The notes under the pieces were generated by a model, which worked only from the letters and a program-made list of their open reading frames with translations, searched no databases and was not told the DNA's origin. This document shows positions 1 through 64,000 of a stretch of DNA of 64,000 bases, in pieces; within the stretch, counting starts at the first letter, position 1, and each line of letters opens with the position of its first letter. Source of the stretch: Plantactinospora soyae (GTDB lineage: Bacteria; Actinomycetota; Actinomycetes; Mycobacteriales; Micromonosporaceae); assembly GCF_014874095.1 (NCBI RefSeq), contig NZ_JADBEB010000001.1, positions 372,001 to 436,000 of the forward strand, read 5' to 3'. The position numbers and the translations under genes were made by a program.

Positions 1-2701
1 CGAACCGCAGGTGTACGCCCTCGAAGCGCGGCGAGTAGACGAAGATCTCGTACTTCGGCCGGGGCGCCGGCAGGTCCGGGATCGCCTGCGGGTCCAGCTT
101 GAACGCGACGTACGACTTCGGCCGCCCGTCCATCCGGCGCTGGTAGAAGCTGGTCCGCAGGGTGGCCTGGATCAGCGTCAGGTACGACCGCAGGATCCGG
201 TCCTGGTCGAGGCTGCTCACCTCGTCAAGCTGCTGCCCGATGCTGGTCACCAGCTCCTTGCTGCGCAGCACGCGCTCCTCGGCGCTGCGCCCCGGCGACG
301 GCGAGAACCGCACCTCGAAGAGTTCCACCAGCGAGGCGGCGATCTCGGGATAGGCGATGAAGGTGGACTCCATGTAGTCCTGCGAGAAGACCGTGCCGGC
401 CTGGCGCAGATACTTCGCGTACGCCCGCAGCACCACCACCTGCCGCCAGGTGAGCCCGCCGCGCAGTACCAGTTCGTTGAAGCCGTCGACCTCGGCCTCG
501 CCGCGCCAGGTGGCGGAGAAGGCGTTCTCCACGTGCGGGCGGACCTCGGCCAGGTCCCGGGCGCCGTCCGGCAGCTCCAGACCGAAGTCGTAGAGGTAGA
601 TCCGCCCGTCGATCCGGTCCACCTCGTACGGGTGCTCGTCAACGACCCGTACGCCGAGGGAGTGCAGCACCGGCAGTACGGCGGAGAGCACCATCGGCTC
701 GCCGTACCGGTAGACCTTGAACCGGACGTCCTCGACGGTGGTGGCCGGTGCGGCGGCGCCCGGACGGACCGCCTGCTGCTTGCGGAACATGTGCATTTCG
801 AGCTGGCCCGGCTCTTCGAGCAGTTCGAGCTTGGCGAGGTCCTTCATCGCCTCGTACGGGGTGTGCCCGTCCTTGTAGCCCTCCGGGAACGCGTCTGCGT
901 ACCGGCTGAAGAGCCGCTTGGCCTGCTCGTCGCCGAGCTTGCGCTCCAGCACCAGCCGGTAGTCGTCGTCCCACAGCCGGGTGGCGTCGGCGAGTTCCTC
1001 GGCGAGCAGGTCCGCGTCGATCTCGCTCGGCGGGTTGGCCGGGTCGGTCCGGACGATGAAGTGCACCCGGGCGAGCATCGACTCGGTGACCCGGGTGGTG
1101 TAGTCGACCCCGATCCCGTTCAGTTCGCGGAGCAGGATCTCCTGCATGCGGAGCCGGTTCTGGGTGGTGAACCGGTCCCGGGGCAGGTAGATCAGGCAGG
1201 AAATGAACCGGCCGTACCCGTCGCGGCGCAGGAAGACCCGCAGCTGGCGGCGGCCCGCCATCCGGAGCACCCCGACGACCGCGTGGTAGAGGTCGTCGGT
1301 CTTGATCTGGAACAGCTCGTCCCGGGGGTACGTCTCCAGGATCTGCAACAGGTCCTTGCCGGAGTGGCTGCGCGGGCTCAGCCCGGAGCGGTCCAGCACC
1401 TCGGCGACCTTCCGCCGGACCACCGGCAGCTCGCGGACGCTGGTCCGGTACGCCGCCGTGGCGAGCAGGCCGAGAAAGCGGCGCTCGCCCACCACCTCAC
1501 CGTCGGAGTTGAAGAGCTTCAAGCCGATGTAGTCCAGGTACGCCGACCGGTGCACGGTGGCCCGGGAGTTCGCCTTGGTGATGATGAGCAGGCGCTTCTC
1601 CGTCACCTTCTGGTGCGCCTCCGGCGTCATCGAGGAGAGCGCCCTCGGCATCGTCGAGTCCTGCCGCAGAATGCCCAGCCCGGTGCCGAGGACCGCCTCC
1701 AGCGCCTTCTCACCGGGGCTGTCTTCGGTCGCGGGGCTCGCAAGCTCACTCCTCGCGCTCCCGCCATCAGCATCGACCAGGCGGTACTCGCGGTAGCCGA
1801 GGAAGGTGAAGTGCTCGTGCGCGAGCCAGCGCAGCAGTTCCACCGAGTCCGTGATGTCCTTCTCCGGCACCGGTGGGCGATTGTCCGAGGTCCGGTCGGC
1901 GGCCAACTCGTCGGCGAGCGCGAGGGCCCGTTGCCGCATTTTCGGCCAGTCTTCCACCGCCTCGCGTACGTCGGTGAGCACCCGCTGCAACTCGGCCCGC
2001 AATCGGTCCCGGTCCGCCGCGCCGCGTACCGGATCGATCTCTATCCGCATCCAACTTTCGACGATGTCGCCGTCGATCGCGTCGTCCGGTTCGACGTCGG
2101 CGGCGACCTCGGTCAACTTGCCGAGTGGCTCGCGGCGGACCACCACCAGCGGATGCACCAGCATGTGTACGTCGAGGTGGTGACCGGTGAGCAGGGCGGT
2201 AATCGAATCCACCAAGAAGGGCATATCGTCTGTAACTATCTCAATGACGGTATGCTGCTGGTCCGGGACCGGCTCGTGGATCCGCAGCCGCAACTCGCCC
2301 GGCACCCGCTGTTCGGCCAGCTCACGGTGGGCCCGCGCGGCGGTCAGCATCTCCTCGGCGGTGAAACCGATCAGCTCCTCGTCCGGCGCGAACCGCCAGA
2401 ACCGGTCGACCAGGGTGGCCGCGTCGTGGTCGTCGCCGGCCAGCGTGACCGCCTGGGCGACCAACCGCTCGGCGTTCGGCACCGGCTCGTCGAGATCCGC
2501 GTCCTCCACGTCGTCCGCCAGCGCCTCCGGTGGCAGCCCAAGGTCGTAGAGGGTGTCGATGCTGGCTCCCGGTACACCGGTCACGCCGGAGGCGAGTCGA
2601 GAGCCCACCCCGTCGTCGTCGACCGCCGTGTAGCTGTCATCTCGGTCGGCATACGCCGGCCGGAGATCGGGTTCCGGTTTGATCGCCGGACGCCGGTCCA
2701 T
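1..2701 (-). CDS. gdh: NAD-specific glutamate dehydrogenase, large type (N-terminal 900 residues; runs off left edge)
   Basis: Expected to oxidise L-glutamate to 2-oxoglutarate with NAD+ in the cytoplasm. An uninterrupted minus-strand frame starts at ATG 2701, with GGGGAG about 8 nt upstream, and is open at base 1. Family landmarks are clear: MPFLVDS near residue 160, HEHFTFLGYREY near residue 292, and the RFLGLLATAAY, VHRSAYLDYIG and YTTRVTESMLARVHF segments further on. These belong to the regulatory N-terminal half of the roughly 1,600-residue bacterial enzyme (Rv2476c type). The Rossmann catalytic part lies outside the window, so the active site cannot be checked. It is transcribed divergently from the penicillin-binding protein gene. 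Confidence 0.93.
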   Translation of the reverse strand, partial: MDRRPAIKPEPDLRPAYADRDDSYTAVDDDGVGSRLASGVTGVPGASIDTLYDLGLPPEALADDVEDADLDEPVPNAERLVAQAVTLAGDDHDAATLVDRFWRFAPDEELIGFTAEEMLTAARAHRELAEQRVPGELRLRIHEPVPDQQHTVIEIVTDDMPFLVDSITALLTGHHLDVHMLVHPLVVVRREPLGKLTEVAADVEPDDAIDGDIVESWMRIEIDPVRGAADRDRLRAELQRVLTDVREAVEDWPKMRQRALALADELAADRTSDNRPPVPEKDITDSVELLRWLAHEHFTFLGYREYRLVDADGGSARSELASPATEDSPGEKALEAVLGTGLGILRQDSTMPRALSSMTPEAHQKVTEKRLLIITKANSRATVHRSAYLDYIGLKLFNSDGEVVGERRFLGLLATAAYRTSVRELPVVRRKVAEVLDRSGLSPRSHSGKDLLQILETYPRDELFQIKTDDLYHAVVGVLRMAGRRQLRVFLRRDGYGRFISCLIYLPRDRFTTQNRLRMQEILLRELNGIGVDYTTRVTESMLARVHFIVRTDPANPPSEIDADLLAEELADATRLWDDDYRLVLERKLGDEQAKRLFSRYADAFPEGYKDGHTPYEAMKDLAKLELLEEPGQLEMHMFRKQQAVRPGAAAPATTVEDVRFKVYRYGEPMVLSAVLPVLHSLGVRVVDEHPYEVDRIDGRIYLYDFGLELPDGARDLAEVRPHVENAFSATWRGEAEVDGFNELVLRGGLTWRQVVVLRAYAKYLRQAGTVFSQDYMESTFIAYPEIAASLVELFEVRFSPSPGRSAEERVLRSKELVTSIGQQLDEVSSLDQDRILRSYLTLIQATLRTSFYQRRMDGRPKSYVAFKLDPQAIPDLPAPRPKYEIFVYSPRFEGVHLRF

Positions 2702-3090
2702 CGTGCCACTCCCCTCGACCCACCACGCCGTGGGTCACTCTCCGCCAGACTAGGCCCTGCCGATACGCGCCCCTATCGGCGGACCGTCAGCCGGACTTCG
2801 GATCCGGACTTTGTCCTTTCACCTGTTGCGGGTACTTGACACGCCCGTCCGGGAGTACCCACGCTTCCCCGGCCTTCACCCGTTCCGCCGCACCGGGAAC
2901 CGGTACACCGCGTTCCGCCGTACTCCGCCCGACATCGCCGGAACCAGCGCAGAAATGCACCAAAAGGGACGTACGGGCCCGAGCCGTCATTCCCGGCACC
3001 GGGGCGCCCGCCGAACCGGTCCGCGTACTACCGTCAGGCTGCCGCCGGAGGAGTTCACGGCGGTGCGCCGAGCTGGAAGGTAACCGCAGC
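2702..3090. other. Divergent intergenic region, gdh / PBP
   Basis: These 389 bp hold no convincing gene; the open frames crossing them lack ribosome sites and look like composition artefacts. A small palindrome, CCGATA (2760-2765) and TATCGG (2774-2779) with an 8-nt centre, lies about 60 bp upstream of the gdh start and could be an operator. A TTGACA at 2836-2841 has no good -10 partner. The region must contain both divergent promoters, but I cannot place them with confidence. Confidence 0.5.
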
Positions 3091-5061
3091 ATGGGCTCTC
3101 CGTATCCATCCGTCCGCTCCCGTGGCCGACGGCCAGTCCCCCGCCGGATCGCGGGAACGGTCGCCGGGCTACTGCTCGCCACCGGAACCCTGGTCGGCTG
3201 TTCCGACTCGGACGGCCCGGACCGGGCCGTGGACGCCTTCCTGGCCGGCTGGCGGGGCGGCGATCTCAACAAGGTCGGCTTCCGCAACCCGGCCGGCGAG
3301 CGGGTACCGGCGAACGACGTGGCCGCCGAACTCAAGGAACTCACCGGCGAGCTGGCCAAGACGCCCCCGGCGCTCCGCCGCGAGGGCGAGGCGAAGATCA
3401 CAGAAGGCGCCGCGACCGTGACGGTCCGGGTGGACTGGACGTTGCCTGGTGACACGCACTGGACGTACCCCTCGGAGATCCACCTCAAGCGTGGCAAAGA
3501 TGACGATTGGCAGGTCATCTGGGAACCGAAGGTGATCGAGCCCAGGCTCACCAGCGGCGACCGGCTGGCCCTGCGCCGGCTCCCGGCCAAGCGGGCCCAG
3601 GTGGTCGACGGCGCGGGCAACGGCATCGTGGTGCCCCGGCCGGTGGTCGTGGTGGGCGTGCAGCCCAGCGAGGTGTCCGACGTACCGGCCCTGGTCCGGG
3701 ACCTGGACCGGGCGTTCAAGGCGATCCGTCCACCGATCACCCCGGCGATCGACCTCACCGACCTGCCGAAACGGTTGGAAGAGGCGAAACCGGACGCCTT
3801 CGTCGACGTGGTCAGTCTGCGACGGGACGCGTACCTCCAGATCAAGCCCCGGATCTACGACCTGCCCGGTACGAAGTTCCGGGACGAGCAGCGGGAGCTT
3901 GCCCCGTACCGGGGCTTCGCCGCCGCCCTGCTCGGCTCGGTCGACCCCGTGCAGGCGGCCGACATGGAGGCCAACCCCGGGTTGTTCGAGAACGGTGACC
4001 TGATCGGCCACGGTGGACTCCAGGGCCGCTACGACAAGCAGCTACGGGGTGGCGTCGGGCTGAGCGTGATCATCACCACCAAGCGGCCGGACGACTCCGT
4101 GACGCCGACCGGCACCGAGACGTTCCGCCAGGAGCCGCAGGCCGGTGCCCCGCTGAAGACCACCCTCGACGTAGCGGCGCAGAGCGCCGCCGACCGCGCC
4201 GTCGAGTCGGAGAAGCATCGCAGCGCCGTGGTCGCGGTGCGGATCAGCGACGGTGCGGTGCTCGCGGCGGCCAACGGCGCCAGCGCGGAGAACCTCGCCT
4301 TCGACGCCCAGGTGCCGCCGGGCTCGACCTTCAAGATGGTCAGCACGCTCGGCCTGCTCGACGCGGGCGCGGTCACCCTGGACGCCCCGGTCGCCTGCCC
4401 GAAGACGTTCACCGTGGACGGGCGTTCGTTCAAGAATTCCGACTCGTTCGCGCTCGGCACGGTGCCGTTCCGGACCGACTTCGCCAAGTCCTGCAACACG
4501 GCCTTCGCCGCCCTCGCGCCCAAGCTGGGCCCGGACGGGCTGGCCAACGCGGGCCGGAGCCTCGGCCTGGAGAGCAGCTGGCAGCTCGGGATCGACGCGT
4601 TCACGGGCAAGGTCTCGGCCGGCGGCTCGGCCGCCGAACGGGCCGCCGCCGCCTTCGGCCAGGGCACCACACTGGTCAGCCCGCTGAGCATGGCGGCGGC
4701 CACGGCCGCGGTGGCCCGAGGTCAGTGGCAGCAGCCGAAACTGGTCCTGGAGCCGGCTCCGGACCAGGCCGCGGCACCCGGTCCGCAACTGAAGGCCGGC
4801 TCGGTCGAACCGCTGCGCGCGATGATGCGCGAGGTGGTCACCTCGGGGACCGGTTCGGCGTTGAAGGACGTTCCCGGCAAACCGGTGTACGGCAAGACCG
4901 GCACGGCGGAGTACGACGACAATCCGGCGCACACCCATGCCTGGTTCGTCGGCTGGCAGGGGGACATAGCGTTCGCGGTCTTCGTCGAAAAGGGCGGATC
5001 GAGTACGGCCACCGCCGTACCGATCGCTGAGCGCTTCCTACGCAATCTGGCCGCCCGCTAA
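3091..5061 (+). CDS. Class B penicillin-binding protein, lipoprotein type (MecA_N-like plus transpeptidase)
   Basis: Cross-links peptidoglycan stem peptides on the outer face of the membrane. ATG 3091 is preceded by GGAAGG; upstream in-frame extensions lack a ribosome site. Of 656 residues, 1-37 form a basic, hydrophobic signal ending in the lipobox LVGC (Cys37), so it should be lipid-anchored. Residues about 45-150 form an NTF2-like MecA_N domain, followed by a dimerisation region and a transpeptidase domain from about 370. All catalytic motifs are intact: STFK (Ser412), SCN (Ser467) and KTG (Lys602). The intact motifs argue for an active enzyme, possibly with reduced beta-lactam affinity as in other MecA_N proteins (inference). 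Confidence 0.93.
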   Translation: MGSPYPSVRSRGRRPVPRRIAGTVAGLLLATGTLVGCSDSDGPDRAVDAFLAGWRGGDLNKVGFRNPAGERVPANDVAAELKELTGELAKTPPALRREGEAKITEGAATVTVRVDWTLPGDTHWTYPSEIHLKRGKDDDWQVIWEPKVIEPRLTSGDRLALRRLPAKRAQVVDGAGNGIVVPRPVVVVGVQPSEVSDVPALVRDLDRAFKAIRPPITPAIDLTDLPKRLEEAKPDAFVDVVSLRRDAYLQIKPRIYDLPGTKFRDEQRELAPYRGFAAALLGSVDPVQAADMEANPGLFENGDLIGHGGLQGRYDKQLRGGVGLSVIITTKRPDDSVTPTGTETFRQEPQAGAPLKTTLDVAAQSAADRAVESEKHRSAVVAVRISDGAVLAAANGASAENLAFDAQVPPGSTFKMVSTLGLLDAGAVTLDAPVACPKTFTVDGRSFKNSDSFALGTVPFRTDFAKSCNTAFAALAPKLGPDGLANAGRSLGLESSWQLGIDAFTGKVSAGGSAAERAAAAFGQGTTLVSPLSMAAATAAVARGQWQQPKLVLEPAPDQAAAPGPQLKAGSVEPLRAMMREVVTSGTGSALKDVPGKPVYGKTGTAEYDDNPAHTHAWFVGWQGDIAFAVFVEKGGSSTATAVPIAERFLRNLAAR

Positions 5062-5110
5062 GGGTGGCGTTGGCTGTTGGGTGAGCGCGTTCGGGCTCCG
5101 GAGCGGGCTC

Positions 5111-5148
5111 GGGGCGGCCGACGGGAAAAGTAACCCGTCGGCCGCCCC
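5111..5148. terminator. Bidirectional terminator hairpin between PBP and TM2 genes
   Basis: Perfect 15-bp inverted repeat GGGGCGGCCGACGGG / CCCGTCGGCCGCCCC with an 8-nt loop AAAAGTAA, placed between two convergent genes. There is no U tract, as is common in high-GC actinobacteria. Confidence 0.85.
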
Positions 5149-5181
5149 ATTGGCACCGCTTCACCAGCAGTGGACCGCTGG

Positions 5182-5415
5182 TCAGCGGGCCAACGCGAGG
5201 CCTTCCTTGTCGGTGAACTTGCCGATCAGGATCATGATGAAGTCGATCAGCACCCAGATGCCGAGCCCACCGAAGGTGAGGATCATCAGAACGCCGGTGC
5301 CGATCTTGCCGACGTAGAACCGGTGTACACCGAACCCGCCGAGGAAGAAGCAGAGCAGCACCGCGACGAGCCAGGAGCGCTGCCCGACCGCGGGACCGGC
5401 AGTGGTTGTGGACAT
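5182..5415 (-). CDS. TM2 domain-containing small membrane protein
   Basis: A 77-residue membrane protein of unknown function. ATG 5415 has GAAGGG upstream; a longer in-frame start at 5478 has none. Two hydrophobic segments (about residues 15-34 and 41-65) flank the TM2 signature GVHRFYVGK, with Gly-rich turns and the [10 protein letters not shown] segment typical of the family. The short N-terminus is Thr/Ala-rich and the C-terminus ends KEGLALAR. It is convergent with the PBP gene and monocistronic. Confidence 0.9.
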
Positions 5416-5450
5416 GTTTATTCCCTTCAGGACACACAGGCTGATTGCAC

Positions 5451-5468
5451 CGCGCCGAAGACGGCGCG
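5451..5468 (-). promoter_or_regulatory. Hairpin in the TM2 gene leader
   Basis: Perfect CGCGCCG / CGGCGCG stem with an AAGA loop, starting 36 nt upstream of the TM2 start codon. It could be an operator or an mRNA structure. No function is shown by sequence alone. Confidence 0.35.
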
Positions 5469-5564
5469 AATCGTCCACGCCAAGGGGGTTGTGCGGCGTG
5501 AACGGCGATCGCGCACATTACCGCAACAGCCATCCGTGCGTTGTCCCCTGGATCCGGGGTCCGA

Positions 5565-6167
5565 TCAGGTGCGTTGCGGGGAATCGGGCCGGGGCAGGCT
5601 CGCGACGAACATCGCGATCAGTCGCTCGTACGTCTCGTCCAGGTTCTCCGGTAGGCCGAAGCCGCCGCCGGCCTCGATCGAGGCGAACCCGTGCGCGATC
5701 GACCGGGCGCACCTCGTGGCGTGGATCGCCGCCGAGTCGGTGAGCCCGTATCCGCGCAGCGTGGCGAGAAAGACCTGCAACAGCCGGTTGCCGGCGGCGG
5801 CCATCGCCGGGTCGTGCAACGGGTCGGGGGGCAGCGCGGCATAGCGGGCGGGATGTTCCCGGACGTAGTCGCGGTAGCCGCGCATCAGCACCGCCACCGC
5901 CTCGTCGCCGCTACGACCCATCGCCGCCGCCGCGAACCGCTCGGTCATCTCGTCCAACACCCGCACGCCCACCAGCGTCCGCAACTCGGCAAGACCCGCC
6001 ACATGCTTGTAGAGCGAGGGTGGCGCGACCCCGGTACGCCCGGCGACGGCCGCCAGGGTCAGCGCCTCCGCGCCCTGCTCGTCGATGACGGCCAGCGCGG
6101 CCGTGACGACCGCTGTGGTGGATAATCCGGCCCTAGGCACCGCTTCGCCCGACCCGGACTGGACCAC
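5565..6167 (-). CDS. TetR/AcrR family transcriptional regulator
   Basis: A 200-residue repressor-type protein read from GTG 6167. Residues about 15-60 form the TetR_N helix-turn-helix (AALAVIDEQGAEALTLAAVA then GVAPPSLYKHV). The remainder is an all-helical ligand-binding domain, including RYAALPPDPLHDPAM and a late CARSIAHGF segment, resembling the WHG/TetR_C_33 group. A symmetric operator candidate lies 51-82 bp upstream (6218-6249), which suggests autoregulation. The start is uncertain, as no strong ribosome site precedes it. The ligand and targets are unknown; the arginase-family gene ends about 150 bp upstream on the same strand. Confidence 0.88.
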   Translation of the reverse strand: MVQSGSGEAVPRAGLSTTAVVTAALAVIDEQGAEALTLAAVAGRTGVAPPSLYKHVAGLAELRTLVGVRVLDEMTERFAAAAMGRSGDEAVAVLMRGYRDYVREHPARYAALPPDPLHDPAMAAAGNRLLQVFLATLRGYGLTDSAAIHATRCARSIAHGFASIEAGGGFGLPENLDETYERLIAMFVASLPRPDSPQRT

Positions 6168-6217
6168 GGCGGATGCTCAACACGTCGCGCAGACCCTCGC
6201 GACGCATCGACCGGCTA

Positions 6218-6249
6218 GTTACCATAGCCATAAAGCTATTCACCGTAAC
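6218..6249 (-). promoter_or_regulatory. Probable TetR operator (palindrome)
   Basis: The core is ATAGC (6224-6228), CATAAA, GCTAT (6235-6239), flanked by GTTAC at 6218 and GTAAC at 6245. This nested dyad stands out as A/T-rich in a very GC-rich region. On the minus strand it contains a TTACGG / 16 bp / TATGGT promoter-like pair, so a bound repressor would cover the regulator's own promoter. Confidence 0.6.
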
Positions 6250-6315
6250 GCTGCCCTGTCAAACGCCGCGCCCGCCGACCCTCCGAACGGTTCGATCGAA
6301 AGGGGTGCCGGCCGG

Positions 6316-8040
6316 TCAGGCAATCTCGGCGGTCGACCCTGTACCGGAACCCGGGGGCGGGGTCTCCGGCTTCCCACTGCCCAGCGCCGAGCCGTCGCTC
6401 GGCAGCACACCGGCCGGCGGAGTCTCGGCAGGCCGGAGGTCGGCGGCCGGCGACGAGGCACGTCGCAGCCGTCCCGGACCCGCCGACGCGGGTGGGCCGA
6501 CCGCCTCGGACCAGCGGGCGGACAGGTCGCGGGGCTCGGGCCCCCGGGAGCCGACGCCGGTCGGCCCGTTGAACGCGTACGGGTCCGGGGCGGACCGGGC
6601 CGCCGACGAGTCCGTACCGGCCGACGGCTCCGGCGCCGACGTCCCGACACCCGGCTCCGCCGTCCCGGTACCCGGCGTCGCCGAATCCACCCGGTCAAAC
6701 GACCCGGCCCCGTCGAACGACTCGACGCGGTCGGGCGACTCAACTCCATCGAACGACTCAACGCGGACTGGCGACTCAACTCCATCGAACGACTCGACTC
6801 CGTCGAACGACTCCACCCCGTCGGACGACTCAACGCGGTCGGCTGTGGGTGGGACGCCTCGGTCAAGCCCGGATCCGACCGCCGGCTCCGAGGTCTCCCC
6901 CGACACCGAGTTCTCCTCCGGCACCGGTACCGGTACCGCGCCCAGGGCGGCCGCCGCCGACGACGGCTGGGCGAAGGCAGGCAACCCGAGCGGCGGGACA
7001 CCACGCGGCCCGGTCGTGGGCCCGATGGGCAGCCTGACCAACGGGACCGCCCGAGGCCCGGGCACCGCCGACGGGCCACGCTCGACTCCGGCGGACCGGC
7101 TCGGTACCAGCCGGGGCGGGACCGCCTCCGGGGCGGTGACCGGAGCCAGGCCGGCGATCAACGTACCGACGATCTCGGCGGCGTACGAGCCGGCCGGGTC
7201 GTAGTCGGGGTCGAAGACGGTGACCTCCACACCCAGGCAGTGCGGGGTGTCGACCAGGCCCGCCAGCAGCAGTTCCAACTCGGCGAACGCGATCCCGCCC
7301 GGGTCCGGCGCGTCGACCGCCGGCATCACCGCCGGGTCGAGTACGTCGACGTCGATGTGCACCCAGTAGCCGGCGCAGTCGGTCAACTGGTCATGGGCCC
7401 ACTGGGCGGTCCGGGCCGCCCCCTCGACCCGCAACGCCGGCACCGGCCGGGTCACGATCCCGGCCGCCTGGAGGTCGAGTCGGTACTCGTCGTGGGCCCG
7501 GATGCCGAGCACCACCACGTCGATGTCCCGGAAGTACGGCCGGCGCCCCTCGATCGCGGCCAGGTCGGCCTGTCCCCGCCCGGTGACCAGGGCCAGGTCC
7601 TCGCCGGCAGCCGCTCCGACGTACGAGGCGTTGCCGGGGTGCCGGAAGTCGGAATGGCCGTCCACGAAGACGAGGCCGATCCGACCGCCGACCGACTCGC
7701 CGAGCCGGTGCATGGCGAGCGCCGAACCGAGCAGGATGGAGCAGTCCCCGCCGAGCACCAGCGGGAACTCGCCCCGGTCGATGATGCCGCCGATCCGGTC
7801 GGCCAACTCCATCGAGTAGTCCGCGATCGAGCCGGCGTGACACACCCCGTCCCCGGGACGCCAGTCGCCCGGGTCGTACCGGGGCGGGGTGAGGCAGCCG
7901 GCGTCCCGGGCTCCCAGCCGGGTGATCAGTTCGTGGTCGCGCAGCGCACCCGGTGCCTTGGCACAGCCCGGCACCGACGTGGAGGTCGGCGGACGCAGGC
8001 CCAGGTTGGACGGGGCGTCCAGGACGGCGATCCGGCGCAT
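6316..8040 (-). CDS. Arginase/agmatinase-family hydrolase with long low-complexity C-terminal tail
   Basis: Residues 1 to about 305 are a ureohydrolase domain, expected to bind two Mn ions and cleave a guanidino or formimino group. Visible metal motifs are DGHSD and HIDVDVLDP. The usual GGDHS motif is GGDCS, so one metal-binding His is Cys. The last 270 or so residues are Pro/Gly/Ser-rich and contain eight or nine consecutive hexapeptides of FDGVES type. The tail keeps actinobacterial third-position bias, so it is probably translated, but it has no recognised domain. ATG 8040 is the natural start because the family N-terminus IAVLDAPSNLGL follows at once. Substrate unknown. Confidence 0.82.
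   Translation of the reverse strand: MRRIAVLDAPSNLGLRPPTSTSVPGCAKAPGALRDHELITRLGARDAGCLTPPRYDPGDWRPGDGVCHAGSIADYSMELADRIGGIIDRGEFPLVLGGDCSILLGSALAMHRLGESVGGRIGLVFVDGHSDFRHPGNASYVGAAAGEDLALVTGRGQADLAAIEGRRPYFRDIDVVVLGIRAHDEYRLDLQAAGIVTRPVPALRVEGAARTAQWAHDQLTDCAGYWVHIDVDVLDPAVMPAVDAPDPGGIAFAELELLLAGLVDTPHCLGVEVTVFDPDYDPAGSYAAEIVGTLIAGLAPVTAPEAVPPRLVPSRSAGVERGPSAVPGPRAVPLVRLPIGPTTGPRGVPPLGLPAFAQPSSAAAALGAVPVPVPEENSVSGETSEPAVGSGLDRGVPPTADRVESSDGVESFDGVESFDGVESPVRVESFDGVESPDRVESFDGAGSFDRVDSATPGTGTAEPGVGTSAPEPSAGTDSSAARSAPDPYAFNGPTGVGSRGPEPRDLSARWSEAVGPPASAGPGRLRRASSPAADLRPAETPPAGVLPSDGSALGSGKPETPPPGSGTGSTAEIA
6694..6837 (-). repeat. 18-bp tandem repeat inside the arginase-family tail
   Basis: Eight contiguous 18-bp units (boundaries 6694, 6712, 6730, 6748, 6766, 6784, 6802, 6820) resembling GTCGAACGACTCAACGCG on the plus strand. 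On the minus strand they encode hexapeptides of FDGVES / PDRVES type. Units 2-3 and 4-5 form a near-identical 36-bp duplication. Confidence 0.9.
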
Positions 8041-8105
8041 AGTGTGCTCCCGTCCGGTATCGCGGCTGCCAGGCCGGCATGCGCGCTGCTCGTACTCACA
8101 TTGTT

Positions 8106-9041
8106 CTAGAAGAGCGCGCGCGAGAGCGCCCGCCGGGCGCCGGCCACCGCAGGATCGTCCGGACCGGCGATGCTGAACAGGGACACCAGGTGCTGCCGGG
8201 TCGCCTCCCGGTCATCACCGGCGGTCCGCCGGACCAGTTCGACCAACCGGGCGTACGCCTGCTCCGCCTGACCGCTGAGCACCTCGATGTCCGCGGCCAG
8301 TAGCTGCGCCGCGAGGTCGTCGGGCGCCGAGTCTGCCGCGGCGAGCGCCGCCGCCGGGTCCGCGCCGCTCACCCGGCGGGCCAGCGCGACGTGCGCCAGG
8401 CCGGCCTCGGCCGCGGCGTCCGCCGGAGCATCCGACAGGATCTTCTTGTACGCCCGCTCGGCGGCGTCCAGGTCGCCGGTGATCAGTGCCTCGTCGGCCT
8501 CGGTGAGCCGGGGGTCCTCCGGTGCCTCCACCGACACGCCACCGGCCTTGAGTACGGCGCCGATCCACTGCCGCAGCTGCGCCTCGGGTACCACGCCGGA
8601 GAAGGCGTCGACCGGCTGGCCGCCGACGACCGCGTAGACCATCGGGATGCCCTGCACCCGGAACATCTGCGCGAGGCGCTGGTTGGCATCGACATCGACC
8701 TTGGCGAGCACCCATGCGCCCTCGCCCTCGACGGCCAGCCGCTCCAGGACCGGGGAGAGTTGCTTGCAGGGCTCGCACCACTCGGCCCAGAAGTCGATCA
8801 CCACAGGGGTGGTCAGGGAACGTTCCAGCACCTCGGACTGGAAAGTGGCCTCGGTGACGTCGATCACCGAGACTCCACCCGCGCCCGCGGGAGGTGTGCT
8901 GGCCGGCATCGTGCCGGGCGTGGCATGGCTGGCCGGCGGGGCGGAGGGTGCCGGCGTGGCGGGCGTCTGGGCGGCGCGCAGCGCGCCGAGGTCTACCGCG
9001 CCGCGGGTGAAGATCGACGAGGTGATCCGTGGGTCGCTCAT
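8106..9041 (-). CDS. Thioredoxin-TPR co-chaperone (YbbN/CnoX-like)
   Basis: A 311-residue cytoplasmic protein. After an Ala/Pro-rich leader (residues 1-55) comes a thioredoxin fold with [18 protein letters not shown] (Cys89, Cys92) and the cis-Pro segment [11 protein letters not shown]-terminal helical TPR-like half ([20 protein letters not shown] onward) follows. E. coli YbbN/CnoX lacks the full CxxC, whereas this protein keeps both cysteines, so it may retain redox activity as well as holdase activity. It ends in ALSRALF, a typical C-terminus of actinobacterial members. ATG 9041 is used. It lies downstream of icmA on the same strand, separated by a strong hairpin. Confidence 0.9.
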
Positions 9042-9114
9042 GGTTGTCTAGTCTCGCACGCGACGCTGGCATCCCAGCCCAACCGCCACCGGCCGACAGT
9101 GCCGACCGGGTCAC

Positions 9115-9144
9115 CCGGCCCGGTGCCGGCCGTCACCGGGCCGG
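9115..9144 (-). terminator. Terminator hairpin downstream of icmA
   Basis: Perfect 11-bp stem CCGGCCCGGTG / CACCGGGCCGG with an 8-nt loop, beginning 33 nt beyond the icmA stop codon. It separates icmA from the thioredoxin-TPR gene on the same strand. Confidence 0.75.
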
Positions 9145-9176
9145 CCGCCGCACCGGAACCCCGGCCGGCTACCGGG

Positions 9177-10865
9177 TCAGAACCGGGCCGGTTCCCGGTA
9201 GACGCCCCATTCGTCGCGCAGTGCGTCACAGATCTCTCCCAGGGTCGCTTCGGCGCGTACGGCGTCCAGCATCGGCGGGATGAGGTTCTCCCCGGTCCGG
9301 GCGAGTTCGACCATCCGGGCGAGGGCGGCGGTCACGGCGCCCGTGTTCCGCTCGGTCTTGCGTTCGGCCAACAGCCGCCGCTGCTCCACCTCGACCTCGT
9401 GCGAGACCCGCATGATCTCCAACTCCTTGGCGATCGTGCCCGTGTGGCAGTTCACTCCGACGATCCGCTTGTCGCCCTTCTCCAGCGCCTGCTGGTAGAC
9501 GAAGGCCGACTCGGCGATCTGGCCGGTGAACCAGCCGTCCTCGATGCCGCGCAGGATGCCGGAGGTCATCGGGCCGATCGCGTGCGGCCCTTCCCCGCCC
9601 AGCTGCCGGATCCGGCCGAAGATCTCCTCCGCCTCGGCTTCGAGCTTGTCGGTGAGTGCCTCGACGTACCAGGAGCCACCGAGCGGGTCGGCCACATTGG
9701 TGACTCCGGTCTCCTCCATCAGCACCTGCTGGGTCCGCAGCGCGATCTCGGCGGACGAGTCGCTGGGCAGTGCCAGGGTCTCGTCCAGCGCGTTGGTGTG
9801 CAGCGAGTTGGTGCCGCCGAGCACCGCGGCGAGCGCCTCGACCGCCGTGCGTACAACGTTGTTGACCGGCTGTTGGGCGGTCAGCGACACCCCGGCGGTC
9901 TGGGTGTGGAAGCGCAGCCAGAGCGCCCGCTCGTCGGTGGCGCCGTAGACCTCGCGCAGCCAGCGGGCCCAGATCCGGCGGGCGGCCCGGAACTTGGCGA
10001 TCTCCTCGAAGAAGTCGACGTGCGAGTCGAAGAAGAAGCTCAGGCCGGGCGCGAAGCGGTTCACGTCCAGGCCCCGGGACAGCCCCAGCTCGACGTAGCC
10101 GAACCCGTCCGCGAGGGTGTACGCCAACTCCTGCGCGGCGGTCGAGCCGGCCTCCCGGATGTGGTAGCCGGAGACCGACAGCGGCTTGTACCGGGGGATT
10201 TCCCGCGCGCAGTACTCCATCAGGTCGCCGATCAGCCGCAGGTGCGGCTCGGGGTCGAAGAGCCACTCCTTCTGGGCGATGTACTCCTTGAAGATGTCCG
10301 TCTGGAGCGTGCCGTCCAGTGTGGAGATGTCCGCGCCCTGCCGCTCGGCGGCGACCAGGTACATGCAGAAGACCGGCACCGCCGGGCCGGAGATGGTCAT
10401 CGAGGTGGTCACCCCGGCGAGGTCGATGCCGTCGAACAGGGTCTCCATGTCGGCGGCCGAGTCGATGGCCACACCGCAGTGCCCGACCTCGCCGAGCGCC
10501 TGCGTGTCGTCGGAGTCGCGGCCCATCAGGGTCGGCATGTCGAACGCGACGGAGAGCCCGCCACCGCCCGCGCCGAGGATCATCTTGTAGCGCTCGTTGG
10601 TCTGCCGGGCGTTGCCGAACCCGGCGAACTGCCGGATCGTCCAGGTCCGCCCCCGGTAGCCGGTCGGATACAACCCCCGGGTGTACGGATACTCGCCCGG
10701 CCAGCCGATCCGCTCGAAGCCGGGATGGGCGGTGCCGGGCTGGGGGCCGTACACCGGTTCGACGGGCAGGCCGGAGAGCGTGGTGAAGTCCGCGTCCCGC
10801 TTGCGTGCCGCGTCGTACCGGGCCTGCCAGCGCTCTCGGCCAGCGGCGATTTCGTCGGCGTTCAT
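9177..10865 (-). CDS. icmA: Isobutyryl-CoA mutase large subunit (acyl-CoA mutase)
   Basis: An adenosylcobalamin-dependent carbon-skeleton mutase catalytic subunit, 562 residues, without a B12-binding domain (IcmA is about 566). The specificity residues are decisive. Phe80 (in TIRQFAGF) and Gln198 (in EYIAQKEW) match isobutyryl-CoA mutase, whereas methylmalonyl-CoA mutase has Tyr and Arg there. It should interconvert isobutyryl- and n-butyryl-CoA with a separate small subunit (IcmB), not found in this window. ATG 10865 is preceded by AAGGAGG. A MeaB GTPase gene about 3 kb away is the likely repair chaperone. In Streptomyces coelicolor icmA (SCO5415) lies in a similar neighbourhood (from memory). 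Confidence 0.92.
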
Positions 10866-10886
10866 GGGAGGGGCCTCCTTGCGATC

Positions 10887-10907
10887 CTCGACTGCGCATC
10901 GAGTGTA
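10887..10907 (-). promoter_or_regulatory. icmA promoter -10 and overlapping dyad (candidate)
   Basis: On the minus strand TACACT (10907-10902) fits a -10 box. It overlaps the dyad CTCGA (10887-10891) / TCGAG (10899-10903). No clear -35 is visible at the usual distance, so this is tentative. Confidence 0.35.
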
Positions 10908-10938
10908 GAGGTCCTGCCTGAACGATCGCTAAGGCGAA

Positions 10939-11003
10939 CCGTGATCAGAGGATCTTCCGGGATCGGGCTGGGGCGATTCCGAGCGAAAGATCCCTGATCA
11001 CGG
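10939..11003. repeat. Long imperfect inverted repeat between asp23 and icmA
   Basis: The left arm 10939-10956 and right arm 10987-11003 pair over 17 bp with one bulge (CCGTGATCAG-A-GGATCTT against AAGATCC-CTGATCACGG) around a 30-nt loop. It starts 43 nt downstream of the asp23 stop and could terminate that transcript. A weaker relative (GGATCTT / AAGATCCCTGA) occurs at 50474-50517. Confidence 0.8.
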
Positions 11004-11045
11004 TGATTGGCGGCCGCCCCACCCTCGGCCGCGCCGCCGGGACGG

Positions 11046-11486
11046 TCAGGCTCCGGCGGCCGGCGGTGCGTTCAGCTCGATGTCGTCGACCTTGACGTTC
11101 ACCTCGGCGACCTGGAGGCCGTAGTTCTCGACCGCCTCGATCACCTTGGCCCGGACCGCCTCGGTCACCTCGTGTACGACGTGGCCCGCCTCGATCACCA
11201 GGACCACCTTGATGGTCGCGCTGGTCCCCTTCACCTCGGCCGAGACGCCTCGCCCGGCGTCGCCCACCTCGTCCAGCCCGACCTTGTCCAGCACGCTGTT
11301 GAAGAACCGTGCCACGTCGCCACCCAGATCGGCGACACCCGGCACCGAACGGGCCGCCGTACCCGCGATCTTCTCCACGACCTCTTCGGACACCTCGGTG
11401 ACGCCCCTCGGCGCGGCGGCCGGCGCGGCCGGCGCCGCCGGCGCGGTGCTCTCCGGAGTCTGGGCGGAATCGTTAACGTCGGTCAT
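11046..11486 (-). CDS. Asp23/Gls24 family envelope stress response protein
   Basis: A 146-residue soluble protein of the Asp23 family, which in Gram-positives associates with the membrane and responds to envelope stress. After an Ala/Pro-rich leader (about residues 1-30) comes the conserved core: VTEVSEEVVEKIAGTAARSV, GVSAEVKGTSATIKVVLVIE and a late VNVKVDDIEL. There are no membrane segments, so association would be through a partner such as AmaP, not encoded nearby. ATG 11486 is used. It is upstream of icmA on the same strand but separated by a 180-bp gap holding the large hairpin. Confidence 0.9.
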   Translation of the reverse strand: MTDVNDSAQTPESTAPAAPAAPAAAPRGVTEVSEEVVEKIAGTAARSVPGVADLGGDVARFFNSVLDKVGLDEVGDAGRGVSAEVKGTSATIKVVLVIEAGHVVHEVTEAVRAKVIEAVENYGLQVAEVNVKVDDIELNAPPAAGA

Positions 11487-11588
11487 TCTTCGTCTCTCCC
11501 CTGGTCTCGACGGCCTGGCACGGCGCCGTCAGCGTTGACGGAGCCTACTCGCCGCGGGCAAACCAACGACGGAACTGACACATTCTCG

Positions 11589-12464
11589 CTATTCCGCCGG
11601 CCATGTTCTCGCCCCGTCCGCCGGTTCGGCGGCCACGGTCGCGACGCCGAAGCGCTCCGAAATGGTCACCGGGCGCGCCGGGTCGGCGAACCGGGCCGGC
11701 CCGACCCCGAGCTGCCGCCGGAAGTGCCGGGTGAGATGGGACTGGTCGTAGAAGCCGGCCGCCAGCGCCACCTCGGCCGGCGGCATCCCGGCCAGCAGCA
11801 GTCCCCGGGCCAGCTCGACCCGGCGACCGGTCAGGTACCGGTGTGGCGGCAGGCCGTACCGCCGGCTGAAGGAGCGGACGAGGTGGGTCGGATGCGCCCG
11901 CAGCAGCTCGGCCGCCTCCCGCAGCGCGACACCATCGACCGTCCGCTCGTCCAGCAACGCCCGGAGCCGGTCGGCGAGGGCCCCGGACCCCCGGGCCGCC
12001 GGATCGGTGCCGCCCCGCCGCCGCAGATGCCCGTACAGCCGCTCCCGGACGAACGCCAGTCGGCTCTCCGCCTCGAAGGCGTCCCCCGGATGCACCAGCG
12101 CCCGGTGCAGCCGGTCCACCCGGTCCCGCAGCTCCGGATCACGCAGACTCGGCCCGTCCACCGCCGACCCGGTCAGCTCGACGCCGAGCACCGACGTGTC
12201 GAGGTAGAGGACCCGCTTCCGGAAACCGTGCCGGGTCGCCGCCCGCCCGTCGTGCGCCACGTGCGGCGGCAGCACCGTCACCGCCCCACCCAGCGCACCG
12301 TGCTCGGTCCGGTCCAGGTCGTACCGGATGGCCCCGTCGTCGACGATCAGCAGCGCCCAGGCGTCATGGGTGTGCACCGGATAGGCGTGGTCGACGAAGG
12401 CCGCGTGGAAGACCTCGGCGATCCCCGCCACCGCCGGCCGCCAGGCCACCACCCGGGTACGCAC
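11589..12464 (-). CDS. AraC family transcriptional regulator
   Basis: A DNA-binding regulator of 291 residues from GTG 12464. The frame extends 5 codons further to a TTG that is a less likely start. Residues about 1-150 form a cupin-like sensor (HTHDAWALLIVDDG, TVLPPHVAHDG). The C-terminal AraC helix-turn-helix pair is clear: AELLRAHPTHLVRSFSRRYG then VALAAGFYDQSHLTRHFRRQ. It is divergent from a DUF2000 gene, and the 127-bp gap contains a GGAAGGGCCCC hairpin. The arrangement suggests it controls the DUF2000 gene and itself. The ligand is not predictable. Confidence 0.92.
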   Translation of the reverse strand: MRTRVVAWRPAVAGIAEVFHAAFVDHAYPVHTHDAWALLIVDDGAIRYDLDRTEHGALGGAVTVLPPHVAHDGRAATRHGFRKRVLYLDTSVLGVELTGSAVDGPSLRDPELRDRVDRLHRALVHPGDAFEAESRLAFVRERLYGHLRRRGGTDPAARGSGALADRLRALLDERTVDGVALREAAELLRAHPTHLVRSFSRRYGLPPHRYLTGRRVELARGLLLAGMPPAEVALAAGFYDQSHLTRHFRRQLGVGPARFADPARPVTISERFGVATVAAEPADGARTWPAE

Positions 12465-12515
12465 GCAAAGAACGTACAAGACCCGCCCCGCTCACCCCCG
12501 CATGCTCCCAGGTGC

Positions 12516-12564
12516 AAGGAAGGGCCCCCTGTTATCGCTTTCTGTAGAAGAAGGGCCCCTTCCT
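12516..12564. repeat. GGAAGGGCCCC intergenic hairpin element
   Basis: Arms AGGAAGGGCCCC (from 12517) and GGGCCCCTTCCT (to 12564) pair over 11 bp with one central mismatch. The intervening sequence is A/T-rich. Elements with these arms are, from memory, scattered between genes in Micromonospora-type genomes. It lies in the AraC/DUF2000 divergent gap, just upstream of the DUF2000 ribosome site. Confidence 0.75.
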
Positions 12565-12591
12565 AACCACTCACAAGCCGAGGAGTTCGAG

Positions 12592-13044
12592 ATGAACGTT
12601 TCCGTTCCCACCGTCGGGCCGGAGACGGCGCGGGTGCGGTTCGACACCAAGATCGCCGTACTGCTCCGGGCCGACCTGGCCGGCTGGCAGCGGCTCAACG
12701 TCACCGCGTTCCTGACCAGCGGCCTCGCCGGAGCCGAGCCGGACCTGCTGGGTGCCGAGTACCTGGATGCCGACGGCACCGGTTACCTGCCGATGTTCCG
12801 GCAGCCCGTGCTGGTCTTCGCCGCTGACCGGGACACCGTCGTCGCCGCCCACCGGCGTGCCGTCGAACGCGGGATGCGGATCGCCATCTTCACCGAGGAA
12901 CTCTTCCGGACCGGCAACGACCGGGACAACCGGGCGGCGGTACGGGCCGTCGGGCGGGACAAGCTCGAAGTGGTGGGACTCGCCGTACACGGACCGAAGA
13001 ACGCGGTCGACAAGCTCATGAAGGGAGCCGTGCTGCACCCCTGA
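12592..13044 (+). CDS. DUF2000 family protein
   Basis: A 150-residue cytoplasmic protein of the DUF2000 family, whose fold is related to peptidyl-tRNA hydrolase 2; no function is established. ATG 12592 has AGGAG 7 nt upstream. Recognisable segments are FDTKIAVLLRADLAGWQRLN at the start, YLPMFRQPVLVFAADRDT in the middle and VVGLAVHGPKNAVDKLMKG at the end. It is divergent from the AraC gene, a pairing consistent with local regulation (inference), and convergent with meaB. Confidence 0.88.
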   Translation: MNVSVPTVGPETARVRFDTKIAVLLRADLAGWQRLNVTAFLTSGLAGAEPDLLGAEYLDADGTGYLPMFRQPVLVFAADRDTVVAAHRRAVERGMRIAIFTEELFRTGNDRDNRAAVRAVGRDKLEVVGLAVHGPKNAVDKLMKGAVLHP

Positions 13045-13084
13045 GCCGGATCGCGGTCGAACCCGATCTGGCTGATCGTCGCCC

Positions 13085-13102
13085 GACTGCTCCAGAGCAG
13101 TC
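13085..13102. terminator. Convergent terminator hairpin DUF2000 / meaB
   Basis: GACTGCT / AGCAGTC 7-bp stem with a CCAG loop, about 40 nt after the DUF2000 stop and overlapping the meaB stop codon. Confidence 0.5.
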
Positions 13103-14129
13103 AGCCGGCGTGGTGGCCGAGTTCGTCGAGCAGTTCGGCAGCGGCGGCGTACGGGTCCAGCACGCCGTCGGCCACCCGGGCGGCGAGCCCCGCGAGCGGC
13201 GTACCGGCGCGCAGCGAGCCCATCCGGTCCCGGAGGGTGCCGAGCGCGATCGCCTCGACCTCGGCGGCGGCCCGCGCCTCCCGGCGGTGCCGCAGCTCAC
13301 CGTGTTCGACCAGCCAGCCACGGTGCTTCTCGATCGCCGTGACGAGGTCGTCGATCCCCTCGCCCCGGGTGGCCACCGCGCGCACCACCCGTGGCCGCCA
13401 CGTCCCGGGACCGCGTTCGCCCAGCGCGATCATGCCCTGGATGTCCCGGACGGTGGCGTCCGCGCCGTCCCGGTCGGCCTTGTTCACGAGGAACACGTCG
13501 GCGATCTCCAGGATGCCGGCCTTCACCGCCTGGATCGCGTCGCCCATTCCCGGCGCGAGCAGCACCAGCGTGGTGTCGGCCAGCGAGGCGACCTCCACCT
13601 CGGCCTGGCCGACCCCCACGGTCTCCACCAGTACGACGTCGCAGCCGGCACCCTCCAGCACCCGGACCGCCTGCGGGGTGGCCGCCGCCAGCCCGCCCAG
13701 ATGGCCCCGGCTGGACATCGACCTGATGTAGACGCCGGAATCGGTGGCGTGGTCCTGCATCCGGACCCGGTCGCCGAGGATCGCCCCGCCGGTGAACGGG
13801 CTGGACGGATCGACGGCGAGTACCCCGACCCGGTGGTCGCGGGCCCGCAGCGCGCGGACGAGTTCGTTGGTGGTGGTCGACTTGCCCACCCCGGGTGACC
13901 CGGTCAGGCCGATCACCTGGGCTCGGCCGGTGTGCGGGGCGAGGGCGGCCGCGACCTGCGGAAGCAGTTCGTCGCCGGACTCGACCAGGGTGATCAACCG
14001 GGCCACCGCCCGGGCATCGCCCTCCTGCGCCCGCGCGACCAGCGCCGGCACGTCCCGGCTGCGCCGCACCGAGCCGGCCGGAGCGCCACCGGTCCGTACG
14101 GCCGGGCCGGGGGAACGCGGTGCCGTCAC
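13101..14129 (-). CDS. meaB: MeaB/ArgK-family GTPase, acyl-CoA mutase chaperone
   Basis: A G3E-type GTPase that protects and reactivates B12-dependent acyl-CoA mutases and gates cofactor loading. Of 342 residues, the Walker A is GSPGVGKS (77-84), followed by [31 protein letters not shown] and the NKAD guanine-specificity motif. GTG 14129 overlaps the thiolase stop by 4 nt (GTGA), showing translational coupling. With icmA nearby and epimerase and thiolase adjacent, it likely serves the mutases of this acyl-CoA pathway. The first 25 residues are Pro/Gly/Arg-rich and may be dispensable. Confidence 0.95.
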
Positions 14130-15325
14130 TCCTGCCCGCCACCCTGCCGGGGTACGTGGACGATCAGCGCGTCGCCCTGGCCGCCGCCACCGCAGAGTGC
14201 CGCCGCCCCGGTGCCGCCGCCCCGGCGACGCAGTTCCATTGCCAGGGTGAGCACCAGCCGGGCCCCGGACATCCCGATCGGGTGCCCGAGCGCGATCGCT
14301 CCGCCGTTCACGTTCACGATCTCGGGGCTCACCCCGAGTTCCCGGGTCGACTTGATGCCGACCTGGGCGAACGCCTCGTTGATCTCGATCAGGTCCAGGT
14401 CCGCCACGGAGAGGCCGGCCTTGCGCAGCGCCTGGTCGATGGCGTTGGACGGCTGCGAGTGCAGCGAGTTGTCCGGGCCGGCGACGTTGCCGTGCGCGCC
14501 GATCTCGGCGAGCCAGGTCAGGCCGAGTTCCCTGGCCTTGGCCTCGCTCATCACCACCACCGCGCAGGCACCGTCGGAGATCGGCGACGACGTGCCCGCC
14601 GTGATCGTCCCGTCCGGGGTGAACGCGGGACGCAGCCGGGCCAGCGACTCGACGGTGGTGTCCGGACGGATGCCCTCGTCCTCGCTGATCACCAGCGGGT
14701 CGCCCTTACGCTGCGGGACCGTCACCGGGACGATCTCCTCGACGAACGCGCCGTTCTTCTGCGCGACGGCCGCCCGCTGGTGGCTGGCCACGGCGAAGGC
14801 GTCCTGCTCGGTCCGGCTGATCCCGTGCCGGGCGTTGTGCCGTTCCGTCGACTCGCCCATCGCGCAGCAGTCCCAGGGGTCGGTCAGGCCGTCCAGCGCC
14901 ATGTGGTCGGAGACCACCACGTCGCCGTACTTGTAGCCGGCGCGCTGGCCGAGCAGCAGGTGCGGGGCGCTGGTCATCGACTCCATCCCGCCGGCCACCA
15001 CGATGTCGAACTCGCCGGCCCGGATGAGCTGGTCGGCCAGGGCGATCGCGTCGAGGCCGGAGAGGCAGACCTTGTTGATGGTCAGCGCCGGTACGGACAT
15101 CGGGATGCCCGCCGCGACCGCCGCCTGCCGGGCCGGGATCTGACCGGCGCCGGCCTGCAGCACCTGCCCCATGATCACGTACTGCACCTGGTCGGCGGGG
15201 ACGCCGGACCGCTCCAGGGCGGCTTGGATGGCGATCCCACCCAGTTTCGTCGCCGAAAAGTCCTTGAGGTTACCCAGCAGCCGCCCCATCGGGGTACGGG
15301 CGCCGCTGACGATCACGGATGCCAT
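14126..15325 (-). CDS. Acetyl-CoA C-acetyltransferase (thiolase)
   Basis: A 399-residue thiolase II type enzyme that condenses or cleaves acetoacetyl-CoA in the cytoplasm. Catalytic Cys87 lies in [10 protein letters not shown]; the His motif is [11 protein letters not shown] and the second Cys motif is [12 protein letters not shown] near the C-terminus. Length fits the family (about 390-400). ATG 15325 is preceded by GGAGG. It is coupled to meaB downstream and divergent from methylmalonyl-CoA epimerase. The grouping suggests butyryl/isobutyryl and methylmalonyl-CoA supply; degradative or biosynthetic direction cannot be told from sequence. Confidence 0.95.
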
Positions 15326-15388
15326 CGAACTGTCGCCTCCGGGGGCCCTGGCGAAACGCCTTAACGTCGGTTAGGTCAGACTAGCGTG

Positions 15389-15865
15389 ATGGACGACGAC
15401 GCCTCGGTCTGGCCCGCTGCCGACAATGTCACAGGCGCGGGCATCGGACTGCTCGGTATCGATCATGTCGGAGTGGCCGTTTCCGACCTCGACCTGGCGA
15501 TCGAGTTCTACCAGCGCGTCTTCGGAATGCGCTGTGTGCACACCGAGACGAACCTTGAGCAGGGCGTCCGCGAGGCGATGCTGAGCGTCGGCCCGACACC
15601 GGACGGCGGCTGCGTACAACTGCTGGCGCCGCTGACCCCGGAGTCGGCGATCGCCAAGTTCCTGGACCGGAACGGGCCGGGCGTCCAGCAGGTGGCGTAC
15701 ACGGTGGCGGACGTCGACGCCGCCTGCGCCGCACTCCGCGACCGGGGCGTACGCGTGCTCTACGAGACGCCGAGACGTGGTACCGCCGGGTCCCGGATCA
15801 ACTTCGTACATCCCCGGGACGCCGGCGGAGTGCTGGTGGAACTGGTCGAGCCCGCCGCCGGATGA
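15389..15865 (+). CDS. mce: Methylmalonyl-CoA epimerase
   Basis: A vicinal-oxygen-chelate metalloenzyme converting (R)- and (S)-methylmalonyl-CoA. From ATG 15389 (a GTG one codon earlier is also possible) it has 158 residues. Family marks are IDHVGVAVSDLDLAIEFYQ with the first metal His, GGCVQLLAPLTPES, GPGVQQVAYTVADVDAA and the closing INFVHPRDAGGVLVELVEP with the metal Glu. No Shine-Dalgarno is evident, so the transcript may be leaderless. It shares a 63-bp divergent promoter region with the thiolase gene, linking the two in one pathway. Confidence 0.95.
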   Translation: MDDDASVWPAADNVTGAGIGLLGIDHVGVAVSDLDLAIEFYQRVFGMRCVHTETNLEQGVREAMLSVGPTPDGGCVQLLAPLTPESAIAKFLDRNGPGVQQVAYTVADVDAACAALRDRGVRVLYETPRRGTAGSRINFVHPRDAGGVLVELVEPAAG

Positions 15866-15893
15866 ACCGGCCGGAGGGCAGCGCTTCCGGCGG

Positions 15894-16775
15894 TCAGGCC
15901 GGCACGGTGTCGTACGACTCGATCAGGTCGGCCGGCAGTGGCGCCAGGTCGGTCGCCCGCCGGAAGTCCCCGAGGGTGGTGCCGGTGCACTCCGAGTCGA
16001 CGTTGCGGGCGCCGGCCCGAGCCTGGACGTCCCGCAGGTTGACCGCCCGGAAGTCGATGGAGAACCGGGTCCGGCCCGAGGTGTTCGGCACGGTGCTGTG
16101 CAACTGGGCCCCGGAGAAGAGCAGTACGCCGCCGGGTGGCGTGACCACCCGCAGGTCCGGCTCGGGTTCGAGGTCCCGCTCGATCGCGGGCTGCCTGCGG
16201 GTCTCGGCGTGCACCTGCTGGGCCGCGCTGGTCCGCCCGTGCGCCACCCACTCGGCGTAGTTGTAGTCCCGGGAACTGTTCGGGATCCCGGTGTCGAAGT
16301 ACCTCGGGTGGAAGGCCATCACGTTCGACTCCGCCACGTCGTACACCGGCATCCAGAAGTTCAACTGCGACATCGGCGCGGAGAACCAGGTGTCCCGATG
16401 GGACTCGAACTGCAGGGTCAGGCCGGCGTTGAGGTACTCGCTGGTCATCGTGCGCAGCCGGGGCACGTCGAAGTACGTCTGCGCCGGATCGGCCCCGAGG
16501 TCGGAGAGCATGCCGCGGACGAGTTCGGCGCTGCGCGGATGGTTGATGAAGCGCGGCTTGAGGTCGGCCAGCACCCGTACGTAGTCCGGTCCGGCCAGGT
16601 GGTGCTGGGCCTCGGGCGGGAAGTGGGGTACGAACGCCGTCTCGACCATCTGCCGGGCGAAGGCGACCAGCGCCATCGAGTGCGGCGTCGGCGAGTAGAC
16701 GAACAGGTCCCCGGCGAAGAGCCTCTGCCGACGCTCGTCGTCGGACATCGGTGAGTCGAAGTGCAGCACCGTCAC
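15894..16775 (-). CDS. PhyH-type Fe(II)/2-oxoglutarate dioxygenase
   Basis: Predicted non-haem iron hydroxylase of 293 residues, phytanoyl-CoA dioxygenase superfamily. The start chosen is GTG 16775, with AGGAGG 5 nt upstream; the frame extends much further but without a ribosome site and with atypical composition. Putative iron ligands are HRD in ESHRDTWFSAPMSQLNFWMP and the distal His in GGVLLFSGAQLHSTVPN, with Arg in TSGRTRFSIDFR binding 2-oxoglutarate. The substrate is unknown. It lies between mce and the Scy/FilP-like genes, convergent with mce, and looks like an insertion into that conserved order (inference). Confidence 0.82.
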   Translation of the reverse strand: MTVLHFDSPMSDDERRQRLFAGDLFVYSPTPHSMALVAFARQMVETAFVPHFPPEAQHHLAGPDYVRVLADLKPRFINHPRSAELVRGMLSDLGADPAQTYFDVPRLRTMTSEYLNAGLTLQFESHRDTWFSAPMSQLNFWMPVYDVAESNVMAFHPRYFDTGIPNSSRDYNYAEWVAHGRTSAAQQVHAETRRQPAIERDLEPEPDLRVVTPPGGVLLFSGAQLHSTVPNTSGRTRFSIDFRAVNLRDVQARAGARNVDSECTGTTLGDFRRATDLAPLPADLIESYDTVPA

Positions 16776-16800
16776 TGCGGCCTCCTGCGGTAGCTCCCGG

Positions 16801-16850
16801 TAGGTCTGCGCGCAGCGGTCACGGTAGGTCTGCGCAGCGGTCACGGTAGG
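16801..16850. repeat. Short tandem repeat upstream of the PhyH gene
   Basis: Two near-identical units of 24 and 22 bp (16801-16824 and 16825-16846), both beginning TAGGTCTGCG and ending GCGGTCACGG, with a partial third TAGG. They sit just upstream of the PhyH start and could affect its expression or be recent slippage. Confidence 0.75.
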
Positions 16851-16980
16851 CCGGGTCCGTCGGCCCCGGAAGCGGCCGTGCGGTCCGGTCGGTACCCGTG
16901 TCGCGAATCCGACTTCACGAAGCGCGACGAGTCGGTCACGATCGGCCGCCCCCGGAGGCCGGGGCACATAGAGTCGGGCG

Positions 16981-18081
16981 ATGCCCCCGCACCCGCCCTC
17001 GGGACGCCGGACGACGCCCGCCACCCCCGGCACCGCAAGCCCGTCCGCACCCGGGACGCCGACCGGACCCGGGACGCCGCCCGCACCCGGGCAGCAGTCC
17101 GGACCCGGAGGGCCGTCCGCCGAGCGGTCGGGGTCGACGTGGCCGTTCCGGTTCACCGCGTCCATGCCCGGGCTGGACGGACCGGTGGCCCGCTGGCGCG
17201 ACGAGATCCGCCGGATCGAGGACCTCGGCTTCAGCTCGGTCTCGGTCTCCGACCACTTCACCGGCGGCTGGGCGATGGATCCGCTGGTGGCGATGACCGT
17301 CGCCGCCGAGGCCACCAGCCGGCTCCGGGTGTCGACGATGGTCTTCTGCAACGACTTCCGGCATCCCGTACTGCTGCACAAGTCACTGGCCAACCTCGAC
17401 GTCTTCTCCGGCGGCCGGGTCGAGGTCGGTCTCGGCGCCGGCTGGCTGCGCGACGACCACGACGCGGCCGGCCTGCCGTTCGACCCGCCCGGGGTACGCG
17501 TCGAGCGGCTGGCCGAGTCGATCGAGGTGCTCGTCGGCCTGTTCGGGGAGAAGCCGGTCAGTTTCGCCGGCCAGCACTATCAGGTCGCCGAACTGGACGG
17601 GCTGCCCAAGCCGGTGCAGCGGCCCCATCCGCCGCTGCTGGTGGGTGGCGGCAGCCGCCGGATCCTCGAACTGGCCGGCCGGCACGCGGACATCGTCGGC
17701 ATCAACCCGCGGCTCGCCCCGGACGTCGATCCGCTCGCCGCCGTGGCCGAGATGAGCCCGGAGCGCTTCGCCCGGAAGGTCGCCTGGGCCCGGGACGCCG
17801 CGGTGGCCGCCGGTCGCGATCCGGGCACGCTGGAGTTCCAGCTGCGGATGTTCGACGTACGGGTGGTCCACCGTGGCGTCGAGTACCGGGCCAGTTCCAG
17901 TCACGCCCGGCTCGCCGACGCGGCCGCGCTGGCCTCCTCGCCGTCGGTGCTGCACGGCAGCGTCGACGAGTGCGTCGACCGGCTCCTCGCCCTCCGGGAG
18001 CGGTACGGCGTCAACTACCTACACCTGGGAGGAAACCTGGATGCCGCCGCGCCGATCGTGGCCCGGCTCGCCGGGCGATGA
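16981..18081 (+). CDS. LLM-class (probably F420-dependent) oxidoreductase
   Basis: A luciferase-like TIM-barrel flavin/F420 enzyme; the subgroup with this length and PFRF start resembles the TIGR03621 F420-dependent proteins. The frame from ATG 16981 gives 366 residues, but the first 53 or so are Pro/Gly/Thr-rich and the conserved fold starts at WPFRFTASM. Other marks are SSVSVSDHFTGGWAMDP, FSGGRVEVGLGAGW, PHPPLLVGGGSRRILELAGR and YGVNYLHLGG. The true start may be later, but no better start with a ribosome site is visible. Substrate unknown. It is divergent from the PhyH gene. Confidence 0.87.
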   Translation: MPPHPPSGRRTTPATPGTASPSAPGTPTGPGTPPAPGQQSGPGGPSAERSGSTWPFRFTASMPGLDGPVARWRDEIRRIEDLGFSSVSVSDHFTGGWAMDPLVAMTVAAEATSRLRVSTMVFCNDFRHPVLLHKSLANLDVFSGGRVEVGLGAGWLRDDHDAAGLPFDPPGVRVERLAESIEVLVGLFGEKPVSFAGQHYQVAELDGLPKPVQRPHPPLLVGGGSRRILELAGRHADIVGINPRLAPDVDPLAAVAEMSPERFARKVAWARDAAVAAGRDPGTLEFQLRMFDVRVVHRGVEYRASSSHARLADAAALASSPSVLHGSVDECVDRLLALRERYGVNYLHLGGNLDAAAPIVARLAGR

Positions 18082-18160
18082 GCCGGGCACCATGGGCGGC
18101 GCACGACGGTCACGGCTCGTTGGCGACATTGGAAAAGGTACGGCCGTCCGGCGGGTTGAG

Positions 18161-18189
18161 TTGACCTTGTGATCGGCACGCGATAGAAC
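18161..18189 (+). promoter_or_regulatory. Sigma-70-like promoter for the first coiled-coil gene
   Basis: TTGACC (18161-18166), a 17-bp spacer and TAGAAC (18184-18189) form the best housekeeping-type promoter seen in the window, 48 bp upstream of the coiled-coil gene start. Confidence 0.65.
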
Positions 18190-18236
18190 GGGCCGGCTCT
18201 TGCGAAGGACCCCGGGGAGTCTGCAAGTATGTCCCA

Positions 18237-19499
18237 ATGCCCCAGCAGCAGTCCTCCCCTCTCGCGTTCTTCGACAACGCGAACTCGCAGCCAGACTTCA
18301 CAGTCGCTCTGCGCGGCTACGACCGTGAGCAGGTCAACAGTCATCTCGGCCGGCTGACAGCGGCACTGAACCAGTCCGAACAGGGCAGGGCCGAGGCCGA
18401 ACAGCGGATGAACGACGCGCAGCGTCGGCTCCGCCAGGCCGAGCAGCGCCTCGCATCGGTCGAGCAGAAACTCACCGACACCAACAAGCAACTCGAAGAG
18501 AACAACCGCCCCACCCTCTCCGGCCTGGGCACCCGGGTCGAGCAGATCCTCCGGCTCGCCGAGGAACAGGCCAACGACCACCGCAGTGAGGCCAAGCGCG
18601 AGTCGGAGGGCATCCTCTCGGCCGCTCGGCTGGAAGCTCGGGAGATCACCGACAAGGCCCGCGCCGAGGCCGCCGCGATGAAGGCCTCGGCCGAGCGGGA
18701 GGCGGGCAGCGTCCGTACCGCCGCCGAGCGGGAGGCCGCCGAGGTCCGGGTGCAGGCCCGCCGCGAGGCGGACACCCTGCGCGCCGACGCCGAGCGCGAG
18801 ACCAAGCAGCTCCGTACGGTGACCGCGCACGAGGTCGCCGAGCTGAAGTCCACGGTCGAGCGGGAGGTCGCCACCCTGCGGGCCACCGCCGAGCGGGAGA
18901 TCACCCAGCAGCGTGCCAAGGCTGCCCGGGAGGCCGAGGAGAAGCGCGCCGAGGCCACCAAGCTCCTCACCGACGCCCGGGACAAGCGGGACAAGGACCT
19001 GCAGGCCCTGGAGTTGCAGTTGGCGGAGCGCCGGGAGAAGGCCGAGCGCGAGGAGTCCGAGCGGCACGCCGCCCAGGTGGCCCAGACCCAGAAGCTGGTC
19101 GGCGAGGCCGAGCAGCGCGCCCGGGCCGCACAGGACCGTGCCAAGGAGATCGAGCAGCGCGCCGAGGCCCGTCGGGTGGAGTCGGAGCGGTCCGCCGCCG
19201 AGACCATCGACAAGGCCAAGAACCTGTCCGACAAGACCCTGAACGAGGCCCGTGCGGAGTCGCACCGGGTGCTCAGCGAGGCCCGTACCGAGGCGGACCT
19301 GACCACGCAGGCGGCTCGCCGGGAGGTCGAGGACCTCACCCGGCAGAAGGACGCCGTCACCTCGCAGCTCGGTCAGATGCTCTCGGGCCTGGCCGGCATC
19401 GTTCCCGGTGTGGGTGCGGCGGCCAAGGCCCCCGAGCCCGCCAAGCCGGCCGAGAAGGACGAGTCGGAGGAGCGGGTCACCGCCGACGCAGCCGGCTGA
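18237..19499 (+). CDS. DivIVA/Scy/FilP-like coiled-coil cytoskeletal protein
   Basis: A 420-residue, almost wholly helical protein expected to form filaments or scaffolds at growing cell poles. The N-terminus carries the DivIVA-like signature FTVALRGYDREQVNSHLGRL (about residues 21-40). A continuous coiled coil (about 40-370) of Glu/Arg/Ala-rich repeats follows, with frequent AEREA and ARREA steps. The tail is short and charged. A good promoter lies upstream, but the ribosome site is weak, so the ATG 18237 start is slightly uncertain. In Streptomyces scy (SCO5397) and filP (SCO5396) lie beside mce (from memory), and this pair occupies the equivalent place. Which one corresponds to which is unclear. 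Confidence 0.88.
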   Translation: MPQQQSSPLAFFDNANSQPDFTVALRGYDREQVNSHLGRLTAALNQSEQGRAEAEQRMNDAQRRLRQAEQRLASVEQKLTDTNKQLEENNRPTLSGLGTRVEQILRLAEEQANDHRSEAKRESEGILSAARLEAREITDKARAEAAAMKASAEREAGSVRTAAEREAAEVRVQARREADTLRADAERETKQLRTVTAHEVAELKSTVEREVATLRATAEREITQQRAKAAREAEEKRAEATKLLTDARDKRDKDLQALELQLAERREKAEREESERHAAQVAQTQKLVGEAEQRARAAQDRAKEIEQRAEARRVESERSAAETIDKAKNLSDKTLNEARAESHRVLSEARTEADLTTQAARREVEDLTRQKDAVTSQLGQMLSGLAGIVPGVGAAAKAPEPAKPAEKDESEERVTADAAG

Positions 19500-19544
19500 G
19501 CCGTCGAGGGTCGCGGGTCGGACTGCGGGGCAGCAGCACGACCG

Positions 19545-19573
19545 GGGCCGTACCGGATTTTCCGGTACGGCCC
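19545..19573 (+). terminator. Terminator hairpin between the two coiled-coil genes
   Basis: Perfect 13-bp stem GGGCCGTACCGGA / TCCGGTACGGCCC with a TTT loop, 45 nt after the upstream stop. It suggests the two coiled-coil genes are transcribed separately. Confidence 0.85.
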
Positions 19574-19691
19574 TGAGTGCTGTCCGCCAGTAGGTCCGGT
19601 AGGTCGGGCATTGTCAGTACCCGTGAGCTTCGTCCCATCAGCGGCACCGGGTATCGCCGCAGAACTGGGCGGCCCGTGTGAGGATGGGAGC

Positions 19692-21875
19692 ATGTCGCAC
19701 GGCGAGGAACTGTTTGCCCTGAACGGAGACGTGGCTACGGAGCCGAGCTTCGAGCCGGCCTTTCGGGGCTACGATAAGGGGCAGGTGGACCGGTATGTCG
19801 CCCGCGCGGAGAACGACATCGCCACCCTGGCTGCCCAGCGGGAGCATGCGTACAGCCAGATTCACAATCTGGCCGGCCAGGTCGAGGTGTTGCAGCGTGA
19901 CCTCGTGGCGGTGCGCCGACAGACCGGCGTGGTGGACCGGGCCTCCTTCCGGCACCTGGGTCCGGTGGTCGAACAGATCCTGACCCTTGCCGAGGAGCAG
20001 GCGGAGTCCATCGCGCGGGACGCATCGCACGAGATCGAGGGCCGCAAGGCCGAGGCCGACCAGGTCCTCGAGGACGCCCGCCAGCAGGCGGCCGACGCGC
20101 TTCGCGACTTCGAACTCGCCCTCACCGCCCGACGGGCGGAGGAGGAGAAGGTCAACACGGCCCGGCGGGGCGAGGCGGACGCCGCCGTCGCCGCCGCCGC
20201 ACAGGAGGCCACCCGGCTCCGCGAGGCCGGCCAGGCGGCACACGCCAAGGCCCAGCAGGAGAGTTCCGAGCTGCGCAACCGGGCCGCCGAGGAGGCGAAC
20301 CGGCTGCGCGACGCCAGCCAGGCGGCCCACGCCAAGGCGCTACAGGAGGCGAAGCAGCTCCGGGACACCGCCGAGCAGGAGGCGACCCGGCTGACCGAGC
20401 AGACCGCGCGGGAGGCCCAGGAGCTGACCGAGCGGACCGACCGGGAGACCCAGCAGGTCGTCGAGCGGGCCCGGCAGGAGTCCGCGCGACTCCGGCACGC
20501 CGCCCAGCACGAGGCCAACCGGTTGCGCGACGCCGCCCAGCAGGAGGCCACCCGGCTGCGCGAGGCCGGCCAGGCGGCACACGTCAAGGCCCAGCAGGAG
20601 GCCCAGCGGCTCACCGACGCGGCGGCGCAGGAAGCCGACCGGGTCGTCGAGCTCGCCAAGCACGAGGCCACCCGGCTCCGCGAGGCCGGCGAGGGGCTGC
20701 ACGCGAAGGCCAAGCACGAGGCGACCCAGCTGCGCGAGGCCGGCCAGGCGGCACACGCCAAGGCCCAGCAGGAGGCGAAGCGGATCAACGAGGAGACCGC
20801 CGAGTTCGTCCGGCGCTCCCGGGCCGACGTCGAGGACTACGCCCAGAAGATCCGAGCGGAGACGCAGGAGGAACTGGGCGCCTGGCGGGCCGGGGTCGAG
20901 CAGGAGGTGAACCGGCGTACCACCGCCGCGGAGCAGGAGATCGCCGCCCAGCGGACCGCCGCCGAGGAGGAACTGGCCGCCGGTCGGGCCGCGCTGGAGG
21001 AGGAACTGGCCGCCTACCGGGCCGGAGCCGACCGCGAGTACGCCCAACGGAAGTCCGAACTGGAGCAGCAGTTCCAGCAGCGGCAGGCGGAGCTGGAGCA
21101 GTCGTACGAGGAACGGCGCGCGGAGATCGAGGGCGGCGCGGACGAGGTACGCCAACAGGCTGACGAGTACGCCGCCGAGGTCCGGGCGAAGGCGGACGAG
21201 AAGGCCGCCGAGATCCGCCGGGAGGCCGAGGAGCGCCTCGCCACGTTGCACCGGGAGGCGGAGGAGCAGGCCGCCACCTCCCGCCGCCAGTTCGAGGAGT
21301 ACATGGCGACCGCGCAGCAGCACCTGGCCACCACCCAGCAGCACCTGGCCAGCACCCAGCAGGAGGCGGTCGCCGGACGGCAGCAGTTGGCCGAGGTCAT
21401 GCAGGAGATCGCGGCGGCGCAGCAGGCGCTCGCCGACATCCGGCAGGAGACGGTGGCCTCCCGGCAGGAATCCGACCGGATCCAGCGGCAGTTGGCCACG
21501 GCGCGCGAGCAGCTGGCCGGCGAGCAGGACCGGCTGACCGGTACGGAGCAGTCGGCCCAGCATGTCGAGCAGCAGTTGGCCCAGGCCGAGGCCGACATGC
21601 AGCAGCTCGTCGAGGCCGCCGCCGAACAGAGCGCCACGGAGAAGCGGTCCGATGGTGGCCGGGCCGCCCCGAGCCGGGTGACCGAGCCGGTGACTGGCGG
21701 CGCGGACGGCGGGCTGGACGGCGAACCGACGGTGGCCGCGGTGCCGGGTACCGGTGGGCGGGAGCCGGTGCCCACCAAGATCACGAGTACCGGTGACTCC
21801 GGCAAGCGGAGCGGCAAACCGACCGTCGAGGACCAGGGTACGAAGTCGAACAAGGTCAGCGTCGACTCGGACTGA
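19692..21875 (+). CDS. Long DivIVA/Scy-like coiled-coil protein
   Basis: A 727-residue scaffold protein from ATG 19692 (GGATGGGAG upstream); an earlier in-frame start lacks support. The N-terminal DivIVA-like motif is FRGYDKGQVDRYVARAEND. The middle (about residues 170-390) is built from hendecad-type coiled-coil repeats in which EATRLREAGQAAHAKAQQEA recurs with small changes. A Gln/Glu-rich coil (to about 630) and a polar unstructured tail follow. It is much shorter than Streptomyces Scy (about 1,300 residues, from memory). It is paired with the preceding paralogue, likely to co-assemble in polar growth or hyphal branching (inference). Confidence 0.88.
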   Translation: MSHGEELFALNGDVATEPSFEPAFRGYDKGQVDRYVARAENDIATLAAQREHAYSQIHNLAGQVEVLQRDLVAVRRQTGVVDRASFRHLGPVVEQILTLAEEQAESIARDASHEIEGRKAEADQVLEDARQQAADALRDFELALTARRAEEEKVNTARRGEADAAVAAAAQEATRLREAGQAAHAKAQQESSELRNRAAEEANRLRDASQAAHAKALQEAKQLRDTAEQEATRLTEQTAREAQELTERTDRETQQVVERARQESARLRHAAQHEANRLRDAAQQEATRLREAGQAAHVKAQQEAQRLTDAAAQEADRVVELAKHEATRLREAGEGLHAKAKHEATQLREAGQAAHAKAQQEAKRINEETAEFVRRSRADVEDYAQKIRAETQEELGAWRAGVEQEVNRRTTAAEQEIAAQRTAAEEELAAGRAALEEELAAYRAGADREYAQRKSELEQQFQQRQAELEQSYEERRAEIEGGADEVRQQADEYAAEVRAKADEKAAEIRREAEERLATLHREAEEQAATSRRQFEEYMATAQQHLATTQQHLASTQQEAVAGRQQLAEVMQEIAAAQQALADIRQETVASRQESDRIQRQLATAREQLAGEQDRLTGTEQSAQHVEQQLAQAEADMQQLVEAAAEQSATEKRSDGGRAAPSRVTEPVTGGADGGLDGEPTVAAVPGTGGREPVPTKITSTGDSGKRSGKPTVEDQGTKSNKVSVDSD

Positions 21876-21955
21876 TCCGGAGCCGGCCGCCCCGAGACGT
21901 ACGTTTGCGCCCGCCCGCTAACCTCTGCCGAGGCGATCGGTCGGGGAGGTCCGGG

Positions 21956-23233
21956 GTGGACGGCGAGCAGCCAGCGGTGCACGGTCAGCGGCGCACCGGC
22001 GGGAACGACGAGCCGGACGCCGCGCCGGGCCGGGCCGGTACCGCGACGGACCCCGGCGGAAGGCGTCCACCGTCGACCGGCCACCCGACCGACGACGACC
22101 TGACCGACGGCGGCACGACCGACGACGCGACCGGTCCGACCCCGGCTAAGGCGCCGGCGCCGGTCCAGCCGGTGACCGCCGGTGCCGGTCAGTTCGGGCA
22201 GCCCGGGCGGCCGCTGCGGCTCAGCCCGTTCCTGGTCGGGCTCACCGGCGGGCTGGGCGTGCTGCTGGCGTACGCGCTGTTTCTCGCGGTACGCAACGCG
22301 GGCTCGGTGCTGGTCCTGGTCTTCATTGCCCTTTTCCTGGCGATCGGGCTGCACCCGGCGGTGGTCAGGCTGCGCTCCTGGGGGCTGCCCCGGGGGCTCG
22401 CCGTGGCGGCGGTGACGCTGACCCTGCTCGCGATCATCACCGGCGCGGTGTTCGCGCTGGTCCCGCCGATAGCCAGCCAGACCGGTCAGTTGATCGAACA
22501 GGTACCCGACTACGTCACTCAACTGCGTCGCAACGACACCGTCAACGACCTGATCGTCCAGTACGACCTCGCGGGCCGGATCAACTCGGCCGCCACCACG
22601 GAGAACATCACCCGGGCCCTGGGCGGGGTCTTCGGGGCCGCCGGGTTCATCTTCGGCACGCTCTTCAACATCGTCACCGTGATCGTCCTGACCATCTACT
22701 TCATGGCCACCTTCGACCGGCTCCGCGATCTCGGGTACGGCCTGGTCCCCGCCACCCGACGGGACCGGGTCCGGCTGATCGGGGACGCGATCCTCGCCAA
22801 GGTCGGCGCGTACATGGTGGGGGCACTGGCCATCGCGCTGCTGGCCGGGGTGAGCACGTTCGTCTTCGCGATCGTCGTCGGCCTGGCGTACCCGTTCGCG
22901 CTCGCCGTGGTGGTGGCGATCTGCGACCTCATTCCGCAGATCGGCGCGACCATCGGGGCGGTGGTGATCAGCCTGGTGGGCTTCGCCGCCGACGTGCCGA
23001 CCGGAATCGCCTGCGCGGTCTTCTTCCTGATCTACCAGCAGGTGGAGAACTATCTGGTCTATCCCCGGGTGATGCGCCGGTCCGTCCAGGTGAACGACGT
23101 GGCGGCGATCGTCGCGGCGCTGCTCGGGGTGGCGTTGTTCGGGGTGATCGGCGCGCTGGTCGCCATTCCGGCGGTGGCGGCGATCCAGTTGGTGCTGCGC
23201 GAGGTGGTTCTGCCCCGGCAGCAGCAGCGCTGA
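21956..23233 (+). CDS. AI-2E family transporter (PerM-like membrane protein)
   Basis: A polytopic membrane protein of 425 residues from GTG 21956, which has GGGGAGGT just upstream. Residues 1 to about 85 are a polar, disordered cytoplasmic leader. The conserved portion then shows seven or eight hydrophobic segments (FLVGLTGGLGVLLAYALFLA; LVLVFIALFLAIGLHPAVV; later ALAIALLAGVSTFVFAIVVG; AVVVAICDLIPQIGATIGAV) and the hallmark ENYLVYPRVM. The family includes exporters of small molecules and Na+/H+ antiporters; the substrate here is unknown. It follows the coiled-coil gene by 80 bp on the same strand. Confidence 0.93.
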   Translation: MDGEQPAVHGQRRTGGNDEPDAAPGRAGTATDPGGRRPPSTGHPTDDDLTDGGTTDDATGPTPAKAPAPVQPVTAGAGQFGQPGRPLRLSPFLVGLTGGLGVLLAYALFLAVRNAGSVLVLVFIALFLAIGLHPAVVRLRSWGLPRGLAVAAVTLTLLAIITGAVFALVPPIASQTGQLIEQVPDYVTQLRRNDTVNDLIVQYDLAGRINSAATTENITRALGGVFGAAGFIFGTLFNIVTVIVLTIYFMATFDRLRDLGYGLVPATRRDRVRLIGDAILAKVGAYMVGALAIALLAGVSTFVFAIVVGLAYPFALAVVVAICDLIPQIGATIGAVVISLVGFAADVPTGIACAVFFLIYQQVENYLVYPRVMRRSVQVNDVAAIVAALLGVALFGVIGALVAIPAVAAIQLVLREVVLPRQQQR

Positions 23234-23492
23234 GCGTGGTCCGCAACTTGTGTCCGCAATCCGTCTGAATCGAGAATAGTAACCCCTTCGACACGGCTTG
23301 TAGTATTCGTTCACGGCCAACAGATCGGAACGATCCGAATCACACCCATCCTGACCAGGGAAGTGTTCGAATCGTAGCGATCACGCCGACCGCACCGGGT
23401 CGGTGCGGAGCGGCCGAATCGGCGGTGGGCAGACCTCGTTGCACACGAGCTGTGGCCCATGCCTGTGTGTAACGCGCCCGTGGGGGGTAGCC

Positions 23493-24845
23493 GTGACCGA
23501 CACCAACGCCGCACCGCCGATCGAGCCACCGGATCTCGCCCGCCAGCCGGGCCGTATCCGACGTCACGCCCTGCTGATCGGAGCCTTCAGCCTCACCCTC
23601 GTCGTCCTCGCCGCCAGCGGCTACCTCGTGCTCACCCTCGCGGGCGCGCCGGTCCGGGCCGCACCGCTGGTCCTGGACCAGCCCGCCGGAGTCCTCTGGG
23701 GCCAGACCGTCAACCGGCCGATCGAGGTCGCGGCCAACAACGTCACCATCCGACGGGTGAAGGTACGCACCGGCGGCGGCGCCGCGATCCTGATCAGGTC
23801 CGGCGTCATCGGTACCCTGATCGAGGACACCGAGATCCAGTGCACCTCGGCCGGAACCGACGGGGTGGCACCGGGCGGCTATTCGGCGTTGCGGGTCCGG
23901 GTCAACGGCTGCCGCCAGGCCTTCCGGCAGACCGATCGTCTGACGGCCACCATCGTGGAGTCCGAACAGGATGGCAAGCCGTACCCGGGCGGCGAGCTGA
24001 GCAGCCCGATCGGGCCGGTTCCGGCACCACCCGACGACCCCGCCGCCGACCAGATGCGGGACGAGCCGCCGTACGCGCCCGCGGCGGCGCCACCGACTCC
24101 GATCACGTACTGGCCCGGTGCGACCAACACCGGGGTGCCGGTCGGAACGGTACTGCGCAACTCGGGCTCGCTGAGCCTGCGTACCGCCGGGCAGATCGTG
24201 ACCGGGCTGAACATCGTCGGCTGCATCACCGTGGCCGCGGCGAACGTGCAGATCCTGAGGTCGAAGATCACCTGCAACAGCCCCACCTACGCGATCCGGA
24301 CGTTGGCCGGGACGACCAACCTGCTGATCCAGGATGTCGAGATCAACAGCATGGCGACGAACTCCGCCTCGATCTGTTGCAACGACTACACCCTGCGGCG
24401 GGGGAACGTCTACAACATGATCGACGGGCCCCGGCTCAGCAGCAACACCCGGATCTTCGACTCGTACCTGCACAGCCTGGCCCGGGTCCCCGGCTCGCAC
24501 AACGACGTACTCCAGAGCACCGGCGGCAACAACATCATCGTCCGGCACAACACGCTGCTGTCGTACAACCCGGTCACGAAGGATCCGTTCAACTCCTGCG
24601 TCACGATCGGCTCGGAGACCAGTCCCACGCTGACCAACATGACCGTCGAGGACAACTACTGCAACGGCGGAAACTACTCGATCGGGATCAGTCCCCGGCT
24701 GATCGGCTCCAACATCATCTTCCGGCGGAACAAGTACGGCCGCGACTTCCGGTACGGCGTGGTCTCCGGCTTCAATCGTCCCGGGGTGCTCTGGGACAAA
24801 CCCACCAACGTCTGGTTCGACACCGGACTGCCGGTGATCCCCTGA
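23493..24845 (+). CDS. Membrane-anchored right-handed beta-helix protein
   Basis: A 450-residue exported protein from GTG 23493 (GGGGGT upstream). An N-terminal cytoplasmic stub is followed by one membrane span (about residues 29-48: HALLIGAFSLTLVVLAASGY). The rest is a parallel beta-helix with rungs such as VAANNVTIRRVKVRTGGGAA, LIQDVEINSMATN, NIIVRHNTLLSYN and MTVEDNYCNGGN, as in pectate lyase-like and polysaccharide-modifying proteins. Catalytic residues cannot be assigned. At the edge of the exopolysaccharide locus, it is a candidate lyase or polysaccharide-binding factor (inference). The 259 bp upstream contain no gene. Confidence 0.82.
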   Translation: MTDTNAAPPIEPPDLARQPGRIRRHALLIGAFSLTLVVLAASGYLVLTLAGAPVRAAPLVLDQPAGVLWGQTVNRPIEVAANNVTIRRVKVRTGGGAAILIRSGVIGTLIEDTEIQCTSAGTDGVAPGGYSALRVRVNGCRQAFRQTDRLTATIVESEQDGKPYPGGELSSPIGPVPAPPDDPAADQMRDEPPYAPAAAPPTPITYWPGATNTGVPVGTVLRNSGSLSLRTAGQIVTGLNIVGCITVAAANVQILRSKITCNSPTYAIRTLAGTTNLLIQDVEINSMATNSASICCNDYTLRRGNVYNMIDGPRLSSNTRIFDSYLHSLARVPGSHNDVLQSTGGNNIIVRHNTLLSYNPVTKDPFNSCVTIGSETSPTLTNMTVEDNYCNGGNYSIGISPRLIGSNIIFRRNKYGRDFRYGVVSGFNRPGVLWDKPTNVWFDTGLPVIP

Positions 24846-24869
24846 CCTGGTCCCGTCGATCCCGGCGGT

Positions 24870-24888
24870 CGGCCGGCTGTTCCGGCCG
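24870..24888. terminator. Weak hairpin between convergent genes
   Basis: CGGCCGG / CCGGCCG 7-bp stem with a CTGTT loop in the 51-bp gap between the beta-helix gene and the FrhB-like gene. The surrounding sequence is repetitive (GGCGGTCGGCCGGCTG occurs twice). Confidence 0.4.
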
Positions 24889-24896
24889 TCGGCCCG

Positions 24897-26249
24897 CTAC
24901 TCCGGCGGTCGGCCGGCTGGTTCGGCGGCGGTCCCGGACCTGACCTGCGCCGGTGGCCGGTACGGGTCCAGCGCGGCCGGTTCACGCAGCCGCTTGCGCC
25001 CGATCCGGCGCAGTGTGCCGATCGTCGACCGCAGCTTCTCGCCGATCGACAGGTGCCGCCACCAGATGCCGGCCATCGGCAGGTGCCGGAGCCGGGGCGC
25101 CATCAGACCGGCCAGCCGCAGCGTCGTCAGCCGTCCCCACACCGCTCCCCTGGCCCGGAGAAGGTTCGGCTGCGACGCGGGCAGGATCCCGGCGGCCACC
25201 GGGGTCAGTACCAGCACACCCGCCGCGATGGCGGCCTCGACCAGCCGTACGCCCCGCTCGGTGCGGGCCAGCACCAGCGACTGCCCCGGGTCGTCGCCGG
25301 TCGGCCGGTACCACGGATCGCCGACCGCGACGTCGGCGAACTCACCCGTGTGGTCGGCGCAGAGGTAGCAGCGCCACTGCCGGTGCTTCTGCAGGATGTC
25401 GCCCCAGGACTCGGCATAGCTGAGTTCCCGCTGCCGGCCCGGCGGGTCGTCGGTCAGCCGGGCCCGCGCCTGGCCGGGCCAGCCGGCACCGCGATAGTGC
25501 ACCGACTCCAGCCGCGCCGGGTCCGGGACGCCGAGCCGGGTCAGCATCTCCAGCGTGCCCCGGGTGGTCGGGGTGCCGGCGCAGAAGATCGCGATGGTGA
25601 GGCCGAGCCGGCGGTCGAGTTCCGGCCGGACCTGCCGGGCCATCCGTACCGCCGCGACGTCGCAGGGCTTGCCGACGAAGACACACGGCGCCCCGGCCGT
25701 CTCGATCAGGTCCAGCCGGTCGCAGGGGCTGGCCGGCGCGTACCGCGAACCGGCGTTCGCCAGCAGCTCGGCCGGGGTCCGGGACAGCCGGGTCTCGTTC
25801 AGGTACGGCACGTCGGCCCGCGCACCGATGTGCAGCACCCCGGCCATGCCCCCGCCGGTCAGGCAGTACCCGGCCAGTGCGGTCGCCACCCCGCCGCTGG
25901 AGCCGGCGTACCGGATCTCCGGATCGGCGGCGTACCCCTCCCAGATCGCCCGGACCGGGCCCCAGGCGCCCCGCAGCTCGGCGATTTCGCCGGGTTCCGG
26001 CCGGGCGCTCTCGTGCGCCAGCCGGGCCCCGGGGCAGCAGGCCAGCGCCGCTGCCGCGCCGCCTCCGGCCGCCGCGCCAGAGTCACCGGCCCGGGTCGCG
26101 GCGCGCAGCGGCGTGATCGGCAGCGGCCGTCGGCCGTGATCGAGTACGTCGACCATCCGCACCTCGTCCGGGGCCAGGTAGGCGCAGACCCCGCACCCTG
26201 TGCAGAGCTTGCCGGACGCGACGTCGTGCACGGTCCGGGGCCGGACCAT
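24897..26249 (-). CDS. FrhB-like iron-sulfur flavoprotein of a polysaccharide cluster
   Basis: A 450-residue cytoplasmic protein with coenzyme F420 hydrogenase/dehydrogenase beta-subunit N- and C-terminal domains. A ferredoxin-like CTGCGVCAYLAP lies near residue 16, a Gly-rich YAGSSGGVATAL near 120, and GKPCDVAAVR in the middle; other cysteines (CRLD-type regions and CYLCADHTGEF) may bind metal. ATG 26249 shares one base with the upstream stop (TGATG), so it is coupled to the pyruvyl transferase gene. A longer frame reading to 26591 is a shadow of that gene. Such proteins recur beside pyruvyl transferases in polysaccharide loci; their redox substrate is unknown. Confidence 0.85.
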   Translation of the reverse strand: MVRPRTVHDVASGKLCTGCGVCAYLAPDEVRMVDVLDHGRRPLPITPLRAATRAGDSGAAAGGGAAAALACCPGARLAHESARPEPGEIAELRGAWGPVRAIWEGYAADPEIRYAGSSGGVATALAGYCLTGGGMAGVLHIGARADVPYLNETRLSRTPAELLANAGSRYAPASPCDRLDLIETAGAPCVFVGKPCDVAAVRMARQVRPELDRRLGLTIAIFCAGTPTTRGTLEMLTRLGVPDPARLESVHYRGAGWPGQARARLTDDPPGRQRELSYAESWGDILQKHRQWRCYLCADHTGEFADVAVGDPWYRPTGDDPGQSLVLARTERGVRLVEAAIAAGVLVLTPVAAGILPASQPNLLRARGAVWGRLTTLRLAGLMAPRLRHLPMAGIWWRHLSIGEKLRSTIGTLRRIGRKRLREPAALDPYRPPAQVRSGTAAEPAGRPPE

Positions 26250-27562
26250 CACCGCGCTCCGACGGCGCCGCGCCGGTCCCGTTCGGCCCGGGCCACCGCG
26301 ACGAACTCGTCCATCTGGGCGGCGGCGCGTTCCACCGCGGCCGGGGTCTGCACCGCCAACTCGGCGGCTGAGGTCGCCCGGCCCGTCCACGACTCCCAGA
26401 GTGCGCCGAGCAGGTCGTCGTCGGGCAGCCGGCGGGCGTCGGCGACGTGCCGGCGCTGCCCCACACTTGTGAACACCCCGCGCGCCTTGTCGCTGTACGC
26501 GACCACCGCCGCCGGCACCCCGGAGGAGAGCGCCGCGATGGTGGCGTGCATCCGCATCCCGCACAACCAACTGGTCCGGGCGATCACCCACTTCGTCTGG
26601 TGCGGGTCCAGACCGGAGGGCGAGAGTGCGACCCGGTCGCCGTACCGCACGGCGAGCGCGGCGTACAACCGCTCGCTGGCCACCCGGTCGTCGTCGGTGC
26701 CGTTCGGGGTGAGGACGTGCGGCACGATGATCACCCGGGTGTCAGACTGGTCGAGCAGCCGTTCGCAGAGCCGGGCGGCGACCCGGTGGGTGTCACCAGC
26801 GAGTCCGAACTGGGTACGGCCCTCCGCTCGGGCGATCAGCCCGCTCACGTTGACTCCGGCCACCGGCCCCGGCGCGGCCTCGAACCACCCGGTCAACCGC
26901 TGGTACGCCGGCTCGTCCGGCACCCTCGGCTCCAGCCCGAAGGCGACGTCCACGCCCTGCCGGTGGCGCCTCGGATCGAGGTCGGGGCCGAGCAGGTCGG
27001 CGAGGGCGGCGAAGCTCTCCGGATCCCGCGCCCAGGCCATCGTGGCGCCCCGGGCCAGTGCCGCCGCCTCCGCCCGGAGCCGGGCCGACCGGAACGGCCC
27101 GTACGTCTGCGGCAGCAGCACCAGCGGGCGGCGACGGAGCAGCGCCAACCGCTTCGGCCAGGCCACGGTCCGGAACCGGTGCTCGCCGTAGATGTCGCTG
27201 AAGCTGTCCCCGCCGCTGACGTCGAGCACCACGTCGGCCGCGTCGATCCGGGCCAGCCCGGCGTTGCCGAGCCCGCCCAGCGCCGCGCTGATCCGCATGT
27301 TCAGGTACGACTCCGGCCGGTGGTACCGGCGCGAGTGGCGGGCACCGGCCAACGAGATCGGCACCGGGGAGCCCGCCACGAAGGCGTGCCCCCGGCGTTG
27401 CCCCCAGCCGTCATCGAAGACCGTGACGTCGGCGGCCGGCTCCCGGGCCAGCAGCCCGCTCAGGGTCGCGGCCCGCAGCGCGCCGACGCCCAGGTTCAGG
27501 TTCGCACCGGGCACCCCGAACAGACAGGCCGACAGCGCGGGCCGGGAAAGGTTTCCGGTCAT
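26249..27562 (-). CDS. Polysaccharide pyruvyl transferase family protein
   Basis: A 437-residue CsaB/WcaK-type enzyme that would transfer pyruvate from phosphoenolpyruvate to a sugar as a ketal, adding negative charge to the polymer. Visible marks are GALRAATLSGLL near the N-terminus, DVVLDVSGGDSFSDIYG, the PQTYGPFRS motif, AWARDPESF and a late SGVPAAVVAYSDKARGVF. ATG 27562 is used. It is followed by the FrhB-like gene with a 1-nt overlap and preceded by the PIG-L gene after 73 bp. The acceptor sugar is not predictable. Confidence 0.88.
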   Translation of the reverse strand: MTGNLSRPALSACLFGVPGANLNLGVGALRAATLSGLLAREPAADVTVFDDGWGQRRGHAFVAGSPVPISLAGARHSRRYHRPESYLNMRISAALGGLGNAGLARIDAADVVLDVSGGDSFSDIYGEHRFRTVAWPKRLALLRRRPLVLLPQTYGPFRSARLRAEAAALARGATMAWARDPESFAALADLLGPDLDPRRHRQGVDVAFGLEPRVPDEPAYQRLTGWFEAAPGPVAGVNVSGLIARAEGRTQFGLAGDTHRVAARLCERLLDQSDTRVIIVPHVLTPNGTDDDRVASERLYAALAVRYGDRVALSPSGLDPHQTKWVIARTSWLCGMRMHATIAALSSGVPAAVVAYSDKARGVFTSVGQRRHVADARRLPDDDLLGALWESWTGRATSAAELAVQTPAAVERAAAQMDEFVAVARAERDRRGAVGAR

Positions 27563-27635
27563 GGCGTCTCCTCGCTGCGCTCGTCAGCACCATGACTGAC
27601 CAACTGAGCCGGCTGATTCCCTCGCTGGCGCTCGG

Positions 27636-28271
27636 TCATGGCTCGATCACCGCTTTCTCACACCGGAACGCCTCGGCGTACCGGGACCGGCACTCCATCC
27701 CCCGCAGCCGGGCCAGGCCGAGGAACACCTCGTCGTCCCACCAGTCCCGGGCCTTCTGGGACGGGTAGCCCGCGTGCAGCAACTCGACCTTCCGGCGCGC
27801 CCGCTCCTCGGTCAGCGGCAGGTAGACGTTGCGCCGCCCCAGGTCCCCGTCCCACTTGGGGATCTCGTAGTACAACACCGTCGCGTCCCGGAACGACGTG
27901 GGCACGAGCGCGGCGAGTGTGTGGTGGTCCTGGTGGGCGTCGTCCGGGGTGGGCGCCAGCACCAGGTCTGCCGCGAGCGTCGAGGCGGCGGCGTCGACGA
28001 TCTGCTTCGCCTCCCCCCACCTGGCCGGTACCCGGCCGTCCGGCAGGTCGTGCAGGGCGAAGCTCAGCCGTGCGTGCGGCAGGAAGGCCCCGGCCGCCGC
28101 CCGCGCCTCGGCCTGCCGATCCGGTGTTCCGGTGAGCAGCACGTAGTGCACCCGCAGTCCGGGTACGTCGCCCAGGGCGAGCAGCAGTCCTCCGGCGCCG
28201 ATCTCGATGTCGTCCGGATGTGCCCCGAGCAGCACCACGGACCGTGCCGCGCCCAGTCGCAACGGCATCAT
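27636..28271 (-). CDS. PIG-L family N-deacetylase
   Basis: A zinc-dependent LmbE/PIG-L enzyme (211 residues) that removes an acetyl group from an amino sugar or similar substrate. The metal motif AHPDDIEIG lies near residue 17 and the distal HQDHH motif near 113. The basic ending RYAEAFRCEKAVIEP is typical of cluster-associated members. ATG 28271 shares one base with the preceding stop (TGATG), with a second ATG at 28268. Position directly after a nucleotidyltransferase and a sugar methyltransferase indicates action on a sugar nucleotide or glycan in exopolysaccharide synthesis. Confidence 0.92.
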   Translation of the reverse strand: MMPLRLGAARSVVLLGAHPDDIEIGAGGLLLALGDVPGLRVHYVLLTGTPDRQAEARAAAGAFLPHARLSFALHDLPDGRVPARWGEAKQIVDAAASTLAADLVLAPTPDDAHQDHHTLAALVPTSFRDATVLYYEIPKWDGDLGRRNVYLPLTEERARRKVELLHAGYPSQKARDWWDDEVFLGLARLRGMECRSRYAEAFRCEKAVIEP

Positions 28272-29146
28272 CAGCCGGTCAGCCCCAGGTCCCGGGGTGC
28301 ACCGGCAGGGCCGGACGCGCGGGTCCCGGCGAGTACCGGCTCCAGGGCCGGCCTACGTCCTCGGCTCCGGTTGGCGTCCCAGAGCATCCACGGGCAGCGG
28401 GCCGAATGGTAGAGCTGCTCCAACTCGGCCCGGTCCTTGAAGGTGTCGGCGGCCCGCCAGAAGCCGGTGTAGCGCTGGGCGATCAGCCGCTGGTCCGGCA
28501 GCAGCCGGTCGAAGCCGTGCGGGACCAGGTCCTCACCGTCGCGCAGCACGGAGAAGATCTCCGGACGCAGGATGAAGTAGCCGCCGTTCTCCCACTGCAT
28601 CAGCTCGCGGATCGGGCGTACCCGGGTGACCTGGTCGGCGGAGTCGATGTCGATCACGTGGTGGGTCGACTGCACCGGTACGGCGAGCAGGCTCGCCACC
28701 GCGTCGGTGTACCGGAACCGGTCGATCATCTCCGGCAGCGGCGCGTCGGTGAGGGTGTCCGCGTAGTTGGCCAGGAACATCGGCTCGTCCTCGACGTACT
28801 TGCGGACCCGCATCAGCCGCTCGCCGATGCTGGCGCCGAGGCCGGTGTCGATGAAGGTGATGTTCCAGTCGGTGATGTCAGCGGAGAACAGCCGTACGTC
28901 CCGACCGTCCATCGAGAGGCTGAAGTCGTTCGAGAGCGTCTCGTCGTACCGGAGGAAGTAGTCCTTGACCGCGACGGCGCCGTAGCCGAGGCAGAGGATG
29001 AAGTCTGTGTGCCCGAAGTGCGCGTAGTACCGCATCACGTGCCAGAGCAGGGGCCGGTCACCGATCATCGCCATCGGCTTGGGTGCGGACGCCGCGTCCT
29101 CGCGCATCCGCATGCCGAGGCCGCCGCAGAACAGGACCACCTTCAT
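28271..29146 (-). CDS. Sugar-1-phosphate nucleotidyltransferase (RfbF-like)
   Basis: A 291-residue enzyme that activates a sugar-1-phosphate with a nucleoside triphosphate, closest in motif pattern to glucose-1-phosphate cytidylyltransferase. It has the N-terminal FCGGLGMRMRE loop, PKPMAMIGDRPLLWHVMRYY, and the FLANYADTLTD metal-binding segment. A C-terminal Arg/Pro-rich tail of about 35 residues is extra. ATG 29146 shares one base with the upstream methyltransferase stop (TGATG); a longer reading from 29242 has no support. No CDP-glucose dehydratase lies in the window, so the final sugar is uncertain. Confidence 0.88.
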   Translation of the reverse strand: MKVVLFCGGLGMRMREDAASAPKPMAMIGDRPLLWHVMRYYAHFGHTDFILCLGYGAVAVKDYFLRYDETLSNDFSLSMDGRDVRLFSADITDWNITFIDTGLGASIGERLMRVRKYVEDEPMFLANYADTLTDAPLPEMIDRFRYTDAVASLLAVPVQSTHHVIDIDSADQVTRVRPIRELMQWENGGYFILRPEIFSVLRDGEDLVPHGFDRLLPDQRLIAQRYTGFWRAADTFKDRAELEQLYHSARCPWMLWDANRSRGRRPALEPVLAGTRASGPAGAPRDLGLTG

Positions 29147-30375
29147 CAGACCACCTCGAGAGCCGGGATCGGAAAGACCAGCCGGCCACCCCAGTGCCGT
29201 ATGTAGGCCAGCTGGGCGGAGATCTCGGTACGCAGGTTCCACGGCAGCACGAGGACGTAGTCGGGACGGTCCTCGGCGATCCGCTCCGGAGGATGGATCG
29301 GGATGTGCGTACCCGGAAGGAAGCGGCCCTGCTTGTGCGGACTCCGGTCGACCGTGTACTCCAGCAGGTCGGACCGGATCGCACAGTGGTTGAGCAGGGT
29401 GTTGCCCTTGCCCGGGGCGCCGTAGCCGACCACCCGCCGGCCCTGGGCCCGGGCGGTGAGCAGGAAGTCGAGCAGTTCCCGCTTGATGTCGAAGACCGCG
29501 TCGGCGAAGCCGAGGTGTCCGGCCAGGCTGTGCAGCCCGGCCTCGGTCTCGGCGTCCAGTACGGACTTGACGTTGCCGGACGGCTCCCCCGCGGCGGCGG
29601 CCGGTCGGGCGTGCACCCGCAGCGACCCGCCGTGCGAGGAGAGTTCGTCCACGTCGATCACGATCAGGCCGGCGGTGGCCAGCGCACGCTGGGCGGTACG
29701 CAGGGTGAGGTACTGGTAGTGCTCGTGGTAGATGGTGTCGTACTGCCGGCGTTCGATCAGCCGCAGCAGGTGCGGGATCTCGCAGGTGACCAGGCCGGTC
29801 GGCTTGACCAGCGCGGCCAGTCCGGCGGTGAAGTCGACGATGTCGGGTACGTGCGCGTACACGTTGTTGGCCGCGACCAGGTCGGCCCGGCCGTACCGGT
29901 CGGCCAGTTCGGCACCACTGGCCGCGCCCAGGAACCGGATCTCGGTCCGGATCCCCCGGCCCCGGGCCACCTCGGCGATGTTGCCGGCCGGCTCCACCCC
30001 GAGCACCGGCACGCCCCGGGCGACGAAGTGCTGCAACAGGTAGCCGTCGTTGCTCGCCACCTCGGTCACCAGGCTCTGCGGCCCCAGGTCGAGCGCTTCG
30101 GCCATGGCGTCGGCGTACCGCTTGGCGTGCGCCACCCAGGAGTCGGAATAGGACGAGAAATAGGCGTAGTCGGAGAATATCTCCTCACCGGACACGTACG
30201 CCGGAAGTTGCACGAGCAGACAGTTCGCACAGATGCGTACGTGCAACGGATAGAAAGTTTCGGCCGAATCGAGTCGATCCGCGGGCAGATAACTCTCGCA
30301 GAGTGGAGACATCCCCAGGTCGACAAACGTTTCGGTCAATGCCGCGGTACACAGCCGGCATTTGGCAACGGTCAT
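29146..30375 (-). CDS. SAM-dependent sugar C-methyltransferase
   Basis: A 409-residue three-part methyltransferase of the NDP-sugar C-methyltransferase type. An N-terminal zinc-binding domain has CRLC (from Cys6) and CANC; a Rossmann SAM domain has EVASNDGYLLQHF then VLGVEPAGN and the HEHYQYLTL motif; the C-terminal domain has VVGYGAPGKGNTLLNH and PDYVLVLPWNLR. ATG 30375 has GGGTGGGG upstream and replaces a longer frame lacking a ribosome site. It heads the leftward methyltransferase, nucleotidyltransferase, deacetylase unit and is divergent from the epimerase gene, giving shared control across 178 bp. Confidence 0.93.
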   Translation of the reverse strand: MTVAKCRLCTAALTETFVDLGMSPLCESYLPADRLDSAETFYPLHVRICANCLLVQLPAYVSGEEIFSDYAYFSSYSDSWVAHAKRYADAMAEALDLGPQSLVTEVASNDGYLLQHFVARGVPVLGVEPAGNIAEVARGRGIRTEIRFLGAASGAELADRYGRADLVAANNVYAHVPDIVDFTAGLAALVKPTGLVTCEIPHLLRLIERRQYDTIYHEHYQYLTLRTAQRALATAGLIVIDVDELSSHGGSLRVHARPAAAAGEPSGNVKSVLDAETEAGLHSLAGHLGFADAVFDIKRELLDFLLTARAQGRRVVGYGAPGKGNTLLNHCAIRSDLLEYTVDRSPHKQGRFLPGTHIPIHPPERIAEDRPDYVLVLPWNLRTEISAQLAYIRHWGGRLVFPIPALEVV

Positions 30376-30553
30376 GCCCCACCCACCCCGATATGATCGG
30401 AATACCGGCGCGGCGCCCGCCCGCCTGCGCGCCACGCTAACCAGGGCTCCGGTACACCGGGAGTGGTTCAGTAAAAAGTCCGACAATAGCCCGCCCGGCC
30501 AGTGGGCCACCCATAAACTCGCCTTCTCACCCGGCGACGACGGGAGCTTTGCC

Positions 30554-31585
30554 GTGCGTGTTCTCGTAACCGGCCATCATGGTTACCTCGGCGGCGTACT
30601 CACCCCGATGCTGCGCGCGGCCGGACACGACGTGACCGGCCTGGACACCGATTACTACCTGGACTGTCTACTTGGTCCGCCGCCACCGGACGTACCCACG
30701 ATCCGACTCGACCTGCGGGACGTCGGGCCCGAGCACCTCGCCGGATTCGACGCGGTGTGCCATCTCGCCGCCCTCTGCAACGATCCGATCGGCAACCTCA
30801 ACCCGGAACTGACCTACGAGATCAACCACCGGGCGACGCTCCGGCTGGCCAGGGCCGCCAAGGCCGCCGGGGTCACCCGGTTCCTCTTCTCCTCCTCGTG
30901 CAGCCTCTACGGGGCCGGCACCGACGACCGGCCGTTGGACGAGGAGGCCGGCTTCGCGCCGGTCACCCCGTACGGCGAGTCGAAGATCCGCGCCGAGCAG
31001 GACCTCGCCGGGCTCGCCGACGACGACTTCTCCCCGGTGTTCCTGCGCAACGCCACCGCGTACGGCTTCTCGCCCCGGCTCCGGGGTGACCTGGTGGTCA
31101 ACGACCTCACCGCACACGCACTGCTCACCGGCGAGGTCCGGCTGCTCTCCGACGGCTCCGCCTGGCGTCCGCTGGTGCACGCCGAGGACATCTGCGCGGC
31201 CTTCCTGGCGCTGCTGGAGGCGCCCCGGGAGCAGGTGCACGGCCAGGCGTACAACATCGGGGTCAGTACCGAGAACTACCTGATCCGCGACGTCGCCGAG
31301 CTGGTCGCCGAGGTGGTGCCCGGATCGCGGGTCACCTTCGCCGGTGGCGCGTCGCCGGACGCCCGCAACTACCGGGTCAGCTGTGACCTGGTGACGGCGC
31401 GGGTGCCGGGCTTCCGTCCCCGCTGGACTGTGCGCAAGGGGATCGAGGAGCTGGTCGAGGCGTACCAGCGGCACGGGCTGACCATCGAGGCGTTCCGGAG
31501 CGAGCGGCACCAGCGACTGCGTCAGATCCGGGCGCTCACCGACGCCGGCCGGCTCGACACCGAGCTGCGCTGGAGTACCCGGTGA
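30554..31585 (+). CDS. NAD(P)-dependent sugar epimerase/dehydratase
   Basis: An extended short-chain dehydrogenase of 343 residues acting on a nucleotide sugar. GTG 30554 has GGGAG 7 nt upstream; the frame open further upstream lies over the divergent promoter. The cofactor loop is VTGHHGYLGG (Gly7, Gly10, Gly13). The catalytic set comprises SSSCSLYG and YGESK (Tyr and Lys). Late motifs RPLVHAEDICAAFL and YNIGVSTENY fit the family. It overlaps the next methyltransferase gene by 4 nt (GTGA). Confidence 0.92.
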   Translation: MRVLVTGHHGYLGGVLTPMLRAAGHDVTGLDTDYYLDCLLGPPPPDVPTIRLDLRDVGPEHLAGFDAVCHLAALCNDPIGNLNPELTYEINHRATLRLARAAKAAGVTRFLFSSSCSLYGAGTDDRPLDEEAGFAPVTPYGESKIRAEQDLAGLADDDFSPVFLRNATAYGFSPRLRGDLVVNDLTAHALLTGEVRLLSDGSAWRPLVHAEDICAAFLALLEAPREQVHGQAYNIGVSTENYLIRDVAELVAEVVPGSRVTFAGGASPDARNYRVSCDLVTARVPGFRPRWTVRKGIEELVEAYQRHGLTIEAFRSERHQRLRQIRALTDAGRLDTELRWSTR

Positions 31586-32802
31586 CCGATGCCGGTACAC
31601 CGGCCGGGGTACGGCGGTCGGTCCACCGCTGTGCCGCCTGCGGACGTCACGACCTGGTCCCCTTCGCCGACCTGGGCGAGATCCCGGTGTTCTGCGGTGT
31701 GCACTGGGCGAGTCGGGCCGAGGCACTGGCCAGCCCGCTCGGGCGGATGTGGCTGGCGTACTGCCCGGAATGCGGGTACGTGCGCAACCTCGCGTTCGAT
31801 CCGGACGTTCTGGTCTACGACACCACCATGGACACCAACCTGCACCACTCGCCCGCGTTCGGAGCCTTCTCGGCGGAACTGGTCAAGCACCTCGCTGAGC
31901 GGTACCCGCTGCGCGGCGGCACCGTCCTCGACATCGGCTGCGGCCAGGGCGAGTTCCTCCGTGAGCTGTGTTCCGTGGCGAACTGCCGGGGTCTCGGCTA
32001 CGACGCGATGTACGCCGGCACGGTCGGCCCCGACCCGTCGGGCGCGGTCTTCCACAGCGGGCCGGCGCCACTGAACGACGGCACCCCGGCGTTCGACCTC
32101 GTCACCTCCCGGCACTGGTTCGAGCACCTCGACGACCCGTTCGGCTTCCTCGTCCGGCTGCGCGAACTCGCCGGGACCAGACCGGTGTACGGCTACCTCG
32201 AGGTGCCGGACGCCGCCTACGACCTGGCCACCGCCGGCTGGGAGGTGATCTATCCGCACGTCTCCTACTTCGACGGGTACTCGCTGTGCCGGATCGCCCA
32301 GCGGGCCGGCTGGCGGGTGACGGACACCGGGCGGCTCTTCTCCGGCATGTTCCGGTTCGTGGAGATCTCGGTCAACGCTCCCGGACCGGTACCCGGGAGC
32401 GGGTTGTCCGGGGCGGCGCTGCCCGGCCTCGCGGACCGGGAGCGGCAGCTCACCTCGATCGCCGGCTTCGCCGGGCGGCACGCCGCCGAGCGGAAGCGCT
32501 GGCGCGACACCATCGACCGGCTGATCGCCGACGGCGACCGGCCGGTGCTCTGGGGTGCCGGCTCGCGCGGGGTGCAGTTCCTGCACCTGGCCGACCCGGA
32601 CCGCCGGCTGGCGGCGGTGGTGGACGTCAACCCGCGCAAGTGGGGCCGGTACCTGCCGGTGACCGGGCACGAGGTGACCGCCCCGGCGACCCTCGTCGGT
32701 TCGGACACCCGCTCGGTCATCATCACGAACCCGGCCTACCGCGACGAGATCGACGCCGCCCTTCGCCAGCTCGGCGTGACTGCCACGCTGCTGGTCGCCT
32801 GA
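31582..32802 (+). CDS. SAM-dependent methyltransferase with C-methyltransferase C-terminal domain
   Basis: A 406-residue enzyme with the same three-part plan as the leftward methyltransferase. Zinc ligands are in HRCAACG and YCPECGYVRN, the SAM site is VLDIGCGQGEFLRELC, and SRHWFEHLDDPFGFL is the motif-II region. The C-terminal nucleotide-sugar domain has VLWGAGSRGVQFLHL and VIITNPAYRDEI. GTG 31582 overlaps the epimerase stop by 4 nt. Sequence divergence from the other methyltransferase indicates a different sugar or position rather than a recent copy (inference). Confidence 0.9.
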   Translation: MTDAGTPAGVRRSVHRCAACGRHDLVPFADLGEIPVFCGVHWASRAEALASPLGRMWLAYCPECGYVRNLAFDPDVLVYDTTMDTNLHHSPAFGAFSAELVKHLAERYPLRGGTVLDIGCGQGEFLRELCSVANCRGLGYDAMYAGTVGPDPSGAVFHSGPAPLNDGTPAFDLVTSRHWFEHLDDPFGFLVRLRELAGTRPVYGYLEVPDAAYDLATAGWEVIYPHVSYFDGYSLCRIAQRAGWRVTDTGRLFSGMFRFVEISVNAPGPVPGSGLSGAALPGLADRERQLTSIAGFAGRHAAERKRWRDTIDRLIADGDRPVLWGAGSRGVQFLHLADPDRRLAAVVDVNPRKWGRYLPVTGHEVTAPATLVGSDTRSVIITNPAYRDEIDAALRQLGVTATLLVA

Positions 32803-32815
32803 GCGGAGGGAACTG

Positions 32816-33730
32816 ATGGAGCCAGCGCCCCGGGTGACTCTGGGCGTCCCCCTCTACAACGCCGAGCGCTATCTCGAAGACTGCCTCGACGCGCTGCTCG
32901 CCCAGGACTACCCCGACTTCGAGATCATCATCAGCGACAACGCGTCGACCGACCGGACCTGGGAGATCTGCGAGGCGTACGCGGCGCGGGACGCCCGGAT
33001 CCGGCTCTACCGCAACCCGCGCAACTTCGGCGGCCACGTCAACTACGCCCGGGTGGTCGAGCTGGCCCGGGGCGAGTTGTTCAAGTGGGTGGCGTACGAC
33101 GACGTCTGCCTGCCGGCGTACCTGCGCACCTGCGTGGCTGCCCTGGACGCCGCCGGCCCACAGGCTGTGCTCTCCTATCCCCGTACCGTGCTGATCGACG
33201 AGGCCGGCGAGGTGATCGGCCCGTACGCCGACCGGCTGGACCTGCGTGATCGGCGACCGTGGCGCCGGGTCGCCGGAGTGGCGAGGAACATCAACCTCTG
33301 CCACGCGCACTTCGGCGTCTTCCGGATGTCCGCGCTGCGCCGGACCGGCATGATCCGCCCTTTCCTCTCCTCGGACTACACGCTGATCGCCGAGGTGGCC
33401 CGGCTCGGCGAGATCCACGAGGTCGACCAGCCGCTGTTCCTGCGCCGCATGCACGGCGGCTCCACCCGGCAGGCCGAGGGCGCGACGGCGGCCTCGGCGC
33501 TGGCCTGGTACGGACAGGCGGGGCGGCGGGTCCGGGCACCCCGGATGCGGATGCTCGCCGAGACGCTCCGGATGCTCTCCACCGGCTCCGAGCCGCTGGG
33601 CACCCGGATCAGCTCCGCGGCGGCCTTCCTCGCCACCTGGTGGGCCCGCCGGGTCCGGGTCCGGCTCGGGCGGCTGCGCCGCAGCGTGGTCCGCCGGATC
33701 CGGGCCAGTACGGCAAAGGGCAACGCCTGA
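32816..33730 (+). CDS. Glycosyltransferase family 2
   Basis: A GT-A inverting glycosyltransferase of 304 residues that probably adds one sugar to the lipid-linked repeat unit at the membrane. ATG 32816 has GGAGGG upstream. Marks are VPLYNAERYLEDCLDALLAQ, IIISDNASTDRTWEI, the acidic metal motif AYDDVCLP (a DxD variant) and FLSSDYTLIAEVARLGEI, which resembles the catalytic-base region. The C-terminus is Arg-rich and may touch the membrane. It is followed without a gap by the flippase gene. Confidence 0.92.
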   Translation: MEPAPRVTLGVPLYNAERYLEDCLDALLAQDYPDFEIIISDNASTDRTWEICEAYAARDARIRLYRNPRNFGGHVNYARVVELARGELFKWVAYDDVCLPAYLRTCVAALDAAGPQAVLSYPRTVLIDEAGEVIGPYADRLDLRDRRPWRRVAGVARNINLCHAHFGVFRMSALRRTGMIRPFLSSDYTLIAEVARLGEIHEVDQPLFLRRMHGGSTRQAEGATAASALAWYGQAGRRVRAPRMRMLAETLRMLSTGSEPLGTRISSAAAFLATWWARRVRVRLGRLRRSVVRRIRASTAKGNA

Positions 33731-35338
33731 ATGGCTGACATCCCACCAGGCACCGCAGCGGGGACGGGCGCGGTCGCGACGGACCCGACGCCGGGATCGA
33801 CTGATCCGGAGCAGGCCCGGACGGGCGGCGCCGGACGGCTGCACTCCGCGATCGGCTGGTCGTACGTCCTCACCGCCGGTCGGATCGGCTCGTCGATCCT
33901 GGTCACCTTCCTGCTCGCCCGGCTGCTCGGGCCGAGCGAGTTCGGGTTGGTGGCGATGGCCACGGTCTTCATCACCGTGGCACAGACCCTGATCCAGCAG
34001 GGGCTGGTCTCCGCGATCGTGCAGCGCGACAAGCTGACGCCGGAGCACCTGGACGGCGCCTTCGTCGTACTGGTGCTGGCCGGTCTGGTGATCGGCGGGC
34101 TCACCGCCGCCGCGAGCCCGCTGTGGGCGCTGGCCAACCGGGCGCCGGAGCTGACCACCATCTGCGTGGCGCTCTCCCCGCTGGTACTGCTCCAGGGGCT
34201 CTCCATCGTGCCCGAGGCGGTGCTGCGCCGGGAACTGCGGTTCCGCGCGGTCGCCATCCGTACCCTGCTCGCCTCGCTGCTCAGCGGCGCTGTCGGGGTG
34301 GGACTGGCGCTGGCCGGAGCCGGCATCTGGGCCCTGGTCGCGCAGCAGCTGGTCAACGCCGTGGTCGGCCTGGTGGTGCTCTGGGCGGTCTGTCCGTGGC
34401 GGCCGAGCCGGCGGCCCCGGCTGTCCGGGATCCGGGACCTGCTGGTCTTCTCCGCCCACTCGGCGAACGCCGGCCTGGGCCTGATGCTCAGCTCCAAGGC
34501 GGACGTCATCTTCACCGGCCTCTTCTTCGGACCGGTGGCGACCGGCATCTACCGGCTGGCCGCCCGGCTGCCGGACATGCTGGTCGACGTGACGGTCCGC
34601 TCGCTGCAACAGGTGGCGCTTCCCTCGCTGTCCCGGTTGCAGCGGGACCGGGCCGCGCTCGCCGCGCACCTGAACCAGCTCCAGCACCTCGGCGCGCTGG
34701 CCGGGCTGCCGGTACTGGGCGTGCTGGCGGCGACCGCGGATCCGCTGGTCACCCTGCTGGGTCCGCAGTGGGCCGGGACCGAGGTTCCGCTGCGGCTGCT
34801 CTGCCTCTTCGGCGCCGTCAACGTGTACGGCGTGCTTCTCGGCCCGGCGTTGCAGGCGATCGGTCAGCCGGGCAAGCTCGCCGCGATCCTGTGGACCCGG
34901 GGAGTGCTCGGGGTGGCGACGCTCGCCGCCGTCGGCACCCTGCTGACCGGATACAGCGACCTGGCCGAGGCGACCGCGGTGGCGCTGGCCGGGATCGGCA
35001 TGCAGGTCATCGTCACCGCGCTCGCGGTCTGGGTCACCGTACGTCGGGCGGCGCAGGCGTCGATCGCCAGCTTCCTCGTGCCGACGCTGCCGGCCGTACT
35101 GGCCGCGATCACCGCCGCGCTGGTGCCGCTGGCGTACGGCTGGATCGGTCTGTCCGTCGGGCCGCTGGTCGGCCTGCTGGTGCTCGGCGGTACGGCGGGA
35201 CTGATCGCCGGGGTGCTGCTCTGGGTCACCGACGCCCGACTACGCCGACTGGTACTGACCCGGATCCCCGAACGCCTACGGAACCGGATACCGCTGCGCC
35301 GCTCCCGGTCCACCCGGAGCGGCCCCAGCGAGGGGTAG
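33731..35338 (+). CDS. Wzx-type oligosaccharide flippase
   Basis: A polytopic membrane protein of 535 residues in the polysaccharide transporter (MOP) superfamily, expected to flip lipid-linked repeat units outward. After a polar leader of about 35 residues there are 12-14 hydrophobic spans, starting SAIGWSYVLTAGRIGSSILV and FLLARLLGPSEFGLVAMATV, the latter being the classic family motif. LSSKADVIFTGLFFGPVATG marks the central repeat. ATG 33731 directly abuts the GT2 stop. It ends 13 bp before a convergent DUF397 gene. Confidence 0.93.
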   Translation: MADIPPGTAAGTGAVATDPTPGSTDPEQARTGGAGRLHSAIGWSYVLTAGRIGSSILVTFLLARLLGPSEFGLVAMATVFITVAQTLIQQGLVSAIVQRDKLTPEHLDGAFVVLVLAGLVIGGLTAAASPLWALANRAPELTTICVALSPLVLLQGLSIVPEAVLRRELRFRAVAIRTLLASLLSGAVGVGLALAGAGIWALVAQQLVNAVVGLVVLWAVCPWRPSRRPRLSGIRDLLVFSAHSANAGLGLMLSSKADVIFTGLFFGPVATGIYRLAARLPDMLVDVTVRSLQQVALPSLSRLQRDRAALAAHLNQLQHLGALAGLPVLGVLAATADPLVTLLGPQWAGTEVPLRLLCLFGAVNVYGVLLGPALQAIGQPGKLAAILWTRGVLGVATLAAVGTLLTGYSDLAEATAVALAGIGMQVIVTALAVWVTVRRAAQASIASFLVPTLPAVLAAITAALVPLAYGWIGLSVGPLVGLLVLGGTAGLIAGVLLWVTDARLRRLVLTRIPERLRNRIPLRRSRSTRSGPSEG

Positions 35339-35350
35339 CGGAAAGCCCCG

Positions 35351-35536
35351 TCAGCCCCTGACGTTGGCCACGAACGCCCGCCAGGTGGCCGGGCCGAAGG
35401 TCAGGGTGCCGCCGGCCCGGTCCTTGCTGTCCCGGACCAGCACCCGGCCGGGCAGGTTGTCCGCCACCTCTACGCAGGTGCCCTGGTTGGAGTTGCTGCG
35501 GGTGCTCGTGCGCCACCGCGCGCCTGTCACGTCCAT
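35351..35536 (-). CDS. DUF397 domain protein
   Basis: A 61-residue actinobacterial protein. The family signature is complete: WRTSTRSNSNQGTCVEVAD then VLVRDSKDRAGGTLTFGP and WRAFVANVR. DUF397 proteins pair with DUF5753 regulators (WhiJ/BldB-like systems) and probably modulate them. It starts at ATG 35536, inside the last codons of that regulator gene (10-nt overlap), so the two are co-expressed. Confidence 0.95.
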   Translation of the reverse strand: MDVTGARWRTSTRSNSNQGTCVEVADNLPGRVLVRDSKDRAGGTLTFGPATWRAFVANVRG

Positions 35537-36330
35537 CTCTCCGCCACCTCCCGGAACTTCTCCATCGACTGCTGCGGGGGCAGTGCCTCACTCAGTATCG
35601 CCTCCCAGCGTCGGCGTAGCAGCTCCACTTCCTCGGGCCGGACGGTCACCTGCCCCCGCAGGGGGTTGTCGAGGTAGGCGATCTCCTCGTCGCTCGGCAT
35701 GGCGGCGATGACGAACTGCCCGTCCAGCCCGGGATAGGCCCCCACGCCGACCGGCACGACGTGCAGCCGAAGCCGTGGGTGCTCCGCGCCGAGCCGGGCC
35801 AGCTCCAGGCACTGCTCGCGCATCACCTTCGCGCCGCCGATCGGCCGGCGCAGCGCCTCCTCGTCCAGTACCGCCACGATCTGGGGCGGATCGTCGACGT
35901 CCAGGATCCGTCGCCGTTCCAGTCGGGCGGCCACCCGCTTCTCCACCTCGGCCGTCCGCAACGCGGGGTTGCTCGTAAACACCGCGCGGGCGTACTCCTC
36001 GGTCTGCAACAGGCCCGGCACGTACGCGTGCTCGTACCAGCGGAGCAGGACCGCATCGCGCTCCATCGCGGCCCGCTCGCGTACCCAGGGCGGCTCGTCG
36101 TCCAGTCCGGACAGCTCCGTCCACAACCGCTCGAAGAGTCCGCCGGTTTTGAACGCCTTGTCGATCGCGCGCAGGTAGTCGAGCTTGGGCAGCCGGGTTC
36201 CCACCTCCACGGCACTGACGTGCGAGCCGGAAAAGTTGATCAGTTTGCCCATCTCGTCCTGGTTCAGGCCCGCCGCCAGCCGGATCCGCCGTAACTCCCG
36301 AAGCAGGAACTCGCTGAACGGATTTCCCAT
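35527..36330 (-). CDS. XRE-type regulator with DUF5753 domain
   Basis: A 267-residue actinobacterial regulator. The N-terminal helix-turn-helix reads LRRIRLAAGLNQDEMGKLIN and SGSHVSAVEVGTRLP. The DUF5753 domain begins WYEHAYVPGLLQTEEYARAV, with a later QIVAVLDEEALRRPIGGAKV and VVPVGVGAYPGLDGQFV. ATG 36330 has GGAGG 6 nt upstream, better than an in-frame start at 36357. Together with the overlapping DUF397 gene it forms a module of the WhiJ type known from Streptomyces development. It sits between the two exopolysaccharide blocks and may regulate them (inference). Confidence 0.95.
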   Translation of the reverse strand: MGNPFSEFLLRELRRIRLAAGLNQDEMGKLINFSGSHVSAVEVGTRLPKLDYLRAIDKAFKTGGLFERLWTELSGLDDEPPWVRERAAMERDAVLLRWYEHAYVPGLLQTEEYARAVFTSNPALRTAEVEKRVAARLERRRILDVDDPPQIVAVLDEEALRRPIGGAKVMREQCLELARLGAEHPRLRLHVVPVGVGAYPGLDGQFVIAAMPSDEEIAYLDNPLRGQVTVRPEEVELLRRRWEAILSEALPPQQSMEKFREVAERWT

Positions 36331-36408
36331 CGGTCCTCCCACGTCCTGATCGAACACGTCGGCACCCGATCGTAGCGAGTTGATCTACACAGCGTGAGCT
36401 ATGACTCG

Positions 36409-39255
36409 TCAACCCGCCGCCGGTGGGGTGAAGATGATCGCCTTGTTGTTCGCCAGCACGAGCTGGTTGTAGGAGTACTGCACCGCGCCGGTACCGGTCG
36501 CGTTCTCGATGCCGACGGTCGCCGAGTTGCCCAGCTCCCGCCCGGAGTTCAGCGCGGCGTAGTTGAAGATGATCTGCCCCCACTCGGAGATGACCACCTC
36601 GAAACTGATCCGGGCGGCCGGCGCACCGGACAGACCCATGTCGCGCCACTCGACCACGAACTGGCGGTCCGGCGCGGCGCCCACCACAGCGGTCCGGACC
36701 CGCGACTCGGGATGCATCACCAGGTCGTCCCAGAACGGGTAGAGCGTGGCGTTCGGTGCCGCCGCGTTCGGCAGCGGCCGGTTCGCCGGCCAGGATCCCC
36801 GCGAATCCACAAACGACAGTGTCCCGTTGGTGTCCACCCACGCCCTGGAGTAGTTCTGCCCGTAGAACGGGACCGGGAACGGCAGCGACACCGAGGCGCT
36901 GTCGTTGTCGCCGGTCAGTGGCAGCTCGGTCGGACCGGCCGGCACGAAGGGCACGGCGGTCTGGGTCCGGCAGGTGTAGCCGTAACTGTCCGCGCAGCTA
37001 CCGGGCGCGCCGTCGTAGGTCGCGGTGTAGGTCCGCGCGGTGGCGGGTGCCGTGATCACGTGAGTCGCTGCGCCGCCGTCCGACCAGTTCTCGAAGGTGT
37101 ACGTCGCCGGCCCCAGGCTCTGTGGTCCGGGCGCGCTGAGCGTGTTCGTAGACCCGACGATCACCTGGGTGCTGTTCGGCGTGGTGAAGTTCCGGCCGTT
37201 CATGTTGAGCCGCAGCCCGGCGGGCTTGGTCGCCAACGCGATGTTCACGGTCTTCGGGTCGAGCCGGAGCGTGGTGCTGCCGGTCAGCCCGCCACTGTCC
37301 CGGGCGGTCAGGGTCAGCTCCAGATAGGACGGATACTCGTGGTCCGGAGCCGGGAACGATCCGGAGGCCGCCCCGGTCCACTCCCGCACGGGATGGCTGT
37401 GACAGTTGTCCGGCGTGCTGCAGTGCTGCTGGACCAGTTGCCAGGAGAGCCCGGAGGCCGGCAGCGTGCCCTGTTGCGGATCGGTGGCCCGGCCGCTGAA
37501 GGTGACGGTCTCGCCGACCGACCAGCGCAGCGCCGTCGTCGGGGTCTCGATGATCGGCACCGGCGCGGCGGTGCCCACCCTGATCTGCACCGTCGCGGTG
37601 TCGCTCAGTCCGGCGAAGTCGACCACCCGCAACCGGGCGGTGTAGGTGCCCATCGACGGGTAGCGGTGACTGGCGGTCAGTCCGGTGGCGTCGACGGTGC
37701 CGTCGTCGGTGAAGTCCCACTGGTACTCCAGGATGTCGCCAGCGTCCGGGTCGCTCGATCCGACGGCGTCGAAGGAGACCGTCAACGGCGCGTTCCCGCT
37801 GGTCGGGGTCGCGTCGAGCACCGCGTTCGGCAACTGGTTGCCCGAGCTGTAGTGGAACCGCCGGACCGTTCCGCCGGTCATGTCCACGTAGTACAGGTCG
37901 TTCTCCGGCCCGATCCGCAGGTCGACGGCGCCGGCGGCGGACGCGAACGGCACGATCCGGGCCGGGTCGGGCAACCCGTTCGCGCCCGTCCGCATCGCCC
38001 AGATGCAGCCCCGGGAGTAGTCGGCGAAGAACAGGGCACCCGCGTACGTCGCCGGATAGCTGCCACCGCTGGTCGGGTAGAACGCCACGCCGGACGGGGA
38101 CGAGCCACCGGTACGGCAACCGTCGCCGGGCGCCACGACCTGGCTGTGCTGGTAGGTGTAGTACGGCGGCGTCACCGTACCGGCGGGTGCGGCGTAGAGG
38201 CTCTCGCAGAGCGTCAGGTTCGCCGCGTTGTAGCCACCCTGCGGGGCGTTCCCCTCGTAGCAGGGCCAGCCGTAGTTCCGGACCGGCCCCACCGCGGGGT
38301 CGACGATCCGGTTTATCTCCTCCCAGGTACGCCATCCGACGTCGCCGACCCACACCTCGTTGGTGCCCGGACGGAACGTCCAGCGGAACGGGTTACGCAG
38401 CCCGTACGTCAGGATCCGTCGGCTGTTCGGGTCGGCGCTCGCGGCCAGCGGGTTGTCCGGCAGCGCGGCTCCGGTGGTGGGATTGACCCGGATCAGGGTG
38501 CCGGAGAGGCCGGTCGGGTCGCCCGGGGTACGGATGTCCTGGGAGCGCAGTGCGCCGCCCTCGGCGGTCGGCGGCGTCACCGCCGAGCCGGCCGGGGCGG
38601 GCGGGTCGCCGCACGGGTTGGCCGGGCTGCCGGCCTGGCCGTAGTCGGTGAAGGTGGCGGACGCACCCTCGCCGCCGGCGACGTACAGCGCGCCGTCCGC
38701 ACCGAACGCGAGGTCACCGATCGAGTGGCTGTCGATCTGGTGACACCAGTCGTGCAGCAGCACCTGCTCCGGGCCCGTCATCACGTTGCCGCTGGCCCGC
38801 AGCCGGGAGACCCGGGCGCTGGCCCGGCAGTTCCCGATCACCGGGCAGGCGTCGCGGTAGGTGGGGGCACTGCCGCCGATCACCCCGTCGTAGGTGTAGC
38901 TGACGTAGACGTACGGGTCGGCGGGAAAATTCGGGGCCAGGGCCAGCCCGATCAGGCCGAGGTCGGTGAAGTCGTACACGTTGGTCCGCAGGTCTGCGAA
39001 GACCGTCGCGGAGCTGTCGGCGAGGCTGTCGAAGACCTTGACAAGTCCGCTCTTCTCCGCCACGAAGACCCGCCCGTCGGAGGCGAAGACGAGTTTGGTC
39101 GGCCGGGTCAGTCCGGTGAACACCACCTGCTGGGTGAAGCCCGCCGGTACGGCCGCGGCGGGCCGGGGGCCGAGCGTCGGCAATCCGACCATGATCGGCG
39201 CGCCCAGCACGAATGCCAGGATGAATGCCCAGACACGTTCCCCCACGCGCGACAT
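36409..39255 (-). CDS. Secreted sugar dehydrogenase-like protein with PKD and lectin-like C-terminal domains (copy 1)
   Basis: A 948-residue exported protein. A signal peptide of about 35 residues ends in RPAAA. Residues about 38-470 are a glucose/sorbosone dehydrogenase-type six-bladed propeller (PTKLVFASDGRVFVAEKSG; LRNPFRWTFRPGTNEVWVGD; VAFYPTSGGSYPATYAGALF). A PKD domain follows (SFDAVGSSDPDAGDI; YQWDFTDDGTVDATGL), then an Ig-like region, a bacterial repeat segment (YTFENWSDGGAATHVITAPA) and a final beta-sandwich of about 170 residues resembling nidogen-type domains. Whether it binds PQQ or oxidises sugars is not shown. It is a tandem paralogue of the next gene. Confidence 0.88.
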   Translation of the reverse strand: MSRVGERVWAFILAFVLGAPIMVGLPTLGPRPAAAVPAGFTQQVVFTGLTRPTKLVFASDGRVFVAEKSGLVKVFDSLADSSATVFADLRTNVYDFTDLGLIGLALAPNFPADPYVYVSYTYDGVIGGSAPTYRDACPVIGNCRASARVSRLRASGNVMTGPEQVLLHDWCHQIDSHSIGDLAFGADGALYVAGGEGASATFTDYGQAGSPANPCGDPPAPAGSAVTPPTAEGGALRSQDIRTPGDPTGLSGTLIRVNPTTGAALPDNPLAASADPNSRRILTYGLRNPFRWTFRPGTNEVWVGDVGWRTWEEINRIVDPAVGPVRNYGWPCYEGNAPQGGYNAANLTLCESLYAAPAGTVTPPYYTYQHSQVVAPGDGCRTGGSSPSGVAFYPTSGGSYPATYAGALFFADYSRGCIWAMRTGANGLPDPARIVPFASAAGAVDLRIGPENDLYYVDMTGGTVRRFHYSSGNQLPNAVLDATPTSGNAPLTVSFDAVGSSDPDAGDILEYQWDFTDDGTVDATGLTASHRYPSMGTYTARLRVVDFAGLSDTATVQIRVGTAAPVPIIETPTTALRWSVGETVTFSGRATDPQQGTLPASGLSWQLVQQHCSTPDNCHSHPVREWTGAASGSFPAPDHEYPSYLELTLTARDSGGLTGSTTLRLDPKTVNIALATKPAGLRLNMNGRNFTTPNSTQVIVGSTNTLSAPGPQSLGPATYTFENWSDGGAATHVITAPATARTYTATYDGAPGSCADSYGYTCRTQTAVPFVPAGPTELPLTGDNDSASVSLPFPVPFYGQNYSRAWVDTNGTLSFVDSRGSWPANRPLPNAAAPNATLYPFWDDLVMHPESRVRTAVVGAAPDRQFVVEWRDMGLSGAPAARISFEVVISEWGQIIFNYAALNSGRELGNSATVGIENATGTGAVQYSYNQLVLANNKAIIFTPPAAG

Positions 39256-39537
39256 GACGGTCTCCCTCCGAGGGCGGAGCGACCGGGTCCGGCGCTAGTT
39301 GCCCGCACCTAGGATCACCACTCATGCCGTAACTGGCTGTCACGAGGTTGACCAACGGCGCTGGCCGACCGGATTGTCTTAACGGCCGATCAGCATCCCT
39401 GGTCAGCCGTTTGCACAGCCGGTCACGCGGGCCGGATTACCGCCTTCGAGGAACGTGCGGAGCAGCCTCGTACGGCCGAACTCGGCCACGTTGCGCAACT
39501 CCCAGTCGAACCGATGCCGGGCCCTCTCGACCCTGGG

Positions 39538-42363
39538 TCACGGGCGGAAGACGATCGACGTCCCGTTGACCAGCACGGGCTGGTTGACCGAGAACGGCAA
39601 CGCGACGGTGCCGGCGGCGTTCTCGATGCCGACCGTCGCCGAGTCGCCCCGCTCCCGACCGCCGGTGTCCAGATCCCGGTAGTCGAAGACGATCTCCCCG
39701 TTCTCCGCCAGTGCCGCCGCGAAGCTCAGCCGCGCGGACGTGGAGCCGTACAGGCCGACGTTGCGCCACTCGACCACGAACCGCCGCTCCGGCGCCGTAC
39801 CGGTGACCGCGGTCCGGACGCTCGAATCCGCCCGAACGTACAGGTCGTCCCAGAACGGGTACACGGCGGCGTTCGGCCGCTCGGCGTCCGGCAGTCCCCC
39901 GTTGACCGGCTGCGCGCTGACCGGGTCCACGAACGACACGAATCCGTTGGCCGACACCCAGGCCCGGGAGTACGCCTGGCCGAACAACCGGACCGGGAAC
40001 GGCAGCGCCACCTCGGAGACCGCGTCGTCCCCGGTCAGCGACAGCACCCCGCCGTCCGCCGTCGGCCAGGGTCGACCGGTCTCGGTCGTACAGGTGTAGC
40101 CGGAGGCGGCACCGCAGCCGGCGGCACCGGCGTACGTCGCCGTGTAGCCGGTGGCGGTGGCCGGTGCCGTGACGACGTGCGTCGCCGCACCCCCGTCGGA
40201 CCAGTCGGCGAACGAGTACGGCACCCCACCGACCTGCTGCTTCCCCGGCGCGCTGACCGTGTTCGTCGACCCGACGATCACCGTACGGGTGAACGGGGCG
40301 GTTCCGGTGATAGCGCCGACGCTGAGCTGCAGCCCGGGCGGGTTGGTGGCGAACGTCAGGTCGACGGTGTACGGGTCGAGCCGCCGTACGACGGTGTTCG
40401 CCAGCCCCTGCGCGTCCGTCGCGGTCAGCTCCAGCTCCAGATACGACGGATACTCGTGATCCGGCGCCACGAACGAGCCCTCGGCCACGCCCGACCACTC
40501 GCGTACCGGATGGGTGTGGCAGTTGTCGACCGACTCGCAGTGCTGCATCCGCAGCCGCCAGGACAGCGCGGACGCCGGCAGGGTGCCCTGCTGCGGATCG
40601 GTGGCGTGACCGCTGAAGGTCAGCGTCTCGCCCACCCGCCACTGGGTACCCGGTCCGGGGGTGTCCAGCACGGCCGTCGGAGCGCCGTTGCCGGGCTGGA
40701 TCCGCACCGTGCCGCTCGCCGAGACGTCCAGGGTGTCGGTGACGGTCAGCGTCGCGGTGTAGCTGCCGTTCTCCGGGTAGCGGAAGCTGGTCGTCGGGGT
40801 GGTGGCGTCGACCGTGCCGTCGCTGGTGAAATCCCACGCGTAGCGGAGCCGGCCCGCGTCGGCCGGGTCCGGATCGGTCGAGCCGGTGCCGTCGAACGCG
40901 ACGGTGAGCGGCGCGGGCCCGCTGGTCGGCGTCGCGCTGATCACCGCGGTCGGCGGCTGGTTGCCGGGGAAGTACCGGATCCGCCGCACGGTGCCGCCGG
41001 CCATGTCGGCGTAGTAGAGCTCGCCGCCCGGCCCGACGGCCAGGTCCACCGGCCCGGCGGCGGCCTGACCGAACGTCTGGATGTTCGCCGGGTTCGGCAG
41101 TCCGCCGGCCGTACCCGGGCGCATCGCCCAGATGCAGCCGCGCGAGTAGTCGGCGAAGAACAGCGCTCCGGCGTACGCCGCCGGATAGCTGCCGCCGCTG
41201 CCGGGATAGAACGCCAGTCCGGATACGGCGTCCCCGCCCGAGCCGCAGGTCTCCCCGGGCACCACCGCCGCGCCGTGGTTGTAGGTGTAGTAGGGCGCGG
41301 TCTGCCCGGCACCGGTGTAGAGGGTCTCGCAGAGGTTCAGGTTGGCGTTGTCGTAGCTGGCCATCCGGCCGGCGCCCTCGTAACAGGGCCAGCCGAGGTT
41401 GGTGACGGCGGCGGTCGGGTCGACCACCCGGTCGATCTCCTCCCAGCCGTTCCAGCCGACGTCGCCCAGCCACACCTCGTTGGTCCCCGGCCGGATCGTG
41501 AACCGGTACGGGTTACGGGTTCCGTGCGCGACGATCCGGCGGGCGTTGAGGTCCGCCGAAGCGATCAGCGGGTTGCCGGCGGCGGCCGCCCCGGTCGCCG
41601 GGTCGAGCCGCAGCACCGCGCCGTCCAGGTTGGTCGGGTCGGCGGTGGTCCGGACGTCCTGGGACCGCAGCGCGCCGCCCTGGGCGCCCGGGGGCGTCAT
41701 GGTGCCGCCCGGCGGGTCGCCGCACGGATTCGCCGGGCGGCCCAGCTGGCCGTAGTCGACGGCGCTGAAGCTGGCGCCGTCGCCGGCACTGGCGTAGAGC
41801 ATGCCGTCGGCGCCGAAACGCAGGTCGCCGACGGAGTGGCTCGGGTACTGCTGGCACCAGTCCTGAATCAGCACCTGCTCGGTGCCGGTCATCACGTCAC
41901 CGCCGGCCCGCAGCCGGGAGAGCCGGCCGGTGACCAGACAGCGGCCGTTGTTGGCGTCGGCGCAGACGTCGTTCCACACCGGCGCGGTCTGCCCCGGCGG
42001 TGCGTCGTAGGTGTAGAGCACGTAGACCCAGGGATTGGCCGGGAAGTCGGCCGGCAGCGCCAGTCCGAGCAGGCCACGGTCCCACTGGTTGTGCACGATC
42101 CTGGACAGGTCGGCGAAGACCGTCGGGGTCGGGTCGGCCAGGTCGGCGAAGACCTTCACCCGGCCGCCCTTCTCGGCCACGAACACCCGGCCGTCCGGGG
42201 CGAACTCGATGTTCGTCGGCTCGGTCAGCCCGCTGAAGACGACCTGCTCCTGGAAGCCCGTCGGCAGGGTCACCGCCGCCGCCGGCTCACCCCGAAGTGG
42301 ACTCAGTACGCTGACCAGGAGTGTCAGCACCAGACTCGTCCCTATGCCACGACGCAGGCGCAC
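39538..42363 (-). CDS. Secreted sugar dehydrogenase-like protein with PKD and lectin-like C-terminal domains (copy 2)
   Basis: A 941-residue paralogue of the adjacent gene with the same domain order: signal peptide (cleavage after EPAAA), propeller (IEFAPDGRVFVAEKGGRVKV; GTRNPYRFTIRPGTNEVWLG; FADYSRGCIWAM), PKD domain (AFDGTGSTDPDPADAG; YAWDFTSDGTVDATTP), Ig-like part, FADWSDGGAATHVVTAPATA segment and terminal sandwich. GTG 42363 has GGGGAGGG about 8 nt upstream. The 282 bp between the copies hold no gene. The two are clearly related but diverged along their whole length, so the duplication is old. Confidence 0.9.
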   Translation of the reverse strand: MRLRRGIGTSLVLTLLVSVLSPLRGEPAAAVTLPTGFQEQVVFSGLTEPTNIEFAPDGRVFVAEKGGRVKVFADLADPTPTVFADLSRIVHNQWDRGLLGLALPADFPANPWVYVLYTYDAPPGQTAPVWNDVCADANNGRCLVTGRLSRLRAGGDVMTGTEQVLIQDWCQQYPSHSVGDLRFGADGMLYASAGDGASFSAVDYGQLGRPANPCGDPPGGTMTPPGAQGGALRSQDVRTTADPTNLDGAVLRLDPATGAAAAGNPLIASADLNARRIVAHGTRNPYRFTIRPGTNEVWLGDVGWNGWEEIDRVVDPTAAVTNLGWPCYEGAGRMASYDNANLNLCETLYTGAGQTAPYYTYNHGAAVVPGETCGSGGDAVSGLAFYPGSGGSYPAAYAGALFFADYSRGCIWAMRPGTAGGLPNPANIQTFGQAAAGPVDLAVGPGGELYYADMAGGTVRRIRYFPGNQPPTAVISATPTSGPAPLTVAFDGTGSTDPDPADAGRLRYAWDFTSDGTVDATTPTTSFRYPENGSYTATLTVTDTLDVSASGTVRIQPGNGAPTAVLDTPGPGTQWRVGETLTFSGHATDPQQGTLPASALSWRLRMQHCESVDNCHTHPVREWSGVAEGSFVAPDHEYPSYLELELTATDAQGLANTVVRRLDPYTVDLTFATNPPGLQLSVGAITGTAPFTRTVIVGSTNTVSAPGKQQVGGVPYSFADWSDGGAATHVVTAPATATGYTATYAGAAGCGAASGYTCTTETGRPWPTADGGVLSLTGDDAVSEVALPFPVRLFGQAYSRAWVSANGFVSFVDPVSAQPVNGGLPDAERPNAAVYPFWDDLYVRADSSVRTAVTGTAPERRFVVEWRNVGLYGSTSARLSFAAALAENGEIVFDYRDLDTGGRERGDSATVGIENAAGTVALPFSVNQPVLVNGTSIVFRP

Positions 42364-42619
42364 GACGCACCCTCCCCACTGTCCCGGATGCCGCAGTCCG
42401 CAACCGTACCGTCGGCCGCCCCGTCGGCACAGGGTAGGTTTCCGGGCAAGCGTTGCGGGCTTCCCGCGTCAAATCGCGTTTCCGGGCGAAGATCAATAAA
42501 TCGGTTCGCTCCCGACAGCTATCGCAACGCTCTCTCGCCTGTATAAGTGAATTCGCCCCCATCGGACGCCGACCCACCGGTGAATGAGCGAAGGAACAAT
42601 CGTCCGATCGGTCGTTACC

Positions 42620-42649
42620 TTGTAAGTAAGTCGACACATCCGCCATTCT
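42620..42649 (+). promoter_or_regulatory. Candidate promoter for the GT4-Wzz-Wzy block
   Basis: TTGTAA (42620-42625), an 18-bp spacer and CATTCT (42644-42649). The -35 overlaps the TTAC-CTT-GTAA palindrome. It would give a leader of about 165 nt containing the 42745 hairpin. Confidence 0.4.
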
Positions 42650-42744
42650 TCGGTCCTTGCCCCCGCCGGGCTGGTAGAGCAGTGTCTTTGTAGGACGCCG
42701 GTCGGTAGCGGGATACCTCGGTGTGTGAGCTTTGCTTCCTTTGG

Positions 42745-42774
42745 GTCGCGGCGATATTTCCAATTCGCCGCGAC
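42745..42774 (+). promoter_or_regulatory. Perfect hairpin in the leader of the GT4 gene
   Basis: GTCGCGGCGA (42745-42754) and TCGCCGCGAC (42765-42774) form a 10-bp stem around an A/T-rich 10-nt loop, TATTTCCAAT, 45 nt before the start codon. It could be an operator, an attenuator or a protein-binding leader element. Confidence 0.6.
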
Positions 42775-42819
42775 TCTCCATCGAAAACGTCGTCCGAGCT
42801 GCGCGGATGGGAGTTAGAG

Positions 42820-44181
42820 ATGGCCGATCGACGCCCTCATGTGGTCATCGTGGTGGTCAATCTGCCGGCCGAGCGGGATCGCCGGGTGATCCGGGAGTGC
42901 CAGGCCCTGGAGGCAGCCGGCTACCGGGCCTCGGTGATCTGCCCACGCGGCCCGAGGCCGCTGACGGTGCTGCCGGGCACCACGGCCACCACGATCCTCT
43001 CGTTTCCCCAGCCGCTGGCCGGAAAGGGCGTACTCTCCTTCGCCGCCGAGTTCGCCTGGGCACTGATCGCCGTGACCGCCCGGCTGCTCGGCCTGATGCT
43101 CCGTACCCGGGTGGACGCCGTGCAGGCGTGCAACCCGCCGGACGTCTTCTGGGTGGTCGGGCTGCTGATGCGGGCCCTGGGCCGGCCGTTCGTCTTCGAC
43201 CACCACGATCTCAGCCCGGAACTGTACGAGTGCAAGGCCGGCGAGCCCCGAACGAGTGTGCTGTGGATGCTCCGGCTGTTCGAACGGCTCTCCTGGCGCT
43301 GCGCCACCGCCGTGGTCGCGACCAACGAGTCGTTCCGCGAGCTGGCGATGAACCGGGGCGGATGTCACCCGGACAAGGTGGTGGTGGTCCGCAACGGCCC
43401 GGCGCTCGCCGAGGTCCACCGGGACCGGCCCTCCCCGGCGGAACCGCTGGCCGACACCGGCAACGGCAACGCCTCCGGCAACAGCAACGGTTCCGGCAAC
43501 AGCAGCGGCAACGGCTCCGACAACCGCAACGGCAACGGCAACGGCTCCGGCGACCCGCGACAGAAGGTCGTCTACGTCGGCGTGATCAACCCGCAGGACA
43601 ACGTCGAGGCCGCCGTACTGGCCGCCGAGCGGTTGGTGGGGCTGCGCGGCACCGACGACTGGGAGCTGGTGGTCGCCGGGGACGGCGAGAGCATGTCGGA
43701 GCTGCGCCGGCTGGCCATCCAGCGGGGGATCGAGGACGTCGTACGGTTCACCGGCTGGCTGGAGGCCGACGAGGTCGACGAGTTGCTCTGCTCGGCGTCG
43801 ATCGCGATCCAGCCGGACCTGCCGAGCCGGATGGCCGAGATGTACACCATGGCCAAGACCGTGGAGTACGTGGCCCGGGGCGTACCGGTCGTCGCCGTGG
43901 ACCTGCTGGAGACCCGGCGTACCGCCGACTCGGCCGCGAGCTACGTGTTGACCGGCAGCCCGGACGAGTTCGCCAAGGCCATCGACCAGTTGCTCAGCGA
44001 CGAGCATGCCAGGGCGGCGATGAGCGTCACGGGTCGACAGCGCTTCATCGATGAGCTCGCCTGGGATCACCAGGTGAAGTCGTACATCCGACTGTGGGAT
44101 CGATTGCTCCGCCCGTCGCCGAACGGCTACAACCAAGTTTCATCGGGTAACGGGGCCGATGCCGCGCGCCTGCCAATCTGA
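42820..44181 (+). CDS. Glycosyltransferase family 4 with an Asn/Gly/Ser insert
   Basis: A 453-residue GT-B retaining glycosyltransferase of exopolysaccharide assembly. ATG 42820 has GGATGGGAG upstream. The N-terminal Rossmann half shows VNLPAERDRRVIRECQALEA, AVQACNPPDVFWVVG and FDHHDLSPELYE. The C-terminal half has VVYVGVINPQDNVEAAV, LVVAGDGESM, VRFTGWLEADEVDELL and SRMAEMYTMAKTVEYVARG, giving the EX7E-like nucleotide-sugar site. Residues 214-244 are an inserted linker made almost only of Gly, Asn and Ser, placed between the two halves. It opens the rightward unit that includes Wzz-like and Wzy genes. Confidence 0.92.
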   Translation: MADRRPHVVIVVVNLPAERDRRVIRECQALEAAGYRASVICPRGPRPLTVLPGTTATTILSFPQPLAGKGVLSFAAEFAWALIAVTARLLGLMLRTRVDAVQACNPPDVFWVVGLLMRALGRPFVFDHHDLSPELYECKAGEPRTSVLWMLRLFERLSWRCATAVVATNESFRELAMNRGGCHPDKVVVVRNGPALAEVHRDRPSPAEPLADTGNGNASGNSNGSGNSSGNGSDNRNGNGNGSGDPRQKVVYVGVINPQDNVEAAVLAAERLVGLRGTDDWELVVAGDGESMSELRRLAIQRGIEDVVRFTGWLEADEVDELLCSASIAIQPDLPSRMAEMYTMAKTVEYVARGVPVVAVDLLETRRTADSAASYVLTGSPDEFAKAIDQLLSDEHARAAMSVTGRQRFIDELAWDHQVKSYIRLWDRLLRPSPNGYNQVSSGNGADAARLPI

Positions 44182-44223
44182 CGCATTTCCTCAGCATTTC
44201 CGCGCATCCGAAGGGGCCGTCCG

Positions 44224-45327
44224 ATGGACCTTCTCGACCTGCTGAAGCTCATGTTTCGGCGGTGGTACGTCTCGGCCCCGGTCGTCGTCGTGACGCTCGG
44301 TGCGGCGCTCGCCTTCGGCCTGGCGATCCAGCCGGAGTACAAGACCGAGGTCGCCATCCTGCTCGTGCCGCCGACCACCTCGGCCGCGGCTCCGGAGCCC
44401 GACGCCACCCCGCGCCCGGGAAACCCCTGGCTGCGGATCGGTGAGAACGCGATGGCCCAGGCGGTGCAGATCTCGATCTCGGCGCACGACGCCCGTACGA
44501 AGATCGCCACGGCCGGCGGTGATCCCGACTACGAGGTCGGGCTGGTCACCCGCAGCTCGATCCTGACCGTCGCCGTCGTGGCGGCGGACGAGGAGAGCGC
44601 CCGGAAGACCGTGCAGGCGGTGACCCAGTTGATCCACGACGAGGTCGCCGGGCAGCAGGCACAGTACGAGCCGAATCCGGGCGAACAGATCACCACCGAG
44701 GTGCTCGATCCCGGCCTGAACATCGTGCAGTCCCGGTCCAACGTGCTGCGGGCGCAGGTAGTGATCGCGGCCATCGGCGCGCTGCTGGCCGCCGTGTCGG
44801 CCGTCGTCTACGACGCGGTGGCCCGGCGCCGCGCCACCGCCCGGCTCGGGCAGCGGCGGGACGGCCGCGCCCCGGTGGCCTGGAACGGGAACGCCGGCCA
44901 GGCGATGGTCGGTGCGCCACGTCCCGCGGCGACCCCCACCGTGGCCCCGGCGCCCGCCGCCCGGTCGGCACCACCGGCCGGAGGAGCCGCCCGGGACGCC
45001 ACCCAGCCCCTGTCGATGAGCGCCGCCCGCGCCAGGGCCGGATTCGGCCCGCCCGATCGGCACGGGGCGCACTCCGTCGGCGACGAGGGCACCGGGCCCG
45101 AGCCGGAGCAGCACGACGGTGGGCCTCCGGGCAACGACCGGAACGCCGGCCACACCGCCAACGGGCACGGCGGGCCGCACACCGCCGAGGATCGGGGCCC
45201 GGGCCGGACCGTCGAGCGGGCGGGTCCCGGCGGCCCGGCCCGGCCGGAACTCCGGCCCGGCCCGCATTCCGACGAGACCATCCTGCTGACCACCGTCCGC
45301 AACCCCGCCGACGATTCGTCCCAATGA
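44224..45327 (+). CDS. Wzz-like chain-length/assembly membrane protein
   Basis: A 367-residue membrane protein. A short N-terminal amphipathic part (LLDLLKLMFRRWY) precedes the first span (about residues 17-36). The extracellular portion (about 40-174) resembles the Wzz domain, with YKTEVAILLVPP and LDPGLNIVQSRSN. The second span is about 176-197. A 170-residue Pro/Gly/His-rich cytoplasmic tail without a kinase domain follows, so any tyrosine kinase is encoded elsewhere. ATG 44224 has GAAGGGG upstream. It follows the GT4 gene by 42 bp and precedes the polymerase gene. Confidence 0.85.
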   Translation: MDLLDLLKLMFRRWYVSAPVVVVTLGAALAFGLAIQPEYKTEVAILLVPPTTSAAAPEPDATPRPGNPWLRIGENAMAQAVQISISAHDARTKIATAGGDPDYEVGLVTRSSILTVAVVAADEESARKTVQAVTQLIHDEVAGQQAQYEPNPGEQITTEVLDPGLNIVQSRSNVLRAQVVIAAIGALLAAVSAVVYDAVARRRATARLGQRRDGRAPVAWNGNAGQAMVGAPRPAATPTVAPAPAARSAPPAGGAARDATQPLSMSAARARAGFGPPDRHGAHSVGDEGTGPEPEQHDGGPPGNDRNAGHTANGHGGPHTAEDRGPGRTVERAGPGGPARPELRPGPHSDETILLTTVRNPADDSSQ

Positions 45328-45380
45328 TCACCGGGAACCCCACGAGCGCCGGCTGACGGCGCACGGACGAGACGAGCGAC

Positions 45381-46784
45381 GTGCCGACCTACCTATCCGC
45401 GCGGCGGTCCGACACGGTGTACGACGGCATCGCCCCCGCCGTACGCCACTTCCCGGATGCGACGGCCGCGGTCATCGCGTCGATCATGCTCGCCTACCTG
45501 CTCCCCTTCCGGCTGGTCTTTCCGCCGCTCAGTGACCTGGGCAAGCCGGGGCTGATGGTGGGGTTCGGGCTGCTGGTCTGGTGGGCGCTGAGTCGGCTGC
45601 ACCCCACCCTGCTCACCCGGGGACAGCAGCCGATGCGCTGGGCGATGGCGATCTACCTGGTCAGCCTCTTCCTGTCGTACGTCGCCGGGCAGGGTCGGGG
45701 CATGCCACCGCTGGAGGCGAACGGCGCCGAACGGACCCTGCTGATGGCGCTGGCCGGTGCCGGGATCCTGCTCGCCGCGGCGGACGGGGTACTGACCCGG
45801 GAACGCGTCGACAAGGTGCTCCGGTGGTTCTGCTGGGGCTGCTCGTTCATGGCCTTCGTCGCGCTGACCCAGTTCATGTTCCGGATCGACCTGACGACGT
45901 ACATGAAGCTGCCCCCGTTGCTGACCTTCCACAAGGAGGTCGTCGGGTTCCGCGACCGGGGCGGGGACGGGCTGGTCCGGGTCGCCGGCACCGCCGGGCA
46001 CTACATCGAGTTCAGCGTGCTGATGGTGATCGGGCTGGTGGTGGCGATCCACTTCGCCCGGTTCTCGACGACCCGGCGGGACCGACAGATCTACGGGGCG
46101 CTGGCGATGTTCCAGGCCGGGGTCATCCCGATCTCGCTGTCCCGGACCGGCGTACTCGCCCTGGGCGCCGCCATCCTGTTGTTCATCCTGGTCTGGCCGC
46201 TGCGTACCACCTTCAACGTGCTGGTGGTCGGCTGCTTTCTCACCGCGTTGATCCAGGTCGTCCGCCCGGGTCTGCTGGCCGCGATCAAGTCGCTGCTGCT
46301 GGCCGGGGAGAACGATCCGAGCGTGCAGGCCCGGGTGGAGGACTACGACTACGTCACGCCGTTCATCCAGGAACGTCCGTGGCTGGGGCGTGGCATCGGC
46401 ACCTTCCTGCCCGAGCTGTACCAGCTCCTCGACAACCAGTGGCTGACCACCCTGGTCCAGGGCGGCATCATCGGGGTGGTCGGGCTCGCCGCCTTCTTCC
46501 TCTCCGGTGTCGTGGTCGCGGGGCGGATCCGCCGGTTCGCCCCGACGGAGCGGGACCGGGACCTCGCGTCGGTGCTCGCGGTGGCGATCGGTGTCGCCGG
46601 GGTCTCCGGCTTCACCTTCGACTCGATGTACTTCACGACGTTCTTCATCACGGTGCACGTCCTGCTCGGCCTGACCGGGGCGCTGTGGCGGCTCACCAGG
46701 GCGGAACGCACCAACCGGATCGAGTCGGGCCGGCCTGGCCGGCCGACCGACGAATCCGGGCGGGCCATGGCGGAGACGTCATGA
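45381..46784 (+). CDS. Wzy-type O-antigen/exopolysaccharide polymerase
   Basis: A polytopic membrane protein of 467 residues from GTG 45381 (weak ribosome site). About 11-12 hydrophobic spans include ATAAVIASIMLAYLLPFRLV, LLMALAGAGILLAAADGVL and FNVLVVGCFLTALIQVV. The long periplasmic loop with FIQERPWLGRGIGTFLPELY is the O-antigen ligase/polymerase signature. It should join repeat units flipped by Wzx. Its last codons and stop lie inside a 20-bp tandem repeat array. Confidence 0.88.
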   Translation: MPTYLSARRSDTVYDGIAPAVRHFPDATAAVIASIMLAYLLPFRLVFPPLSDLGKPGLMVGFGLLVWWALSRLHPTLLTRGQQPMRWAMAIYLVSLFLSYVAGQGRGMPPLEANGAERTLLMALAGAGILLAAADGVLTRERVDKVLRWFCWGCSFMAFVALTQFMFRIDLTTYMKLPPLLTFHKEVVGFRDRGGDGLVRVAGTAGHYIEFSVLMVIGLVVAIHFARFSTTRRDRQIYGALAMFQAGVIPISLSRTGVLALGAAILLFILVWPLRTTFNVLVVGCFLTALIQVVRPGLLAAIKSLLLAGENDPSVQARVEDYDYVTPFIQERPWLGRGIGTFLPELYQLLDNQWLTTLVQGGIIGVVGLAAFFLSGVVVAGRIRRFAPTERDRDLASVLAVAIGVAGVSGFTFDSMYFTTFFITVHVLLGLTGALWRLTRAERTNRIESGRPGRPTDESGRAMAETS

Positions 46785-46850
46785 CGGGGCGGAGACGTCG
46801 TGACCGGGGCGGAGACGTCGTGACCGGGGCGGAGACGTCGTGACGGGGCG
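46769..46850 (+). repeat. 20-bp tandem repeat with repeated start/stop-like signals
   Basis: GGCGGAGACGTC occurs four times at exactly 20-bp spacing (46769, 46789, 46809, 46829), each followed by ATGA or GTGA. Degenerate copies run on to about 46920 (GGCGGAGCGAGG, GGCGGAGCGGGAGG, GAGCGGAGG). The first copy contains the wzy stop codon; the array ends at the ribosome site of the next gene. Confidence 0.9.
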
Positions 46851-46920
46851 GAGCGAGGCGGCGTCATCGTGACCGGGCGGAGCGGGAGGACGGCATGACC
46901 GAGCGGAGGTGGACGGTCGG

Positions 46921-47772
46921 ATGACCGGCGACGGCGGCATCGACATCCTCATGATCACGTACGACCGACCGGAGTACGTCCGGTTGTCGCTGCCCCACCT
47001 GCTCCGTACCTGCCCTGCGGAGGCGAGGGTCTGGCTCTGGCACAACGGCACCGACCAGCCGACCCTGGACGCGGTCGAGGAGTTCCGCCAGCACCCACGG
47101 GTGCACCGGTTCCGGCACAGCCCGACCAACGCGGGACTGACCGAGCCCACCAACTGGCTGTGGCAGCTCGCGACCGGGAGTTACCTGAGCAAGGTGGACG
47201 ACGACTGCCTGCCCGATCCGGACTGGCTGAGGATCCTGCGCCGGGCGCACCGGGACGTACCGGAGTTCGGTGTGATCGGCACCTGGCGCTTTCCCGACGA
47301 GGACGTCGACGACGACCTGGTCACGGCCAAGCTGGCCGACTATTCCGGCGGACACCGCCTGTTCCGAAACCACTGGGTGCAGGGCAGCGGGTACCTGCTC
47401 CGGCGCGAGACCCTGGACCAGGTCGGTCCGCTCACCGGAGGGGAGACCTTCACCGCCTGGTGCCTGCGCGCGGCCCGGCTCGGCTGGGTGAACGGCTGGT
47501 ACCACCCGTTCCTGCCCGAGGACCACATGGACGACCCGCGCAGCCCGCACACCATCTACCGCACCGACGCGGACTTCATGGCCCGCCGGCCGCTCTCGGC
47601 CCGCCGTACCGGGGTGACCACCGTCGCGGAGTGGACGGCCCAGATGCGGCACTCGGCCCGGGTGGTCCAGGCGGCCCCGTTGGACCTGCGGGAATATCAG
47701 GGCTGGCGGCTGCGCCGACGCAACGCCACCCGGCGGATCCGGCTCGCGTTGACCGGGCGGGCACCGTGGTGA
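46921..47772 (+). CDS. Glycosyltransferase family 2
   Basis: A GT-A enzyme of 283 residues (ATG 46921; GTG 46909 in frame is possible), probably adding a sugar to the exopolysaccharide repeat unit. It has LMITYDRPEYVRLSLPHLLR, SPTNAGLTEPTNWLWQLATG, the DDD metal motif in KVDDDCLPD, and LPEDHMDDP near the C-terminus. It differs from the other family members here in its RFPDEDVDDDL insert and strongly acidic loop. The downstream glycosyltransferase starts inside its stop codon region. Confidence 0.9.
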   Translation: MTGDGGIDILMITYDRPEYVRLSLPHLLRTCPAEARVWLWHNGTDQPTLDAVEEFRQHPRVHRFRHSPTNAGLTEPTNWLWQLATGSYLSKVDDDCLPDPDWLRILRRAHRDVPEFGVIGTWRFPDEDVDDDLVTAKLADYSGGHRLFRNHWVQGSGYLLRRETLDQVGPLTGGETFTAWCLRAARLGWVNGWYHPFLPEDHMDDPRSPHTIYRTDADFMARRPLSARRTGVTTVAEWTAQMRHSARVVQAAPLDLREYQGWRLRRRNATRRIRLALTGRAPW

Positions 47773-48605
47773 CCAGCGTGGTCGTCGCCGCGCACAACGA
47801 GGCGGCGCTGCTCGGCCGGACCCTGCGGACGCTGTTGGCCGACGCCGAACCGGGCGAGTTCGAGGTGGTCGTGGTGGCCAACGGCTGTACCGACACGACC
47901 GCGGAGGTGGCCGGCTCGGTGCCCGGGGTCACCGTGCTGGAACTGGCCGCGCCGTCGAAGCCGGCCGCGCTCAACGCGGGTGACCGGGCGGCGCGGGGCT
48001 TTCCCCGGATCTACCTCGACGCCGACATCGAGCTGAGCACGACCGGCGCCCGCGCCCTCGCCGCCGCGCTCTCCGGGCCGGGTGTGCTGGCCGCCGCGCC
48101 GCGCCGCCGGCTGGACACCACCGGACGTCCCCTGCTGGTACGCGCCTACTACGCGATCAACGGCCGGCACCCGGCCTACCGCAACGCCCTGTTCGGTCGG
48201 GGTGCCATCGCGCTCGCCGAGGCGGGCCGGCGGCGGTTCGGGCCGTTCCCGGACGTCATCGCCGACGATCTCTTCCTCGACTCGCTCTTCGGGGAAGCCG
48301 AGAAACGGGAGGTGACCGAGGTGTCGACGCTGGTGGCCACGCCACGGCGGACCGCCGACCTGCTGCGCCGACTCGGCCGGGTCCGGGCCGGCAACGCCAC
48401 CCTGCGCGCCACCGACGAGCAGGTCCGGCGGGCCCGCCGGACGTCCTGGCTGGTCGACGTCGTGCTGCCCCGGCCGTGGCTGATCCCCGCCGGGATCTGT
48501 TACGCCGCACTGACCGTACTGGCCGCGACGGCGGCCCGGCGGCCGGCCGCCCGTGGCCAGTGGGGACGGGACGAGTCCAGCCGGACGACGGGAGTGGCGC
48601 CGTGA
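47769..48605 (+). CDS. Glycosyltransferase family 2
   Basis: A 278-residue GT-A enzyme. GTG 47769 overlaps the preceding stop by 4 nt (GTGA). Motifs are SVVVAAHNEAALLGRTLRTL, VVVVANGCTDTTAEVA, ALNAGDRAARGF and the metal motif YLDADIEL. A C-terminal hydrophobic stretch (LIPAGICYAALTVLAATAA) could anchor it to the membrane. It was found within a longer open frame whose upstream part is only a shadow of the preceding gene. Confidence 0.9.
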   Translation: MTSVVVAAHNEAALLGRTLRTLLADAEPGEFEVVVVANGCTDTTAEVAGSVPGVTVLELAAPSKPAALNAGDRAARGFPRIYLDADIELSTTGARALAAALSGPGVLAAAPRRRLDTTGRPLLVRAYYAINGRHPAYRNALFGRGAIALAEAGRRRFGPFPDVIADDLFLDSLFGEAEKREVTEVSTLVATPRRTADLLRRLGRVRAGNATLRATDEQVRRARRTSWLVDVVLPRPWLIPAGICYAALTVLAATAARRPAARGQWGRDESSRTTGVAP

Positions 48606-49585
48606 ATCCGGTGGTGAGCGTGGTCGTGGTGTCCTACGAGACCCGCGAGTTGATCCTGACCGCCCTGGCCACCCTGCGGAAGGCCTGCCCGGCCGAGCCG
48701 TACGAGGTGATCGTGGTCGACAACGCCTCGAAGGACGGCTCGGCGGCGGCGGTGGCGGCGGAGTTTCCGGAGGCCCGGGTCGTCCGGCTGGCCGACAACG
48801 TCGGCTTCGGCCGGGCCGTCAACGTCGGCGCGGCCCAGGCCCGGGGCGACTGGCTGCTGTTGCTGAACCCGGACACCGAGCCGGTCGGCAACGTCATCGG
48901 GGAGTTGCTGGAGTTCACCCGCGCCCATCCGGGTCACGGCATCTACGCCGGTCGTACCCTCGGGGTCGATGGCACCGACGACGGCCACTCGGTGTTCGGG
49001 CCGCCCTCGCTGTGGACCTTTACCTGCTTCGCCACCGGGTTGTCCAAGCTGTTTCCCCGGTCGCGGGTGTTCAACCGGGAGGCGCTGCCCTGGTTGGACC
49101 GGTCGACGCCGGTACGGGTGCCCGCCGCGTCCGGCTGCCTGCTGCTGGTCCGGCGCTCGCTCTTCGCCCAGCTCGACGGCTTCACCCCGGACTACTTCAT
49201 GTACAACGAGGATCTCGACCTCTGCCTGCGGGCCACCGCGATCGGCGCCAGTCCGATGCTGGTGCCGACGGCCCGGGTGGTGCATGTGGGCGGTGCCGCG
49301 TCGACCAGTGCCGGCAAGCGGGTCATGCTGCTGCGGGGTCAGGTGACCTTCCTCCGGCTGCGCTGGTCCCGGTCCCGGGCGGCGGCGGGTCGGGCGCTGC
49401 TGCTGATCGGCATCGCGATCCGCGCTGTGGCCGCCCGGCTGAGCGGCCGGGCCGGCTACTGGCGGGAGGTGTGGCGGCAACGGCACGCCTGGCTGACCGG
49501 CTGGCCTCCGGCTGCCGAACTCGCCCCGGTGCAGGTCACCGAGCCGGTCCCACCGCCCGGCGGCCAGCCCGCCGCACCGCTGTGA
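48602..49585 (+). CDS. Glycosyltransferase family 2 (rhamnosyltransferase-like)
   Basis: A 327-residue GT-A enzyme. GTG 48602 overlaps the preceding stop by 4 nt (GTGA). It resembles the WbbL/RfbF rhamnosyl- or galactofuranosyl-transferase group: VSVVVVSYETRELILTALAT, EVIVVDNASKDGSA, NVGFGRAVNVGAAQARGDWL, LLNPDTEP, VPAASGCLLLVRRSLFAQL, and FDYFMYNEDLDLCLR-like FTPDYFMYNEDLDLC. The donor is not certain. It is the last gene of the rightward exopolysaccharide unit, convergent with a hydrolase gene. Confidence 0.92.
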   Translation: MNPVVSVVVVSYETRELILTALATLRKACPAEPYEVIVVDNASKDGSAAAVAAEFPEARVVRLADNVGFGRAVNVGAAQARGDWLLLLNPDTEPVGNVIGELLEFTRAHPGHGIYAGRTLGVDGTDDGHSVFGPPSLWTFTCFATGLSKLFPRSRVFNREALPWLDRSTPVRVPAASGCLLLVRRSLFAQLDGFTPDYFMYNEDLDLCLRATAIGASPMLVPTARVVHVGGAASTSAGKRVMLLRGQVTFLRLRWSRSRAAAGRALLLIGIAIRAVAARLSGRAGYWREVWRQRHAWLTGWPPAAELAPVQVTEPVPPPGGQPAAPL

Positions 49586-49630
49586 ACGGAGTCCGACCCA
49601 CCGCATCGTAAAGAGCAGGTGGCGCGGTGG

Positions 49631-50449
49631 TCAGCCCGCGTCGGCGGGCCCGCCCGGGGTCGATCCAGGCGTCGGCAGGTCTGCGAAGGCAGCCACCGTC
49701 CGATCGGCGTACGCGCTGGCGTCGCCGGTCTCCATCGGACCGTCCCAGGTGGACGGCAGCGGTACCGGCGCTGCCGGATTGACCCGCCGGACCACCTCGT
49801 CGAGTACGGTCTCGGCGTCGCCGACCCAGAGGTGCTTGGCATCGGGTACCCCGACCACCTCTGCCTGCGGCACGGCCGCGAACCGGCGGCGGGCCTCGTC
49901 GGGCCGAAGGTAGTCGTCGAACTCGGGTACCAGCGCGGTCAGTGGCTTGCCGGACTCGGCCCACCGGGCCAGGTCGTCATCGGACGTGGTGCGAAGCGGC
50001 GGGGAGAGCAGGATCGCCCCGACGATTCCTGGATCGCAGCCGTGCCGCAGCGTCAGGTCGGTGCCGAAGGACCAGCCGAGCAGCCAGATGTTCGGCAGTT
50101 CGGCGAACTCGACGTACTCGATGGCCGCCGCCACGTCGAACCGTTCGGCGTTGCCGGCGTCGAAGGTCCCCTCGCTGGTGCCGCGCACGCTGCTGGTGCC
50201 CCTGGTGTTGAACCGCAGCACCGCGAGGTCGGCCAGCGCGGGCAGCCGCCAGGCCGCCTTGCGGAACACGTGGCTGTCCATCATCCCGCCGTGGGTGGGC
50301 AATGGGTGCAGGCAGACCAGGGTGGCTACCGGGTCCCGGTCGGCCGGCAGCGCCAGCTCGCCAACCAGGCGCAGGCCGTCGGCGGTGTGCAGCTCGATGT
50401 CCTCGCGGCGACCGGGCAGGATGCTGGAGGCGCGGATGGCGGGGCTCAC
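49631..50449 (-). CDS. Alpha/beta hydrolase (DUF-type esterase/dienelactone-like)
   Basis: A 272-residue cytoplasmic alpha/beta-hydrolase. GTG 50449 has AGGGAAGA upstream; the frame is open to 50677 but without support. The lid-free core shows VATLVCLHPLPTHGG, FRKAAWRLPALADLAVLRFN, the nucleophile elbow GWSFG, and VPDAKHLWVG with the probable catalytic His. Substrate unknown. Proteins of this type are widespread in actinobacteria. It is transcribed alone, leftward. Confidence 0.85.
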   Translation of the reverse strand: MSPAIRASSILPGRREDIELHTADGLRLVGELALPADRDPVATLVCLHPLPTHGGMMDSHVFRKAAWRLPALADLAVLRFNTRGTSSVRGTSEGTFDAGNAERFDVAAAIEYVEFAELPNIWLLGWSFGTDLTLRHGCDPGIVGAILLSPPLRTTSDDDLARWAESGKPLTALVPEFDDYLRPDEARRRFAAVPQAEVVGVPDAKHLWVGDAETVLDEVVRRVNPAAPVPLPSTWDGPMETGDASAYADRTVAAFADLPTPGSTPGGPADAG

Positions 50450-50473
50450 CGGTCCAGTCTTCCCTGGAACGGC

Positions 50474-50517
50474 GGATCTTGTTGGCCGGGCCGGGGACAC
50501 CGTGACGAAGATCCCTG
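50474..50517. repeat. Small inverted repeat resembling the 10939-11003 element
   Basis: GGATCTT (50474-50480) and AAGATCC (50508-50514) flank 27 nt. The right arm extends as AAGATCCCTGA, identical over 11 nt to the larger element at 10987. It lies in the 172-bp gap upstream of the hydrolase gene. Confidence 0.5.
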
Positions 50518-50621
50518 AATGGCGTGCCGTCGGGACCTCCGGCCCGCCGGCAGGAAGATGTCCCGGCCAACCAGGTTCACCGGGACAATCGGGCATATCT
50601 GGCAGATAACTCGCTGAGATG

Positions 50622-50948
50622 TCAGCCGTAGCGGGGTGCGTTGCGCGAACGCTCCACCGCCGGGCCGCGCCGGTCACGGGCCCGCCAGCAGCCGGTGTGC
50701 CAGTGCCGACGATCCGTCAGATCCCCCCGGCCGTCGGCGGGCCAGGCCACCAGGTGGGCCACCCCCGGGCGGATCTCGTGCGCACAGCCGGGGCAGCGGT
50801 ACGTCTTGGTCGCCGCGCCGCCCGGGATGGCCCGTACCTGCCACTCCCCGTCCCGCCAGCTCTGCACGGATTCGACGCCACGACGCACCCGGTCGCCATC
50901 CACTGGGGCGGCGTCGTCGGGGCGCGGGCGGTTGCGACGCGGACTCAC
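50622..50948 (-). CDS. Conserved actinobacterial small zinc-finger-like protein
   Basis: A 108-residue basic protein conserved in actinobacteria (often mislabelled ATP/GTP-binding protein). From GTG 50948 it begins MSPRRNRPRPDD, as orthologues I recall do. A probable zinc site is formed by YRCPGCAHEI and HLVAWP...RRHWHTGCW. It ends VERSRNAPRYG, the conserved tail. No function is known. It starts 1 nt after the stop of the membrane-protein gene upstream, so it may be co-transcribed with the surface operon. Confidence 0.85.
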   Translation of the reverse strand: MSPRRNRPRPDDAAPVDGDRVRRGVESVQSWRDGEWQVRAIPGGAATKTYRCPGCAHEIRPGVAHLVAWPADGRGDLTDRRHWHTGCWRARDRRGPAVERSRNAPRYG

Positions 50949-50949
50949 G

Positions 50950-51843
50950 TCAGCAAGGGTACGGGCGGCTCCGCATCCGGCGCCGGAGCAGTAGCCAGCC
51001 CAGCAGCAGCACGAGGACGAGTGCCACTCCGGACCCGATCAGGCGCACCGGCAGGATGACGATCGTGGCCGTCGCCTCCCGGGTCACCCCGTCCGGGCCG
51101 GCCGCCGCGACGGTGACCCGGCAGACGCAGAACAGCGGAGGATCGGCCCACCGGGTGCTGATCTCTCGGTCGGCGCCCCGTAACAGGGTGAAATCGGGAA
51201 ACGGGACAGTTTCCCCCGCAACCTGGGCCTGAAGCCTGCCGTCCCCGACGAACTCGCGGCGCACGGTGCCCGCATTGCGTACCGTCGCCGTGAGGGCGAG
51301 CGGACCGTTCACGGCGAAACCCGGCGCGCGAAGGCCGGTGACGTCGACCGACTCGACGGCCTGGCCGGGCACCGTGACGTACACCGGTGCGCCGACGCTC
51401 CGACGCACGCCGACGCCGGCCCCACCGGGCCGGGGCGGCACCGAGAAGATCATCGCGACCTGGTGCTCGCCGGGTTCGGCAGTGGCCGGCAGGGCGATGT
51501 GCAGGCTCACCTGCCGGGCCGCTCCGCCTTCCAGCCGGAAACTGTCCGGCCGCGCGGTGACCCACTCGACGGCCGAGTGGGGCGCGTCGGGCCGGAACCG
51601 GAGTTCTCCGTCGCGTCCGGCCGTGAAGCTCGCCTTTCGGACGAGGATGTCGATCGGGGCCCGACCATGGTTGGTAACCGTGAACTGCCTCGGCCGTTCG
51701 ATCTGGTCCGCTGGCACGATCACCCGGGTCGGGCTGACCGTCAGCGCGAAGTCCGAAGGCTCCGACGGTTGGCCTGACGCCGGGGCGGCCGATGCCAGCG
51801 TGAGCATGACCGGGAGGACGATCCGCGCCACCCTGGTGCGCAT
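50950..51843 (-). CDS. Membrane-anchored Ig-fold protein, DUF916/WxL-interacting-like
   Basis: A 297-residue exported protein. A signal peptide (about residues 1-24) ends in ASG. An N-terminal Ig-like domain follows (FALTVSPTRVIVPADQ; RQFTVTNHGRAPIDILVR; LPATAEPGEHQVAMIFSVPP), similar in layout to DUF916 domains of WxL-interacting proteins. A second beta domain contains ALTATVRNAGTVRREF. A C-terminal span (about 266-287) ends in RRRMRSRPYPC, so most of the protein faces outside. ATG 51843 shares one base with the preceding stop (TGATG). It probably acts with the giant repeat protein encoded upstream. Confidence 0.8.
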   Translation of the reverse strand: MRTRVARIVLPVMLTLASAAPASGQPSEPSDFALTVSPTRVIVPADQIERPRQFTVTNHGRAPIDILVRKASFTAGRDGELRFRPDAPHSAVEWVTARPDSFRLEGGAARQVSLHIALPATAEPGEHQVAMIFSVPPRPGGAGVGVRRSVGAPVYVTVPGQAVESVDVTGLRAPGFAVNGPLALTATVRNAGTVRREFVGDGRLQAQVAGETVPFPDFTLLRGADREISTRWADPPLFCVCRVTVAAAGPDGVTREATATIVILPVRLIGSGVALVLVLLLGWLLLRRRMRSRPYPC

Positions 51844-52532
51844 CAGTCGACGCTGAGCGCGCTGGCGACGGGCTCGGCCGGGTCGGAGCGGGGCGCGGGC
51901 ACCTCCCGGTGCTCCAGCCGGCGCCGGCGCCGACGCCGGGCGATGACGACGATCGCGGCCAGCCCGCCGACGACGGCCAGTGCCCCTGCGGCGATGCCAT
52001 ACCAGATTCCGTCGGAGCCGGACCGGTCGACGCGGGTGACGGCGGCACCCGCCGGGAGGAGGTCGGAGTGCGTCGCGCAGACCAGCGGCTTGGCGCCCCC
52101 CTTCACGGTTGCGCAGGCCACGGTGGCCAGTCGAAGCACCTCGTCGGGGGTCTGGCCGACCCGGGCGACGGTGGTGAGGGTGGATTCCTTGCCCGCCTTC
52201 AGGTTGACCGACCAGGTGACGCTGCCGGCGCGGGCGGTACCGTCCCGGTCGGCGGAGACGAGGGTCAGGCCGGCGGGCAGGCTCTGGGAGATCTGGAGCG
52301 ATCTGGTCTCGGTGGTGCCGAGATTGCGGACCCTGACCTTGTACGTCAGTTCGTCGCCCGCCGCGACGGCGGTCCGGCCGTTGTCCACCGCGATGCTGAG
52401 CAGTGGCTGTTTCGCGTCGGCCGTCGCCGAAGGTTTCGGTGCCACCTCACCTTTGGGCGGCGACATTGCGGCTACCGGCGCCGCGATCGCCCAGGCGACG
52501 AGCGCGGTCGCAAGGACAGCGATGCTTGGCAT
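51843..52532 (-). CDS. Membrane-anchored single DUF11/CARDB-like domain protein
   Basis: A 229-residue type I membrane protein from ATG 52532 (GGAG upstream). A signal peptide ends near VAAM. One Ig-like DUF11 domain (LSIAVDNGRTAVAAGDELTY; VRVRNLGTTETRSLQISQSL; ACATVKGGAKPLVCATH) carries the same cysteine pair as each repeat of the giant protein. A span (about 183-204: IWYGIAAGALAVVGGLAAIV) and a run of seven arginines hold it in the membrane. It overlaps the DUF916-like gene by 1 nt and lies 17 nt downstream of the giant gene. Confidence 0.85.
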   Translation of the reverse strand: MPSIAVLATALVAWAIAAPVAAMSPPKGEVAPKPSATADAKQPLLSIAVDNGRTAVAAGDELTYKVRVRNLGTTETRSLQISQSLPAGLTLVSADRDGTARAGSVTWSVNLKAGKESTLTTVARVGQTPDEVLRLATVACATVKGGAKPLVCATHSDLLPAGAAVTRVDRSGSDGIWYGIAAGALAVVGGLAAIVVIARRRRRRRLEHREVPAPRSDPAEPVASALSVD

Positions 52533-52549
52533 GATGCTCCTTATGACGG

Positions 52550-55500
52550 CTACTGGGTGATTGCCACGTACTCCAACGTCGCGGAGTACGAGTCGGCAAC
52601 GGTGGACATTGGAATGACGGCCTGGTAGTCGCTGCTGATCGCGTCTCCTCCGGGCGCGGATGGCGTCGACTGACGGTGCACGATGACCGGGGTCACCGCC
52701 GACAGGGGCTGGAAGACCTGGGTGCCGCTCCCCCGTACCCGTAGGTTCTCGATCGGAATGGTGTAGGGGTTGTCGGGATCGGCCGGCACGAAAGCGGGCA
52801 CCAGCGCCTGGACCGCCACCACATAGCCGGTAGGGCTGTTCGTGGTGACCGTCATGGTGACCGCGTCTTCCACGACGATCACGGAGTCGGGATGAACCCC
52901 GATGGCGAATCCGGGTATCAGCGAGGTCAGGGTGAGGAACTGCCCCACCACGGAGGTCTCGGTGACACACCGCAGATCGTCGTTGCCGGCCGGGCAGTTG
53001 TTGCCGAGCACGCTGGAGCTGACGCTGTTGACAACCAACCCGTCGCCGGTGACGGGTTGGTTGACGGTGACGGTGTAGACGATCGCGGCGGTCGCGCCGA
53101 CGACCAGGTCGCCGGTCCAGGTCAGGTTGGACGCGGCGTAGCTCACCGTGCCGGTGGTGGTCGTGGCGTCGGCGTTGTAACTGGCGTCGTCGAGCACCCC
53201 GGCGAGCGAGTCGGTCACCGTGGCGCCGGTGTACGGCGTCTGGCCGGCGTTCGTGATCAGGACGCTGTACTGGACGACCCCGCCGGCCACCACCTCGGCG
53301 GTGTTGGCGGTCTTGGTGATGATCAGCTCCGGGACGAGGACGTTGACCGTCACCTCGCACGCCGGGCCACCGGGGCAGTTGGCGCCCACGGTGTCGGAGG
53401 TGACGGTGTTGACGAGGGTCGTGTCGCCGGATGCCGGGAAGTCGACCGTGACCGAGTAGGTGATGACAGCCGTGACCCCGACCGGTAGGTCTCCGGTCCA
53501 GGTCAGCACCGGGGCGTCGTAGCTGACCGTACCGACGGTCGCCTCGGCGTCGTCGTTGAAGTCGGCTTCGTCCAGGACCTCGCTGAGCAGGTCGTCGAAC
53601 GTCGCCCCGGTGTACGGCGTCTGCCCGGTGTTGGCCACCGTGACCGTGTAGGTGACCTGGTCCCCGACCGCGGCCGTGACGGTGTCGGCGGTCTTGGCGA
53701 TGCTCAGCCCGGGAATGAGGATCGCCACCGTGGCGGCGCAACGCGGATCGGTGCCGCCCACCGGGCAGTTGCTGCCCTGGGCGGCGGAGGTGACGACGTT
53801 GTTGAGAATCCGTCCACCGGTCTGCGCACCGTTGACCGTCACGGTGTAGGAGATCTCGACGGCGGCACCGACCGGCAGGTCACCGCGCCAGACCAGGTTG
53901 GGTGCCGTGTACAGCAGCGTGCCGGTGGCGGCGGTGGCGTCGGCGTTGTAGGTGGCGTTCGCGAGCAGCCCACTGAGCGAGTCGGTGACGGTGGTGTCGA
54001 CGTACGGCGTCTCGCCGGTGTTCGTCGCGGTGACGGTGTAGGTGACGGTGTCGCCCGGGGTGGTGTTCGGACTGTCGGCGGTCTTCACGATGGTGAGCCC
54101 GGGAACGAGCACGTTGACGGTCAACGTGCAGGCCGGTCCCGGCGAGGCGGGCGGGCAGTTGCTGCCCGGTGCGGTGGTGGTGACGGTGTTGGTGATGACC
54201 CGGTCGCCGAGGTCCGGATTGTTGACGGTCACCGTGCCGGTGATGGTGACGACTCCGCCGACCGGGATGTCACCGGTCCAGGTCACGTTGGGGCCGACCA
54301 CGCTGAGGGTGCCGGAGCTGGCGACCTGGTCGCCGTTGGGCCGCGCGTCGTCGATGATGCCCAGCAGGCTGCTGTTGATCTGGATTCCGGTGTAGGCGGT
54401 CGGGCCGATATTGGTGATGGTGCCGGTACGCCGGATCACCTGCCCCGGGACGGCGGTGGTCACGTCGGCCACGTTGGTGATCGAGAGCGCCGGGATGAGC
54501 ACGGTGACGGTGACGGCACAGGCCGGGTCCGTGCCGGCGGGTGGGCAGTTGCCGCCCACGGTGGTGGAGCTGACCGCGTTGGTCAGGATCTGGTCGCCGG
54601 TGGCGGGACTGTCGATCGCGACCGAATAGGTGATCACGGCCGAGGCGCCCACCTCGAGGTCTCCGGTCCAGGTCAGCACCGGATCGGTGTACGACACGAC
54701 GCCCACGGTCGCGGCGGCCGTCTGGTAGCTGGCGTCGTCGAGTACCTCGGTGAGGTCGTCGGTCAGGCTGGCCCCGGTGTACGGGGTCTGACCGCTGTTG
54801 GTGACGGTGATGGTGTACCCGAGGGTGCTGCCCGGCGTGGTGGTGGCCGAGTCGGCATGCTTCGCGATGCTCAGTGCCGGCAGCAGCACGCTGACGGTCG
54901 CCGCACAGTCGGGGTCGCTGCCACCGGCCGGGCAGTTGCTGCCCGGCGTGCTGGAGGTGACGACGTTACTGAGGACCCGACCGCCGGTCTGCGGATCGTC
55001 GGCGGTGACCGTGTAGCTGATGGTGGCCGTCGCCCCGATCGCCAGGTCACCGGTCCAGGTGATCACCGGGTCGGCGTAGGAGACCACGCCGACATCGGCA
55101 TCGGCGTCACCGTTGTAGGTCGCGTCCAGCAGCAGGCCGGCGAGGCTGTCGGCGACGGTGGCGCCGGTGTACGGGGTCTCGCCGGTGTTGGTGACCGTGA
55201 TCGTGTAGCCGACGGTGCCGCCCGGCACCACGGTGGCGGTGTCCGCGGTCTTGAGCACCGCCAGGGCCGGGACGAGGACGGTGACCGTGGCGGTGCACGC
55301 CGGATCGGTACCGCCCGCCGGGCAGTTGTTACCGGGTACGGCCGAACTGACCACCGAGGTCATGATCCTGTTACCGGTAACCGGATTGTTCACCGTGAAC
55401 GATCCGGTGACGACGAGAACCTCGCCGACCCCGAGGTTGCCGGTCCAGCGGATCGAGGCGATGCCCGGGATGAGGGCCAGGGTGCCCACGCTGGCCGTGG

Positions 55501-58500
55501 CATCGCCGTTGTAGGTGCCGTCGTCGACTGCCCCGGCGAAGCTGGCGTCGATGACGATGTCGGTGTACGGCGTCGCGCCGGTGTTCTCCACCCGGGTGCT
55601 GAACTGGATCTGCGCCCCCGGCACCGTGGTGGGGGCGTTGGCCGAGTTCGCGATGGTCAGTTCCGACACCGTCACGACGGCCGTACAGGCGGGGTTGGTG
55701 TTGCCGGCGGCACAGGTGTTGCCGGCGGCCGTGGAGCTGACCGTGCTGGTCAGGAGGTGGTTGCCCGCGTCCGGGGTGTTGACGGTGACCGAGTAGGTGA
55801 TCGTCGCCGATGATCCGGGCGCGAGGGATCCCGTCCAGACCAGGTCCGTGCCGGTCAGCACGACGACGCCGACACTCGGGGTCGCGTCGCCGTTGTAGGT
55901 CGCGTCGTCCAGGAGGCCGGCCAGCGCGTTCGTCACGGCGACACCGGACTGTGCGGTCTGCCCGGTGTTGACCATGTTGACGGTGTAGGTCACCGTGCCG
56001 CCGGCGGTCGTGCTGACGGCGCCGGCGGTGATGCCGATGCTCAGGGCCGGCGTGAGTACGGCCACCGTCAGACCGCAGCCGGGGTTGGGACTGGCCGGCG
56101 GGCAACTGTTGCCGACCTCGGCCGACGAGACCCGGTTCGCCAGCAACTTGTCGCCCGGGTCCGGCGTCAGCACGGTCATCGGGTAGGTGATGACGGCGCT
56201 CGCCCCCACCCCGAGGTCCCCGGTCCAGGTCAGCGTCGACGCCCCGAAGGACAGCGAGCCGGTCGTGGCGGTGGCGGTTCCGTCGACATAGGTCGCGTCG
56301 TCCAGCGCACCGGCCATGTCGTCGGCGACCACCGCTCCCAGGTACGGCGCGGTGCCGGTGTTGCTGATCGTGATGGTGTAGTTGACCGTGCCGCCAGGGA
56401 CCGTGGTCGGCCTGTCGGCGGTCTTGACGATGCTCATCGCCGGTAGCAGGACGTCCACGCTCGCGGTACACCGTGGATCGGTTCCGCCGGTCGGGCAGTT
56501 GTTGCCCGGGATCGTCGAGCTGGCCGTGCTGGAGAGCACCTTGTTTCCCGGATCCGGGTTCTTCACCCGGAAGTCGCTGGCGACCGTGATCGTCGCGCCC
56601 ACCGGAATGTCCCCGGTCCAGACCAGACCGGCGGGGGTGATCGCGATGGTTCCCGAGGAGACCTCGTCGTGGATGGGGTCGGCGTCGTCGATCATGTCGC
56701 TGCCGCCGAACGCGACACTGACCCCGAAGAACGGGGTACTGCCGCCGTTGACCATGGTGGTCGTGAAGCGGACCACGCCACCGGGGGTGACATTGGCGCG
56801 GTCGGCGGTGTTGGCGATGGTCAGTGCCGAAACGGTCACCGTCGCGGTGCACCGCAGATCTGTGCTCTCGTCGGAGCAGTTGCTGTCCAGGGAGCCGGAT
56901 TCCACGGTGTTGACCAGCACGGCGTTACCGGCGAGGGCGTCCACCGTCACGCTGTAGGTGAGCACGACCGAACCGTTCGCCGGGAGGTCACCCGTCCACT
57001 CCAGCAGCGGCTCGTCGTAGCTGAAGGTGCCACCGCCGTTCGACGAGGCGTCGTTGTTGTAGCTGGCATCGCTGAGGACGTCGGCCAGATCGTCGTTGAG
57101 TTCCGCGCCCAGGTACGGGATGCCGCCGGAGTTCTCGACGACGATCGTGTACGTCACCACCGAGCCGGCGACGGTGGACGCCACATCAGCGGTCTTGGTG
57201 TACGAGAGCGTGGTTTCACCGACGACCGCGACGGTGACGACGCACCGGGGGTCGGTGCCGCCCACCGGACAGTTGTTGAGGGCGGCGCCCGAGGTGATCG
57301 TGCTGACCAGTGACGAGTCTCCCTCGACGGGGTTGTCAATGGTCACGGTGAAGACGAGCGTGACGGTCGCGCCGACCGCCAGGTCGCCGCTCCAGGTGAG
57401 CACCGGCGCGGTGTAGCTCGCCGTGCCACCGCCGGTGACCACCGTGTCGTCGTTGAACGTCGCGTCGTCGATGACCTCGCTGAGATCGTCCGCGACGCTG
57501 ATCGCGGTGTAGTCGAGCTGGCCGGAGTTGGTGATGGTCACCGTGTAGGTCAGGGTGCTGCCCGGCGTCACCGCCGTTGAGTCGGCCGTGGAGACGATGG
57601 TCAACCCGGGTGTCAGGACCGCCACGGTGGAGGTGCAGCCGACCGCCTGACCCGCCGCCGAGCAGGAACTACCGACCGCGGTGGAGCTGACCGTACTGAT
57701 CATGGTCTTGTCGCCGGGATCGGGGTCCCGGACGGTGACGGTGTAGTCGATCGTCGCCACCGCGCCGACCGCCAGGCTGCCGGTCCAGGTCAGCGTGGTG
57801 CCGGCGAAGCCGACCGAACCGGCGCTGGCCACCGCGTCGGCGTTGTAGGTCGCGTCGTCCAACACCCCCGCCAGCTCGTTGGTGACGCTGATGGCCGAGT
57901 ACGGCGACGTCCCCGAGTTGGTCATCGTCACGGTGTAGCCGACGATCTGACCGGGGGCGGCGGCCGAGGTGTCCGCGACGGTGGTGATGCCGAGTCCCGG
58001 GATAAGCACCGCGACGCTGATCGAGCACTGCGGGTCCGCGCTGCCGGATGGGCAGTTGTTGCCCGGCACCGTCGAAACCGACGAGCCCGTGAGCAGGCCG
58101 TCACCTGTGTACGGATCGACAACGGTGACGCTGCCGCTCAGGTTGACCGTCCCGCCGACGGGGATGTCACCAGTCCAGAGCGAGCCGGTGGATCCGATGG
58201 TCAGGATGCCCGACGACGCGGTCTGGTCCCCGTTTCCGATGACCTCGTCGATCATTTCCGACCCATCGAAGGCCACGCTGATGCCGGTGTAGGGGACCTG
58301 ACCAGTGTTGGTGTAGGTCGTGTCGAACCGGAGCACGCCACCCGGCGTCACCGTGGCCGCGTCCGCCGTGGTGACGATCTCCAGCCTGGCCACCGGCACG
58401 GCTACCACGCACCGGGTGTCGCTGCCGCCGGCCGGACAGTTGCTGCCGGCGGCTGCCGAGACGACCTGGTTGGTCAGGATCAGGTCGCCCCCGACCGGGT

Positions 58501-61500
58501 CGTCCACCGTCACCGAATAGGTGATCGTCACCGTGGCCCCGAGCGCCAACGGACCGGTCCAGCTCAGGTTGGGGCTGGTGAAGCTGGCCGAGCCGGCGGA
58601 GGCCGACACGTCGTTGTTGTAGGTGGCGTCGTCGAGCACCCCGGCGAGCGCGTCGGTGACACTCAAACTCGGATACGCGGTCTGGCCGGAGTTGGTGATG
58701 GTGACGGTGTAGCCGACCACGGCGCCCGGCGCCGTGCTGGCGACGCCGGACGTCACCGCGATCACCAGGCCCGGCACCAGGACCTGGACCGTCGCCGAGC
58801 AACGCGGGTCGGTTCCGCCGGCCGGACAGTTGTTGCCGGGGGTGGTGGAGACCACGGTGTTGCTCAACAACTTGTCGCCGGGGTCCGGGTTCAGAATCGT
58901 CATCGAGTAGGTGACCGACACGGTGGCGCCGACGGCCAGGTTACCGACCCAGCTCAGCACCGGAGCCGCATACGACACGCTGCCGGCCGATGCGACCGCG
59001 TCGTTGTTGTAGGTGGCGTCGTTCAGCGCATTGGCCAGGGAGTCGGTGAAGTTCGCGCCGACGTACGCGGTCTGGCCGCTGTTCGTCACGGTGATCGTGT
59101 AGGTCACCGTGCCGCCCGGCGTCGTGGTGGCCGTGTCGGCGGTCTTCTCGATCGCCAGGCCCGGGGTCAGCACCGTGACGGTGGCCGTACACGCCGGGTC
59201 GGTCCCGCCGGTCGGGCAGTTGTTGTTGGCCGCCGTCGAGGTGACCGTCGAGGTCAGCAGCTGCGAACCAGGGTTGGGATTCAGCACCGTCACGGAGAAC
59301 CGGACGGTGGCGGTCGCGCCGGCTGCCAGCGCGCCGGTCCAGGTCAGCACCGAGCTGGCGACGCCGACCGTGCCGCTGTCCGCCGTCGCATCCCCGTTGT
59401 AGGTGGCGTCGTCGAGCACATCGGTCAGCGACTCGGTGACGGTCGCCGCCGGATAGGCGCTCTCTCCGGTGTTCGCGATCGTGATCGTGTAACTGACGGT
59501 GCCGCCCGGCGTCGTGGTGGACGCGCTCGGGGTGTTGCTGATGGTCAGTCCGGGCAGCAGCACGCCGACCACTGCCGTACACCGGAGGTCGGTGCTGCCC
59601 GTCGCACAGTTGGCACCCACCGTCGGGGACACCACAGTGTTGGTCAGCGACCGGTCCCCACTATCGGGAACGGCGACCGTGACCGAGTACGTGATGGTCG
59701 CGGTCGCACCCACGGCGAGGTTGCCGGTCCAGGAGAGGGTCGGGCTGCTGTAGCTGACCACTCCGGAGGTGGCGCTGGCGTTGGCGTCGTAGACGGCGTC
59801 GTCGAGCACTCCGGCCAGCGAGTCGGTGAAGGTCGCCCCGACGTAGGCCGACTGGCCGGTGTTGGTCACCACGATCTGGTAGGCCACCACGTTCCCGGGC
59901 GTCGTGCTCGGCGTGTTCGCCGTCTTGACCAGCGTCAACCCGGGAATGACGATGGTCACCGTCGCGGTGCACCGCGGATCGGTGCTGCCGCCGGCGCAGT
60001 TGTTGCCGACGGCTGTGGACGAGACCACGCTGGTCAGGACCCGATCATCACCGGCCGGATCATTCAGTGTCACGCTGAAGGTGATCGTGACCGTGCCACC
60101 GACCGCGACGTTTCCAGTCCAGGTCAGCGTCGAACTGGTGAAGCTGAGCACGCCACTGCTGGTGGTCGCATCGCCGTTCCAGACCGCTCCGTCGAGCACC
60201 TCCAACAGGGCAGTGGTCACGCTGATTCCGGTGTACGCGGTCTGCCCGGTGTTCGTGACGGTCACCGTGTAACCCACCGTCGAGCCCGGGGTCGCGGTTG
60301 ACGTACTCGCCACGTTGGTCAGGACCAGTCCCGGCACCAGAACGGTGACCACGGCAGTGCAGCGGACGTCGGTGCCACCGGATGGACAGTTGTTGCCCAG
60401 GGTGGTGGAGACCACCGTGTTCGTCATGGTCCGGTTGCCGGGGTCGGGGCTCCGGACGGTCACCGAATAGCTGACGGTCACGCTCGCGCCGACGGCAAGA
60501 TTGCCGCTCCAGACGAGATTGGGCGAGGTGAAGGAGAGCGTCCCGGCTGTCGCCGTCGCGTCGACGTTGTACGTCGCATCATCCAGCACGCTGGTCAGCG
60601 CGTCGGTGAAACCCGCCCCGGTGTACGCCGCCTGACCGGTGTTGGTCACGGTGACGGTGTAACGCACCACGTCACCGGGCGTCGCGGTGGCCGCGTCCGC
60701 CGTCTTCACGAAGGCCAGGGCGGCGATCGGCACGGTCGTCGTACACCGGATGTCCAGGCTGCCCGACGCGCAGTTGGTGCCCAACGTCGCGGAGGTGACC
60801 GTGTTGGTCAGAAGCTGGTTTCCGGTGACCGTGCCGTTGACGGTGACCGAGTAGGTGATGGTCGCGACCGCGCCGGCGGCGAGATCACCCGTCCAGCTCA
60901 GGGTCGAGCCGGCGAACGACACCGCTCCGGAGGTCGTCGTCGCGTCGCCGTTGTAGGCCGCGTCGTCCAGGACAGCAGCGAGCGGATCGGTCAGCGCGAC
61001 GCCGGTGAACGCCACCGACGAGGTGTTGTTGACCGTGATCGAGTAGTGCACGGTCTGCCCGGCGGCCACGCTGGAGAGGTCAGCGCTCTTCGTCACGATC
61101 AGCGGTCCGGCCGCGATCACCAGGTTGACGGCCTCGGTCGCCTCCTGACCGGCGGCGTCGACCACCCGTACGGTGAAGGGGTAAGTGCCTGCCGTGGTCG
61201 GTGTGCCGGAGAGCAGCCCGGTGCCGGCGTCGAGGGTCAGCCCCGGCGGCAGACTGCCTACGGAGACCGACCAGACGAACGGCGCGGTGCCCCCGGTGAC
61301 GGTCAGCGGAACGCTGTAGGGGACGCCCACCTGGCCCGGGGGTGGCGGCGGGAAGCTCAGCGTGGGTGAGGCGGTGATCCCGAGCGCGACCGTCCGGGTG
61401 GCGCTCTGCGCGAACGAGTCCACCACCCGAACGGTGAAGGAGTAGTTGCCGGCCAGCGTCGGGGTACCGGAGAGCTGCCCGGTACCCGTGTTGAGGGTCA

Positions 61501-64000
61501 GACCCGGCGGGAGGCTGCCTGCGGTGATCGACCAGGTGAACGGCGCGGTGCCGCCGGTCACGGTGAGCGGGATGCTGTAGCCGATGCCGACCTGGCCCTG
61601 TGGTGGCGCCGGAAAGGTCAGCGTCGGCGCCGGCGCGATGACCACAGTCAGCGCCTGGGTGGCGGACTCGCCGCTGGCGTCGAGCACCTGGACGGTGAAC
61701 GCGAAGGTTCCCGCGGTGGTCGGGGTGCCGGAAAGTAGCCCGGTGCCGGCGTTGAGGGTCACTCCGGCCGGCAGGGTCCCGGCACTGATCGACCAGACGA
61801 ACGGCGCGGTGCCGCCGTTGACCGTGAGCGGGACACTGTACGCCGCGCCCACCTCGCCGAGCGGCGGTGCCGGGTTCGACAGCGTGGGCGAGACGTTCGG
61901 GATCACCGGCGTGGACTGGGCCGACGGTGATCCGGTCCCACCGGCGTTCGTCGCCGCCACCGTGAAGGTGTACGTGATGCCGGGGGTCAGCCCGGTCACC
62001 GTACGGGTGGTTCCGGTGCCGGTGAAGGTCTGCGGCGTCTGCGCCACGCCCCCGACGTACGGGGTGACCACGTACGAGAGGATCGGGCTGCCGCCGTTGC
62101 TGGGCGCGGTCCAGGTCAGCGTGGCCGACGAGTCCCCCGCACTCGCCGCGGTGATCGTCGGCGTGCCGGGCAGCACGAACGGCACCACCGCGTTCGAGGC
62201 GGGACTGGCCGAACCGGTGCCGATGGCGTTCACCGCCGCGACCGTGAAGGTGTAGGAGGCGCCGACGGTCAGGCCGGTGAGCGTACGGGTGGTGGTGGAG
62301 GCGTCGTACGAGATCGGGGTCTGGGCCACCCCGTTCCTGGTGGGCGTGATGATGTAGCCGGTGATCGGGCTGCCGTTGCTCGACGGCGCCGTCCAGCTGA
62401 CGGTGGCGCTGGACAGGCCGGCGGTCGCGGTGGGGGCCACCGGGGTGGCCGGGCGGTCGGTGTAGACATAGTTGGCGGCGGCGGCGACGCCCCGGGTGAC
62501 GACGGTGACGGTCACCGTGGCAGCGCTGCCGCGGGCAGGCATCGAGGAGATGGCGAGGGTCCCGTCGCCGTTGACGGTGAAACAACCGGCCGCCGGCCCG
62601 GACTGGCACGGCAGCAGCGTCACGGGCGTTCCGGCCCGCTGCTCGGCCGTGGTCCCGATCTCGATGGCGGTGGCGCCGGCGAGGTTGGTGCCCCCCACTG
62701 TCACGGGGATGCCTCCGGCGATTGTGCTCGACGCCGGGGTGACGGTGATCCCGCTGGGCGTGGCCGGGACCGTCCCGATGACCGTCGTTGTGGAGATGCC
62801 GGGGTTGGCATCGATCGAGGACGCGGTCGCCGTCGAGCCGGTCTGGATGAGGGCGGGGGTCACGCCGGTGCCGGTGACGATGCCGACCACCGTGATCGGG
62901 GTCAGGGTGGATCCGTTCGAGAACGGGGCGTTGCTGTTGGTACACGTGATCCGCTGCCCGACCGGTGCCGCGCAGGTCCAACCCGACCCGAACGCGCCGA
63001 CCGGCACCACCCCGGTCGGTAGCGTCTCGGTCACCGACACCGGGGCGGTCTCGTCGGCCCCGGCGTCCACTCCCGCGACTACCGAATAGGTCACCGGATC
63101 ACCGGGCTGCGGCGTCGGACCGGTGTAGCTGGTCTGTGTCACGTTCAGGTCCGGCACCGGGTTGAAGGTGACCACCCTGACGTTGTCGACCTCGTGGTTG
63201 TCCACGACCGACCCGGTGGAGCCCACCCAGCCGAAGGCGAGCTGGCGCGGCACCCCGTTGCTGTTCAACCAGGTCGCCGAGGGGTACAGACCGGGGGCGA
63301 CCGCGGGTAGTGGACCTTCCAGGCTTCGCGCGGCCTGGCCGACGGGCGTGAACCGCACCAGATACCGGCCGGCCGCGACCACCAGCCCGGAGGCAGTGGT
63401 GAAGGACGACGTCGTCGGGTTGATGACCACCTCGACCGGTACGACCGACGCCGCGCGGGTGGCGGCCCGTAACGGGACCACCGGTGAGGAGGCGTTGGTG
63501 GCGGTGCTGTTCAGCCCGCAGTACCCGACCGTGCCCCGGCCCGGTCCCCGGACGACCACCTGGCCGGGGATCCTGGCACCGGACGAGATGAACGGCGGAT
63601 CGACGCAGCCACTGCCCTGGTACGTGCTGGTGCTGTAGTTCCCGTACACGTCGAACCCGATGCCCAGGTACCCGTTCGCGAGGCCGTTCAGGCTTCTGGT
63701 GCCCGAGTACCCCAGGTCGCCACCGGACTGGCCGAGGGGGGCCGGCGCGGTCGGATTGGCGGGGTCGACCGCAGCCAGGGCGAAGGCCATCCCGTCCGCG
63801 CCGAAGGTGGCGCTGCCCCACTGGTAGAGGTTGAACGTGACGTCCAGGCCCATCGAGGTGGGGACGCTCGCCGCACCGAAGACACCGCCGGTCTTGCCGG
63901 CAGCGGTGTCCGTGAGGCGCAGCTTGCCCGTGCCCTGTGGATCGGTGGCCCCCGCGCAACTGCGCAGCGGCCCCGTGGCGGCGTTGCCCGCTGCGGTCAG
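52550..64000 (-). CDS. Giant secreted lectin/DUF11-repeat surface protein (open at right edge)
   Basis: At least 3,816 residues; the frame is still open at 64000, so the start and signal peptide are missing. In order from the right: L-type lectin domain (TGKLRLTDTAAGKTGGVFGA; NGLANGYLGIGFDVYGN); a DUF11-like unit; an IPT/TIG domain (ITVTPASSTIAGGIPVTVGG); two FN3 domains (ATVSWTAPSSNGSPITGYII); three putative-Ig domains (FTVRVVDSFAQSAT type); 21 DUF11 repeats (52943-61108); and a unique 130-residue C-terminal domain ending SATLEYVAITQ. No LPXTG motif or C-terminal span is visible, so anchoring probably needs the two downstream membrane proteins. Confidence 0.92.
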   Translation of the reverse strand: MTAAGNAATGPLRSCAGATDPQGTGKLRLTDTAAGKTGGVFGAASVPTSMGLDVTFNLYQWGSATFGADGMAFALAAVDPANPTAPAPLGQSGGDLGYSGTRSLNGLANGYLGIGFDVYGNYSTSTYQGSGCVDPPFISSGARIPGQVVVRGPGRGTVGYCGLNSTATNASSPVVPLRAATRAASVVPVEVVINPTTSSFTTASGLVVAAGRYLVRFTPVGQAARSLEGPLPAVAPGLYPSATWLNSNGVPRQLAFGWVGSTGSVVDNHEVDNVRVVTFNPVPDLNVTQTSYTGPTPQPGDPVTYSVVAGVDAGADETAPVSVTETLPTGVVPVGAFGSGWTCAAPVGQRITCTNSNAPFSNGSTLTPITVVGIVTGTGVTPALIQTGSTATASSIDANPGISTTTVIGTVPATPSGITVTPASSTIAGGIPVTVGGTNLAGATAIEIGTTAEQRAGTPVTLLPCQSGPAAGCFTVNGDGTLAISSMPARGSAATVTVTVVTRGVAAAANYVYTDRPATPVAPTATAGLSSATVSWTAPSSNGSPITGYIITPTRNGVAQTPISYDASTTTRTLTGLTVGASYTFTVAAVNAIGTGSASPASNAVVPFVLPGTPTITAASAGDSSATLTWTAPSNGGSPILSYVVTPYVGGVAQTPQTFTGTGTTRTVTGLTPGITYTFTVAATNAGGTGSPSAQSTPVIPNVSPTLSNPAPPLGEVGAAYSVPLTVNGGTAPFVWSISAGTLPAGVTLNAGTGLLSGTPTTAGTFAFTVQVLDASGESATQALTVVIAPAPTLTFPAPPQGQVGIGYSIPLTVTGGTAPFTWSITAGSLPPGLTLNTGTGQLSGTPTLAGNYSFTVRVVDSFAQSATRTVALGITASPTLSFPPPPPGQVGVPYSVPLTVTGGTAPFVWSVSVGSLPPGLTLDAGTGLLSGTPTTAGTYPFTVRVVDAAGQEATEAVNLVIAAGPLIVTKSADLSSVAAGQTVHYSITVNNTSSVAFTGVALTDPLAAVLDDAAYNGDATTTSGAVSFAGSTLSWTGDLAAGAVATITYSVTVNGTVTGNQLLTNTVTSATLGTNCASGSLDIRCTTTVPIAALAFVKTADAATATPGDVVRYTVTVTNTGQAAYTGAGFTDALTSVLDDATYNVDATATAGTLSFTSPNLVWSGNLAVGASVTVSYSVTVRSPDPGNRTMTNTVVSTTLGNNCPSGGTDVRCTAVVTVLVPGLVLTNVASTSTATPGSTVGYTVTVTNTGQTAYTGISVTTALLEVLDGAVWNGDATTSSGVLSFTSSTLTWTGNVAVGGTVTITFSVTLNDPAGDDRVLTSVVSSTAVGNNCAGGSTDPRCTATVTIVIPGLTLVKTANTPSTTPGNVVAYQIVVTNTGQSAYVGATFTDSLAGVLDDAVYDANASATSGVVSYSSPTLSWTGNLAVGATATITYSVTVAVPDSGDRSLTNTVVSPTVGANCATGSTDLRCTAVVGVLLPGLTISNTPSASTTTPGGTVSYTITIANTGESAYPAATVTESLTDVLDDATYNGDATADSGTVGVASSVLTWTGALAAGATATVRFSVTVLNPNPGSQLLTSTVTSTAANNNCPTGGTDPACTATVTVLTPGLAIEKTADTATTTPGGTVTYTITVTNSGQTAYVGANFTDSLANALNDATYNNDAVASAGSVSYAAPVLSWVGNLAVGATVSVTYSMTILNPDPGDKLLSNTVVSTTPGNNCPAGGTDPRCSATVQVLVPGLVIAVTSGVASTAPGAVVGYTVTITNSGQTAYPSLSVTDALAGVLDDATYNNDVSASAGSASFTSPNLSWTGPLALGATVTITYSVTVDDPVGGDLILTNQVVSAAAGSNCPAGGSDTRCVVAVPVARLEIVTTADAATVTPGGVLRFDTTYTNTGQVPYTGISVAFDGSEMIDEVIGNGDQTASSGILTIGSTGSLWTGDIPVGGTVNLSGSVTVVDPYTGDGLLTGSSVSTVPGNNCPSGSADPQCSISVAVLIPGLGITTVADTSAAAPGQIVGYTVTMTNSGTSPYSAISVTNELAGVLDDATYNADAVASAGSVGFAGTTLTWTGSLAVGAVATIDYTVTVRDPDPGDKTMISTVSSTAVGSSCSAAGQAVGCTSTVAVLTPGLTIVSTADSTAVTPGSTLTYTVTITNSGQLDYTAISVADDLSEVIDDATFNDDTVVTGGGTASYTAPVLTWSGDLAVGATVTLVFTVTIDNPVEGDSSLVSTITSGAALNNCPVGGTDPRCVVTVAVVGETTLSYTKTADVASTVAGSVVTYTIVVENSGGIPYLGAELNDDLADVLSDASYNNDASSNGGGTFSYDEPLLEWTGDLPANGSVVLTYSVTVDALAGNAVLVNTVESGSLDSNCSDESTDLRCTATVTVSALTIANTADRANVTPGGVVRFTTTMVNGGSTPFFGVSVAFGGSDMIDDADPIHDEVSSGTIAITPAGLVWTGDIPVGATITVASDFRVKNPDPGNKVLSSTASSTIPGNNCPTGGTDPRCTASVDVLLPAMSIVKTADRPTTVPGGTVNYTITISNTGTAPYLGAVVADDMAGALDDATYVDGTATATTGSLSFGASTLTWTGDLGVGASAVITYPMTVLTPDPGDKLLANRVSSAEVGNSCPPASPNPGCGLTVAVLTPALSIGITAGAVSTTAGGTVTYTVNMVNTGQTAQSGVAVTNALAGLLDDATYNGDATPSVGVVVLTGTDLVWTGSLAPGSSATITYSVTVNTPDAGNHLLTSTVSSTAAGNTCAAGNTNPACTAVVTVSELTIANSANAPTTVPGAQIQFSTRVENTGATPYTDIVIDASFAGAVDDGTYNGDATASVGTLALIPGIASIRWTGNLGVGEVLVVTGSFTVNNPVTGNRIMTSVVSSAVPGNNCPAGGTDPACTATVTVLVPALAVLKTADTATVVPGGTVGYTITVTNTGETPYTGATVADSLAGLLLDATYNGDADADVGVVSYADPVITWTGDLAIGATATISYTVTADDPQTGGRVLSNVVTSSTPGSNCPAGGSDPDCAATVSVLLPALSIAKHADSATTTPGSTLGYTITVTNSGQTPYTGASLTDDLTEVLDDASYQTAAATVGVVSYTDPVLTWTGDLEVGASAVITYSVAIDSPATGDQILTNAVSSTTVGGNCPPAGTDPACAVTVTVLIPALSITNVADVTTAVPGQVIRRTGTITNIGPTAYTGIQINSSLLGIIDDARPNGDQVASSGTLSVVGPNVTWTGDIPVGGVVTITGTVTVNNPDLGDRVITNTVTTTAPGSNCPPASPGPACTLTVNVLVPGLTIVKTADSPNTTPGDTVTYTVTATNTGETPYVDTTVTDSLSGLLANATYNADATAATGTLLYTAPNLVWRGDLPVGAAVEISYTVTVNGAQTGGRILNNVVTSAAQGSNCPVGGTDPRCAATVAILIPGLSIAKTADTVTAAVGDQVTYTVTVANTGQTPYTGATFDDLLSEVLDEADFNDDAEATVGTVSYDAPVLTWTGDLPVGVTAVITYSVTVDFPASGDTTLVNTVTSDTVGANCPGGPACEVTVNVLVPELIITKTANTAEVVAGGVVQYSVLITNAGQTPYTGATVTDSLAGVLDDASYNADATTTTGTVSYAASNLTWTGDLVVGATAAIVYTVTVNQPVTGDGLVVNSVSSSVLGNNCPAGNDDLRCVTETSVVGQFLTLTSLIPGFAIGVHPDSVIVVEDAVTMTVTTNSPTGYVVAVQALVPAFVPADPDNPYTIPIENLRVRGSGTQVFQPLSAVTPVIVHRQSTPSAPGGDAISSDYQAVIPMSTVADSYSATLEYVAITQ
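52943..61108 (-). repeat. Array of 21 DUF11 repeats of about 130 residues
   Basis: Each unit follows the pattern LxIxKTADxxTxTPG, TVTNTGQTPYTGA, DDATYNGDA, LTWTGDLAVGA, TYSVTV and NNCPxGGTDPRC, ending TVxVL. Every unit has exactly two cysteines in the last motif, probably a disulfide. Units 8, 12, 15 and 18 form a variant class (MIDD or IIDD in place of LDDATYNGD, and WTGDIPVGG). DNA identity is not exact, so the array is old. Confidence 0.93.

Follow-up and report, generated by a model that had tools for sequence, protein, structure and literature searches.

A giant stalk protein of Plantactinospora soyae encoded beside a WxLIP-superfamily membrane protein: a probable variant of the WxL anchor plan

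The locus and the giant stalk protein

The 9.7 Mb genome of Plantactinospora soyae, assembled in one contig, encodes three neighbouring minus-strand genes within positions 372,001-436,000, a stretch of 64,000 nucleotides that was analysed as a whole and that we refer to as the window. The giant gene is followed after a 17-nt gap by the gene for a small protein, P2, which overlaps the gene for a second, P3, by one nucleotide (TGATG). The features are as follows, in window coordinates.

52550..64000, minus strand: giant stalk protein, 3,935 aa by extension of the open reading frame to an ATG, with 357 nt more beyond the window edge
63164..64000, minus strand: N-terminal legume-lectin-like domain of the giant, residues 86-398, by remote similarity; its first ~34 residues lie outside the window
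61133..62440, minus strand: two fn3 and three He_PIG Ig-like domains of the giant, by Pfam, with approximate boundaries
52967..61126, minus strand: 21 Cys-paired DUF11/DUF7927 repeats of the giant, by Pfam, 11 of them with a full Lys-Asp-Asn isopeptide triad
52553..52942, minus strand: C-terminal domain (CTD) of the giant, 130 residues, with a pilin/TasA-like predicted fold and no Pfam family at cut-off
51843..52532, minus strand: P2, with signal peptide, one DUF11 domain with a Cys pair, membrane span and basic tail
50950..51843, minus strand: P3, assigned to the WxLIP/DUF916 superfamily, with two predicted Ig-like domains and a membrane span
51121..51129, minus strand: CxC motif in P3 domain 2 (residues 239-241), conserved in 22/22 P3 proteins that have this domain

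The giant reading frame is free of stops over 3,951 codons, and counting from its first ATG gives the 3,935 residues, which begin with a Sec-type signal recognised by eye. There is no LPXTG-like motif in the last 150 residues, the combination of LPXTG-like motif, span and basic tail typical of a sortase substrate is absent, and the most hydrophobic 19-residue segment of the mature protein scores 1.85 against 2.59 and 2.64 for the spans of P2 and P3. P2 has 229 residues with one DUF11 domain (E 4e-14), a Cys pair and one span. These results agree with the initial annotation, which had described three contiguous leftward genes spaced by 17 and -1 nt, a secreted protein of more than 3,800 residues with 21 cysteine-paired repeats (we count 21, each with its Cys pair) and neither LPXTG nor membrane span, and a membrane protein carrying a single domain of the same Cys-paired kind.

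The lectin tip that had also been claimed is likely, as a remote likeness. It scores 27 bits with the Pfam Lectin_L-type model, for which the cut-off is 78, and all five matches in a single-sequence search of the PDB are lectins (E 0.03-0.34); a profile of seven lectin-domain sequences gave no PDB match at E<=0.01, so that the label derives from the weak Pfam and single-sequence matches.

The Lys-Asp-Asn triad of DUF11/CLIPPER isopeptide stalks is present in 11 of the 21 repeats. Asn occurs in all 11 repeats of the window's giant that have the Lys and in 2 of the 10 that do not (Fisher p 2e-4), and across 327 repeats from 19 giants Asp/Glu is found in 169/169 repeats with Lys and 30/158 without it, and Asn in 151/169 and 30/158 respectively, although the repeats are related and these counts are therefore not independent events. 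A 2025 survey (PMC12617251) gives the same type of triad for DUF11, with crystal structure 9IFR, and presents that of DUF7927 as a prediction. On this basis Lys-Asn isopeptide bonds are predicted in about half of the giant's repeats.

Among the 19 giants, a set that leaves out those broken by contig ends or frames, only two repeat numbers occur, 21 in seven and 15 in twelve, with no third value, which could mean that the stalk is a molecular ruler or that the giants descend from founders of two lengths. When four Micromonosporaceae giants are compared with that of the window, each of its repeats is most similar to the repeat at the same position (21/21 in each comparison), and the array is therefore old and stable in this family. 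The positional matching breaks outside the family (5/21 in Streptosporangium amethystogenes and 7/21 in Jatrophihabitans), and among the 15-repeat giants it ranges from 1 to 14 of 15.

Other genes lie in the neighbourhood. About 9 kb past the giant's start is a gene for an ice-binding-like protein (L010:15460-16653; PF11999, E 8e-60) whose C-terminal domain is WxL-like and scores 146 bits with an HMM from which this sequence was excluded. Also at this locus are five tandem paralogues (L010:6559-12395), identified by eye, which appear to be secreted and are divergent from the giant, the first having Big_9/cadherin-like domains; this array is not seen beside the giant in Plantactinospora alkalitolerans (G104). 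At 36409-42363 of the window a tandem pair of genes encodes proteins of 948 and 941 residues that appear to be secreted and are similar at their starts.

The C-terminal domain and P3

The CTD, which we file as a new domain on sequence grounds, sits at the extreme C-terminus, with an identical end column in 43 of 43 ORFs (42 genes, one counted twice) that match it at more than 60 bits; a 48-bit match in genome G488 is left out of this count. The AlphaFold model (pLDDT 91.6, pTM 0.83) has as its best structural match the TasA-like protein TLP-1a (E 4.5e-4), the sole match with E<=0.001, and the next matches to TasA and chaperone-usher pilins (E 0.006-0.06) stand among glycoside hydrolases and archaeal filaments or pili. 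The WxL chain of 9i25 is absent among the best 50 of 892 fold matches, and a CTD profile found nothing significant among PDB sequences.

We considered whether the CTD could be a WxL domain by sequence and rejected this assignment. The initial annotation had seen no WxL motif, and there is indeed none in the CTD alignment: the domain does not have the two Trp-x-Leu motifs, the CTD of the window's giant containing no W at all. Furthermore, PF13731 (WxL) does not match it, and three hhalign comparisons with WxL profiles gave 0.3, 21.5 and 9.6%, none of them significant.

Outside the window's family the CTD is also found as a free, secreted, single-domain protein, present in 18 of 21 CTD genomes (6/7 from a contig scan and 12/14 from a class survey), with its gene beside that of P3 in 13 genomes and between the giant and P2 in five. 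Assuming a guessed site of signal cleavage, these proteins have roughly 15 extra residues ahead of the domain. In these 18 genomes the set thus has the composition of a WxL-type cluster, with a C-terminal domain in small and large forms together with a WxLIP-type protein; no small form was found in the five Micromonosporaceae CTD genomes. The three-part system proposed initially is a real multi-gene set, to which these genomes add a fourth member.

P3 has 297 residues and one membrane span, and it gives no match in Pfam or NCBIfam at E<=0.1. The WxLIP_PGBD model PF06030 does not detect it, and of four orthologues scanned two score 12-14 bits, with a cut-off of 27.3, and the other two not at all. 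Profile comparison nevertheless links P3 to WxLIPs that Pfam does detect: against an actinobacterial WxLIP profile that includes loci above the PF06030 cut-off, and from which the P3s had been removed, hhalign gives 99.4% (E 4e-21 over 235 columns), as compared with 0.2% for WxL and 0.9% for DUF11 as controls. A P2 control reaches 62.6% against the P3 profile, in an alignment of 60 columns that lies at the membrane end. A four-sequence comparison with actinobacterial WxLIPs gives 98.8%, and a WxLIP HMM made from four sequences, P3 not among them, detects P3 with a score of 33.6 bits (E 1.5e-9 against a limited set of sequences from its own genome).

The predicted structure has two Ig-like domains ahead of the C-terminal span. 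In the best of five AlphaFold models (mean pLDDT 81.7, the other four 55-61) the fold matches Enterococcus faecium WxLIP 9i1y at rank 2 and 9i25, in which a WxLIP is bound to a long WxL protein, at rank 15 (E 3e-9 to 1e-8); rank 1 and nearly all of the best 50 of 1,660 matches are pilus chaperones, with scores equal to those of WxLIP. Searches of PDB sequences with the P3 profile, and with the actinobacterial WxLIP and WxL profiles, returned nothing significant. From the profile comparisons and the model we regard P3 as a divergent member of the WxLIP/DUF916 superfamily, in keeping with its initial description as a DUF916-like, membrane-anchored Ig protein, albeit one that matches no Pfam model. 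Arg40, near the first strands, is conserved in 24/24 P3 proteins. Domain 2 is missing in two of the 24 genomes (G068 and G196); its CxC motif may possibly help the Cys-rich stalk with redox or disulfide chemistry.

Further pairs of this general kind lie at other loci. The window's genome holds two WxL-like and WxLIP-like gene pairs elsewhere (L048:10620-12249 and L049:9704-11369), below the Pfam cut-offs where scanned, and P. alkalitolerans has such a pair about 0.8 kb from its giant gene (L041:17032-18601). At L050:4332-6945 a WxLIP gene (44 bits, above cut-off) adjoins that of a choice-of-anchor M protein, TIGR03773-like below cut-off, with a WxL domain at its end (26.1 bits, cut-off 25); genes nearby look by eye like those of ABC transporters, so that a protein associated with an ABC transporter would here carry a WxL anchor. 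Finally, at L046/L070 and L047/L071 a distant P3-like protein is followed by an NHL-repeat-like protein whose end resembles the CTD, both by eye.

Distribution of the gene set and the two types of giant

Among 200 genomes of the family, matches of any strength were found for P3 in 78, for the CTD in nine and for P2 in 38, and strong homologues of all three occur in the same five (G000, G104, G068, G186 and G196). The CTD scores 137-263 bits in these five and at most 27.6 in other matches, P3 at least 195.7 with the next at 66.9, and P2 at least 213 with the next at 66.3; the P3 of P. alkalitolerans, from the same genus, is 87% identical to that of the window. Four weak CTD matches (23-28 bits) were dropped, their loci having no visible CTD-like gene.

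A survey of 394 genomes of the class gave a CTD match in 15 and P3 (above 339 bits, the next at 66.6) in 13, all of which have the CTD; the two matches without a close P3 are a 140-residue frame covering most of the CTD in a fragmented assembly (G386) and the 37-residue, 48-bit match in G488. A scan of genome contigs with the CTD found nine loci, seven in additional genomes, of which two are MAGs, and P3 is present in all seven (233-297 bits). In total the CTD is found in 26 genomes, 24 of which have P3. Between 5 and 21 top candidates were scored per genome (in the class survey five for P3 and ten for the CTD), so that absences are not proof, and because the genomes are related kinship inflates the co-occurrence.

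Conserved adjacency had been proposed as a check on the initial annotation, and it is observed: P2 adjoins the giant, or is one small gene apart, in all 23 CTD giants for which the 3′ end is present, and P3 lies in the giant's gene run in 19 of its 24 genomes. In two others P3 is divergent from the giant at the same locus (G446 and G278), in two more it shares a contig with a small CTD gene, the giant being on another contig or not seen (G559 and G535), and in S. amethystogenes it is unlinked to the giant. The gene orders include giant-P2-P3, P3-giant-P2, small-P3-giant-P2 and P3-giant-small-P2 as well as divergent ones. Judged by sequence, these genes constitute a real multi-gene surface-protein set.

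There remains a small chance, which we put very low, that the genes are co-inherited neighbours whose products do not interact; genome kinship does account for part of the co-occurrence, but the association is kept under several arrangements of the genes, the unlinked one included, and close P3 proteins are absent from the genomes with the second type of giant.

This second type comprises seven giants that lie beside a P2-like gene (G007, G040, G061, G108, G159, G168 and G009) and end in LAxTG or [IV]PVTG followed by a span and basic residues. LAxTG is among the sortase motifs listed in PMC13251363, and [IV]PVTG is by our reading a sortase signal. None of the seven has a CTD or a match to the window's lectin domain, and their genomes have no P3 or weak matches only, the best at 42.4 bits (G009), although some hold other WxLIP_PGBD proteins. 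Since the search that led to these giants started from P2-like genes, the presence of P2 beside them is by selection. Non-orthologous P2-like matches occur in 33 genomes; of 12 loci, one of which (L098) was read outside the HMM scan, seven have an adjacent giant and four do not (G062, G026, G147 and G042).

One type of C-terminal end takes the place of the other on related stalks. The CTD and P3 go together and the sortase-type giants have neither the CTD nor a close P3, so that P3 tracks the anchor. A C-terminal anchor of its own had been named as evidence that would speak against a set of cooperating proteins, and it is seen only in these giants, which are more distant and lack a close P3. 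P2-like genes also accompany the seven giants with sortase-type signals, and P2 is therefore probably not the holder. The other finding named as adverse, a giant that is widespread without either partner, is not borne out: P3 is present in 24 of 26 CTD genomes, and P2 is next to, or one small gene from, the 23 CTD giants whose 3′ end is present.

A proposed anchor and its relation to known systems

We consider it likely that the gene set specifies a non-covalent surface anchor of the WxL/WxLIP type, with a motif-less C-terminal domain, which carries a very long adhesin. The giant would be secreted, its lectin-like tip pointing outward on the Ig and fn3 domains, and disulfides would stiffen its stalk of 21 repeats, helped in roughly half of these by Lys-Asn isopeptide bonds. 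The CTD, predicted to be a beta-sandwich, would dock on the Ig domains of membrane-tethered P3, most plausibly by strand complementation close to the very C-terminus of the giant. P2 would be an accessory of the stalk that perhaps guides the repeats in folding or export, but it would not be the anchor. The giant had been thought to need a holder, and P3 is likely to be one, although in its 130-residue CTD the giant also brings a module of its own that is likely to serve in anchoring.

A more specific proposal, to which we attach a modest chance, is that of a Gram-positive donor-strand holdfast, in which a chaperone-like P3 permanently completes the pilin-like CTD and clamps the free C-terminus, the stalk acting as a ruler. 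It draws on the invariant register of the CTD in 42 genes and on P3 Arg40, and where the small CTD protein is present this would join the base or form a short donor-strand fibre. If true, one principle would underlie WxL anchoring, TasA fibres and chaperone-usher pili.

P3 could instead act, tethered to the membrane, as no more than a chaperone that helps the C-terminus of the giant to fold or to be exported, similar to FimC or CsuC, with the giant released or otherwise held. The many pilus chaperones that equal WxLIP among the fold matches of P3, and the resemblance of the CTD model to pilins, would fit such a role, but the giant has no other visible anchor, sortase-type giants of similar length manage without a close P3, and WxLIP has been proposed to bind and stabilise WxL at the cell surface (PMC10599100); we regard this alternative as improbable. 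It is more doubtful again that the holder is P2, with the base of the stalk bound by its one repeat-like domain. Its place next to the CTD giants, or one small gene from them, and a domain of the same type as the giant's repeats are what one would expect of such a holder, and yet P2 also lies beside seven sortase-type giants that need none, P2 having been the route to their discovery, and at four loci a P2-like gene has no giant next to it.

Slimmer still is the chance that the CTD serves polymerisation, with the small CTD proteins forming a donor-strand fibre similar to those of TasA or Csu with the giant at the tip and P3 as membrane base. The fold does resemble TLP-1a/TasA fibres and chaperone-usher pilins, and the free proteins have the additional residues ahead of the domain, but only one fold match has E<=0.001 and glycoside hydrolases and archaeal pili are also among the matches. 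Moreover, only one CTD was found among the ten candidates scored in the window's genome, which would therefore have no fibre subunit.

If the CTD and P3 do form the anchor, they provide soil actinobacteria with a means of holding a protein at the cell surface without the usual sortase bond. Since a sortase signal and the CTD with P3 exchange naturally on related stalks, the function of a WxLIP-type protein becomes directly testable, and the CTD, as a short module, could be grafted elsewhere.

The nearest comparison is with other WxL systems. A published survey places more than 91% of WxL sequences in Firmicutes (PMC9772566), and yet the superfamily is common in Micromonosporaceae: Pfam WxLIP_PGBD (PF06030) is over its cut-off in 91 of 150 genomes of the family and WxL (PF13731) in 38 of 150, so that the initial statement that no actinobacterial equivalent is known fails at the family level. 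Titles and abstract openings of the open-access papers listed disclosed no actinobacterial WxL/DUF916 system of the CTD-P3 kind, and none pairing WxL with Micromonospora. P3 shares its superfamily with the Micromonosporaceae WxL/WxLIP pairs but is itself below Pfam detection, and their WxL-like partner has no significant similarity to the CTD. The sortase-anchored DUF11/CLIPPER adhesins of actinobacteria have a similar repeat stalk, and in seven cases the P2-like neighbour by which they were found, but LAxTG or [IV]PVTG with span and basic tail replaces the CTD, and there is no close P3 and no match to the window's lectin domain. Chaperone-usher pili and TasA/TapA are alike in predicted folds only, P3 being chaperone-like and the CTD pilin- or TasA-like, and P3 differs from the chaperones of such pili in having a membrane span.

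WxL clusters combine a WxLIP with small and large WxL proteins (PMC10599100, PMC9772566), and an AlphaFold prediction for Firmicutes proteins in PMC10599100 (2023) has a strand of the WxLIP inserted into a gap in the sandwich of the WxL domain. That account holds it very unlikely that the WxLIP helix lies in the bacterial membrane and proposes the host membrane, whereas the 2006 description of the csc clusters (PMC1534035) takes CscA to be membrane-anchored, the view that we adopt for P3. In these clusters, from Lactobacillales and Bacillales, CscA (DUF916-DUF3324-span) accompanies the small WxL protein CscB, the large WxL protein CscC and CscD. The last domain of CscC proteins has 130-140 residues, and in some of them a legume-lectin-like domain of ~300 residues comes first (PMC1534035); the giant has a lectin-like N-terminus and an end domain of 130 residues. 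P3 and CscA are two-Ig-domain proteins of one superfamily with a C-terminal span, and in both systems a small free copy of the end domain can accompany the large protein, although the window's family yielded no such copy. The differences are that the CTD lacks WxL motifs and lies outside Pfam WxL, that the stalk has 15 or 21 repeats whereas CscC proteins mostly have 500-900 residues in all, and that the one-repeat membrane protein P2 replaces the short LPxTG protein CscD. The initial annotation had recognised the logic of WxL/DUF916 complexes here, and the plan is the same as in the Firmicutes clusters; by this analogy we take the gene set to work like a WxL cluster and to be a variant of a known anchor plan.
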